Positions 1-34,608 of a DNA stretch of 34,608 nucleotides are shown here, one piece after another. Under the pieces are notes generated by a model that saw nothing but the letters and a program-made list of their open reading frames with translations, had not been told where the DNA came from and did not search any database. Source of the DNA: a virus. The stretch lies in IMG/VR virus record IMGVR_UViG_3300047551_001398, positions 1 to 34,608 of that record. The stretch is one strand, 5' to 3'. Each line of letters starts with the position of its first letter. Position 1 is the stretch's first letter. A program made the position numbers and the translations under genes.

Positions 1-1
1 A

Positions 2-343
2 GAAAACATAATTGATAAAAATCTCGAAGACGAGAAATATTATGTTCCATTTTACACAAACAAAGCATTTTCTATGTTTGGAGAAACTGTTTTATGTTCA
101 AATATGATGAACTCTTTACACCATCTTTCTAAAAAGATGCAATATGATTATTACTATTATTCGGTAAAGAAAAAAAATAGATTTTCAAAGTGGTCAAAGC
201 CAGAGGAAAATGATATTGTTAATGTTATATCAGAACAATATAAAGTCAATAAAAGTAGAGCAAAAGAGTATTTGTCTTTACTAACAGAAGATGACATACA
301 GACTTTGAAACAAATGAACTATAAAGGTGGCACGAAGAATTAA
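2..343 (+). CDS. 62: Sliding-clamp loader small subunit (T4 gp62-like), 5' truncated by window edge
   Basis: The reading frame is open from base 2, so the gene starts outside the window; about 113 C-terminal residues are visible. In T4, gp62 with the gp44 ATPase forms the clamp loader that places gp45 on primer-template DNA. The visible part has the family's C-terminal pattern: an N-x-M-N-x-LHHL stretch, QYDYYYYSV, a basic RFSKW block, then a helical tail ending in KGG. The gene downstream is regA, which is the T4 order 44-62-regA-43, and this strongly supports the call. An in-frame ATG at 74 exists, but the homology-like sequence continues upstream of it, so it is internal. Family assignment is from remembered gp62 sequences. 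Confidence 0.8.
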   Translation, partial: ENIIDKNLEDEKYYVPFYTNKAFSMFGETVLCSNMMNSLHHLSKKMQYDYYYYSVKKKNRFSKWSKPEENDIVNVISEQYKVNKSRAKEYLSLLTEDDIQTLKQMNYKGGTKN

Positions 344-349
344 AAAAAT

Positions 350-356
350 CTAAATA
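350..356 (+). promoter_or_regulatory. T4-late-promoter-like motif (CTAAATA) before regA
   Basis: CTAAATA lies in the 38-base gap between gp62 and regA, 25 bases before the regA ATG. It resembles the T4 late -10 box TATAAATA, and similar motifs occur in five other gaps of this window. A clean Shine-Dalgarno TAAGGAG (368-374) follows. In T4 regA is expressed early to middle, so late use here is uncertain. Confidence 0.3.
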
Positions 357-381
357 CTTCAGTAATCTAAGGAGTATTGTT

Positions 382-816
382 ATGAGTTCATTGATAGAGT
401 CCTTTGTTGAAGTAGAATTGCCAAATCCTGAAAATTTTCTTAAAATAAAAGAAACATTAACTAGAATAGGCATATCCTCGAAAACAGATAAAAAATTATA
501 TCAGTCTTGCCACATTCTTCATAAAAAAGGCAAATATTACATAGTTCACTTTAAAGAACTTTTTATGTTAGACGGTTTACCCACAGACTTTCCTGAGACA
601 GATAAAGCAAGAAGAAATACCATTTGCAACTTGCTTTCTGAATGGGGTCTGCTAAAATTGAAAGAACCTATAAGAACAAAAGATCCTGTGGTTCCAATTT
701 CTTATCTAAAGATTTTACCTTTTGGTGAAAAAAATAATTGGGAATTGATACCCAAGTATAACATCGGAAGAAAAAAGATAAACTATGATACTTATGATCC
801 CGATTCTTCTCAATAA
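382..816 (+). CDS. regA: RegA translational repressor
   Basis: This 144-residue protein is a close relative of T4 RegA (122 aa), an RNA-binding repressor that blocks translation of many early phage mRNAs, including its own, by covering their initiation regions. Diagnostic stretches are F-L-K-I-K-E-T-L-T-R-I-G at residues 19-30, YQSCHILHKKGKYYIVHFKE near 40-59, and WELIPKYNIG near the C-terminus. It is longer than T4 RegA by a C-terminal tail (KKINYDTYDPDSSQ). The start ATG has a strong SD TAAGGAG seven bases upstream. Its place between gp62 and, after an inserted island, gp43 matches T4. Confidence 0.95.
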   Translation: MSSLIESFVEVELPNPENFLKIKETLTRIGISSKTDKKLYQSCHILHKKGKYYIVHFKELFMLDGLPTDFPETDKARRNTICNLLSEWGLLKLKEPIRTKDPVVPISYLKILPFGEKNNWELIPKYNIGRKKINYDTYDPDSSQ

Positions 817-818
817 CT

Positions 819-826
819 GATAAATA
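819..826 (+). promoter_or_regulatory. Late-promoter-like GATAAATA before dUTPase
   Basis: GATAAATA lies just after the regA stop, 19 bases before the dUTPase ATG. It differs from the T4 late box TATAAATA only at the first base. No Shine-Dalgarno is visible before the following ATG. Confidence 0.35.
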
Positions 827-845
827 GTTTTATACAATTTTTATT

Positions 846-1379
846 ATGGAAAAACTGAAATTAAAATACAGTAAGTTATGGTCAGATTCATTTGATATAG
901 CGTTTGCAACAGAACAATCTGCTTGTTTTGATATAAAGGCATATTTTGGTAGTAAAACCAGAATTGTAGACGCTTACGATAAAAATAACAATCATCATAG
1001 ATTGTTGGCAGGATTTGAAAGATCCGATGCTCCTCCATTTCTTTTAGTTCCACCCGATGGAGTTAGGGTTTTAATACCAACAGGCATAGTTCTAGATATA
1101 CCACTTGGTTATTCTGTGAGACTACACGCTCGTAGTGGGTTGGCTATAAAGGGAGGAATCGTTTTAGCAAACTCAGAAGGAATTATAGATTCAGATTATA
1201 CCGACCAACTTATGGTTGCCGTAATGAACTTGTCTAATATTTCAGTTAGAATCACTCACGGAGACAGAATTTGTCAAGGAGAAATGATTCAATGTTTATC
1301 TTATCAACTCGAACCCACCTTTGAAAGAGTACAACCAAAAACTAGCCGAAAGGGTGGATTCGGCTCTACCGGAGTTTAA
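846..1379 (+). CDS. dut: dUTP diphosphatase (trimeric dUTPase family)
   Basis: Hydrolyses dUTP to dUMP and PPi, keeping uracil out of DNA and feeding dTMP synthesis. All five dUTPase motifs are present in order: SACFDIKAY (25-33), ARSGLAIKGG (95-104), GIIDSDYTD (112-120) with the catalytic-water Asp, HGDRICQGE (138-146), and the C-terminal P-loop-like RKGGFGSTG (168-176) that closes over the triphosphate. The 177-residue length is a little above the usual ~150 because of an insert around residues 36-62 between motifs 1 and 2. It opens the nucleotide/DNA-modification island between regA and gene 43, and the next gene starts 3 bases after its stop. Confidence 0.95.
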   Translation: MEKLKLKYSKLWSDSFDIAFATEQSACFDIKAYFGSKTRIVDAYDKNNNHHRLLAGFERSDAPPFLLVPPDGVRVLIPTGIVLDIPLGYSVRLHARSGLAIKGGIVLANSEGIIDSDYTDQLMVAVMNLSNISVRITHGDRICQGEMIQCLSYQLEPTFERVQPKTSRKGGFGSTGV

Positions 1380-1382
1380 ATT

Positions 1383-1859
1383 ATGACACGCGATGAATTA
1401 TTAAAGATGCATGAAATTATTTGTGAAAAAGGTCGCAGCCTGATGCGTAAGAAAAATGCCGACTACGCAGGTAATGAAGGCAAAGAGCCTTTTGCAAATT
1501 TCACAAGAGTAGAATCAATGGGTATTTGCAGCACTGAGCAGGGGTTCTTGGTTCGTATGACCGATAAGATGAGTCGGCTCTCATCATTTGTTGAATCTGG
1601 AAAATTGGCTGTTGAAAATGAATCTTTTGAAGATACCATAATTGATATTGTTAACTACGCAGTTTTGATGTATAGTTACCTACACGACAAGAACACCCAA
1701 AAACAATATGTTCCAAAGTTCATTCCTGGCGTTACTCCCAATGATATTGTTAACACCAATGGTTGCTGCAAGTCTAAAAATACTTCAGAGAACCCCACAA
1801 GACCACTTAAGACTTATTATATTTCTTCTCCGTGGAAAGATGAAGTTAAAAATTCTTGA
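1383..1859 (+). CDS. DUF1599 / nucleotide-modification-associated domain 1 (Nmad1) protein
   Basis: This 158-residue, mostly helical protein matches my memory of DUF1599 (Nmad1). Visible features are KKNADYAGNEG near 23-33, an FANF turn, a conserved RMTDKMSRL helix, and an ESFEDTIIDIVNYAVLMYSYL helix with the acidic E-x2-D-x3-D pattern of MazG-like all-alpha NTP pyrophosphohydrolases. Iyer and Aravind linked this domain to phage base-modification operons, presumably through handling modified nucleotides. The genes that follow (Mom-like, SpeD-like, DNA methyltransferase) agree with that role. The ~40 C-terminal residues are less helical and contain a CC pair. Exact substrate unknown. Confidence 0.7.
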   Translation: MTRDELLKMHEIICEKGRSLMRKKNADYAGNEGKEPFANFTRVESMGICSTEQGFLVRMTDKMSRLSSFVESGKLAVENESFEDTIIDIVNYAVLMYSYLHDKNTQKQYVPKFIPGVTPNDIVNTNGCCKSKNTSENPTRPLKTYYISSPWKDEVKNS

Positions 1860-1916
1860 TAAAAAAGTCACTAAACAAATTATATGGGGTAACAAAGATA
1901 AGGTTTTTGGTGAATT

Positions 1917-2852
1917 TTGAACTCGAAAAGCAAAAATGAATCCGTAGATATCATTGAAAGAACCAAGTCTTATGACAAGGAACACTGCTGGCAGTATGAT
2001 ATACGCCTAAAGAACCTTGAGCAGGATTTGGAAGAAGCAATGTTGACCAAGGAACGAGCAGGAGAACTGCGAGTTTCTGATTTTATTTTCAAGCCGCTTG
2101 TAACTGATGTGGAAAGACGAGAAGCCACCGAGTTTATCAAGCGTCACGAATGGCTTGGTAATCTTTCTCAATACACTACGCATTGGTTTGGTGCGTATTA
2201 CCATGACCCAAATCAAGGACTGATTGGCAAGGATATCATGGCAGGTGTTATTCTTATGAATCTGCCGAACGCATTTTCTAAACTGCTTGGTGAGAATACC
2301 AAAGAGATTGAACGCTTGGTTAGCCGTGGTGCTTGTGTTTCATGGAGTCCCAAGAATCTTGCAAGTTCATTTCTAATGTGGTGTTGTCAATGGATGGTGA
2401 AGAACACACAGTATCGCTTGTTCACCGCATACTCTGACCCAACCGCTAAAGAGTTGGGAACCATCTATCAGGCGTGTAACTTCTACTATCTTGGTCAAGA
2501 ATCAGGAACCACAACTCGTTACATCAATCCGTATACCGGCAAGGTTGTAAGCGACCGATTCTTTCGTGTGAGAAGTGCTTACAAGAAATACGCCAAAGAG
2601 TTGGGAATAGTTTGGGAAAAGGATTGGAACAACGACCAAAAGGTGTTGTGGGAAAACATGCCTGCGGAAGTTGAGAAGCAGTTGCGTGAGCATTCTAAAC
2701 TAAAGCAGAAGCAGGCTACCAAAGTGCAAATGCCAAGCAAGCACAAGTATGCGTTTGTATTAGGCAGAACCAAAGCAGAAACCAAGAAACTGCGGCGTGA
2801 GTTTGAGGATAGAAATCCTCCCAAGCCGTATCCAAAGCAACGAGGAAAATAA
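1917..2852 (+). CDS. Mom-like DNA adenine modification protein (GNAT-like fold)
   Basis: Resembles phage Mu Mom, which converts adenine in DNA to N6-(methylcarbamoyl)adenine and protects it from restriction. The best alignment covers residues ~55-195: a helix EFIKRHEWLG like Mom's RELIIRHHYAH, an FGAYYHD strand, EIERLVSRGACVSWSPKN like Mom's IELTRLVLFPGTPKN, and AYSDPTAKELGTIYQACNFYYLG like SYADTAQNHHGYIYQATNWLYTG. D174 and Y184 sit 10 apart, as do the essential Mu residues I recall as D139 and Y149. The C-terminal ~100 residues are basic and charged. The start is uncertain: no upstream ATG fits, so a TTG at 1917 behind AGATAAGG is used, the alternative being the ATG near 2040. An AdoMet-decarboxylase-like gene follows 2 bases later. 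Confidence 0.7.
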   Translation: MNSKSKNESVDIIERTKSYDKEHCWQYDIRLKNLEQDLEEAMLTKERAGELRVSDFIFKPLVTDVERREATEFIKRHEWLGNLSQYTTHWFGAYYHDPNQGLIGKDIMAGVILMNLPNAFSKLLGENTKEIERLVSRGACVSWSPKNLASSFLMWCCQWMVKNTQYRLFTAYSDPTAKELGTIYQACNFYYLGQESGTTTRYINPYTGKVVSDRFFRVRSAYKKYAKELGIVWEKDWNNDQKVLWENMPAEVEKQLREHSKLKQKQATKVQMPSKHKYAFVLGRTKAETKKLRREFEDRNPPKPYPKQRGK

Positions 2853-2854
2853 TT

Positions 2855-3250
2855 ATGGAAAAGCCATTCGGTTACTCTTACTACCTAGACATGTATAACT
2901 GCCGCGTTGGTGCAGCCGATGATTTGGAACTGCACTATCGCTTTCTTGAGAGAGTTGTAGACAAGATTGGCATGACACGCATGAGCCAACCTGTGGTGAT
3001 GCATGGTCCAACCGACAAGGGACGAGAACTGTATCCTGACAAGGCAGGCGTTAGTGGTTGGGTTCCGTTGATTGAAAGTGGAATTCAGATTCACTCAATG
3101 GAGCCAAAGCGGTTCATTACACTTGATGTTTATTCCTGCAATAAGTTTGACAAGAGCATTATTCTAGATTATGCTAGAGAGTGCTTTGGTTTCACGGAAC
3201 ACGAAGAGCAATTCTTTACTCGTGGAACCAAGTATGGAGACATTGTGTGA
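2855..3250 (+). CDS. S-adenosylmethionine decarboxylase-like protein (SpeD family)
   Basis: The 131 residues fit the short prokaryotic SpeD family, pyruvoyl enzymes that self-cleave at a serine. The core LIESGIQIHSME...LDVYSC aligns with the classical ESHITIHTYPE...DVYTC. The pyruvoyl Ser is S75, the processing His is H80 (+5) and the proton-donor Cys is C95 (+20), the same spacing I recall for Thermotoga SpeD (S63, H68, C83). The usual His after the Ser is Gly here. SpeD makes decarboxylated AdoMet for spermidine, and some homologues have become arginine/ornithine decarboxylases. No spermidine synthase is visible. Its place between a Mom-like gene and a DNA methyltransferase suggests a role in base modification (inference). 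Its stop overlaps the next GTG. Confidence 0.75.
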   Translation: MEKPFGYSYYLDMYNCRVGAADDLELHYRFLERVVDKIGMTRMSQPVVMHGPTDKGRELYPDKAGVSGWVPLIESGIQIHSMEPKRFITLDVYSCNKFDKSIILDYARECFGFTEHEEQFFTRGTKYGDIV

Positions 3251-4194
3251 ACACGCACCAAATCATAACAGGCGATTGTATTGAAGGCATGAAGACTCTG
3301 CCTGAAGGGTCTGTGCATACTTGTGTAACTTCTCCGCCGTATTTCGGTTTGCGTTCTTACGAAGGCGGCGATGCGGAAATTGGTCAAGAAGAAACTGTAG
3401 ACGAGTATGTGCAGAAGATGGTGGAAGTGTTCCGTGAAGTTCGCAGAGTTTTGCGTGACGATGGAACGCTATGGTTGAATCTTGGTGATTCTTACATGGC
3501 AGCAAAGAACTGTGCTCCTCCACCACAAACTATCGGTGGTCAGCGAGGCATGCCGTCAGACTTTGTGCCAGGCAACAGAAAAGATCAAAAAGGATTGAAG
3601 ACTAAAGACCTGATTGGTATTCCGTGGCGTGTAGCATTTGCTCTGCAAGCAGACGGATGGTGGTTGCGTCAAGACCTAATTTGGCACAAGCCGAATCCTA
3701 TGCCTGAAAGTGTAACCGACCGTTGCACTCGTGCTCACGAATACATCTTTATGTTTTCCAAGAAGTCTCACTACTTCTACGACCATGAAGCAATAAAGGA
3801 AGCAGCGGTTAGTGCTCCTCATGCACCAGGCAACAAGAACCGAACTCAGCCTGAAGACAAGGGAGCAAGAGACCCTGCTCTTGAACCTGAGCGAGTATGG
3901 GGTGGCGACGGCAAGAAGAACAAGCGGTCTGTATGGACTGTCAACACCAAGGGATACAAAGGAGCACATTTTGCAGTGTATCCTAAAGAACTGATTACTC
4001 CGTGTGTGCTTGCAGGTTCTCCTGTTGGCGGCACGGTGCTTGACCCATTTACTGGCAGCGGCACAACCGCTATAGTAGCCTTGAGCAACGGCAGAAATTA
4101 TGTGGGAACTGAACTGAACCCTGAGTATGTTAAGATTGCAGAAGACCGAATTCGTCAGGAAGTGACAAACTCATTACAAGGATTTTTAGCGTGA
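3247..4194 (+). CDS. DNA methyltransferase, TSPPY type (N4-cytosine or N6-adenine)
   Basis: Class-beta amino-methyltransferase: the catalytic motif TSPPY (residues 28-32) comes first and the AdoMet-binding DPFTGSGTT (about 266-274) near the C-terminus. SPPY is typical of N4-cytosine enzymes, though some N6-adenine enzymes carry it. WLNLGDSY, a WWLRQDLIWHKPNPMPESV segment and HEYIFMFSK are also family features. The GTG at 3247 is chosen because it overlaps the upstream stop as GTGA, the coupling used throughout this genome; a longer frame from 3181 would lie inside the previous gene. About 315 aa, full length. No partner restriction nuclease is visible, so it is most likely a protective or hypermodification-priming orphan enzyme. 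Confidence 0.9.
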   Translation: MNTHQIITGDCIEGMKTLPEGSVHTCVTSPPYFGLRSYEGGDAEIGQEETVDEYVQKMVEVFREVRRVLRDDGTLWLNLGDSYMAAKNCAPPPQTIGGQRGMPSDFVPGNRKDQKGLKTKDLIGIPWRVAFALQADGWWLRQDLIWHKPNPMPESVTDRCTRAHEYIFMFSKKSHYFYDHEAIKEAAVSAPHAPGNKNRTQPEDKGARDPALEPERVWGGDGKKNKRSVWTVNTKGYKGAHFAVYPKELITPCVLAGSPVGGTVLDPFTGSGTTAIVALSNGRNYVGTELNPEYVKIAEDRIRQEVTNSLQGFLA

Positions 4195-4745
4195 CTGAAG
4201 AAATTTGGAAACCTGTGGTTAGATTTGGTAAGATTATACCTTACTATTTTGTTTCTAATAAAGGTAAAGTAAAAAGAAAAGGGGCTAAAAAAGAATTAAC
4301 AGAAAATTTAGAATTTACTGATACGCAAGGGAAAAAAAGGTGTAGGAGATGCACGGTTAGTATTTGTCTTCCTTCTCCTGATTTTTTTAAAGACTGTAAA
4401 GATTATCACTATAGTTATACAAAAAGAAAAGATAAAAGAAAAACAAGTAGTGTTTCTATATCTGTTCATAGATTAGTAATGGACGCATTTAAACCTATAG
4501 ATGAATATCCACCAATACCAAAAGAGGATTGGAACATTACTCCAGAAACCGCAAAAAAATTCATAAAGGACACGGTTGTTATAGATCATATTAATGATGA
4601 TGCATCAGACAACAGAGTAGAAAATCTAAGATGGGTTTCTTCTTTACAAAATTCAAATTATAGAAAAAATAAAGAAATCCTTGATTCAATTACAAAAAAG
4701 GAAACTGTTTTAACAGAATATTTTTTAGAAAGATTTATATTATGA
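4191..4745 (+). CDS. HNH homing endonuclease (NUMOD4-HNH type)
   Basis: Free-standing HNH nuclease. The N-terminus (EIWKPVV...YYFVSNKGKVKRK) looks like a NUMOD4 strand pair. SVHRLVMDAF and then VVIDHINDDASDNRVENLRW (catalytic D132-H133, later N) form the HNH core, ending in a basic NSNYRKN. The gene is clearly more AT- and AAA-rich than the genes on both sides, as expected of a mobile insert. Even so it is joined by GTGA at its start (4191) and ATGA at its stop (4742), so it is translationally coupled on both sides. It probably entered next to the methyltransferase or polymerase gene, a common target in T4-like phages. GTG start. Confidence 0.85.
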   Translation: MTEEIWKPVVRFGKIIPYYFVSNKGKVKRKGAKKELTENLEFTDTQGKKRCRRCTVSICLPSPDFFKDCKDYHYSYTKRKDKRKTSSVSISVHRLVMDAFKPIDEYPPIPKEDWNITPETAKKFIKDTVVIDHINDDASDNRVENLRWVSSLQNSNYRKNKEILDSITKKETVLTEYFLERFIL

Positions 4746-5014
4746 ACAAATTAAGACCAATTGGTAAGTGGATTGAAGTGCAAACTGTTGGTGGTGGCGA
4801 GAAGAAAACCACAGAAGGTATTATCTACACCGAGAAGATTAACTCGCAACTAGTATGGAGCACCGTGATTTCTGTTGGCGATAAACTCACCGAAGATGTT
4901 CAGGTTGGTGACAAGGTGCTGTGGGATATCTCCAAGATTCGTGGTCAAGGATACGGCAGAAACAATCTTATCCATCAGGATTGGGTGGCTATGGTTGAAC
5001 GAGAGGGCAAGTGA
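4742..5014 (+). CDS. GroES/Cpn10-like co-chaperonin (gp31-like role)
   Basis: The 90 residues fit the Cpn10 plan: LRPIGKWIEVQ at the start (GroES: IRPLHDRVIVK), a short Gly/Lys mobile loop, TEGIIYTE where GroES has the GroEL-binding IVL tripeptide, VISVGDKL, VQVGDKVLW (GroES VKVGDIV), and a C-terminal WVAMVERE (GroES ILAIVEA). In T4 the equivalent gp31 works with host GroEL to fold the major capsid protein. The gene is less AT-rich than the HNH gene before it and matches gene 43 after it, so these two probably adjoined before the HNH insertion. Its stop overlaps the gene 43 GTG. A second possible Cpn10-like protein is at 26292. Confidence 0.65.
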   Translation: MNKLRPIGKWIEVQTVGGGEKKTTEGIIYTEKINSQLVWSTVISVGDKLTEDVQVGDKVLWDISKIRGQGYGRNNLIHQDWVAMVEREGK

Positions 5015-7533
5015 AATTCTATACGCATGTAGCCGTTAAAGGCTCCAACATTCTGTATCGCGGTTATGAAAACGGCAAGCGAGTGGCTCAAAAGGTATCC
5101 TACTCACCAACGCTGTTTGTTCCTGCCAAGGGCAAGCCAACAGAATGGAAAACTCTAGACGGCAAGCCTGTGGAACCGTTCAAGCCTGGCTCTATTCGTG
5201 ATGCCAACGAGTTCATTAAAGAGTATCGTGGCGTTTCAGGATTTGAGATTTACGGCAACTCGCAATGGTTGTATCAATACATTGGTGACGAGTTTCCTGC
5301 GGAAGTAGAGTATACACCTGCTCAACTCAAGACTGCATTCATTGATATTGAAACCGAGTGCGAAGCAGGCTTTCCCAATATTAAAACTGCAACCGAACGA
5401 GTGAATGCCATCACAGTAAAGTGTGGTGACAAGTGCTTTGTGTTTGGTCTTGGCAAGTTCAGCATTCCTGGTGCTGAGTGCATGGAGTATGAAGACGAGC
5501 GATACCTGCTACGAGATTTCCTTGACCTTTGGGAAAGTTTAGATATGGATGTTGTCACAGGATGGAATGTAAACTTCTTTGACATTCCGTATCTTGTGAA
5601 TCGTATCACTCGCGTGTTTGACGAAAAGGAAGCCATGCGTCTGTCGCCGTGGGGAGAGATTCGTTCACGCGAAGTGGAAGTGATGAACAAGAAGAATGAA
5701 GTGTATGACCTGTTGGGTATTGCTACTCTAGATTACTTTGACTTGTATCGTAAGTTCACCTATGTTACCCGCGAGTCTTACAAACTAGATCATATTGTTT
5801 GGGTAGAGTTGGGTGAGCGTAAGAAGCACTACGATGGAACTCTAGCCGATTTCTACAAGAACGATTTCCAAAGGTTCATGGAGTATAACCATCACGATAC
5901 CTTGCTTGTAGGAATGCTTGAAAACAAACTGAAACTGATGGAACTAGCCTTGGCTCTTGCTTATACTGCCAAGGTGAATCTGAACGATGTGTTCTCGCAG
6001 GTTCGCACTTGGGATGCCATCATCTACCATCATCTCACCAAGAAGCGTATTGCTATTCCTATGAAGGGCGAAGCAGAAGATAAAGAAGCCAAGTTTGAAG
6101 GAGCGTATGTTAAAGAACCGCAGGTTAAACTGCACGAATGGGTTGCTTCCTTCGACTTGGACTCGCTGTATCCGCATCTTATCATGCAATACAATCTATC
6201 GCCAGAAACCAAAACAACTGTAGGCAAGCGAGACAAATTCAAGGTGGAAGACCTGTTGGCTCCTGCTCCTGAGGTTCAAAACTGGCTTGAGAGCATGAAG
6301 GCGAAAGGTGTTGCGGTTGCTGCCAACTGCATCGGGTTCCGAAAGGATGCTCAAGGCTTCTTACCTGAACTCATGGAAACCATGTATGAGGAACGCAAAG
6401 CCTTCAAGAAGAAAATGTTGGAAGCCAAAGCCGCACTCAAAACAGCGGTGAATCCTACGCCTGCTGAAACCGAGCGAATGAAACTTGAGATAACCAAGTT
6501 CCATAACTTTCAGTTGGTGCGAAAGATTCAGTTGAACTCTGCTTTCGGTGCTTGCGGTAATCAATACTTCCGATACTTTGATCCTGAGATTGCAGAAGCC
6601 ATTACCATTTCAGGACAGTTGAGCATTCGTTGGATTGAAAACTCCCTGAACCGATTTCTCAACAAAACCTTGAAAACTGAAGGCAAAGATTACATTATTG
6701 CTAGCGATACGGATTCAGTATACATCCGTTTAGGTGACATTGTTAAGCAAGTGATGCCGAAAGAAACTGACCCGCAAAAGATTACCAAGTTCCTGAACCG
6801 TTTCTGCAACGAAGTATTGCAGCCGCTGATTGACAAAGAGTTTACCCGACTAGCCGAGCAGCAGGGAGCCTACGCTCAGAAAATGCGTATGAAGCGAGAA
6901 GGCATCTGCTCAAAGGGTATTTGGACTGCAAAGAAGCGATACATGCTTTCTGTTTGGATGGGTGAAGACGATGTGTTGCTGTCCAAGCCGGAAATTAAAA
7001 TCATGGGTCTTGAAACCGCTAAGAGCAGCACTCCTGAAATTGTTCGTGAGGCTTTAAAGAAGTCTATCAGCATTATCATGGAAGGCACGGAAACTGAACT
7101 GCGAGAGTTTGTGGCAGGATTCAAGGAACAGTTTTACAATAGTTCTGTAGAACAGATAGCGTTTCCGCGTGGTTGCAACGGGTTGAAAGAGTATCGTGAT
7201 GATACCACCATCTATCGCAAGTCTACTCCCTTGCATGTAAAGGGTGCGTTGATTTACAATCACTGGCTACGAGACAAAGATTTAACCAAGCGATATCCAA
7301 AGATTGGCGACGGCGAGAAGATTAAGTATGTGTATCTCAAGGTTCCTAATCCGGTTCGTGATAAAGTTATTTCATTCACCGCAGGAATTCCCAAAGAGTT
7401 TGGGCTTGAAGCGAAATATATAGACTATGACACTCAATTTGAGAAATCGTTTGAAGAACCACTCAGCGTTATCTTGAAAATTATTGGGTGGCAGATGCGA
7501 GAAGTTAGCAGTCTAGAGAGTTTATTTTCTTGA
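5011..7533 (+). CDS. 43: DNA polymerase (T4 gp43, family B with 3'-5' exonuclease)
   Basis: Replicative polymerase, 840 aa against 898 in T4, with no intein or split. Exonuclease motifs: Exo I FIDIETE (D112/E114), Exo II TGWNVNFFDIPYLVNR, Exo III YNHHDTLL. Polymerase motifs: A SFDLDSLYPHLI (D382), B KIQLNSAFGACGNQYFRY, C ASDTDSVY (D566/D568), then SKGIWTAKKRY and KIMGLETAKSSTP as in T4. The C-terminus SSLESLFS is the clamp-binding tail (T4: ASSLDFLFG). The GTG start overlaps the previous stop. In T4 this gene directly follows regA; here about 4.2 kb of modification genes lie between them. The stop codon is part of the -35 box of the uvsX promoter. Confidence 0.98.
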   Translation: MKFYTHVAVKGSNILYRGYENGKRVAQKVSYSPTLFVPAKGKPTEWKTLDGKPVEPFKPGSIRDANEFIKEYRGVSGFEIYGNSQWLYQYIGDEFPAEVEYTPAQLKTAFIDIETECEAGFPNIKTATERVNAITVKCGDKCFVFGLGKFSIPGAECMEYEDERYLLRDFLDLWESLDMDVVTGWNVNFFDIPYLVNRITRVFDEKEAMRLSPWGEIRSREVEVMNKKNEVYDLLGIATLDYFDLYRKFTYVTRESYKLDHIVWVELGERKKHYDGTLADFYKNDFQRFMEYNHHDTLLVGMLENKLKLMELALALAYTAKVNLNDVFSQVRTWDAIIYHHLTKKRIAIPMKGEAEDKEAKFEGAYVKEPQVKLHEWVASFDLDSLYPHLIMQYNLSPETKTTVGKRDKFKVEDLLAPAPEVQNWLESMKAKGVAVAANCIGFRKDAQGFLPELMETMYEERKAFKKKMLEAKAALKTAVNPTPAETERMKLEITKFHNFQLVRKIQLNSAFGACGNQYFRYFDPEIAEAITISGQLSIRWIENSLNRFLNKTLKTEGKDYIIASDTDSVYIRLGDIVKQVMPKETDPQKITKFLNRFCNEVLQPLIDKEFTRLAEQQGAYAQKMRMKREGICSKGIWTAKKRYMLSVWMGEDDVLLSKPEIKIMGLETAKSSTPEIVREALKKSISIIMEGTETELREFVAGFKEQFYNSSVEQIAFPRGCNGLKEYRDDTTIYRKSTPLHVKGALIYNHWLRDKDLTKRYPKIGDGEKIKYVYLKVPNPVRDKVISFTAGIPKEFGLEAKYIDYDTQFEKSFEEPLSVILKIIGWQMREVSSLESLFS

Positions 7534-7558
7534 CCGACAACAAAAAATATGGTATAAT
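7530..7558 (+). promoter_or_regulatory. Sigma70-type promoter for uvsX
   Basis: TTGACC (7530-7535), a 17-base spacer, then TATAAT (7553-7558), nearly the host consensus. Transcription would start near 7565, giving a short leader that contains the SD GGAG (7567-7570) before the uvsX ATG at 7579. The TGA stop of gene 43 (7531-7533) is inside the -35 box. Confidence 0.85.
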
Positions 7559-7578
7559 AGGATAATGGAGAATACACA

Positions 7579-8646
7579 ATGAGTGACTTTTTAAAGAGTA
7601 TGATTCGTGCATCAGGTAATGAGTTTGCTTCACTAGCCGAAGATGGCGTGGAAGGTGACATTACAGGCTTTGTGGATACAGGTTCGTATTCCTTCAACGC
7701 TCTGCTGTCAGGTTCGCTCAAGGGCGGCATTGCCAACAACAAGATTCTAGGTATTGCAGGAGAGAGTGCCACAGGCAAAACTTACTTTGCCTTGGGTATC
7801 GCTGCACAGTTCTTGACTGACAATCCTGAAGGAGCGATTCTTTACTTTGACTCGGAGCAAGCCATCACAAGCGACATGATTAAGTCTCGTGGTCTTGACC
7901 CGAATCGCGTTGCGGTATTTCCTGTGGCTACCGTTGAGCAGTTCCGCCATCAGTTGCTACAGATCATCGACAACTATGGCAAGTTGGATGAGAAGAAGCG
8001 TAAGCCGTTCTTTGTGGTGTTGGATTCGCTAGGCATGTTGAGCACTAGCAAAGAAACCAACGATACACTTGAAGGCAAGGAAGTGCGAGACATGACTCGT
8101 GCTCAGGTTGTCAAGGGTGCGTTCCGTGTGCTTACCTTGAAGTTGGGTCTGCACAACATTCCTATGGTTGTTACCAATCACACCTACGATGTGGTGGGTG
8201 CGTATGTGCCAACCAAGGAGATGGGTGGCGGCACAGGACTCAAGTATGCTGCTTCAACCATTGTGTATCTGTCCAAGAAGAAGCACAAGGTGGACGATGA
8301 AGTTGTCGGCAATATCATTCATTGCAAACTCTACAAGGGTCGTCTTACCCGTGAGAACAAGATGGTGGATGTGCTGCTCACTTTTGAAAAGGGTCTTGAC
8401 CGATACTACGGTCTTGTAGACTTGGCTTTAAAGCACAATGTGTTCAAGAAGGTTTCCACTAAGATTGAATTGCCTAACGGCACTACTGCTTTTGAAAGTC
8501 AGATTGTGAAGAATCCAACCAAGTATTTTACTGAAGAAGTAATGAAGGCGTTGGAAATCGCAGCGGCTAAAGAGTTCAAGTATGGCTCTGACCAGGAAGG
8601 AGCAAGCAGCGATGAACCCTCGGAAACCGTTGAAGCGGAAGGATGA
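7579..8646 (+). CDS. uvsX: RecA-like recombinase UvsX
   Basis: Strand-exchange ATPase for recombination-dependent replication and repair. 355 aa (T4 391). Walker A is GESATGKT (61-68); DSEQA (91-95) carries the catalytic Glu region; Walker B is FFVVLDS (144-150). A long L1/L2 region with [17 protein letters not shown] and the [27 protein letters not shown] segment is typical of UvsX. The C-terminus ends in an acidic tail ([11 protein letters not shown]) that may interact with the mediator UvsY or gp32. The start is set by GGAG nine bases upstream of the ATG, and the gene has its own sigma70-type promoter. The next gene starts inside its last 35 bases. Confidence 0.97.
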
Positions 8647-8911
8647 GCCAATCCTTTACCCTGAGTTTCAAGCCGCTTTTTTAGGAACCCTGAGAAAGTT
8701 CGGTCAAACTATTCCTGTGGCTGTCTACGATTACGAGAAGTGTCTAGACATTCTTGTAAAGCAGGGTATGGATGTTGTAGACGCTTACGAGTGGCTTGAA
8801 GTAAACACTCTAGGCGGTTATCTTGGAGAAGGCACACCTGTGCTGCTGAATCGTTGCACTATTGAAGAGTTTGAAGAGGAGGCTCAGTTTTATGGGGAAA
8901 CTACTGATTAA
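8612..8911 (+). CDS. Small phage protein of unknown function
   Basis: About 99 residues, starting at ATG 8612 behind an AGGA about nine bases upstream; a longer frame opens at 8582 but lacks a better signal. It overlaps the uvsX 3' end by 35 bases in another frame, and the next gene by 20. The N-terminus is basic (NPRKPLKRK). The rest looks like a compact helical fold with [31 protein letters not shown] have a faint impression of similar conserved hypothetical proteins in other phages but cannot name a family. It separates uvsX from the sugar island. Confidence 0.6.
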
Positions 8912-9581
8912 ATTACCAAGCAGATCTCGTCCTGCCAAGTTCATGGAAGTGTTTGGACTTTACAAGTCTATGTTATCAGGCAAGCACGATGTTAAATTCC
9001 TATGCTCCTTTGATCTTGATGATCCTACAATGAATAATTCTGGTATGCGTAATTGGCTTACCAAACAAGGAGATTCAGTTAAAGCATTTTGGGGCAACTC
9101 TAAAACCAAGATACAAGCCATAAATGCAGATCTAGAACATGCTGAAAACTACGATGTGATGCTGCTTGCTTCGGATGATATGATTCCACAGATTCAAGGT
9201 TACGATGATATTATTATGCAAGATATGCAGACTTATTATCCTGACGGTGATGGTGTGCTGCATTACAATGACGGTAAGCAGGGTGAGCGTTTGAATACTC
9301 TTTGTATTTTTGGTAAGAAGTATTTTGATCGTTTTGGTTATATTTACAATCCAGAATATATAAGTGTTTTTCCTGATAACGAGTTTACCGATGTTAGCAG
9401 AATTCTTGGAAAAGCAACTTATATTGATAAGATTATTATTCGCCATTTCTGGATAGAAATTGGTATAGACGCATTGTACATGCGTAATGAGAACAGAGAA
9501 TTATACGCTCACGATAATGCGGTTTATAATAGAAGAAAGGCAGCAAACTTCGGTTTGCCACAACATGCCAACGCCTCCTAA
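8892..9581 (+). CDS. Putative GT-A glycosyltransferase, paralogue of the N-terminal half of the 11090 gene
   Basis: About 229 residues from ATG 8892, preceded by GAGGAGG; the frame opens earlier (8862), but only this ATG has a good SD. SRSRPAKF at the N-terminus, FDLDDP, ASDDM (a DxD-like metal/sugar-nucleotide site), YDDIIMQDM, HYNDG and GYIYNPEY all reappear in the gene at 11090 (TRQRPGKF, MDSDD, TADDM, WDDIIAEDM, NYNND, GYIYHPDY). This shows a duplication. The domain looks like a small GT-A fold transferase. Acceptor and donor are unknown. First gene of the sugar island; it overlaps both neighbours. Confidence 0.6.
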   Translation: MGKLLIKLPSRSRPAKFMEVFGLYKSMLSGKHDVKFLCSFDLDDPTMNNSGMRNWLTKQGDSVKAFWGNSKTKIQAINADLEHAENYDVMLLASDDMIPQIQGYDDIIMQDMQTYYPDGDGVLHYNDGKQGERLNTLCIFGKKYFDRFGYIYNPEYISVFPDNEFTDVSRILGKATYIDKIIIRHFWIEIGIDALYMRNENRELYAHDNAVYNRRKAANFGLPQHANAS

Positions 9582-10179
9582 TCAAATCTTATTCAGCGTT
9601 CTGATTTTGTCTATTCCTTCTCGTCTTGAGAAGTGTTTGATTCCAACATACAATCGTTTGCTTAAGCAGATTGGAAATGAGACTTGTGTTGAAGTGCTTA
9701 CTCTTGTAGACAATAAAAGCATGAGTATTGGGGAAAAGCGACAGGCTTTAATTCAGTCGGCAAGAGGGAAGTGGATTGCTTTCTTGGATGACGATGATGC
9801 GGTATCGGAAGATTATATTCAAACCTGCTTGAATACCATTCGCACCAAGCCTGCGGATGTAATTACTTTTGAGCAGCACTGTACCGTGAACGGCAAAGAG
9901 TTCAAGGTGGACTTCCGAATGGGAAATCCACACGAAGGATTAAAGCACAATCCTGATGGTTCTCTAGGAGACATTAAGCGTCCACCTTATCATATGTGCT
10001 TGTGGGCAGCGAAGATAGCAAAGAACATCCCGTTTAAGCCAGTATCGTATGGTGAAGATATTGAGTGGTGTTCACGAATGTATCCGTTTGTTAGTAGTGA
10101 AACTCACCTAGATAAAGTACTTCACTACTACAGATACGATGATAGAACATCAGAATCAATTCAGTATGCTAAACGATAG
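9565..10179 (+). CDS. Family 2-like glycosyltransferase
   Basis: About 204 residues from ATG 9565, which lies inside the last 17 bases of the previous gene; the frame extends upstream to 9487, but that part only duplicates neighbour coding sequence. GT2 features: an N-terminal strand FSVLILSIPSRLEKCLIP, a KSMSIGEKRQALIQSARGKW helix, then IAFLDDDDAVSEDYI (Asp run 75-78) as the metal-binding DxD. The end of the domain has GEDIEWCSRMYPF, which fits the catalytic-base ED motif of GT2 enzymes. Donor sugar unknown. Moderate length, no membrane segment. Confidence 0.75.
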   Translation: MPTPPNQILFSVLILSIPSRLEKCLIPTYNRLLKQIGNETCVEVLTLVDNKSMSIGEKRQALIQSARGKWIAFLDDDDAVSEDYIQTCLNTIRTKPADVITFEQHCTVNGKEFKVDFRMGNPHEGLKHNPDGSLGDIKRPPYHMCLWAAKIAKNIPFKPVSYGEDIEWCSRMYPFVSSETHLDKVLHYYRYDDRTSESIQYAKR

Positions 10180-10188
10180 AGGTATATC

Positions 10189-11088
10189 ATGCAAAATGCG
10201 GTTATTGTTTATTTGACGAGACAGCGAGATCTCTGGTACTTTGTTCACAGTCTAAAACTACTTTTCAAGAATCTAAACACGGATAACAAGTATCCTGTTA
10301 TTGTGTTTCACGATGATATAACTCCAGTTATCATCTCAAATATACTCGTAGAACTTCACAACTTTTTGGGATACTTACCGAATGTGAAGTTTGAAAAGAT
10401 AGCATTCACTTTGCCTGAAGGTATATCTACCGATCCAGCAAAGTATGCTATGGAGGGGGAACACCCAACTCTACAGCAGTTTCCTCTTGGATACCGACAT
10501 ATGTGTAGGTTCTTTGGTGGATTGATATTCAATCATCCATCAATGCTGAAGTACAAGTATTATATGAGAGTTGACTCTGATTCATTCATGCTTTCTAAAG
10601 TGTCACAGGATCCATTCCAATGGATGGCAGACAATGGTTATGAATACTCTGATTATCCACTTGGAACCGACAGCCCAAAAGAAATTGAATGGGCAAGACG
10701 AGGAATGTGGGAAAGCGCAAAAGAGTTTATAGCCATGAACTCAAACAGAATTTCAAATCCTCCCTCTAATTGGGAAGGAGAACTGTACAACACTAATTTT
10801 GAAATATGTGACATGGATTTCTTTAGAAAGACAGAATATCAAGAGTATTTTAAGCACATTGATGACACGGGCAATATCTTTTACCGAAGATGGGGCGATC
10901 ATGTTATTCGTTGGTTGGGTATTCGTTTGTTTATGAAACCAAATGGTGTTGGTAAAATGACTGAGTTGAATTTCTGTTATCAGCACGGTAGTTTCGCAGG
11001 TAATCCTAAACTTGCAACACAGGATAGCATTGATGTTCTTCCTGAACCATTTAAAGGATGTTACTATAAGTGTTTGAAAGGCGAATAA
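10189..11088 (+). CDS. GT15-like (Kre2/Mnt1-type) glycosyltransferase, copy 1
   Basis: 299 residues resembling GT15 alpha-1,2-mannosyltransferases, best known from fungal Golgi. It has an N-terminal AVIVYLTRQRDLWYF strand-helix, IVFHDD, GYRHMCRFFGG, a donor-site YYMRVDSDSFM (D129/D131), then TNFEICDMDFFRKTEYQEYF (E205 at the position of the Kre2 nucleophile candidate) and GNIFYRRWGDHVIRWLGI, the GT15 hallmark WGD. It lacks the fungal N-terminal membrane anchor, so it should be cytosolic. A diverged second copy is at 18062. An enzyme acting on nucleotide-sugar and a glycan or protein acceptor is likely; mannose as donor is only inferred. Confidence 0.75.
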   Translation: MQNAVIVYLTRQRDLWYFVHSLKLLFKNLNTDNKYPVIVFHDDITPVIISNILVELHNFLGYLPNVKFEKIAFTLPEGISTDPAKYAMEGEHPTLQQFPLGYRHMCRFFGGLIFNHPSMLKYKYYMRVDSDSFMLSKVSQDPFQWMADNGYEYSDYPLGTDSPKEIEWARRGMWESAKEFIAMNSNRISNPPSNWEGELYNTNFEICDMDFFRKTEYQEYFKHIDDTGNIFYRRWGDHVIRWLGIRLFMKPNGVGKMTELNFCYQHGSFAGNPKLATQDSIDVLPEPFKGCYYKCLKGE

Positions 11089-11089
11089 G

Positions 11090-12640
11090 ATGACTCACAT
11101 ATTACTTAAGTATCCGACTCGTCAGAGACCAGGTAAGTTTATGAACAACCTTCGTGCCTACATGGAAAAGGCATCAGGTAAGCATAAGATCACTTATGTA
11201 ATCAGCATGGATTCTGATGATCTACTCCTAAACAATCCTAGAATCAAGCACTTTTTGGATAACTTACCTAAGACCGATCTGTGCTCGGTTCATTATTTCT
11301 ATGGCGAGAAGAATGGGAAGATATCTGCAATAAACCGAAATATTCCAAGCACTCCTTGGGATATTGTGGTTTCTACAGCAGATGATATGGAGCCGGTTGA
11401 AAATGGTTGGGATGATATCATAGCCGAAGATATGGCTAGAGAATTTCCCGATACCAATGGATCTTTGAATTACAATAATGATCCTCGCCTAGAGCAGAAG
11501 GGGGCAGAAGGGTTCAAGACTTTAATTACTCTGCCTGTTATTGGAAGAAAACTGTACGATTATTTTGGATACATTTACCATCCAGATTATAAGTCTGAAT
11601 GGTGTGATAACGAGCAGACTGAAGTTTTTGAACAAATGGGAGTTTTGCGGCACATCAATCGTCGTCCTATAGTTCATAAATGGGCAGAAAATCAAGACGA
11701 ATTGATGCAACATAATATGCGCGTCGGAGCAAGCGTAGATAGAGCAATTTATGAAAATCGAAAGGCCAATGGGTTCAAAAACATTGAACCAAAAATTAAT
11801 GACAATTGGATAGTTCAAATTACAAGAACTAGAGACGAATTGTTCTTACTAAAGGAAATGCTTCCTCTATGGAAAGAGTATGCTGACGCTTTTGTTTTCT
11901 TAGTTGATAGTTCTACAGACGGAACCTACGAGTATTTAAAAGAAAATGCAAGCAAATACAATATTGTTAGTATTCTAAAAATAGACAGGGACAACGATAA
12001 ATTAGCAATAGAGTCTGATGCCAGACAGATGTTGTTTGATGAGGCATTCAAATATTCTAGCAAGATAGTTTGCTTGGATTCGGATGAGTACATAGACGGT
12101 AATATTAAAAAAGAACAGTTGAAAGAGATACTTGAAAACCATAAGGACACTTTATTTTACACCCAATGGATTCAATATGTGGGCAAAAATCAAATACGAA
12201 CAGACGGAAAGTGGCAAGTACACTGGGTTGATCGTATAGGCTCTTACTCAAATAGAGCAGTTTTCAAGAATCGTCAAATGCACTCAGAGCATCTTCCTGT
12301 ACCAAAAACACAGTTATCAATTCAGGTTCCAAACATCTTCATTTCTCATTTGCAATGGATTGATAAAAAGGCTGTTGCCGTCAAGCAATACTATTGGAAG
12401 ATTGAAGATTATGTTAACAAGAATAGATTCAATGCCGATGTTATTGATTATACTGAGTATGATAAATCTGTTAATAATTTTTCTTGGCAACCTGTAGAAT
12501 TTTCTTTTCCACTAAAAGTTCGTTGTGATATTTACAAAGACCAAGATTTGACGACTAACTATAAGTATAAGTTCATCAAAGAAAGTGTGACAAAATATAA
12601 CATTCCCAACTTGAATGATTGGGGATTTGGGATACACTAA
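11090..12640 (+). CDS. Two-domain glycosyltransferase
   Basis: 516 residues in two halves. Residues ~1-235 match the whole 8892 protein (TRQRPGKF, SMDSDD, STADDM, GWDDIIAEDM, GYIYHPDY, a RPIVHKW motif). Residues ~236-516 form a second GT2-like domain: WIVQITRTRDELFLLKEMLP, FVFLVDSSTDGTYEYL, a LDSDEYIDG metal motif (D330/D332), then HWVDRIGSYSNRAVFK and an HLQW segment. It may transfer two sugars in succession, as bacterial chain-polymerising enzymes do, or the N-half may be a recognition domain. The start ATG is 2 bases after the previous stop. The second half is more AT-rich than the first by eye, in line with fusion of two genes. Confidence 0.7.
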   Translation: MTHILLKYPTRQRPGKFMNNLRAYMEKASGKHKITYVISMDSDDLLLNNPRIKHFLDNLPKTDLCSVHYFYGEKNGKISAINRNIPSTPWDIVVSTADDMEPVENGWDDIIAEDMAREFPDTNGSLNYNNDPRLEQKGAEGFKTLITLPVIGRKLYDYFGYIYHPDYKSEWCDNEQTEVFEQMGVLRHINRRPIVHKWAENQDELMQHNMRVGASVDRAIYENRKANGFKNIEPKINDNWIVQITRTRDELFLLKEMLPLWKEYADAFVFLVDSSTDGTYEYLKENASKYNIVSILKIDRDNDKLAIESDARQMLFDEAFKYSSKIVCLDSDEYIDGNIKKEQLKEILENHKDTLFYTQWIQYVGKNQIRTDGKWQVHWVDRIGSYSNRAVFKNRQMHSEHLPVPKTQLSIQVPNIFISHLQWIDKKAVAVKQYYWKIEDYVNKNRFNADVIDYTEYDKSVNNFSWQPVEFSFPLKVRCDIYKDQDLTTNYKYKFIKESVTKYNIPNLNDWGFGIH

Positions 12641-12646
12641 TACATT

Positions 12647-13990
12647 ATGGAACACATACTCAAATCAGTTGAAGACTTCATTAAAGAAAAGCAAGCCTCT
12701 AAGAAATGGAAGGCTGGTGTTGATTGGGTTCAATACGCAGGGCCTTATTTTGGAACGGAGGAATACACCGAATCAGTAAAGACTCTGCTTGAAGGCTGGT
12801 TGGTTCTAGGATCAAACGGTATTCGCTTTGAGCATCAGTTCCCCAATCTGATGGGCAAAGAGTACGGTATCTTAACTAACAGCGGAAGCAGTTCAAACTT
12901 GATAATGATGTCGTGTATGACCTCTAAGCGTTTAAACAATTTCCCAAAAGGAACCAAAGTAATAACTCCTATTGCAGGATTTCCCACTACAATAAATCCA
13001 ATCTTTCAGGTTGGGTTTGAGCCAGTATTTGTTGATATAGATTTGGATACTTTGAATCTGAATTTAGATCAGGTTGAGCAGAGAGCAAAAGAGGGATGTC
13101 GTATAATAACTTTTGCTCATGTTCTAGGCAATCCTCCAAACATGGATAGATTGATGGAGATTGTTAACCGATACAATCTTGTTTTACTTGAAGACTGTTG
13201 TGATGCTTTGGGATCAACCTATGGCGGAAAGTCTCTAGGTAGTTTTGGTGAGTTTGCTTCATGTTCATTTTATCCTGCTCATCATATCACTATGGGAGAA
13301 GGTGGATTTGTTGCAACTCGCACCAAAGAACAAGAGATTGTTGCTAGAAGTTTCCGTGAGTGGGGAAGAGGTTGCTATTGTGTAGGAAAGCAGGCGAATT
13401 TTTTGAAGAACGGCAGTTGCAAGAAGAGATTTTCAAATTGGCTTCCTGCCCTACCAAATGAGATTTTTGACCACAAGTATGTGTATGATGAGATAGGATA
13501 TAACTTGAAGCCGACAGATCAACAGGCTGCTATGGGTCTTGTTCAGGTTAAGAGATTACCCAAGATTATTGAAATACGAAAGCATAACCATGCTAGACTG
13601 TGTAAGATGTTCTCCAAGTATGAAGAGCATTTCATCATTCCAAAAGCAACCGAGAATTCTGATCCTGCGTGGTTTGCGTTTGCAGTAACCTTGAAAGATG
13701 GATGTTCATTCAAGCGTAACGATATTGTTGACTACTTTGAAGAGAACAAGATTCAAACTAGACCATATTTTGCAGGCAACATCATGCTACAGCCTGCGTA
13801 TGAAGGGCTGATGGATCCTGAGCGAGTAGTTAAAGATTATCCTAATGCAAGAAAGGTTACAACCGATACATTCTTCTTGGGAACTAGTCCAGTCATAACA
13901 GACGAGCAGTTAGATTATATTGAATCAACTTTAGATGATTTTATGACCAAAAGAAGAATTCATTTACCTATTATGAATACTGAAATTTAA
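12647..13990 (+). CDS. RfbH/DdhC-like PMP-dependent [2Fe-2S] 3-dehydrase (3,6-dideoxyhexose synthesis)
   Basis: 447 residues of the DegT/DnrJ/EryC1 fold but with the dehydrase signature SFYPAHHITMGEGG (207-220). H212 replaces the PLP lysine, as in ColD and RfbH/E1, which remove the C3 hydroxyl of NDP-4-keto-6-deoxyhexoses instead of transaminating. Three cysteines fit the E1 iron-sulphur pattern I recall as C-x57-C-x1-C-x7-C: C185-x57-C243-x1-C245. The last Cys is at C258 (x12), behind a five-residue longer loop. KRFSNWLPALP...YDEIGYNLKPTDQQAAMG also matches RfbH. No E3-type reductase is visible here. It would act after a 4,6-dehydratase such as the gene at 14672. Confidence 0.85.
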   Translation: MEHILKSVEDFIKEKQASKKWKAGVDWVQYAGPYFGTEEYTESVKTLLEGWLVLGSNGIRFEHQFPNLMGKEYGILTNSGSSSNLIMMSCMTSKRLNNFPKGTKVITPIAGFPTTINPIFQVGFEPVFVDIDLDTLNLNLDQVEQRAKEGCRIITFAHVLGNPPNMDRLMEIVNRYNLVLLEDCCDALGSTYGGKSLGSFGEFASCSFYPAHHITMGEGGFVATRTKEQEIVARSFREWGRGCYCVGKQANFLKNGSCKKRFSNWLPALPNEIFDHKYVYDEIGYNLKPTDQQAAMGLVQVKRLPKIIEIRKHNHARLCKMFSKYEEHFIIPKATENSDPAWFAFAVTLKDGCSFKRNDIVDYFEENKIQTRPYFAGNIMLQPAYEGLMDPERVVKDYPNARKVTTDTFFLGTSPVITDEQLDYIESTLDDFMTKRRIHLPIMNTEI

Positions 13991-14670
13991 TGAGTAAACT
14001 TCAACTAAAAAATATAACAATATTGTCATACAACTGTGTTGACCCAATACAGAGTGTTAAAGCATTATTGTATAGTTCTAAAGACATAGATTTTGCTGAC
14101 ATGATATTGGTTAGCAATAACAAACCCGAAAAAACACCATCAAGCATAAGATTTGTAAAAACTGACGCTAAAACTCATCAAGAGTCTTCAAGATTTACTT
14201 ATGAACTTTTGCCTCAGTTAATAGAAACAAAATACTGCTTGATGATACACGATGATGGATTTGTTATAAATCCGCATTTATGGACAGATGAATTTTTGCA
14301 GTATGATTACATAGGAGCCCCTTGGAAAAATTTGGGGCAAAGAAATCGAGTTGGTAACGGCGGATTTGTTTTGAGAAGTAATAGATTTATTCAGTTGACA
14401 AGAAATATTAGATATCTTGGTACGCATGATGATACTGAACAAACAAACGATTATTATGATTACTATACTAGATGTGGTTGCAAGTATGCACCTTTAGAAG
14501 TTGCTATGAAATTTTCTTTAGAATCTAAAATACCCGAGTGTGAGTATAATTTAGATAATTGTTTTGGATTTCATGGTAGAGGAAAACCAGAAACCACCTC
14601 GGTTCACGACGGTCACTATAAAATGTTTCAAGATAAAATAAAACTGTTAGACACAGTAGATTTGGGGTAA
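13990..14670 (+). CDS. DUF5672 family protein (glycosyltransferase-like)
   Basis: 226 residues resembling the DUF5672 family, which is found within glycan loci and looks like a GT-A enzyme. Visible: ITILSYNCVDPIQSVKAL at the N-terminus, YCLMIHDDGFVINPHLWTD with HDD (87-89) as a DxD-like site, YDYIGAPW, and RVGNGGFVLRSNRFI, the family's most recognisable segment; CFGFHG near the end. ATG shares one base with the previous stop (TAATG). Markedly AT-rich compared with the dehydrase before it. Substrate unknown. Confidence 0.7.
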   Translation: MSKLQLKNITILSYNCVDPIQSVKALLYSSKDIDFADMILVSNNKPEKTPSSIRFVKTDAKTHQESSRFTYELLPQLIETKYCLMIHDDGFVINPHLWTDEFLQYDYIGAPWKNLGQRNRVGNGGFVLRSNRFIQLTRNIRYLGTHDDTEQTNDYYDYYTRCGCKYAPLEVAMKFSLESKIPECEYNLDNCFGFHGRGKPETTSVHDGHYKMFQDKIKLLDTVDLG

Positions 14671-14671
14671 A

Positions 14672-15622
14672 ATGAAAGTATTGTATGTAACAGGATGCTT
14701 AGGATTTATAGGCTCACATGTCACCAGACTTTGTTTAAAGAAAGGTTGGCATGTTAAAGGAATTGATAAAATTACTTATGCCGCTAACGATGAACTCTTG
14801 AAAGAGTTCTTAATGTATCCAAACTTTTCATTTGTTCAATGTGATATCAATGATCTTAAATTTCTATACGATTGTGACTACATTGTAAACACTGCCGCAG
14901 AAACACATGTTGGTAATTCTATTGCCAACAGTGATGACTTTATTAGTTCTAACATTAACGGTGTTCACAACATACTTGAATTAATTAAGAACTATCGGCA
15001 AGAAAATGGTAAAACTCCAACTTTTTTACATTTTAGCACAGATGAAGTTTATGGTGACATAGCAGAGGGGGCGCATACTGAACAAGATTTGCTAAAGCCT
15101 TCAAACCCATATTCTGCCACTAAAGCGGCCGCCGATATGTTGGTATTGGCTTGGGCTAGAACTTACAAGATTCCGTATGTAATAGTTAGACCCACCAACA
15201 ACTACGGTATAGGTCAGTATGTTGAAAAACTCATACCAAAGGTTTGTAAGTATTTGCATTTGGGAAGAAAGATTCCTTTACACAATAACGGAACCCCAAT
15301 ACGAAATTGGTTACATGCTGAGGACACCGCTAGAGCCATAATCACCATAATTGAATCAGAAACCAAAAATGAAATATACAATATTTGTGGTGGATTTGAG
15401 CAATCAAATTTAGAAACTGTTACAAAAATTCTAGAGGTTTTGGGTGTTAAAGAGAATCATTACTCAGATTACATAGATTTTTCTTACAGTAGACCAGGAC
15501 AAGATGTTAGATATGCGTTAGACGATTCTAAACTCAGAAAATTGGGATGGAATCCTATCAAAAACTTTGATGAAGAACTTCCTGCCATAGTTAAATACTA
15601 TAAAGAGAATTTTATTTGGTGA
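14672..15622 (+). CDS. NDP-glucose 4,6-dehydratase-like SDR (RmlB/RfbB type)
   Basis: Extended short-chain dehydrogenase, 316 aa. NAD site TGCLGFIGSH (7-16); catalytic STDEVYGD (S122-D129, D124/E125 being the dehydratase acid/base pair of RmlB); YSATK (Y147, K151); RPTNNYG; and a C-terminal RPGQDVRYALD...LGW that is very RmlB-like. The expected reaction is NDP-glucose to NDP-4-keto-6-deoxyglucose. The base (dTDP or CDP) cannot be read: the TDE motif favours dTDP, whereas the RfbH-like enzyme upstream classically uses CDP-sugars. ATG two bases after the previous stop. Confidence 0.88.
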   Translation: MKVLYVTGCLGFIGSHVTRLCLKKGWHVKGIDKITYAANDELLKEFLMYPNFSFVQCDINDLKFLYDCDYIVNTAAETHVGNSIANSDDFISSNINGVHNILELIKNYRQENGKTPTFLHFSTDEVYGDIAEGAHTEQDLLKPSNPYSATKAAADMLVLAWARTYKIPYVIVRPTNNYGIGQYVEKLIPKVCKYLHLGRKIPLHNNGTPIRNWLHAEDTARAIITIIESETKNEIYNICGGFEQSNLETVTKILEVLGVKENHYSDYIDFSYSRPGQDVRYALDDSKLRKLGWNPIKNFDEELPAIVKYYKENFIW

Positions 15623-15631
15623 AAGATAAAC

Positions 15632-16210
15632 ATGGAAGGCTATACTTTAACAAGACAAGCAAAAGAAGTAGTTAGAGATATTTTAACTTCGAATAACTCT
15701 GGAAATTATTTGGAGATAGGTTCTTACTATGGTGTTATGATTTCAGAACTGGCTGAAGAATTTCCTAGTAAGATTATGTACTCTATAGATCCTTTTATTG
15801 CAGACGGGTGGACGGGACAACCAAAAGATGAAGAATTAGTGGATATAGAAAAGGGATTTAAAATTAATATTGCTCCTTATTCTAATATAAAGCACTATCG
15901 TTTAAAAACAAAACAATTTATTGACGAAACTCTGCATAAAACTTTAGAAAATGTGACAGTAGTTTATGTTGATGGATCTCATATTTTTCAAGATATTTTG
16001 ATAGACATACAACTAGTAGATGAATTGTATAAAAAATGTCAAACAGATTTTCATGTCATTTTTGATGATTTGCACATTGAAGATGTTCAAATAGCAGTTC
16101 ACCAATTCCGAGAAAAATACGCTGATAACATAATTCACAGATGCGAAAAAAACAACATGTTTACTTTTATAATGAGATCATATAATGAATCTAAAGAAAA
16201 CAATAGTTGA
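15632..16210 (+). CDS. Class I SAM-dependent methyltransferase (Methyltransf_24-like)
   Basis: 192 residues. Motif I YLEIGSYYG (26-34), a MYSIDPF motif II region with acidic residue, and VYVDGSH (111-117), typical of sugar O-methyltransferases in surface-glycan clusters, followed by DDLHIEDVQIAVHQF. AT-rich. Probably methylates a hydroxyl or amino group of a sugar made or transferred by this island. Its last 26 bases overlap the start of the transketolase N-half, so the two are probably translated in sequence. Confidence 0.75.
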   Translation: MEGYTLTRQAKEVVRDILTSNNSGNYLEIGSYYGVMISELAEEFPSKIMYSIDPFIADGWTGQPKDEELVDIEKGFKINIAPYSNIKHYRLKTKQFIDETLHKTLENVTVVYVDGSHIFQDILIDIQLVDELYKKCQTDFHVIFDDLHIEDVQIAVHQFREKYADNIIHRCEKNNMFTFIMRSYNESKENNS

Positions 16211-16805
16211 AATTGCTTACAAGCATAAACTAGGTCATTTGGGTAGTTACTTCTCATCTGTTGATATCATAGATCAAATATATGGCAACATGGGCAAGGA
16301 TGACATCTTCATCTTGTCTTCAGGACATGCTGCCGTTGCTTTATATGCTTGCCTACAGAAGCACCGTGGTATAAACGCTGAAGAGATGTTTTTGAAGCAC
16401 GGTGGGCATCCACACCGTGACGAGGCTAATCAAATCTACTGCTCAACGGGAAGTCTTGGCTTGGGCATCACAATTGCATTAGGAAGAGCCGTAGCCAATC
16501 CAAATAGAAAGGTTTGGGTTCTTGTAAGCGATGGAGAGTGTGCCGAGGGTAGCGTGTGGGAGGCTTTGAAAACAATTCGTGAGCAGAACATTCAAAATAT
16601 TGAGGTTCATGTTAATGTGAATGGTTATGCTGCTTACATGGAGGTAGATCAGCAATACCTAACAGATAGGTTGAAAGCATTCCTTCCAGAGATTAAGATA
16701 CACTACACCACAGTTGAACAGTTTCCGTTTTTAAAAGGATTGAATGCACACTATCATGTTATGAAGGAAACCGACTACAAGCAAGCATTGGAGATGTTAA
16801 AATGA
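16185..16805 (+). CDS. Split transketolase, N-terminal (TPP-binding) subunit
   Basis: 206 residues covering the transketolase pyrophosphate domain: GHLGSYFSS (17-25), LSSGHAAVALYA, KHGGHPHRD, CSTGSLGLGITIALGRA, and VSDGECAEGSVWEA (114-127). In the TPP/Mg motif the first Gly of GDG is Ser (S115-D116-G117) and the motif's distal Asn lies in VNVNGY (144-148). The partner pyrimidine domain is the next gene, joined by ATGA. Such split pairs occur in secondary metabolism and surface-sugar loci. Transfer of a two-carbon ketol unit to make an unusual ketose or branched sugar is plausible. About 70 residues shorter than typical split N-halves. Confidence 0.85.
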   Translation: MNLKKTIVEIAYKHKLGHLGSYFSSVDIIDQIYGNMGKDDIFILSSGHAAVALYACLQKHRGINAEEMFLKHGGHPHRDEANQIYCSTGSLGLGITIALGRAVANPNRKVWVLVSDGECAEGSVWEALKTIREQNIQNIEVHVNVNGYAAYMEVDQQYLTDRLKAFLPEIKIHYTTVEQFPFLKGLNAHYHVMKETDYKQALEMLK

Positions 16806-17278
16806 GAAAGCAATTTGCAGAACTTCTTTACGATGCTATGGCAGCAAACTCAAAAATTTATCTAATAACTGGAGACTTGGGTTACGGGCTCTGGGATAAA
16901 ATTCGAGATGATTACAAGGACAGATTTTATAATGTTGGATCATCCGAAATGGCTATGATGGGTATGGCTATAGGATTGGCTATGGACGGAAAGATTCCGT
17001 TTGTATACTCTATTAGCCCGTTTGCAATCTACAGACCTTTTGAAATGATAAGAAACTATCTTAGCCACGAAAAAATTTCAGTCAATATTATTGGTGGTGG
17101 CAGAGACAAAGATTATGGATACTTGGGATTCTCGCATTGGGCTGAGGATGATAAAAAAATAATGAGAACTCTAGACAATTTGCGAGTTTTACATCCTGAA
17201 ACTGTAGAAGACATGGTGAAGCAATTTGGTGAAATTTTAATAAATCCTCAACCAACTTATATGAATCTCCGAAAATGA
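16802..17278 (+). CDS. Split transketolase, C-terminal (pyrimidine-binding) subunit
   Basis: 158 residues that match the transketolase pyrimidine domain only; the usual third (C-terminal Rossmann-like) domain is absent. Y-LITGDLGYG near 20-29, YNVGSSEMAMMGMAIGLAM with the cofactor-activating Glu E49, then FVYSISPFAIYRPFEMIRNYL, equivalent to the F-x2-F-x2-R-x-x-EQIR helix of transketolase and DXS. Start overlaps the N-subunit stop by 4 bases (ATGA), so a 1:1 complex is expected. The short form suggests a minimal heterotetramer. Confidence 0.85.
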   Translation: MRKQFAELLYDAMAANSKIYLITGDLGYGLWDKIRDDYKDRFYNVGSSEMAMMGMAIGLAMDGKIPFVYSISPFAIYRPFEMIRNYLSHEKISVNIIGGGRDKDYGYLGFSHWAEDDKKIMRTLDNLRVLHPETVEDMVKQFGEILINPQPTYMNLRK

Positions 17279-18060
17279 AGAAGCCAACTGTTTTGATAAC
17301 TGGAGGTAACGGTTATATTGCCAAAAGTCTTAATCGTGAACTTTGTTCCCGTTATGATGTCACTACTATTTCTAGAGCAAATTTTGATCTTTCTGATACT
17401 GATGCACTAAACAATTGGTTTTCAGGTAAAATTTTTGATGTGGTTATTCATGCTGCTGCAACAGGAGGTAGTCGTCTTAAATCTGATAGCCACCATGTCT
17501 GCGATCAAAATGTGAAAATGTATCGTAATATGCTTGCAAACCGAGATAGGTTTGGAAGGTTAATACACTTTGGTTCTGGTGCAGAATTATTTCATCAGAC
17601 ACAATATAGTCTAAGCAAAACAGAAATAGCAAAGTCTATACAAGACACTGAGCAGTTTTACAACATAAGAATATTTGGTGTGTTTGATGAAAATGAACTT
17701 GAAACTCGTTTCATACGATCAAGCATAACTCGTTATTTGAATCACGAACCAATACAGATACACACCAACAGAGTTATGGATTTTTTCTATATGAAAGATT
17801 TGGTATCTTTGGTTGAATTTTACATCAACGATTTAAATCCAAGCAAAGAAGTTAACTGCTCTTATGAACAAAAATATACTCTGAAAAACATAGCCAAACT
17901 TATAAATTTCATGGGAGATCATACTGTTCCTATCATTGTTCAAAACCCAACAAACTTGGAGTTTTACTGTGGCGAAAGTAATCTGCCAGAAATAGATACC
18001 TATGGTCTTGAAGCCGGTGTTGAATTGACTTACAAAGAACTTTTTAGAATGAGGAAATAA
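17275..18060 (+). CDS. NAD(P)-dependent epimerase/reductase (extended SDR)
   Basis: 261 residues. Nucleotide-binding ITGGNGYIA (8-16), VVIHAAATGG, IHFGSGAELF in the position of the catalytic Ser/Thr strand, YSLSK (Y111, K115) and IRIFGVFDENE. Resembles GDP-fucose-synthase or RmlD-like epimerase/reductases, but the C-terminal half is short and diverged. It probably epimerises or reduces a keto sugar made by the 4,6-dehydratase, 3-dehydrase or transketolase. Coupled by ATGA to the transketolase subunit. AT-rich. Confidence 0.75.
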   Translation: MKKPTVLITGGNGYIAKSLNRELCSRYDVTTISRANFDLSDTDALNNWFSGKIFDVVIHAAATGGSRLKSDSHHVCDQNVKMYRNMLANRDRFGRLIHFGSGAELFHQTQYSLSKTEIAKSIQDTEQFYNIRIFGVFDENELETRFIRSSITRYLNHEPIQIHTNRVMDFFYMKDLVSLVEFYINDLNPSKEVNCSYEQKYTLKNIAKLINFMGDHTVPIIVQNPTNLEFYCGESNLPEIDTYGLEAGVELTYKELFRMRK

Positions 18061-18061
18061 A

Positions 18062-19009
18062 ATGGCAGAGAATGCAGTTATAATCTATATGTCTCGAATG
18101 AGAGACATCCCCCTTCTGTTCAGGAGCATATCTCTCCTGTGCATGAATTTTAGTAAAGCCAAAGAGTATCCGATAGTTGTCTTTCACGATGATATTGATA
18201 AGCCCACCATAGCAAATTTAATGGTGGCTCTACACAGACAATTGGGATATTTTCCAAATATAAAATTTGAACTGTTGACATTTGAGATGCCGTCTTGGGT
18301 TTCTACTGACCCAAACATGTACACTGTGTCTTTGAATGAGGCATGGATGGGATATCGACATATGTGTAGATTCCACTCTGGTGGAATTTATATGGATTCT
18401 AGACTACAGAATTACGATTACTACTGGAGACTTGATTCGGATTCTTATCTGTTCTCTCCAATTAATTACGATCCATTTGAAAAGATGCGTACTAATGGAT
18501 ACGAGTACGCATACATGTGTGATGAAGAAGGCGAAATACCCCGAGTAGTTGAGGGATTATGGGAAGAAACTGAGCGGTTTATGCAGGATAACAATATTCC
18601 CATGACCGAGTACTTCAAGAGTCGATTGGTTGATGGTAAATGGAACTATAATATGTTCTACACCAACTTTGAAATCGCCAAGTTCTCTTTCTTCCGCAGT
18701 AAAGAGTATATGGCGTATTTTAATCAACTAGACAAGACTGGTAATTTTTATTATAAGCGTTGGGGAGATGCCCCAATCCATTGGCTAGGTGTACGAATGC
18801 TAATGGATCCTAACAAGGTTTGGGCTGTTAAGGATATCACCTATCAGCACAATGCTTGGATGCGTAATTTGAGTGCTATTCCCAATAAGGAAATACCACA
18901 AGCCGTTTTGAATATAATAAATGGTGACGAGTACAGAAAGCAAAGATTGCTTTACGGTATGAATCGCTATTTAACTACTGGTGTAGATAAACTTAATTGG
19001 GGAGAATGA
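18062..19009 (+). CDS. GT15-like (Kre2/Mnt1-type) glycosyltransferase, copy 2
   Basis: 315 residues, the stronger of the two GT15 matches. AVIIYMSRMRD, VVFHDDI, GYRHMCRFHSGG, YYWRLDSDSYLF (D125/D127), YTNFEIAKFSFFRSKEYMAYF (E204 at the Kre2 nucleophile position), GNFYYKRWGDAPIHWLGV (W234-G235-D236). The RWGDAP-[IV]-H string is nearly the same as in fungal alpha-1,2-mannosyltransferases. It aligns along its length with the 10189 protein, so the pair arose by duplication and divergence. No signal or membrane anchor. ATG lies 2 bases after the previous stop. Confidence 0.8.
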   Translation: MAENAVIIYMSRMRDIPLLFRSISLLCMNFSKAKEYPIVVFHDDIDKPTIANLMVALHRQLGYFPNIKFELLTFEMPSWVSTDPNMYTVSLNEAWMGYRHMCRFHSGGIYMDSRLQNYDYYWRLDSDSYLFSPINYDPFEKMRTNGYEYAYMCDEEGEIPRVVEGLWEETERFMQDNNIPMTEYFKSRLVDGKWNYNMFYTNFEIAKFSFFRSKEYMAYFNQLDKTGNFYYKRWGDAPIHWLGVRMLMDPNKVWAVKDITYQHNAWMRNLSAIPNKEIPQAVLNIINGDEYRKQRLLYGMNRYLTTGVDKLNWGE

Positions 19010-19010
19010 T

Positions 19011-19613
19011 ATGTATTCACAAGCATTTCAAGATGAATTTGTTGATATCGTTCTGAATGGTCAGACTGAAGGTTACTTTGTTGATGTTGGTGGTGCGTGT
19101 GATGACCACAAAAATGGAAGCAACAGTTTGATGTTTGAGGAGAGAGGATGGAAGGGAGTTATTGTAGATTCAGAAGCACATAGAATGGTTGGAAGATCGT
19201 GTCTTTGTGTATCGAGTTGGATTGGAGATGGTAGTGAAAACACAAAACTGCTTGGTGAAGTTTTAAAGCAAAATCAAGTTCCCACTATAGTTGATTATCT
19301 TTCGATTGATATTGAAGGGCAGGACTACAACGCTGTGAAATCTTTTGTTGAGTCTGGATTTACTTTCAAAGTGGCAACAATTGAACATAACTTATATTCT
19401 CGAAATCCTGGAGTGGATCAGTTAAAGGCTAATATTTTCAACTTGCTTGCTTCCAACGGTTATGTTAGAATAGTAGACAACGCGGGTCATACAGCAACTA
19501 AAAAGAATCTAAACTCAGGTTGGCCTTTTGAAGACTGGTACATAAACCCGAAGTATGTGAACTATCTAGAAACCGTCAAGAAATTAAAGAGTTTACGAGA
19601 AGCATCAGTATGA
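19011..19613 (+). CDS. FkbM-like SAM-dependent methyltransferase
   Basis: 200 residues with the FkbM (Methyltransf_21) pattern: SQAFQDEFV at the start, FVDVGGACD (23-31) as the AdoMet motif, NSLMFEERGWKGVIVD (38-53), then DYLSIDIEGQDYNAV (95-109) and a long C-terminal strand. These enzymes O-methylate sugars in O-antigens and natural products. It is the second methyltransferase of the island and lies between a GT15 copy and the 19610 transferase. Overlaps the next gene by 4 bases (ATGA). Confidence 0.8.
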   Translation: MYSQAFQDEFVDIVLNGQTEGYFVDVGGACDDHKNGSNSLMFEERGWKGVIVDSEAHRMVGRSCLCVSSWIGDGSENTKLLGEVLKQNQVPTIVDYLSIDIEGQDYNAVKSFVESGFTFKVATIEHNLYSRNPGVDQLKANIFNLLASNGYVRIVDNAGHTATKKNLNSGWPFEDWYINPKYVNYLETVKKLKSLREASV

Positions 19614-20518
19614 GAATTGACAAGGTTGTATTTTCTTGTTCCGAGGCTTTCAGTCCTTGGTGGAATATTCAATCCAAAATTTGGAAAACCAAATTTGGAA
19701 TTGAGCCAGTTTGTCTTCTGTTCGGAGATAAGAAGAACTGTCCTGTTTCGGAAGAGTACGGAAATATTGTGGAAATGCAGTACAACCCAACTTTGCCTAA
19801 AATCATACAGATACAGTTTTCAAAATTCTACTACCCAAAAACAGAACCCGATACCACATGGATCATCGGTGACATGGATCAGATACCACTACAGACAGAG
19901 TATTTTTTGGATGGATTAGAATCTGTTTCCGAGGATGCGTATGCTAATCTAAATTATACTTTAACTGCTCAGATGCGTCCAGGAATTCGTTCTGATGGAT
20001 ATCCTGGTATTCCCGCAGACTCGTTTGTTAAACGCGGCGGTGCGGTGAATGGTGGTTATGATCTTCCCGGTCACTATCATGTCGCTAAAGGTAAATTGTT
20101 TGAAGAATTGTTCTTTAAAGACAAGACATTTGAAGAAGTAGTTCGTTATGTTATGGAGTCTAAGCGATACGGTTTTCACACGGAAGAATCTCAAAAAACT
20201 TTAACCAAAGCCATACATGGAGAGTTTTGGGTTGCCGAAGAGAGTTACACATCCGAACAACTGTGGTATGGTTTGCGTCGTGGTATTGTTAAAGAATTCT
20301 ATGGTAAAGAGTATCATATTTGGAATCAAAAGATTGACCGAGTAGGAAGATTGGTAGATTCAAACGGAAAATGGATTCCTCAATGGAATGGCACAAATTA
20401 TATTTACGATGAGGCTAAACTTCGTAACAAAGGATATATGGATTTACATTGCCATCGTCCTTACCATGAGCAAGAAAAGGCTATGCTTAAAATTTTAGAG
20501 ATTGCGAGGATGATATGA
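19610..20518 (+). CDS. Putative glycosyltransferase-like protein, tandem copy A
   Basis: 302 residues, same family as the next gene. Shared blocks: KVVFSCSEAFSPWWNIQSKIW at the N-terminus, TTWIIGDMDQIPLQ around 83-96 with a GDMD metal-like site, LPGHYHVAKGKLFE, AEESYTSEQLWY and an IDR...WNG...DLHCHRPY end. A DxD-like motif, a Trp-rich body and the surroundings point to a GT-A enzyme, but I cannot name a family. Less AT-rich than copy B. Coupled by ATGA on both sides. Confidence 0.6.
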   Translation: MRIDKVVFSCSEAFSPWWNIQSKIWKTKFGIEPVCLLFGDKKNCPVSEEYGNIVEMQYNPTLPKIIQIQFSKFYYPKTEPDTTWIIGDMDQIPLQTEYFLDGLESVSEDAYANLNYTLTAQMRPGIRSDGYPGIPADSFVKRGGAVNGGYDLPGHYHVAKGKLFEELFFKDKTFEEVVRYVMESKRYGFHTEESQKTLTKAIHGEFWVAEESYTSEQLWYGLRRGIVKEFYGKEYHIWNQKIDRVGRLVDSNGKWIPQWNGTNYIYDEAKLRNKGYMDLHCHRPYHEQEKAMLKILEIARMI

Positions 20519-21453
20519 AGATTGATAAAATTGTTTTTTCTGCTACTGAAAAGTATAGTCCATTTTGGAACTATCAATCAAAAGTTTGGAATAAACTTGG
20601 TGTAACTCCTGTGTTATTGCTTTGGGGAGAAGTGAAAAATACTACAGTTGATGACACTTACGGAGAAGTTATAGAAAAAAAATATTCTGATGATGCTATA
20701 AAATCTCTTCAAATGACTTGGAGCAAATTTTATCATACAAGCACAGAACCAGAAACAACTTGGTTGATAGGAGATATTGATTTATTTCCTTTACAAAGTA
20801 ACTATTTTCTGTCAAATCTAAAAGATATTTCTAATGATTCTTATGCACATTTAGCCTGTAGACATCAAACTCGCCACGAACCTCCAGCATATTTTGATGG
20901 AAAGGGCAGCGAATTAACTGGTGGTCAAAACCTTCCTGCGTATTATCATTTGGCTAAGGGAAAAATTTTTGACTCTGTTTATAAATTTACATCCACTAAC
21001 TTTTTAGAGTATGTTAACACAATAGTTTCTCAAAAAGTATATGGAAGGGGCATACCACAAGAGTATATGAGATTAACTCCAAAACAAATCGCAAGCAGCA
21101 TGAACTCTTTAGGAACTAATTTAGGAGCCAAACATTCCATAGAACCATTTTGGTGTGCAGACGAAAGTTATTCTTCAACCATGTTATGGAACGCTATTAT
21201 TAATAAACTTGTAAATTTTACAGGTTTAAATTTTTCTGTGGCAAATCCCAATCCTTATTTGTGGAATAGAATAGACCGATGTAATTGGGATGGCTCTGAT
21301 TATTCGTTTGTTGATCTAAAAAGATTGCGTAATAATCAATATATTGATTTTCATTCTGTAGGCCCATCTGAGTCTATGGATAATATAGTTGCTTCTTTTG
21401 ATAAAATTGAACATCCTTTAAAGCAAATACTGAGTGTTGCAGGAATGCTATGA
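20515..21453 (+). CDS. Putative glycosyltransferase-like protein, tandem copy B
   Basis: 312 residues, diverged paralogue of the gene before it (KIVFSATEKYSPFWNYQSKVW; TTWLIGDIDLFPLQ; LPAYYHLAKGKIF; ADESYSSTMLW; WNRIDR). It has a ~25-residue insert near the middle (YMRLTPKQIASSMNSLG). Base composition is much more AT-rich than copy A, so the two may have been acquired from different phage backgrounds rather than duplicated in place recently. Likely transfers a different sugar or uses a different acceptor. ATGA coupling at both ends. Confidence 0.6.
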   Translation: MKIDKIVFSATEKYSPFWNYQSKVWNKLGVTPVLLLWGEVKNTTVDDTYGEVIEKKYSDDAIKSLQMTWSKFYHTSTEPETTWLIGDIDLFPLQSNYFLSNLKDISNDSYAHLACRHQTRHEPPAYFDGKGSELTGGQNLPAYYHLAKGKIFDSVYKFTSTNFLEYVNTIVSQKVYGRGIPQEYMRLTPKQIASSMNSLGTNLGAKHSIEPFWCADESYSSTMLWNAIINKLVNFTGLNFSVANPNPYLWNRIDRCNWDGSDYSFVDLKRLRNNQYIDFHSVGPSESMDNIVASFDKIEHPLKQILSVAGML

Positions 21454-22856
21454 ACTTAGTTTGTATTTCTGGCAGTTCAGGAGTAGGTAAAACTACCGTA
21501 TCAAAACTGATACAATCTGTGCTTGGAACCAAAGAGTGTTTATGTCTAAGCGGAGATGATCTTCACCGGTGGGAAAGAAACGATCCCATGTGGAAAATCA
21601 AAACTCACCTAGATCCTCAGTCAAATGATCTTGAGATGGGGTATGCTCATTTGTTGGAATTATCCAACGGCAACTCTATAATCCGAAAGATTTACAATCA
21701 CGATACCGGTAAGTTTGATTTTGCCGCAACCATTTCTCCAAAACCTTGGGTTGTATACGAGGGGCTTCATGCTTTGTACCATAGACCAACAGCAGACATG
21801 GCAACTCTTAAGATTTTCGTAGACACAGATGAAACCCTAAAAACCGAGTGGAAAATTAAAAGAGACACTAAAAAAAGAGGATATACCGAGAAGCAAGTCA
21901 TAGAGATGATGAAGCGTAGAAAGATTGATGAGGATCGCTTCGTAACAGTTCAAAAGAAAGAAGCAGATATCGTTATAAAGTTTACTCGCAACCGAGATGC
22001 TTCTGTTTCTTTAGACTATGTTTCTGTTAACGGTAGAGGAGTGGAATTGATGGAAACCGTCAAAGAGTTCTACGATTCCATGATGGACTTTATGAGCGTC
22101 TGTAAATGGCTATCTCTTGATCCGGCATTAGTTCAAGGTAGAGGGGGCAATGTTTCCGTGAAGTCTGATAGTGGCTTATTGATTAAAGCATCTGGTGCTA
22201 AAATGGCTGATGTAAATCTACATCACGGGTTTTGTGTGTGTGACTTTAATAAATCTATACCAAACGAGTTTCAAAATGAGGACGAGTATACCAATTGGGT
22301 TCAGAGTTCAAACAAAACCGGTGAACATAGACCATCTATGGAAACTGGATTTCATGCTTTGCTAACAGACCGAGTGGTGATTCATACACACCCAATTCAT
22401 TTGAACGCAATTTTGTGCAGTAAAGAAGGCAAGTCCTTGATTGCCAATTTGTTTTCTGATATGACCTACGAGTATGTGGAGTATGTTAAGCCTGGCTCTT
22501 GTTTGATGTCTAAAATTTCCACAGATAAGAGTGTGTTCTTTCTTGAAAATCACGGACTTATTGTTACGGCTAAGGATGCACAAGAAGCGTTTGAAACCAC
22601 GGAGAGAATCAATAGTAGATGCAAAAGGTGGTTAAGTAATCATGTTGAATCGTTTGTTGATACTGAAGAAAGTGAAACAGTAAACTCTCCACTTTTTCCT
22701 GATGCTGCTGTATTTCCAAACGAAATGCAGTCAACCAACAACTACATACTAGGTCTGTTGACAGGAGCATGTTTAACACCTAAATTTTTAAGCATGAGTG
22801 AGATTGAATCTCTGAACGCCATGCCTTCGGAGAAATACAGAAAGGCTTTAGTATGA
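21450..22856 (+). CDS. Fusion of a uridine-kinase-like P-loop kinase with a class II aldolase
   Basis: 468 residues. Residues 1-~190: P-loop kinase of the uridine kinase/phosphoribulokinase type, with Walker A GSSGVGKTT (8-16), LSGDDLHRW, YEGLHALYH and a lid-like RDTKKRGY. Residues ~205-440: class II aldolase/adducin fold, with QGRGGNVSVK (phosphate site, ~229-238), SGAKM, PSMETGFHALL (catalytic Glu E298), IHTHPIH (metal His H312/H314) and ENHGLIV (third metal His, ~H368). Active-site residues look intact in both halves. A phosphorylated hydroxy-sugar made by the kinase could be the aldolase substrate, or the reverse. ATGA couples it to both neighbours, the next being a nucleotidyltransferase. 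Confidence 0.85.
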   Translation: MNLVCISGSSGVGKTTVSKLIQSVLGTKECLCLSGDDLHRWERNDPMWKIKTHLDPQSNDLEMGYAHLLELSNGNSIIRKIYNHDTGKFDFAATISPKPWVVYEGLHALYHRPTADMATLKIFVDTDETLKTEWKIKRDTKKRGYTEKQVIEMMKRRKIDEDRFVTVQKKEADIVIKFTRNRDASVSLDYVSVNGRGVELMETVKEFYDSMMDFMSVCKWLSLDPALVQGRGGNVSVKSDSGLLIKASGAKMADVNLHHGFCVCDFNKSIPNEFQNEDEYTNWVQSSNKTGEHRPSMETGFHALLTDRVVIHTHPIHLNAILCSKEGKSLIANLFSDMTYEYVEYVKPGSCLMSKISTDKSVFFLENHGLIVTAKDAQEAFETTERINSRCKRWLSNHVESFVDTEESETVNSPLFPDAAVFPNEMQSTNNYILGLLTGACLTPKFLSMSEIESLNAMPSEKYRKALV

Positions 22857-23677
22857 AAATTATTGTGCCTATGGCAGGAACAGGTAATCGTTTTGTTGAG
22901 AAGGGATACAAAGATCCCAAGCCTCTGATTCGGGTGAACGGGAAAAGAATCATTGAATACATTCTAGAGATGTTTGATCCAAATGATGAGATTGTATTCA
23001 TCTGCAATGATACTCATTTAGCCACAACTGATATGCGAGATGTGCTTCTGAGTTTGAAGCCAAACGCTACGATTGTATCCATGCCACAGCACAAGTTGGG
23101 CCCTGTATGGACTGTTAAAGCGGTATACGAACATATTAAAGACGATGAAGAAGTTATTGTTTCATACTGTGATAATCCACACCTTTGGAGCATGGAAGAT
23201 TTTAGAGATCATGTTAAACGATATCAAATGGACGGGTGTATTCTTACTCACACAGGATTTCACCCGCACACCTTAGCAAACACCAAAATGGCATTTGTGA
23301 AAGATGTCGCAGGAACACCATACATTACCGAAATCAAAGAAAAGGCTTGCTATACTGATAATCCGATGAATGAGCATGCTTCTACTGGCATGTATTACTT
23401 CAAGCGTGGCTCGGATATCAAGAAGTATTTTGATCTTGCGATGGAGCGAGGTGTACAGTATAATGGCGAGTTCTATGTTACATTGGTTTACAACTTACTG
23501 ATTCAAGACGGGCTAAAGGTTGGGTATTACGATACTCCGTTTGTTACCGTGTTTGGAACTCCTGAAGAAGTGGAGAACTTTGAGGCTTGGGCAACCATAA
23601 CCCGAGGCAAGCAAGTAAAGTCTGTAGATGATCTGATTAACTGCTATCTGTATTGGGACTCGTATCACAATGACTAA
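22853..23677 (+). CDS. Sugar-1-phosphate nucleotidyltransferase
   Basis: 274 residues of the NTP_transferase fold. N-terminal IIVPMAGTGNRFVEKGYKDPKPLIRVNGK carries the G-x-G-x-R nucleotide-binding signature and the PKPLI motif. Further on, VSYCDNPHLW is the metal-binding D region, then EIKEKACYTDNPMNEHASTGMYYFK and NGEFYVTLVYNLL as in glucose-1-P thymidylyl/cytidylyltransferase-like enzymes. It would activate a sugar phosphate to NDP-sugar for the island's dehydratases and transferases. The sugar and base are not evident. Overlaps the HAD gene by 8 bases. Confidence 0.85.
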   Translation: MKIIVPMAGTGNRFVEKGYKDPKPLIRVNGKRIIEYILEMFDPNDEIVFICNDTHLATTDMRDVLLSLKPNATIVSMPQHKLGPVWTVKAVYEHIKDDEEVIVSYCDNPHLWSMEDFRDHVKRYQMDGCILTHTGFHPHTLANTKMAFVKDVAGTPYITEIKEKACYTDNPMNEHASTGMYYFKRGSDIKKYFDLAMERGVQYNGEFYVTLVYNLLIQDGLKVGYYDTPFVTVFGTPEEVENFEAWATITRGKQVKSVDDLINCYLYWDSYHND

Positions 23678-23972
23678 GATTATATTTGTTGATATTGATG
23701 AAACCATTTGTATTACTCCTGATCATCCTCGGGAGTATAAGAAGGCAAAGCCTATTCCTGAAAACATAGAAAAGATCAATCGTTTATACGATGCGGGAAA
23801 CACCATCATCTATTGGACGGCTAGAGGCAGTAGAAGTGGTATAGATTGGTATGATCTAACCAAGCAACAGTTGGAAGATTGGGGAGCAAAGCACCATGAT
23901 CTTCGCTGTGACAAGCCGTATTATGATATGTTCGTTGAAGATCGTAGTATTAGAATCGAGGAGTTATCGTGA
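23670..23972 (+). CDS. HAD-family phosphatase (small)
   Basis: 100 residues. HAD motif I FVDIDETI with D8 nucleophile and D10; motif II YWTARG (Thr); motif III Lys region around KPYYDMFVEDR with the acidic D residues of motif IV. No cap domain, so a C0-type HAD likely acting on a sugar phosphate or accessible group. Small HAD phosphatases next to nucleotidyltransferases are common in capsule loci. Coupled by GTGA to the next gene. Confidence 0.85.
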   Translation: MTKIIFVDIDETICITPDHPREYKKAKPIPENIEKINRLYDAGNTIIYWTARGSRSGIDWYDLTKQQLEDWGAKHHDLRCDKPYYDMFVEDRSIRIEELS

Positions 23973-24439
23973 TTTACATTTCTCACCGAGGCAATCTTGA
24001 CGGAGTTAAGCCAGAACTAGAAAACACACCAGAGTATATCGACTCTGCTCTAGAGCAAGCGTTTGATGTGGAAATAGATTTGCGTATGCGAGATGGTGTT
24101 CCGCACCTTGGTCACGATTACGCTCAGTATCCTGTAAGCCTTCAATGGTTGCTTGATCGTAAAGAACAGTTGTGGATTCATGTTAAAGAATTTAAAGCGT
24201 TGGCTTGGCTACACCAAACTCCAAACTCACATGAAATTTTTAGATTCTTTTGCCACGAGGGAGATCGCTATACTTTGGTAAGCCGAGGTTGGATATGGTC
24301 TCACGATTTAACAAATCCGATGATGAAAAATTGTGTAATTCCTTTGCTAACTAAAGAGTCTGTAGCCGCACACACTTATAACGGATTTGGAGCAGTTTGT
24401 TCGGATTTTATATACGATTGTCAGAAAAAGTTTGCTTGA
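23969..24439 (+). CDS. Glycerophosphodiester phosphodiesterase-like protein
   Basis: 156 residues, shorter than typical GDPDs (~240). The front half of the TIM barrel is clear: ISHRGNLDG with H6/R7, ENTPEYIDSAL, FDVEIDLRMRDG (E35 and D37 metal ligands) and VPHLGHD (catalytic His H49). The back half is abbreviated. It may hydrolyse or transfer a glycerophosphate-like group in the sugar pathway; similar small GDPD-like proteins sit next to nucleotidyltransferase/HAD pairs in glycan loci. GTG start at 23969. Its TGA stop is part of the -35 box of the gene 41 promoter. Confidence 0.7.
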   Translation: MIYISHRGNLDGVKPELENTPEYIDSALEQAFDVEIDLRMRDGVPHLGHDYAQYPVSLQWLLDRKEQLWIHVKEFKALAWLHQTPNSHEIFRFFCHEGDRYTLVSRGWIWSHDLTNPMMKNCVIPLLTKESVAAHTYNGFGAVCSDFIYDCQKKFA

Positions 24440-24463
24440 CTTTTACGAGATTTAGCGTATAAT
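24436..24463 (+). promoter_or_regulatory. Sigma70-type promoter for gene 41
   Basis: TTGACT (24436-24441), 16-base spacer, TATAAT (24458-24463). Expected start near 24470, only about 5 bases before the gp41 ATG at 24475, with no Shine-Dalgarno between. The stop TGA of the previous gene (24437-24439) is inside the -35 box. Confidence 0.8.
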
Positions 24464-24474
24464 AATTGTTCTTC

Positions 24475-25896
24475 ATGCCATCTGATAGAACCGAAATTTT
24501 AATCCTTCGCTCCCTGCTCCACGATGAAGAGTTTGGCAGGAAAGTTCTTCCATTCCTGAAGCCCGAGTATTTTACCGAGCACGATGAACGAGTAATTTTT
24601 GGTTGCATCAGCGAGTTCTACACCAAGTATAACAACAAGCCGAGTGTTGAAAGTCTGTTGGTTGATTTGGGCAAGTATGATACTTTGAACGAAACCGAGT
24701 TCAAGAGGATTCGGGAAACAGTCAAGAGTTTCAAGACTCACGAGGTAGCGGAACCACAATGGTTACTTGATAATACTGAAAACTTCTGCAAGGAAAAGGC
24801 ACTTTACAATGGAATCATGGAATCCATTCAAATTATTGATGGAAAGTCCAAAGACAAAACTAAGACTGCTATTCCAAGCATTCTTTCTACTGCTCTTGCA
24901 GTTAGTTTTGATAGTCATATCGGTCACGATTTTATTGGTGACGCGGACAAACGATACGATTTCTATCATACCGTAGAAAAGCGTATTCCGTTTGATCTTG
25001 AATTGTTGAACAAGATTACAAACAACGGAACGCCTTATAAAACCCTGAATGTTTGTCTAGCAGGCACGGGCGTGGGTAAGTCTTTGTTTCTTTGCCATCA
25101 CGCGGCTAACTGTTTAATGCAAGGCAAGAATGTGCTGTATATCACTTGCGAAATGGCAGAAGAAAGAATCGCTGAACGCATTGATGCTAATCTGATGGAT
25201 ACTGCTCTAGATGACCTGAAGGCTTTGCCTAAGGATATCTACGACCGCAAGATGCGGCGTATCATGGAGCAGACTACAGGCAAACTGATTATCAAAGAGT
25301 ATCCCACAGCAACAGCCAATGTTATGCACTTCAAGCATCTGTTGGATGAACTGCGTCTCAAGCGTAACTTCACGCCTGAGATTATCTTTATTGATTACCT
25401 GAACATCTGTGCTTCGTCTAGAATGAAGCAGAGTGCAACCGTGAACTCGTATACATTCATCAAGGCTATTGCAGAAGAACTTCGTGGTCTTGCGGTGGAA
25501 ACAGGCGTTCCTATCTTTACTGCCACACAAACTAACCGTTCAGGTTTTGCTAGCACGGATGTGGAACTTACAGATACAAGCGAGTCGTTCGGTCTACCGC
25601 AAACCGCAGATTTCATGTTTGCCTTGGTTTCAACTGAAGAACTTCAAGGGCTTGGTCAAATTATGATTAAGCAACTTAAGAATCGTTACGCTGACCCTGC
25701 TGCAAATCGTAGATTTGTGGTGGGCATTGACCGCAGCAAAATGAAACTGTTTGACTTGGATGAATCGGCTCAACGCGGAATTATCAACATGTCAGAATCT
25801 AAAGATGAGGAATCTGAAGACGAGGGTGAATTTAAAACTTTCCGTGAGCGAATGTCAGACAAATTTAAAAAGCGAGATTTTGCTGATTGGTCTTGA
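24475..25896 (+). CDS. 41: Replicative DNA helicase (T4 gp41, DnaB family)
   Basis: 473 residues from ATG 24475; the frame runs up to a TTG at 24466, but that would leave even less leader. An N-terminal helical domain (~1-150) is followed by a RecA-type core: Walker A AGTGVGKS (196-203), YITCEMAEERIAERIDANL, Walker B EIIFIDY (302-308), TATQTNRSGF with the sensor Gln and arginine-finger region, SFGLPQTADFMFAL, LKNRYADPAANRRF. The C-terminus is acidic and ends FADWS. Forms the hexamer that unwinds the fork and, with gp61, makes the primosome. In T4 it lies just downstream of uvsX and 40; here ~15.8 kb of sugar genes lie between. Confidence 0.96.
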   Translation: MPSDRTEILILRSLLHDEEFGRKVLPFLKPEYFTEHDERVIFGCISEFYTKYNNKPSVESLLVDLGKYDTLNETEFKRIRETVKSFKTHEVAEPQWLLDNTENFCKEKALYNGIMESIQIIDGKSKDKTKTAIPSILSTALAVSFDSHIGHDFIGDADKRYDFYHTVEKRIPFDLELLNKITNNGTPYKTLNVCLAGTGVGKSLFLCHHAANCLMQGKNVLYITCEMAEERIAERIDANLMDTALDDLKALPKDIYDRKMRRIMEQTTGKLIIKEYPTATANVMHFKHLLDELRLKRNFTPEIIFIDYLNICASSRMKQSATVNSYTFIKAIAEELRGLAVETGVPIFTATQTNRSGFASTDVELTDTSESFGLPQTADFMFALVSTEELQGLGQIMIKQLKNRYADPAANRRFVVGIDRSKMKLFDLDESAQRGIINMSESKDEESEDEGEFKTFRERMSDKFKKRDFADWS

Positions 25897-25921
25897 CAAC
25901 CATCTAGATACAGGGTATACT
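25893..25921 (+). promoter_or_regulatory. Sigma70-type promoter at the gene 41 stop
   Basis: TTGACA (25893-25898), 17-base spacer, TATACT (25916-25921). Expected start about 7 bases on, close to 25928, which is the A of the next ATG. The stop TGA of gene 41 (25894-25896) lies in the -35 box. A second TATACT (25922-25927) is too far from the -35. Confidence 0.8.
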
Positions 25922-25927
25922 TATACT

Positions 25928-26188
25928 ATGTTCAGACTCCACATCGACATCCCTCTGAATACTGACGAGACCACCGCAGCAATCCTGTCGGAGAACCTTG
26001 TCAATATGCTTGTCAGCAACATCACACCTGTTGCAGGCGGGGTTGTTCTCACGGAAGTGAACTATCGTTTGGGTCATGACGATGATCGGCAGAAGAGCAA
26101 CTACCTCATCAAAACCGAATCGGGTCATGTCGCAAACAAGAAGTCTCGTATTCCCTTGGTTGTGGAGGAAGAGACTACAGACGGATAA
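25928..26188 (+). CDS. Small protein of unknown function
   Basis: 86 residues from ATG 25928. The same frame is open back into gene 41, but the promoter and spacing place the start here. FRLHIDIPLNTDETTAAILSENL looks like a strand followed by a helix. A Gly-rich turn, VVLTEVNYRLG and an acidic end (VEEETTDG) follow. No SD precedes it, and the predicted transcription start is at or next to the ATG, so it may be read from a leaderless mRNA. The tRNA begins 2 bases after its stop. Family not recognised. Confidence 0.6.
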   Translation: MFRLHIDIPLNTDETTAAILSENLVNMLVSNITPVAGGVVLTEVNYRLGHDDDRQKSNYLIKTESGHVANKKSRIPLVVEEETTDG

Positions 26189-26189
26189 T

Positions 26190-26263
26190 GGGAGTGGGGG
26201 GTCTTTGGTTGGCCCAGATCGGTTTATACCCGATTGGAACAGGTTCGAATCCTGACGCTCCTA
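26190..26263 (+). tRNA. Probable tRNA-Ile (anticodon UAU, reads AUA)
   Basis: A cloverleaf can be folded. The acceptor GGGAGTG pairs with CGCTCCT (two G-U pairs) with A as discriminator. The anticodon stem ATCGG/CCGAT holds the loop TTTATAC, whose middle TAT is the anticodon. The T-arm CAGG-TTCGAAT-CCTG is canonical. Weak points: positions 8-9 are GG instead of the usual U8, the D-arm is irregular, and one T-stem pair is A-A. CCA is not encoded. AUA codons are frequent in the AT-rich genes here, so an AUA-reading tRNA makes sense. Bacteria usually read AUA with a lysidine-modified CAU tRNA, so a UAU tRNA is notable. Confidence 0.6.
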
Positions 26264-26270
26264 CTAAATA
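26264..26270 (+). promoter_or_regulatory. Late-promoter-like CTAAATA after the tRNA
   Basis: CTAAATA directly follows the tRNA 3' end and lies 21 bases before the next ATG, with SD AAAGGAG in between. Resembles the T4 late box. Confidence 0.35.
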
Positions 26271-26291
26271 AACTCAAAAGGAGATTAAACT

Positions 26292-26648
26292 ATGCTTATT
26301 CCAAATACAGACTATGTGATTGTTAAAGTTGATCGCACCAAGATTAAGCCAGGCGAGGCTTTTGAAGGAATCGTTTATTCGGTTGGTCAACCTCCTTTTG
26401 CACCACAGCCTGTTGGTGGTGACGGTAGAAACTTCTCATTTGCCCGTCAGCCTGATCCATTTCCTATTCAAAAGGGAGATCGCGTAGTTGTTGGTGGGTA
26501 TATGACTCTTATGACGGAAAATGATCAAGCATTGGCTATTTGTTTCAAGTCAGAAGTGTATGCCATCATTCGAGATGAACAAGAAGAAATCAATCTGTTC
26601 AATCAAGAGATGGAACAGGACACCAATCCGCAACTACTTAAGGGCTAA
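26292..26648 (+). CDS. Possible Cpn10/GroES-like protein
   Basis: 118 residues. The opening PNTDYVIVKVD, the FEGIVYSVGQ segment, IQKGDRVVVGG and the late FKSEVYAIIRDE follow the strand order of a Cpn10 barrel (GroES: RPLHDRVIVK, GGIVLTG, VKVGDIV, ESDILAIVE). A Pro/Gly-rich loop (PPFAPQPVGGDGRN, 35-48) replaces the usual middle. The C-terminal ~20 residues are acidic and likely disordered. The match is looser than for the 4742 gene. Strong SD AAAGGAG before the ATG. It could equally be an unrelated small beta-barrel. Confidence 0.4.
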   Translation: MLIPNTDYVIVKVDRTKIKPGEAFEGIVYSVGQPPFAPQPVGGDGRNFSFARQPDPFPIQKGDRVVVGGYMTLMTENDQALAICFKSEVYAIIRDEQEEINLFNQEMEQDTNPQLLKG

Positions 26649-26651
26649 ACC

Positions 26652-27158
26652 TTGAAGGTTCTCCTCCTAAACGCTAGCGAGGAAGTCTTAAATGTGATTG
26701 ATTGGAAGCGAGCGGTTAACCTGCTTTGTTCAGGTAGAGCCGAGAAACCCTACGGTCACGAAGACTACTATCGCATCACAACCCCACGAGGTCACTACGA
26801 ACTGCCCACTGCTATTGTATTGGTGCAGTATGTGAACCTGCCGTATCGTGTTAAGGGAGCCACACGAAAAGGAATATTCCGTCGTGACAAATATGAGTGT
26901 CAGTATTGTGGTTGTTCTTTGAATGCCGCAAACGGAACGGTTGACCATGTGATGCCGGTAAGCCGTGGCGGTAAGTTTGAGTGGAAGAATCTGGTAGCCT
27001 CATGCCGTAAGTGCAACTATCGGAAGGCTAACCGAACCCCTCAGGAAGCCAAGATGCCGCTTGCCAAGACTCCTATTGTGCCTAACAGGAAGATGATTGT
27101 AATGACCATAATTGACCATTTAGGCCCAAAAACTTGGTCTAGGTGGATTGAAGAATAG
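26652..27158 (+). CDS. HNH endonuclease with zinc ribbon
   Basis: 168 residues, TTG start at 26652, three bases after the previous stop. Zn-binding CQYC (C83/C86) and CRKC (C118/C121) flank the catalytic TVDHVMPVSRGG (D98-H99) and NLVASC (N113), the McrA-like HNH core. The N-terminal ~70 residues (LLLNASEEVLNVIDWKRAVNLL) are the conserved leader of a widespread HNH family (HNH_5-like) in phages and cyanobacteria. Composition matches its neighbours, so unlike the 4191 gene it does not look like a recent insert. Role unknown; DNA processing, packaging or homing are possible. Confidence 0.85.
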   Translation: MKVLLLNASEEVLNVIDWKRAVNLLCSGRAEKPYGHEDYYRITTPRGHYELPTAIVLVQYVNLPYRVKGATRKGIFRRDKYECQYCGCSLNAANGTVDHVMPVSRGGKFEWKNLVASCRKCNYRKANRTPQEAKMPLAKTPIVPNRKMIVMTIIDHLGPKTWSRWIEE

Positions 27159-27166
27159 TATAAATA
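27159..27166 (+). promoter_or_regulatory. Perfect T4-type late promoter box TATAAATA
   Basis: TATAAATA immediately follows the stop TAG of the HNH gene (27156-27158) and lies 6 bases before the ATG at 27173. In T4 this exact box is recognised by gp55/gp33-modified polymerase. A start about 7 bases downstream would fall at the ATG. It heads the block of probably packaged and structural proteins. Confidence 0.6.
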
Positions 27167-27172
27167 TGGAGT

Positions 27173-28393
27173 ATGCTATCATTTTCTTGCTATAATACTC
27201 CTAATTCAATCAACGAAGCCAACAAAGGTGGTCATATCAGCCACCTTGAAGACGGCATGTTTGAAGAAGGTTATGCAGGACTTCAAGCATCCATTAAAAT
27301 TTTAAAAGATGTTGCTAACAGCGTTTCCGCATCAGGTAAAGCGGTTCCGTCTGTTAATGTGTCTACCAAGTGGGATGGTGCTCCGGCTTTAATTGTAGGA
27401 ACTCACCCTGAAACCAAGAAGTTCTTTGTAGCCACCAAGTCTTTCTTCTCAAAAACTTCAAAGGTTAACTATACTGAAGCAGATATCCGTGCTAACCATG
27501 AAGGTGGTGTGGTGGATAAACTGATTCTTGCTCTGAAATATTTGAAACCTTTGAACATTCGTGGTATTGCTTGGGGCGACTTGCTGTTCACTCAAGCCGA
27601 GAAAAAAGCAGAAACTATTGACGGCAAAAGTTACATTACCTTCCGTCCTAATACCATTACATACGCGGTTCCTGCTAATAGTCCAACAGGAATGGAAGTA
27701 GCCGCTGCTAAGTTTGGTATCGTGTTCCACACAAAGTGGAGCGGAAGCGGAGATCCGAAAGAGCGTTCTTCATGGTCGCCTGGTGTTCCTCCTATGGGAA
27801 CTTCAACAGGAGTTTGGATTGTAGACGCTAAAGTTCCTACACTTCCAAAGAACATGTTGTTGCAGTCCGCTGAAGAAAAACAATTTGTAGACTTGGTTGC
27901 CAAGATTGAAGCAAACGCTGGTTCAATGAAATCTGCACTTGTATCTTTCTTGAAGAGTGAAGCCGCTGAGTATGTTGCACAGTATGTAAACGCAACTGTA
28001 AAAGCAGGCTTGTCAAACAATACAGCCAACGGTCTTGCTGTGTTTATTCAATCTCGTATTGCTGCGGAAGTGGAAGCCTTAAAGACTGATGCCAAGAAAA
28101 AAGAAAAGCAGGAAAAGGTTGCAAGAATTACCAAGTATCTTAAAGCATATGCATCACAGATTGACTTGCTGTTTGGTTTGCATGCCATGATTGCTAAAGC
28201 CAAAGCAATGATTATATCTAAACTTTCTCTTACCCAAACTGTTTCAACTTTCATTGGTGACAAAGACGGATATCGTCCAACCGCACCTGAAGGTTTCGTA
28301 GCAGTTTGTGGTAAGACATGTCGTATCGTGAAACTTGTTGACCGCAACGAGTTCTCACGCAACAACTTTAATCTAGCAAAGGAATGGAAGTGA
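27173..28393 (+). CDS. DUF6267-like protein with KWDG ligase/nucleotidyltransferase-type motif
   Basis: 406 residues. Resembles a family common in T4-like cyanophages, in which an HLED motif (24-27) precedes TKWDGAPA. K66-x-D68-G69 fits motif I (KxDG, adenylated Lys) of the ligase/capping nucleotidyltransferase superfamily. RGIAWGDLLF (130-139), ITYAVP (162-167), GIVFHTKW (182-189) and WIVDAKVP (215-222) are where motifs III, IIIa, IV and V would lie. Activity is inferred. The N-terminus MLSFSCYNTPNSINE|A has an I-x-E site like T4 prohead-protease cleavage sites. The start is set by the ATG after the late box; GGAG lies only one base away, so initiation may be leaderless. Confidence 0.65.
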   Translation: MLSFSCYNTPNSINEANKGGHISHLEDGMFEEGYAGLQASIKILKDVANSVSASGKAVPSVNVSTKWDGAPALIVGTHPETKKFFVATKSFFSKTSKVNYTEADIRANHEGGVVDKLILALKYLKPLNIRGIAWGDLLFTQAEKKAETIDGKSYITFRPNTITYAVPANSPTGMEVAAAKFGIVFHTKWSGSGDPKERSSWSPGVPPMGTSTGVWIVDAKVPTLPKNMLLQSAEEKQFVDLVAKIEANAGSMKSALVSFLKSEAAEYVAQYVNATVKAGLSNNTANGLAVFIQSRIAAEVEALKTDAKKKEKQEKVARITKYLKAYASQIDLLFGLHAMIAKAKAMIISKLSLTQTVSTFIGDKDGYRPTAPEGFVAVCGKTCRIVKLVDRNEFSRNNFNLAKEWK

Positions 28394-31383
28394 AGAAACT
28401 AACACAAGTCATTACCGAAGCACCCAAGAAAGAAAAGTCAATTGTTATTGGTGTTGGTAGATTTAACCCACCAACAACAGGACACGAAGTTCTTGTAAAT
28501 AAAGTAATGACAGAAGCACAAAAGATCAGTGCTGAGTTTTGCATTTACGCTTCATATTCTCAAGACCCAAAGAAAAACCCGCTAGATGTAAAAACCAAAC
28601 TTGATCTGCTCAAAAAGTTTTTTCCAAAGATGAAGTTTCAGGCTATGCCTAAGCCTTTCCCAAACAAGGATGGAAAAACTGTTGCAGGCCCATATGCTAT
28701 TGCACAAAAATTGAGTGATGCAGGATATACACGAGTTTACATTGTTACAGGTGCAGATCATATGGCAGAATATAACAAAATTAAGCAATACATTGACACA
28801 GATCCAAAGAGCACAGAAGGATATAAGTTCTCGGATTTCAAAGTTATCAATGCTGGTGCTCGTGATCCTGATGCTGAAGGAGTTCAAGGCATGTCGGCTT
28901 CCAAGATGCGTAAAGCAGTATTTGATGGCGACTTTGATGCGTTCCGTGAAGGCGTTCCTGCTCATGTTAAGGACGCAGATGCAAAGAAAATGTTCATGGC
29001 AGTTAAGAAAGGTATGCAACTAAAAGAAGAGTGGTTGTGGGAAGAAAAGGCTTCTGATGTAACCATTCTTTGCTTAACCTCGGCTGAAGGCAGCACAGAC
29101 GGTTCTTCCATAGAAAAAATGGAAAAGAGTTGCAAAAAGAAGGGTATTGCATTTCATGTGATAAAGATGAAATACGCTCACATCAATTCAATGGAAGCAA
29201 GTGGTGAAAAGATTACCATTGAGATGAATGAAGGTGAAGATAAACCAAAGAAATTAACAATAAAGCCACAGAATACTCTGTGCTTTGTTCGTGGCGGTGT
29301 TATGAACTCAGAACTAGGAGTTGGTCTTGCCACAGTATTACAAAATAACGGTGTGTTCATGGTTAACGAGAAGGGTGCTATGGAAATTTGTGCAAACAAA
29401 TTGCAAACTGCTCTAGCCCTTCAGAAGTATAACCTGCCACACCCAAGAACTGCTTTTGTTTCAAACGAAGAATCGGTTGAAACGGCTATGAAGGCTATTG
29501 GTGATAAATATCCTGTTGTAGTTAAGACTGTAACAGGAGCAGAAGGTATCGGCGTTTCAATCATTGAAAGCGAGAAGTCTTTGCGTTCTGTTCTTCAGTC
29601 TTTATGGAAATTTGGTGCAGAAGTTATCTTACAAGAGTTCTTGCCAGGATTTAAAAATGATGTTCGCTCAATTGTTCTAAATGGCAAGATATTTGCCTGT
29701 GCAAAGCGTGACAAGGCTAAAGGAGATTTTAGAACTAATATTGCTAGAGGTTCCTCAGGGGGAGCATTCAAGTTAAGTCCAGAAGAGATTGAACTTGTAG
29801 AAAAAGTTGCTTTAGTTAGCAAATGTTATTATGTTGGTGTTGACCATGTTGTGGTTAACGGCAAGCCTTATGTTATTGAGATGAACGCTTCGCCAGGTAG
29901 TGGCAACATGTATACTCTTTACGAAAACGGTAAGCCAACCGAAGAAGTGGACGGTCAAGGATTGATTGATGCTTTAATTGAACATGTAAGCAACAAGTCT
30001 AATTGGAAACTTTTTGCCAGCGTTGCTGTTACTGAAAATATAATGGTAGATGGAGTCGAATATACGGCAAAAATTGATACTGGTAATAGCGGATACAATT
30101 CAATTGACGCAAACGATATCAAGATAAATGAAAAAAATCACACAGTATCTTTTAAACTAAATGGAAAATCTTTAAAGAAAAATATTGTAAGTAGAATAAA
30201 GATAAGAAGAGGTGGCACAGAAGAAAGAGAAATCCGCCCAATAGTTTTAATGGATGTTGAATTTGCAGGTAGAGAATACAAAAATGTTAAATTCTCTTTA
30301 GCAAACAGAGAACATATGGATTATAAAGTTTTGATTGGTTTGAGATTTTTAAGACAAACAGGAATGCAAGTTAATCCTAAAGAGATGGTTGCGTCCACAC
30401 CAAAAACACAAAAAGAGGAGTTGAATATGAACGAGGGAGCAGCACAAGCAAGCCCAAAAGATAAAGAAACAGGCTTGCCTAAAAAGTATGTTTCAGGATT
30501 AAGCCGTGCAGATGCCAAGGCTAGAGTACAACAGTTTGCTGCTCGCAAGGCTCGTTCAGATTCAGATCCAAAAGCATGGGAAAAACTTCCAGGTGATCCT
30601 AAGAAAACTGCTAGACGATCTAAGTATTCAATAGCATTTGCTAAAAAGTTTGGAACAAAATCTGAAGCAGTTGAAATACAAGAAATTCTTGAACAGGCAG
30701 TAGTATTGGACAATCAACAGAGCATTTCTTCTAGAATTGAAAAAGCAAGAGAACTTCAAAGTGGGGTTTTAACTGTAGAAGAAAAAGATGCTTGGGATGT
30801 ATACATTCAAGAGCAAAAGAAAATGATGTATGCAGAACACGCTCCCAAATCTCCTGCAACACTTGACGAAGAATTTGAGTGGATTCTTTACGAGCATACC
30901 GATGAAATCAGTTTTTCACGAAAGATTTTTAAAGAAGTTTTAGAGGTTGGAACAAATAAAATTCGTAAAACCTATGCTAAAGACACTCCAGGTCAAAATG
31001 ATATTGCTGAAGAAATGGACGACGAAGAAAAAAATAGCATCTACAAAGAATGGTCTAAACTTGTAAACATGGGGGCCAAGGAACTTCAAAACTTTATTGA
31101 CTCGGAAGACGGCAAAGAAGCAGGGTTGTCTAGAAAAGAAGCAGGCAAAGCAGGAACGGGCGGAGGTAAGATAACTTCAGGTAGAGACTCAGCCCGCGCT
31201 ATAGTTAGAATGCTTGGCAAGAAAAAAGATGATTGGCAGGCAGGAGATTGGAAATGGGCAAACAAACAAATTTCATTTATCAGTAGAATGAAGGGAGCCA
31301 AAGGCCCACTTCGTGATGATAAAGGTAGACCCACAAGAAAATTATTAGCCCTAAAAATTTGGGGTCATAATCCGGAGAAATAA
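28390..31383 (+). CDS. Multidomain fusion: NMNAT-like nucleotidyltransferase, RimK-like ATP-grasp ligase, retropepsin-like protease, C-terminal phage domains
   Basis: About 997 residues from GTG 28390 (GTGA overlap, AAAGGA 6 bases away; the ATG at 28384 abuts that SD). Domain 1 (~17-200): cytidylyltransferase fold with GRFNPPTTGH and GMSASKMRKAV. Domain 2 (~220-535): RimK-type ATP-grasp with VVVKTVTGAEGIGVSI (ATP Lys) and VIEMNASPGSG; RimK adds glutamate to ribosomal S6. Domain 3 (~540-660): retropepsin-like RimB/PF05618-type protease, AKIDTGNSGYNSI (catalytic DTG) and YKVLIGLRFL. Domain 4 (~680-770): GLPKKYVSGLSRADAK, DUF6321-like. Domain 5 (~890-997): GRDSARAIVRML...GRPTRKLLALKIWGHNP. N-terminus MKKLTQVITE|A resembles a capsid-targeting peptide. 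Confidence 0.8.
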   Translation: MKKLTQVITEAPKKEKSIVIGVGRFNPPTTGHEVLVNKVMTEAQKISAEFCIYASYSQDPKKNPLDVKTKLDLLKKFFPKMKFQAMPKPFPNKDGKTVAGPYAIAQKLSDAGYTRVYIVTGADHMAEYNKIKQYIDTDPKSTEGYKFSDFKVINAGARDPDAEGVQGMSASKMRKAVFDGDFDAFREGVPAHVKDADAKKMFMAVKKGMQLKEEWLWEEKASDVTILCLTSAEGSTDGSSIEKMEKSCKKKGIAFHVIKMKYAHINSMEASGEKITIEMNEGEDKPKKLTIKPQNTLCFVRGGVMNSELGVGLATVLQNNGVFMVNEKGAMEICANKLQTALALQKYNLPHPRTAFVSNEESVETAMKAIGDKYPVVVKTVTGAEGIGVSIIESEKSLRSVLQSLWKFGAEVILQEFLPGFKNDVRSIVLNGKIFACAKRDKAKGDFRTNIARGSSGGAFKLSPEEIELVEKVALVSKCYYVGVDHVVVNGKPYVIEMNASPGSGNMYTLYENGKPTEEVDGQGLIDALIEHVSNKSNWKLFASVAVTENIMVDGVEYTAKIDTGNSGYNSIDANDIKINEKNHTVSFKLNGKSLKKNIVSRIKIRRGGTEEREIRPIVLMDVEFAGREYKNVKFSLANREHMDYKVLIGLRFLRQTGMQVNPKEMVASTPKTQKEELNMNEGAAQASPKDKETGLPKKYVSGLSRADAKARVQQFAARKARSDSDPKAWEKLPGDPKKTARRSKYSIAFAKKFGTKSEAVEIQEILEQAVVLDNQQSISSRIEKARELQSGVLTVEEKDAWDVYIQEQKKMMYAEHAPKSPATLDEEFEWILYEHTDEISFSRKIFKEVLEVGTNKIRKTYAKDTPGQNDIAEEMDDEEKNSIYKEWSKLVNMGAKELQNFIDSEDGKEAGLSRKEAGKAGTGGGKITSGRDSARAIVRMLGKKKDDWQAGDWKWANKQISFISRMKGAKGPLRDDKGRPTRKLLALKIWGHNPEK
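30414..30429 (+). promoter_or_regulatory. Strong internal ribosome-binding site and in-frame ATG within the fusion gene
   Basis: AGAGGAG (30414-30420), six bases, then ATG (30427), in frame with the fusion. Translation here would give a separate ~318-residue protein starting MNEGAAQASPKDK that holds only the two C-terminal domains. It lies exactly at the boundary after the retropepsin domain, so it may be the original start of a gene later fused, or a working second start. Confidence 0.55.
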
Positions 31384-31384
31384 A

Positions 31385-31645
31385 ATGAAAAATTTTAAAG
31401 ATTTAAAAAAAGAATTAGAATTAACAGAAACTATTAAAGCAGTTAAAAATAAAGCCGCTAAGTCTGGCATATCGTATGCAATTTTAAAGAAAGTTTACGA
31501 CCGAGGTATGGCTGCTTGGAAAGGCGGCCATAGACCCGGAGCAACTCCACAGCAATGGGCATTGGCTAGAGTCAACTCATTTTTAACAGGCGGTAAAACA
31601 CGAACAACTGCTGATGCGGATCTTTGGAAGAAAGCAAAAGGATAA
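31385..31645 (+). CDS. Small conserved phage protein (DUF5824-like)
   Basis: 86 residues. The core AKSGISYAILKKVYDRGMAAWKGGHRPGATPQQWALARVNSFLTGG is a motif I have seen in many phage and virus proteins of unknown function. The tail TTADADLWKKAKG repeats the last residues of the lysozyme downstream (GDLWKKANG). N-terminus MKNFKDLKKELELTE|T contains an L-x-E site at residue 15, like T4 capsid-targeting leaders. AT-rich. ATG one base after the previous stop. May be a packaged DNA-associated protein (inference). Confidence 0.65.
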   Translation: MKNFKDLKKELELTETIKAVKNKAAKSGISYAILKKVYDRGMAAWKGGHRPGATPQQWALARVNSFLTGGKTRTTADADLWKKAKG

Positions 31646-31650
31646 TTTAT

Positions 31651-32277
31651 TTGAAAACTTTTATACAACATTGCAAAGAATTGGAATTGCAGGAAGTTAA
31701 AAGAACCCCTGCTTTACTTTCTGCTCTTTTGGCTACAAGTATGGCATTAGGATCTCCTGGTGCAAATTCTCAAATTCAAAAACCTTTAGATCAATCAACT
31801 CAAGTGTGGAAAACCACATCCGAATGGAAAGTTATAATTTCTAAATTTGAGGGATTTCGTACAGAAGCCTACTGGGACGCTACAGGTAAAGTTTGGACTA
31901 TAGGTAAAGGATCAACTACTCATCCAGATGGTCGTCCTGTTAGAAAAGGAGATAGAATAACAAAACAGCAAGCAGATCAATACTTGGAACATTATGTAAA
32001 TACAAAAATAATTCCTAAATTAAAAATGATACCAAATTGGAACAATATGAATGCTAATCAACAAAGTGCTTTAATTTCATTTGCATATAATGTAGGGCCT
32101 AGTTTTTATGGCAGAAGTGGATTTGAATCTATAACCACAGCATTGAGTTCTCCTTCTCGTTGGAATCAAGTTCCTAGTGCTTTGGCAAAATATAATACCT
32201 CTAAAGGAAAGGTTTTATCTGGTTTGACTAAAAGAAGAAAGGCCGAAGGAGATCTTTGGAAAAAAGCCAACGGATAA
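31651..32277 (+). CDS. GH24 (T4-type) lysozyme with unusual N-terminal leader
   Basis: About 208 residues. TTG start at 31651 behind AAAAGGA; a frame from 31624 would lie inside the previous gene. Muramidase core: ISKFEGFRTEAYWD with E67 and D76 spaced as T4 lysozyme E11/D20, TIGKGSTTH, ITKQQADQYLEHYV, NANQQSALISFAYNVG, and the end LSGLTKRRKAEGDLW. The leader is odd: residues 1-15 (MKTFIQHCKELELQE) look like a T4 capsid-targeting peptide with an L-x-E cut site. Next comes VKRTPALLSALLATSMALG...ANS, which resembles a signal peptide. It could be a packaged or virion lysozyme for entry rather than the lysis endolysin. AT-rich. Confidence 0.85.
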   Translation: MKTFIQHCKELELQEVKRTPALLSALLATSMALGSPGANSQIQKPLDQSTQVWKTTSEWKVIISKFEGFRTEAYWDATGKVWTIGKGSTTHPDGRPVRKGDRITKQQADQYLEHYVNTKIIPKLKMIPNWNNMNANQQSALISFAYNVGPSFYGRSGFESITTALSSPSRWNQVPSALAKYNTSKGKVLSGLTKRRKAEGDLWKKANG

Positions 32278-32283
32278 ATTTAA

Positions 32284-32290
32284 CTAAATA
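32284..32290 (+). promoter_or_regulatory. Late-promoter-like CTAAATA
   Basis: Lies in the 52-base gap after the lysozyme, 39 bases before the next ATG; SD AAAGGA follows. One base short of the T4 box TATAAATA. Confidence 0.4.
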
Positions 32291-32329
32291 CATCTAAGCG
32301 ACAATATTTTTAAAGGAACGGAAGTAAAA

Positions 32330-32875
32330 ATGCACAACTCACCAATCAGCAAGGAATTTTACAATAACATCACGGATGTTTTAACTGGAAAAACTACAAA
32401 GAAAGTAGAATTACCAGAGGCTTTGGTAGAAGCAGCCAAGGCTGCTAAAGCAGAACTCGCAACTCTCACCGAGGGAGTTATGGTTGCTGAAACCAAGCGT
32501 AACATTCTTCGCAAGCACCTTAAAGAAGGTGTAGCCAAGTGTGGTTGCCAACTAACACCAGAAATGGTTGTTCGGTTTGATGAAGTTGTTGCTGAGGCTG
32601 ATGTTAAGATGCCTACTCAAAAGGCTGCTCTTGCTACTCCCGCTGAAGTAAAGAGTAAGACTGCTCCAAAAGGAGGCTCATCTGCCGCTGAAGGTAGCAA
32701 GTTGGCTACTCCTGCTAAAGCCGCTTCTGCAATTCAAACCGCAGGTATGAAAGCCTCCGTTAAGAAGGAAGAAAAACAAACTTCAGAAATTGAAATGGGT
32801 CTTCGTGAGTTTTTGACTCAACTTTCTGAAGAAGAAATCTCAACCCTTCGTAACATCATCAACGAAACCCGCTAA
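32330..32875 (+). CDS. Ala/Lys-rich protein, possible virion or core/scaffold component
   Basis: 181 residues, no family recognised. N-terminal ~95 residues are helical and charged with a conserved-looking CGCQLTPEMVVRFDEVV. Residues ~96-150 are a low-complexity Ala/Lys/Ser/Thr linker (KAALATPAEVKSKTAPKGG). The C-terminal helix FLTQLSEEEISTLRNIIN may be a docking element. Such composition is typical of prohead core or internal proteins. It ends with TAA inside the next late-type box. Preceded by a CTAAATA motif and a good SD (AAAGGAACGGAAG region). Confidence 0.55.
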   Translation: MHNSPISKEFYNNITDVLTGKTTKKVELPEALVEAAKAAKAELATLTEGVMVAETKRNILRKHLKEGVAKCGCQLTPEMVVRFDEVVAEADVKMPTQKAALATPAEVKSKTAPKGGSSAAEGSKLATPAKAASAIQTAGMKASVKKEEKQTSEIEMGLREFLTQLSEEEISTLRNIINETR

Positions 32876-32878
32876 ATA
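32872..32878 (+). promoter_or_regulatory. Late-promoter-like CTAAATA over a stop codon
   Basis: CTAAATA includes the TAA stop (32873-32875) of the preceding gene and lies 22 bases before the ATG at 32901, with SD AAGGAG between. Supports separate late expression of the 32901 structural gene. Confidence 0.45.
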
Positions 32879-32900
32879 GAAACGACAAGGAGAGCAAGAA

Positions 32901-33767
32901 ATGGGATTTTGGAACAACAACGATAGAGAAGAATCAAAACCACTATGGCTTAACGATAGTCAAAGGCGTTTCTGTGTTCGCACAAACGCGGGTTGGGAAA
33001 TTCCTGTAGCAAATGCTATTTCCAATTTGGCAAGTCAGTTTGAGGGCCCCAAGGCTCTTGGCTTAACCGCAAACTATCCTCAAATGGAATTGATTGTTTG
33101 CATGCCAAACGATCCAAGCGTAACAGGAACTACATCAAGCGTGTTTGCCAACAGAGTAAGTATCACAGGTGGTTTCACCTCTGACGCTTTGTTGGTGGGA
33201 ACTGTAAACTACGCTCCATACATCACAACACCATTCAATGGTGACGGTGCAACTTCAGGAGGTATGCTTGGTCTAGGATTGAGCCATTCTGCTACAGCAC
33301 ACTTTGGTTTGAATGAATACGGAGTTTCTAGTTTGTTCTGGGGCGTAACGGGAAGAGGATTAACCTCATCTGTTCCTGCATATACAAACGATTCGGGAAC
33401 AAGTTTCCCACTAGGCAACACAGGATACATCAAGGTTAAGGCTAACGATGTAAACTTCACACAAACTTTGACCCTATCTGTAACAGGTCAAATGACTGGT
33501 GGAGGCCCTGTTGCTCACTCAGATCTAAAGAGAATAGTGTTTGTTACCGGCAGCGGACTGCTTGTAAACACAGGAACCACAGGAGTTCCAACAGCCGTTT
33601 ACGAAGCATTCTTCGGCCCAACATCAACATACAACAACGACATTGGAGTTATTGTTCTACCCGCAGGTCTAACCACTGGTGCATACGGTTTAACCGCTCA
33701 TGCAAACGATGGAACAACCGCAACAAGTGCAACAGGATCGTCGTCCTTTAGAGTAACAGTTCGCTAA
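32901..33767 (+). CDS. Putative virion structural protein (head decoration or fibre-like)
   Basis: 288 residues, rich in Gly, Ser, Thr, Asn and beta-strands, low in Lys and Cys, as in capsid decoration or fibre proteins. The N-terminus GFWNNNDREESKPLWLNDSQRRFCVRTNAGWEIP resembles small T4-like marine phage structural proteins with an N-terminal aromatic/basic WxxxxxKRxCxRTxxGWE pattern (from memory). The C-terminal ~90 residues look like one Ig-like domain (LKRIVFVTGSGLLVNTGTTGVP... SSSFRVTVR). Its late-type promoter box and SD AAGGAG point to high late expression. Confidence 0.6.
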   Translation: MGFWNNNDREESKPLWLNDSQRRFCVRTNAGWEIPVANAISNLASQFEGPKALGLTANYPQMELIVCMPNDPSVTGTTSSVFANRVSITGGFTSDALLVGTVNYAPYITTPFNGDGATSGGMLGLGLSHSATAHFGLNEYGVSSLFWGVTGRGLTSSVPAYTNDSGTSFPLGNTGYIKVKANDVNFTQTLTLSVTGQMTGGGPVAHSDLKRIVFVTGSGLLVNTGTTGVPTAVYEAFFGPTSTYNNDIGVIVLPAGLTTGAYGLTAHANDGTTATSATGSSSFRVTVR

Positions 33768-33780
33768 CTAGGAGTTTATA

Positions 33781-34320
33781 ATGCGTTTTAAAGATTTAAG
33801 AAGTTCTCTTAAAGAACAACATGGAGTTGAGATGGGGCACATGCATCCATCAATAGGCCCATTTAATCCAGATGGTGCTGTAGATACTCCGGAAACTAAC
33901 ATTTCATCTTTAACAAATTCTTCTTTAACTAAATTAAATGCATTTTTAGGTTCTGCTTTTTCTAGATCTTACATTAGCACAGGAAACATTTTAACTCATA
34001 TTAAAATTAAACTCGCTGAAGTTGGGTTACATTTTGAGAGCAGTACATCTCCAGCAAAAGTTGGTAACGGATCAGAAGAAACCATGAGAAGCGACAACCA
34101 AGTTAGAGGTCCAATTAGAGATTTGGATGTTGGTTCATATCAGTTTCCTCTATCATATCTTGGCGGATCATACGGCAGATATCCAACAGATCCAGGATAC
34201 GAACCATATCATAGCGATGGAATTACAAATAAAACAGGAGTTAGTTTACTTTTAAATGTAGAAGTTTCTTTAAACGATAATGGAACTTTTTCAGTCAGAC
34301 CCACTATAAGTGAAGCATGA
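33781..34320 (+). CDS. Protein of unknown function with capsid-targeting-like N-terminus
   Basis: 179 residues. N-terminus MRFKDLRSSLKE|Q resembles T4-type capsid-targeting leaders with an L-K-E site at residue 12. Then a His/Gly/Pro turn (MGHMHPSIGPFNPDGAVDTPE), a helix with SSLTKLNAFLGSAFSRSYIS, and a beta-rich C-terminal half with YQFPLSYLGGSYGRYPTDPGY. Family not recognised. SD TAGGAG is 6-7 bases before the ATG. Followed by a strong terminator, so it closes the late block. Likely internal or structural virion protein (inference). Confidence 0.6.
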   Translation: MRFKDLRSSLKEQHGVEMGHMHPSIGPFNPDGAVDTPETNISSLTNSSLTKLNAFLGSAFSRSYISTGNILTHIKIKLAEVGLHFESSTSPAKVGNGSEETMRSDNQVRGPIRDLDVGSYQFPLSYLGGSYGRYPTDPGYEPYHSDGITNKTGVSLLLNVEVSLNDNGTFSVRPTISEA

Positions 34321-34344
34321 CTATAATAATTGTGCTTTATTCAT

Positions 34345-34369
34345 AAAGGAGCCGAAAGGCTCCTTTTTT
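34345..34369 (+). terminator. Rho-independent terminator
   Basis: Perfect 9-bp stem AAAGGAGCC / GGCTCCTTT with a GAAA tetraloop (34354-34357) and a T run (34364-34369). Lies 24 bases after the 33781 gene stop; ends the late block. Confidence 0.92.
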
Positions 34370-34413
34370 ATTATAGATACTTGTATGATTTAACAAATTT
34401 AACTATTTTAACT

Positions 34414-34608
34414 ATGCTATTCAAATTATTAACCGAAGAAAATTTCAAACTGTTTGCTGTGAAAAATTATGATAATCCACAGTGTCATAGCATGCAAGAG
34501 TTTGAAGAGGATTTAACTAGAATAGTGTATTTGAAAAGGTTGTTTCGCAAATATCAAAGAACTGAAGAATTGCGAGACAGATTAATACTTAACCATCTTA
34601 TAACATTC
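34414..34608 (+). CDS. DUF7207-like conserved phage protein, 3' truncated by window edge
   Basis: ATG at 34414, open to the right edge (65 codons visible). FKLFAVKNYDNPQCHSMQEF, EDLTRIVYLKRLFRKYQRT and ELRDRLILNHLI match a very conserved T4-like phage protein (FAAKNYNNP, LKRFKYLKRLFKRY, LRERLILNHLI in my memory of homologues) of unknown function. The short N-terminus agrees with ATG 34414. It begins a new unit after the terminator; no clear promoter is visible in the 44 bases between. Confidence 0.75.
   Translation, partial: MLFKLLTEENFKLFAVKNYDNPQCHSMQEFEEDLTRIVYLKRLFRKYQRTEELRDRLILNHLITF

What the first reader, a model, noticed from the sequence alone, without database searches (positions are those of the whole stretch)
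27173..34320. A block of possibly capsid-packaged, injected enzymes sharing a cleavable N-terminal leader
Five of the seven proteins here start with a similar short leader that has an (L/I)-x-E site early: MLSFSCYNTPNSINE|A, MKKLTQVITE|A, MKNFKDLKKELELTE|T, MKTFIQHCKELELQE|V and MRFKDLRSSLKE|Q. T4 internal proteins carry a capsid-targeting sequence (e.g. IPIII, MKTYQEFIAE|A from memory) that the prohead protease gp21 cuts after (L/I)-x-E. The cargo would be a KWDG ligase-like protein, an NMNAT/RimK/protease fusion, a small DUF protein and a lysozyme: a possible injected toolkit acting before phage gene expression. The block follows a perfect late box. L-x-E is common by chance, so the shared leader shape and position are the real evidence.
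Basis: partly seen in the sequence, partly recalled or inferred. Interest (0 to 1): 0.85.

Follow-up and report, generated by a model that had tools for sequence, protein, structure and literature searches.

The report
Phage enzymes tagged for capsid packaging
A T4-like virus of bacteria appears to fuse a short, cut-off address label to several of its enzymes so that they are loaded into the virus head next to the DNA and delivered into the next host cell, and sequenced marine relatives carry the same label on an enzyme already found in purified virus particles.

Summary
Five of the seven proteins in 27173-34320 begin with a 10-15 residue leader ending in [LI]-x-E. The leaders match the T4 capsid-targeting sequence (CTS) at the positions shown to matter in IPIII: hydrophobic or aromatic residues at 4 and 7, L/I at P3, E at P1.

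It is more than chance. Near relatives G005, G001 and G003 have 12-18 such genes each, against about 1 in shuffles. DUF6267 homologues at 28-43% identity keep F4/[FY]7/[LI]8/E10 while positions 3, 5, 6 and 9 drift.

The strongest evidence comes from the ORF2 family. Ten of ten cyanophage T4-GC190 cytidyltransferases that I read start M[KR]x[FY]xxF[LIF]xE|A. Published mass spectrometry found the S-SM1 copy in purified virions. The leaderless S-PM2 homologue was not detected. A gp21-type (S77) prohead protease is present in the same clade; the window is a fragment that does not reach it.

Best reading: a T4-type CTS system carrying large enzymes (ligase-like DUF6267, an NMNAT/RimK/retropepsin fusion, DUF5824, probably a lysozyme). 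Packaging and cleavage are well supported by sequence. Injection and function are inferred. The targeting mechanism is known; the cargo and its scale are new.

The parts
27159..27166 (+). T4-type late promoter box TATAAATA, 14 nt before ORF1
   Evidence: one copy, not above chance; [TC]ATAAATA conserved at -14 in the ten clade members inspected
27173..27217 (+). Leader of ORF1, MLSFSCYNTPNSINE|A, resembling T4 IPI (MKTFKEFTSTTTPVSTITE|A)
   Evidence: relatives MLNFSSFSTPESITE|A, MLSFSTHATPNFIKE|S; AlphaFold2 residues 1-19 below pLDDT 50
27173..28393 (+). ORF1: DUF6267, nucleotidyltransferase/ligase-like (invariant KxDG, EG, K motifs)
   Evidence: Pfam PF19782 E 5.8e-93; motifs invariant in 20 homologues; no significant PDB fold match
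28390..28419 (+). Leader of ORF2 from GTG start, MKKLTQVITE|A
   Evidence: cyanophage GC190 homologues MKKFSAFLNE|A and the like
28390..31383 (+). ORF2: NMNAT-like + RimK ATP-grasp + RimB-like retropepsin (DTG) + DUF3140/DUF6321
31385..31429 (+). Leader of ORF3, MKNFKDLKKELELTE|T
   Evidence: P3 L/I and P1 E kept, P2 and P1' vary; distant standalone copies with I-x-E|A
31385..31645 (+). ORF3: standalone DUF5824
   Evidence: PF19141 E 2.1e-19; the match begins at the predicted P1' residue
31651..31695 (+). Leader of ORF4 from TTG start, MKTFIQHCKELELQE|V
31696..31773 (+). Signal-peptide-like stretch VKRTPALLSALLATSMALGSPGANSQ right after the predicted cut
   Evidence: equivalent stretch in all three lysozyme versions of the clade
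31651..32277 (+). ORF4: GH24 lysozyme
   Evidence: PF00959 E 3.7e-27; solved GH24 lysozymes E 8e-19; homologues outside the clade mostly lack the N-terminal extension
32330..32875 (+). ORF5: unknown, no leader
32901..33767 (+). ORF6: no leader; N-terminus related to the 'S-layer' family at the same place in HTVC008M, Melnitz and S-SM1
   Evidence: blastp E 5e-6, first 32 residues
33781..33816 (+). Leader of ORF7, MRFKDLRSSLKE|Q
   Evidence: homologues MKNFKNHIAE|E (Melnitz) and MKSFKDFQNVNE|K (HTVC008M)
33781..34320 (+). ORF7: unknown
   Evidence: low-confidence model

Best explanation
The block encodes internal head proteins of a T4-like phage. Each leader is a capsid-targeting sequence that binds the prohead core, mainly through hydrophobic residues at about positions 4 and 7. 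The phage's gp21-type prohead protease then cuts after [LI]-x-E, and the mature enzymes stay with the DNA and enter the next host with it. Likely jobs after entry: DUF6267 as a nucleotidyltransferase or ligase on nucleic acid; the NMNAT-like domain on NAD or another nucleotide; RimK plus retropepsin adding and trimming glutamate tags on a host protein; the lysozyme on the cell wall. Shown by sequence: leaders, their conservation, the enzyme families, a protease in the clade. Shown by others: a tagged homologue in virions, and how a CTS works in T4. Inferred: packaging and cutting in this phage, injection, and function.
For: T4 literature: ten CTS residues suffice; 4 and 7 target, 8 and 10 are for processing (PMC9026906). 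DUF6267 leaders with E at 10: 4 is F in 15 of 17, 7 is F/Y in all, 8 is L/I in all, 3/5/6/9 variable. Strict IPIII-type pattern: exactly IPII and IPIII among 249 T4 ORFs, one ORF of 203 in S-SM1 (GC190), 8 of 160 in G005 against 0.17 in shuffles. GC190 detected in S-SM1 virions (PMC3037559); ten of ten GC190s read have the leader; the leaderless DUF6267-NMNAT fusion of S-PM2 was not detected. A RimK homologue that is a separate protein in Mosig starts MQVQPFKNYLEE|A. ORF7 keeps a leader in Melnitz and HTVC008M. S77 protease in clade contig L194, whose tail tube is 97% identical to that of G005. Leader disordered in the ORF1 model. Lysozyme relatives outside the clade mostly begin at the catalytic core.
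Against: No virion data for this phage. The window does not contain the protease and no single contig I found holds both block and protease in the closest clade. Some homologues lack a leader: DUF6267 in S-PM2 and L030-L035, NMNAT in HTVC008M (no LxE), RimK-like protein of YerA41 (annotated structural in a phage with a particle proteome), so a leader is not required everywhere. The window's own leaders are looser than the strict motif. P1' is sometimes unusual (V, Q, L, I). The S-PM2/S-SM1 contrast is one pair measured by different groups.
Confidence: 0.83

Rival explanations
1. The leaders are chance N-terminal similarity (MK + hydrophobic residues, L-x-E being common), with no shared function.
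For: L-x-E is frequent; the broad pattern was fitted to the window; in S-PM2, Mosig and T4 the broad pattern is near background.
Against: Holdout genomes exceed every shuffle (G005 18 against a mean of 1.2, maximum 5); conservation falls on the experimentally mapped positions; ten of ten GC190 leaders agree.
Confidence: 0.04
2. The proteins are packaged and cut, but serve head assembly or remain in the empty capsid; they are not delivered to act in the host.
For: Several T4 proteins processed by gp21 (gp21 itself, gp22, gp67, gp68) act in assembly; nothing here tests ejection.
Against: The cargo is catalytic (RimK, retropepsin, NMNAT-like, lysozyme), hard to place in a prohead; T4 CTS fusions are delivered to the cell (PMC9026906).
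Confidence: 0.15
3. The lysozyme (ORF4) is an ordinary secreted endolysin: its N-terminus is a long signal-peptide n-region, unrelated to the other leaders. (This concerns ORF4 only and can hold together with the main explanation for the other four.)
For: A moderately hydrophobic stretch with signal-peptidase-like sites follows the leader in all three versions.
Against: MKTFIQ[HY]...E matches the clade's other leaders (MKSFKTHLTE); the stretch begins right after the predicted cut; the gene is missing in G001 although the rest of the block is there.
Confidence: 0.3

Closest known systems
T4 internal proteins IPI, IPII, IPIII (CTS proteins)
   Same: Short N-terminal leader, key residues at 4, 7, P3 and P1, cut site (L/I)-x-E, gp21-type protease in the clade; ORF1 leader resembles IPI in layout
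   Different: T4 IPs are small, and IPI acts against a host restriction enzyme; here the cargo is multi-domain enzymes, and near relatives tag about 12-18 proteins
Cyanophage T4-GC190 cytidyltransferase
   Same: Homologous NMNAT-like domain, IPIII-type leader, same place in the genome (after gp41, near T4-GC198), found in S-SM1 virions
   Different: There not fused to RimK and retropepsin; I found no paper describing its leader as a CTS
Ejection proteins of SPN3US, phiKZ and relatives
   Same: Many enzymes packaged and ejected; related protease cutting after x-x-E
   Different: Propeptides mostly much longer, A-x-E or S-x-E motif, different phage group (PMC5694885)
Bacterial RimK/RimB ribosomal S6 glutamylation
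   Same: ATP-grasp ligase and PF05618 retropepsin-like protease
   Different: Fused in one phage protein with NMNAT-like and DUF domains; target unknown

Membership tests
T4-type CTS internal head proteins | N-terminal leader of 10-19 residues | tested here: met
   Leaders of 10, 12 and 15 residues in five ORFs
T4-type CTS internal head proteins | Hydrophobic or aromatic residues at positions 4 and 7 | tested here: met
   F/Y, L/V, F/L, F/H in ORFs 1-4; ORF7 has F3/L6, shifted by one; homologues
T4-type CTS internal head proteins | Cut site (L/I)-x-E, conserved in homologues | tested here: met
   V at P3 in some (G005 lysozyme, L001)
T4-type CTS internal head proteins | gp21-type (S77) protease in the same phage | tested here: inconclusive
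   Not in the 34.6 kb fragment; found in the clade; G005 ends just before that region
T4-type CTS internal head proteins | Late expression | tested here: inconclusive
   Conserved late box at -14 of ORF1; no transcript data
T4-type CTS internal head proteins | Present in virions with cut N-terminus | not testable with these tools
   Only a homologue (GC190) is reported in virions; its N-terminus is not stated in the text read
T4-type CTS internal head proteins | Delivered into the host | not testable with these tools
   Inference from T4
Covalent nucleotidyltransferase/ligase superfamily (DUF6267) | Motif I KxDG, motif IV EG, motif V lysine | tested here: met
   K66, D68, G69, E373, G374, K387 invariant in 20 homologues
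Covalent nucleotidyltransferase/ligase superfamily (DUF6267) | Ligase fold | tested here: inconclusive
   No PDB match at E <= 0.001; RNA-ligase chains only at E about 1.6
RimK ATP-grasp | Sequence membership | tested here: met
   PF08443 E 2.3e-29; solved glutamate ligases E 2.5e-25
GH24 lysozyme | Sequence membership | tested here: met

The most novel reading that the evidence does not exclude
The prohead protease acts as a switch on cargo. On the lysozyme the leader covers a Sec signal peptide, and cutting in the prohead leaves a protein that starts with that signal ([VI]K, hydrophobic stretch, A-x-A-like end), so after ejection it could be exported from the new host's cytoplasm. In relatives, fused multi-enzyme cargo proteins are cut at conserved L-x-E sites at domain borders (before DUF5824), a packaged polyprotein.
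Probability: 0.22. Interest if true: 0.87.

Novelty: new variant of a known kind. Interest (0 to 1): 0.7.

Why it matters
T4's capsid-targeting sequence is known from T-even internal proteins. Here it marks large enzymes in T4-like phages of uncultured bacteria and, on GC190, a gene in the core set of cyanophages, which gives a simple reason why a cytidyltransferase was found in cyanophage particles. It makes head-packaged proteins readable from genome sequence alone: a leader scan picked IPII and IPIII out of 249 T4 ORFs and the one GC190 gene out of 203 in S-SM1. That gives a list of candidate early-acting phage effectors to test, most of them in families of unknown function.

Tried and rejected
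PF03420 in the window: none, as the fragment does not reach the head genes. G022 (145 kb) has the block but no S77 match and many frameshifts, so it was not used as evidence either way. Late-box counting: not enriched, so only positional conservation is used. Internal L-x-E sites in ORF2 of the window: not clearly conserved in the clade, so no polyprotein claim is made for the window itself. Fold search of ORF1: nothing significant. Model of ORF7: too poor to search. Pfam and PHROG scans of the other tagged proteins in G005 and G001: almost all unknown; a Zeta_toxin-like kinase in L194. Literature: no open paper found that links a capsid-targeting sequence with cyanophages beyond a T4 review, and none naming DUF6267; subscription papers were not searchable.

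Full report
Setting. The window is a 34.6 kb fragment of a T4-like phage, with a gp43-type polymerase, uvsX, gp41-type helicase and a sugar/glycosyltransferase cluster. The block lies between the helicase and a phrog_407 gene. The same order (gp41, DUF6267, NMNAT-like, then T4-GC198/phrog_407) is seen in S-PM2, S-SM1, HTVC008M and Melnitz.

The observation. The five leaders are there. ORF2 begins at GTG 28390 and the lysozyme at TTG 31651; both choices are backed by ribosome-binding-site spacing and by relatives. ORFs 32330 and 32901 have none. In the window the leader genes are confined to the block (p = 2e-5), with the caveat that the pattern was written with these leaders in view.

More than chance. 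The fair tests are elsewhere. With the same pattern, near relatives G005, G001 and G003 have 18, 12 and 12 hits against about 1 expected from shuffling N-termini; two or three per genome look like chance (for example MIYISHRGN...), but most are new families beginning MKSFKTHLTE, MKDFSDYLQE, MKYFESYITE and so on. At true starts against internal start codons, an earlier pattern gave 10 of 163 against 6 of 1443 in G005 (p = 4e-7).

Match to the T4 system. In T4 IPIII ten residues suffice, 4 and 7 matter for targeting, 8 and 10 for processing (PMC9026906). Among 17 distinct DUF6267 leaders with E at 10, selected by homology of the body, position 4 is F in 15, position 7 is F or Y in all, position 8 is L or I in all, while 3, 5, 6 and 9 vary (some of the 'other families' list was found by pattern, so that half is partly circular). 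The window's ORF1 leader is longer, laid out like T4 IPI, MKTFKEFTSTTTPVSTITE|A. In ORF3 and ORF7 the clade keeps L/I at P3 and E at P1 while P2 and P1' change.

A tagged homologue in virions. Sullivan et al. 2010 (PMC3037559) detected cytidyltransferase T4-GC190 in purified S-SM1 virions. That protein begins MKKFSAFLNE|A, and it is the one strict-pattern hit among 203 ORFs of S-SM1; in T4 the strict pattern finds only IPII and IPIII. Nine further GC190s, from Syn9 to RB11-B, begin M[KR]x[FY]xxF[LIF]xE|A. In S-PM2 the NMNAT is fused behind a leaderless DUF6267, and the paper lists GC190 among proteins not detected in S-PM2 virions. This is one contrast, by different laboratories.

Protease. 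No S77 match in the window. G005 ends among tail-tube and tail genes next to where gp23, gp22 and gp21 lie in relatives. Contig L194, with a tail tube 97% identical to that of G005, carries portal, S77 protease, scaffold and major capsid genes (portal, scaffold and capsid named by position and appearance).

Cargo. ORF1 is DUF6267 with invariant KxDG, EG and K motifs but no significant structural match. ORF2 joins NMNAT-like, RimK, RimB-like retropepsin (DTG) and DUF3140/6321 domains. ORF3 is DUF5824 and its Pfam match starts at the predicted P1' residue. ORF4 is a GH24 lysozyme whose relatives outside the clade mostly start at the catalytic core. ORF7 is unknown.

Mechanism and limits. Packaging and gp21 cleavage are the best explanation; injection is inferred from T4, and the enzymatic roles from families. 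Leaderless homologues exist, so packaging by this route is not universal. YerA41's RimK-like protein has no leader yet is annotated as a structural protein in a phage with a particle proteome, so other routes into particles may exist.

Beyond the finding. In 46 of 52 non-redundant DUF5824 sequences an [LIVM]-x-E ends 12 or 13 residues before the SG anchor, against at most 6% at other positions, both after short leaders and inside long fusion proteins. This may be an internal cut site, but it could also be part of the domain; nothing here separates the two. The lysozyme's stretch after the predicted cut looks like a Sec signal in all three versions.

Noticed in passing
L269-L348 (DUF5824 loci); window 31385-31645: [LIVM]-x-E at a fixed distance before the DUF5824 core in 46 of 52 non-redundant sequences, standalone or inside long fusions: a possible internal prohead-protease site, or part of the domain.
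   Followed up: partly
window 31696-31773; same place in G005 and G003: Signal-peptide-like stretch begins right after the predicted cut in the lysozyme.
   Followed up: partly
window 27159-27172; L003-L006: [TC]ATAAATA is conserved 14 nt before ORF1, but in L003-L006 no Shine-Dalgarno sequence follows it; the late transcript may be nearly leaderless.
   Followed up: no
G005 57563-98102, G001 60204-77332: Many further tagged proteins of unknown family, several in tandem (MKDYWQLRE..., MKSFKTHLTE...).
   Followed up: partly
L194 16654-17529: Zeta_toxin-like kinase starting MITFKKYLEE, another candidate tagged protein.
   Followed up: no
window 26190-26264: tRNA-Ile with anticodon TAT, a short way upstream of the block.
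   Followed up: no
window about 8862-24439: Cluster of glycosyltransferase, aminotransferase, transketolase-like and sugar-nucleotide genes between uvsX and the helicase, judged by eye from the translations.
   Followed up: no

What the first reader, a model, noticed from the sequence alone, without database searches (positions are those of the whole stretch)
28390..31383. NMNAT-like + RimK + retropepsin + two phage domains in one ~997-residue protein
RimK ligases and RimB-type retropepsin proteases are known as partners in bacterial ribosomal S6 modification (rimABK). Here they are fused and joined to an NMNAT/cytidylyltransferase domain and two phage domains. Key motifs are intact in each part (FNPPTTGH, ATP-grasp Lys, DTG). 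This may be a single machine that modifies ribosomes or another host protein with amino-acid tails, or a polyprotein that its own protease separates.
Basis: partly seen in the sequence, partly recalled or inferred. Interest (0 to 1): 0.8.

Follow-up and report, generated by a model that had tools for sequence, protein, structure and literature searches.

The report
Phage fusion of three enzyme domains
A T4-like aquatic phage makes one long protein that joins a nucleotide-transfer enzyme, an enzyme that adds glutamate tails to proteins and a protease of the kind that removes such tails, and its relatives carry start signals like those that send proteins into a phage head, so it may enter the host together with the viral DNA.

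Summary
One ORF (28384-31383, 999 aa) joins a HIGH-type nucleotidyltransferase ("NMNAT-like", 17-212), a complete RimK-type ATP-grasp ligase (226-540), a RimB/RloA-type retropepsin (547-667, Asp565) and small phage domains. Fifteen further contigs carry it at 85-90% identity; deeper relatives keep the fusion. Stand-alone phage RimK-retropepsin proteins are common, and a 2008 paper reported them. The domain order is the reverse of the bacterial RimBK hybrid.

New here: (1) RimK-retropepsin is built into a cyanophage-type locus (DUF6267, nucleotidyltransferase, DUF5824), whose nucleotidyltransferase carries SET or kinase-like modules in other phages. (2) N-termini of both protein families resemble the T4 capsid-targeting sequence, and a (L/I)-x-E site, as cut by T4 prohead protease, is kept at the enzyme junction in 11 of 11 relatives. 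Others' proteomics found both protein types in virions. I favour a head-packaged, injected effector whose modules the prohead protease separates. Delivery is inferred; the phage's own head genes were not found.

Self-cleavage is not supported for this copy (longest Glu run 2), but a sister lineage has exactly six glutamates, RimB's minimum, just after the protease. The ligase's target is unknown; S6 is a guess.

The parts
28384..31383 (+). whole ORF, 999 aa: nucleotidyltransferase-RimK-retropepsin-phage domains
   Evidence: conserved in 15 contigs at 85-90% and deeper relatives
28384..28419 (+). residues 1-12, MEVKKLTQVITE|A: capsid-targeting-like N-terminus with an (L/I)-x-E site
   Evidence: disordered in the model; hydrophobic-x-E site kept 11/11; family-level similarity to T4 IPII/IPIII; the window copy alone scores 16, just under the background 95th percentile of 17
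28432..29019 (+). residues 17-212, HIGH-type nucleotidyltransferase (cytidylyltransferase/NMNAT-like), FNPPTTGH and MSASKMR motifs
29020..29052 (+). residues 213-223, disordered junction with L-W-E|E (I-T-E|A in L035, I-P-E|A in L138)
29059..30003 (+). residues 226-540, RimK-type ATP-grasp amino-acid ligase, catalytic residues conserved
30022..30384 (+). residues 547-667, RimB/RloA-type retropepsin; DTGN at 565-568
30385..30450 (+). residues 668-689, flexible linker with M-N-E|G (L-G-E|A and others in relatives; hexaglutamate in the sister lineage)
30451..30678 (+). residues 690-765, small basic phage domain (SPKDKETGLPKKYVSGLS...)
   Evidence: conserved in relatives; weak phrog_38321 hit
31048..31362 (+). 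residues 889-993, DUF3140/DUF6321-like C-terminal domain
27173..28393 (+). upstream gene, DUF6267; a PHROG model shows it fused to the nucleotidyltransferase in other phages
   Evidence: phrog_455
31385..31645 (+). downstream gene, DUF5824; a PHROG model shows it fused to the nucleotidyltransferase in other phages
   Evidence: phrog_3041

Best explanation
The protein is a head-packaged effector of a T4-like phage. Its N-terminus acts as a capsid-targeting sequence, so it is built into the prohead core. The phage's prohead protease cuts after (L/I)-x-E, removes the targeting peptide and separates the nucleotidyltransferase from the RimK-retropepsin part (RimKB), and perhaps RimKB from the C-terminal domains. 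The pieces enter the host with the DNA. RimKB then adds amino-acid (most likely glutamate) tails to a host protein and trims them with its own retropepsin, as a tunable writer and eraser; translation machinery such as S6 is the leading guess. The nucleotidyltransferase acts on a nucleotide-type substrate, possibly in NAD metabolism. Shown: domain content, conserved fusion, intact motifs, targeting-like N-termini and junction sites at family level. Inferred: packaging, cleavage, injection, enzyme activity. Guessed: targets.
For: Folds and catalytic residues. Fusion conserved in one well-supported clade (100/100) inside a phage RimKB family that excludes E. coli and S-RIM12 RimK (99/99). N-terminal similarity to the T4 IPII/IPIII targeting sequence: background of 777 ORFs mean 7.3 (sd 5.4, 95th percentile 17); 21 stand-alone RimKB N-termini mean 19.6 (14 above the 95th percentile); 67 nucleotidyltransferase N-termini mean 19.4 (35 above the 99th). 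A stricter motif gives 20/23 RimKB and 36/80 nucleotidyltransferases against 12/345 background. The hydrophobic-x-E site is kept 11/11 at the N-terminus and 11/11 at the enzyme junction while the surrounding residues change, and both places are disordered in the model. T4 gp21 cuts after L/I-x-E and the first 10 IPIII residues suffice for packaging (PMC9026906). LC-MS of YerA41 particles found a 'ribosomal protein modification protein' (PMC7354516), consistent with the RimKB gene annotated 'structural protein'. Mass spectrometry of cyanophage S-CREM2 virions found its cytidylyltransferase (PMC10665884).
Against: No prohead protease, gp23, portal or sheath gene was found in the window or any related contig tested, although Mosig rang as control in the family searches; these contigs are fragments. 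The window N-terminus alone does not exceed the background 95th percentile. A genome-wide count of the weak motif shows no excess (14 observed, permutation p about 0.4). (L/I)-x-E is a loose motif that also occurs inside domains, and the junction may be the nucleotidyltransferase's own C-terminal helix. YerA41 RimKB lacks the motif. The S-CREM2 authors warn of possible co-purification. No activity or target is known.
Confidence: 0.5

Rival explanations
1. It is an ordinary intracellular phage enzyme made after infection: RimKB modifies host ribosomes or another host protein and the nucleotidyltransferase supports metabolism. The N-terminal motif is incidental and the fusion only ensures co-expression.
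For: Stand-alone rimKB lies beside the translation repressor gene and near DNA polymerase in Mosig, and the Melnitz RimK-only gene lies between a translational regulator and, one small gene further on, the polymerase: replication-type neighbourhoods. YerA41 lists its gene with non-late genes. Phage rimK was proposed to act on translation in 2008 (PMC2530865).
Against: Similarity to a T4 targeting sequence in two unrelated protein families and detection of both in virion preparations.
Confidence: 0.3
2. It is a polyprotein that its own retropepsin separates.
For: Sister proteins L138, L139 and L143 carry exactly six glutamates about 20 residues after the retropepsin core; only these 3 of 1001 ORFs of 150 aa or more have such a run. 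RimB cuts internal polyglutamate (PMC11957791).
Against: The window protein and its close relatives have no Glu run above 2. The three sister sequences may stand for one evolutionary event.
Confidence: 0.1
3. The retropepsin domain no longer cuts; it serves as a built-in activator of the ligase.
For: RimB stimulates RimK besides cutting (PMC11957791), and the DTGN context differs from the DTGA of the archaeal RimB-like ORF in L114.
Against: DTG is invariant in the phage RimKB sequences aligned.
Confidence: 0.1

Closest known systems
Marine phage RimK with C-terminal DUF785/PF05618 (Monier et al. 2008, PMC2530865)
   Same: same ligase-then-protease order, in T4-like marine phage contigs, one of them next to regA
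   Different: not described as fused to a nucleotidyltransferase or C-terminal phage domains; packaging not considered in the passages read
Bacterial RimBK hybrid (Desulfotalea psychrophila DP2392, PMC11957791)
   Same: RimK and RimB in one polypeptide
   Different: retropepsin is N-terminal, the reverse order; no nucleotidyltransferase or phage domains reported
RimABK and RloABC systems of Pseudomonas (PMC7343187, PMC12239564)
   Same: a RimK-type ligase paired with a retropepsin
   Different: separate genes; RloA is secreted; no phage domains
Cyanophage cytidyltransferase with DUF6267/DUF5824 neighbours
   Same: same locus and domain as the N-terminal third; same order after the helicase in S-CREM1
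   Different: no RimKB module in the S-CREM1 protein
T4 internal head proteins IPI, IPII, IPIII and Alt
   Same: N-terminal targeting peptide ending in a prohead-protease site
   Different: no similarity of the mature proteins was sought or seen; packaging here not shown

Membership tests
RimK-type ATP-grasp ligase | ATP-grasp fold over the full length | tested here: met
   Z 27.7 to 7qys, 286 aligned residues; TIGR00768 E 2e-41 but 142.1 bits against a cut-off of 143.4
RimK-type ATP-grasp ligase | catalytic Lys, Arg, Asp, Glu and Asn residues | tested here: met
   invariant with E. coli RimK in alignment A5
RimK-type ATP-grasp ligase | adds glutamate to S6 | not testable with these tools
   needs an assay; the bacterial hybrid RimBK failed it
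RimB/RloA retropepsin | PF05618 domain with DTG motif | tested here: met
RimB/RloA retropepsin | cuts polyglutamate as a dimer | not testable with these tools
   needs an assay
bacterial RimBK hybrid | retropepsin N-terminal to RimK | tested here: not met
   order is RimK then retropepsin
NMNAT | HIGH-type nucleotidyltransferase fold and motif | tested here: met
NMNAT | NMN as substrate | tested here: inconclusive
   best solved-structure profile hits are weak and not NMNAT (UPF0348, PPAT)
T4-type capsid-targeted internal head protein | N-terminal targeting peptide ending in L/I-x-E | tested here: met
   family-level evidence; window copy alone is borderline
T4-type capsid-targeted internal head protein | prohead protease in the same phage | tested here: inconclusive
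   no head or sheath gene among those sought in the available fragments
T4-type capsid-targeted internal head protein | found processed inside virions | not testable with these tools
   only relatives reported in particle proteomics

The most novel reading that the evidence does not exclude
Aquatic T4-like phages use a capsid-targeted nucleotidyltransferase as a shared N-terminal platform that carries interchangeable effector modules (RimK-retropepsin, SET, kinase-like domains), released by the prohead protease and injected into the host: a virion-delivered, modular effector system.
Probability: 0.35. Interest if true: 0.8.

Novelty: new variant of a known kind. Interest (0 to 1): 0.55.

Why it matters
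If the packaging model is right, phages inject an enzyme pair that writes and erases amino-acid tails at the very start of infection, and rimK genes known in marine phages since 2008 gain a concrete place of action. It would also mean that gene fusion to a packaged enzyme is a route by which phages load new effectors into the head. The idea is directly testable by virion proteomics of isolated phages such as Mosig.

Tried and rejected
Chance or assembly artefact: rejected, the fusion recurs in many contigs. Cyanophage host: photosystem family PF00124 gave no match in the window or related fragments, so the host stays unknown. Genome-wide excess of the weak targeting motif: not found, so the claim rests on the family tests. 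Head genes in related contigs: none found, uninformative. L019, at 52%, is broken by many frame changes in its assembly and was left out of most protein comparisons. A single-sequence model of residues 546-999 was useless (pLDDT 38). Foldseek and VIA lists of the whole model against solved structures were filled by the ATP-grasp domain, so the nucleotidyltransferase and retropepsin folds rest on sequence profiles, on viral Foldseek matches for the nucleotidyltransferase, and on model confidence. L147 (nucleotidyltransferase, about 300 aa, RimKB) lies outside the fused clade, but the tree does not resolve whether it is an independent fusion.

Full report
OBSERVATION. The record is an IMG/VR virus fragment of 34,608 bases. 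Its DNA polymerase is closest, at 50% identity, to T4-like Synechococcus phages, and it carries genes for a translation repressor, a UvsX-like recombinase and a DnaB-like helicase. Family searches and a 38-sequence AlphaFold2 model agree on the layout: nucleotidyltransferase 17-212, RimK-type ATP-grasp 226-540, retropepsin 547-667, then a long, poorly modelled C-terminal part with a DUF3140/DUF6321-like end. The RimK part matches solved RimKs at Z about 27 and keeps the residues that E. coli RimK shares with the phage forms. The retropepsin matches solved RloA-type proteases.

HOW COMMON. Fifteen further viral contigs carry the same fusion at 85-90% identity. Deeper relatives (RimKB about 61-82% identical) keep it: L033, L035, L036, L138, L139, L143. 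RimK followed by retropepsin without the rest (mostly 455-490 aa) occurs in about 60 other viral contigs, in Pelagibacter phage Mosig and in Yersinia phages YerA41 and GN1. A tree places all phage RimKB apart from E. coli and S-RIM12 RimK (99/99), the fused ones in one clade (100/100), and the RimK-only gene of phage Melnitz inside the stand-alone RimKB group (99/97), which suggests that it lost its protease. Phage RimK with this C-terminal domain was reported from marine metagenomes in 2008 (PMC2530865). The characterised bacterial hybrid has the opposite order (PMC11957791).

THE PLATFORM. PHROG models show DUF6267 fused to the nucleotidyltransferase (phrog_455) and the nucleotidyltransferase fused to DUF5824 (phrog_3041); here these are the neighbouring genes on either side. 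The order helicase, then upstream gene, then nucleotidyltransferase is as in cyanophage S-CREM1. In other viral contigs the same nucleotidyltransferase heads long proteins with a SET domain (L145, L156), a Zeta-toxin/AAA kinase-like domain (L164, L196) or DUF5824 (L185, L189). It thus looks like a stable first module followed by exchangeable ones. L147 joins it to a distant RimKB with about 300 aa between.

CAPSID TARGETING. T4 internal head proteins IPII and IPIII begin MKTYQEFIAE|A. Ten N-terminal residues of IPIII are enough for packaging, and gp21 cuts after L/I-x-E (PMC9026906). Stand-alone RimKBs begin, for example, MKAPKFKEFISE|A, MQVHNFKDYISE|A or MQVQPFKNYLEE|A, and nucleotidyltransferases MKSFKQFVTE|A or MKSFSRFLSE|A. 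Scored against the T4 peptide, 777 other ORFs average 7.3 (sd 5.4); RimKB N-termini average 19.6 and nucleotidyltransferase N-termini 19.4. These sequences are related within each family, so the counts are not independent; but the two families are unrelated to each other. The window N-terminus, MEVKKLTQVITE|A, scores 16, just below the 95th percentile, so it is suggestive only by itself. A weak-motif count over the genome fragments showed no excess.

JUNCTIONS. The model has flexible stretches at 1-14, 215-223 and 660-706. In 11 of 11 fused relatives a hydrophobic-x-E site lies in the first and an (L/I)-x-E site in the second, although the residues around it differ (LWE|E, ITE|A, IPE|A); 8 of 9 have a hydrophobic-x-E site in the third. 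This fits cutting by a prohead protease into modules but does not prove it, since the motif is loose. No head or sheath gene was found in the available fragments, so the protease itself could not be checked.

PARTICLE EVIDENCE BY OTHERS. YerA41 particles contained a 'ribosomal protein modification protein' (PMC7354516), consistent with the RimKB gene annotated as structural protein. S-CREM2 virions contained the cytidylyltransferase (3 peptides), with the authors' caution about co-purification (PMC10665884).

SELF-CLEAVAGE. RimB needs six contiguous glutamates, or five if the first is the terminal encoded one. The window protein has none above 2. L138, L139 and L143 have exactly six, about 20 residues past the retropepsin core, and they are the only 3 of 1001 ORFs with such a run. 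L138 and L143 are sisters in the tree (100/100), so the run may have arisen once. In that lineage the protein may be its own substrate.

VERDICT. A confirmed and conserved new fusion built from known parts. The most likely role is a head-packaged, injected effector whose modules the phage's prohead protease separates (confidence 0.5). The ligase target is not known, and S6 is only the leading guess.

Noticed in passing
window 8862-23677: A block with sugar-related genes (glycosyltransferases, aminotransferase, nucleotide-sugar epimerases) lies between uvsX and the helicase, which are near neighbours in S-CREM1.
   Followed up: no
window 1917-2852: A Mom-like DNA modification protein (phrog_1384, E 3e-19), followed by a DNA methyltransferase at 3181-4194.
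   Followed up: no
L145 3851-7801; L156 2126-6775: Phage nucleotidyltransferase proteins of 1317 and 1550 aa with a SET domain near the C-terminus.
   Followed up: partly
L164 2729-4903; L196 3875-6589: Phage nucleotidyltransferase proteins with a Zeta-toxin/AAA_33 kinase-like domain after the first module; NadR-like ribosylnicotinamide kinase was not ruled out.
   Followed up: partly
L100 82-1131: Melnitz RimK without retropepsin falls inside the RimK-retropepsin group, which suggests loss of the protease.
   Followed up: partly
L185 1069-4494: Nucleotidyltransferase protein with a weak indoleamine 2,3-dioxygenase match (E 1e-4, below cut-off) and DUF5824.
   Followed up: no
L102 741-2264: A RimK-retropepsin gene on a 5.4-kb contig binned as Candidatus Izimaplasma; it has a targeting-like N-terminus (GIVE|A) and may be viral.
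   Followed up: partly
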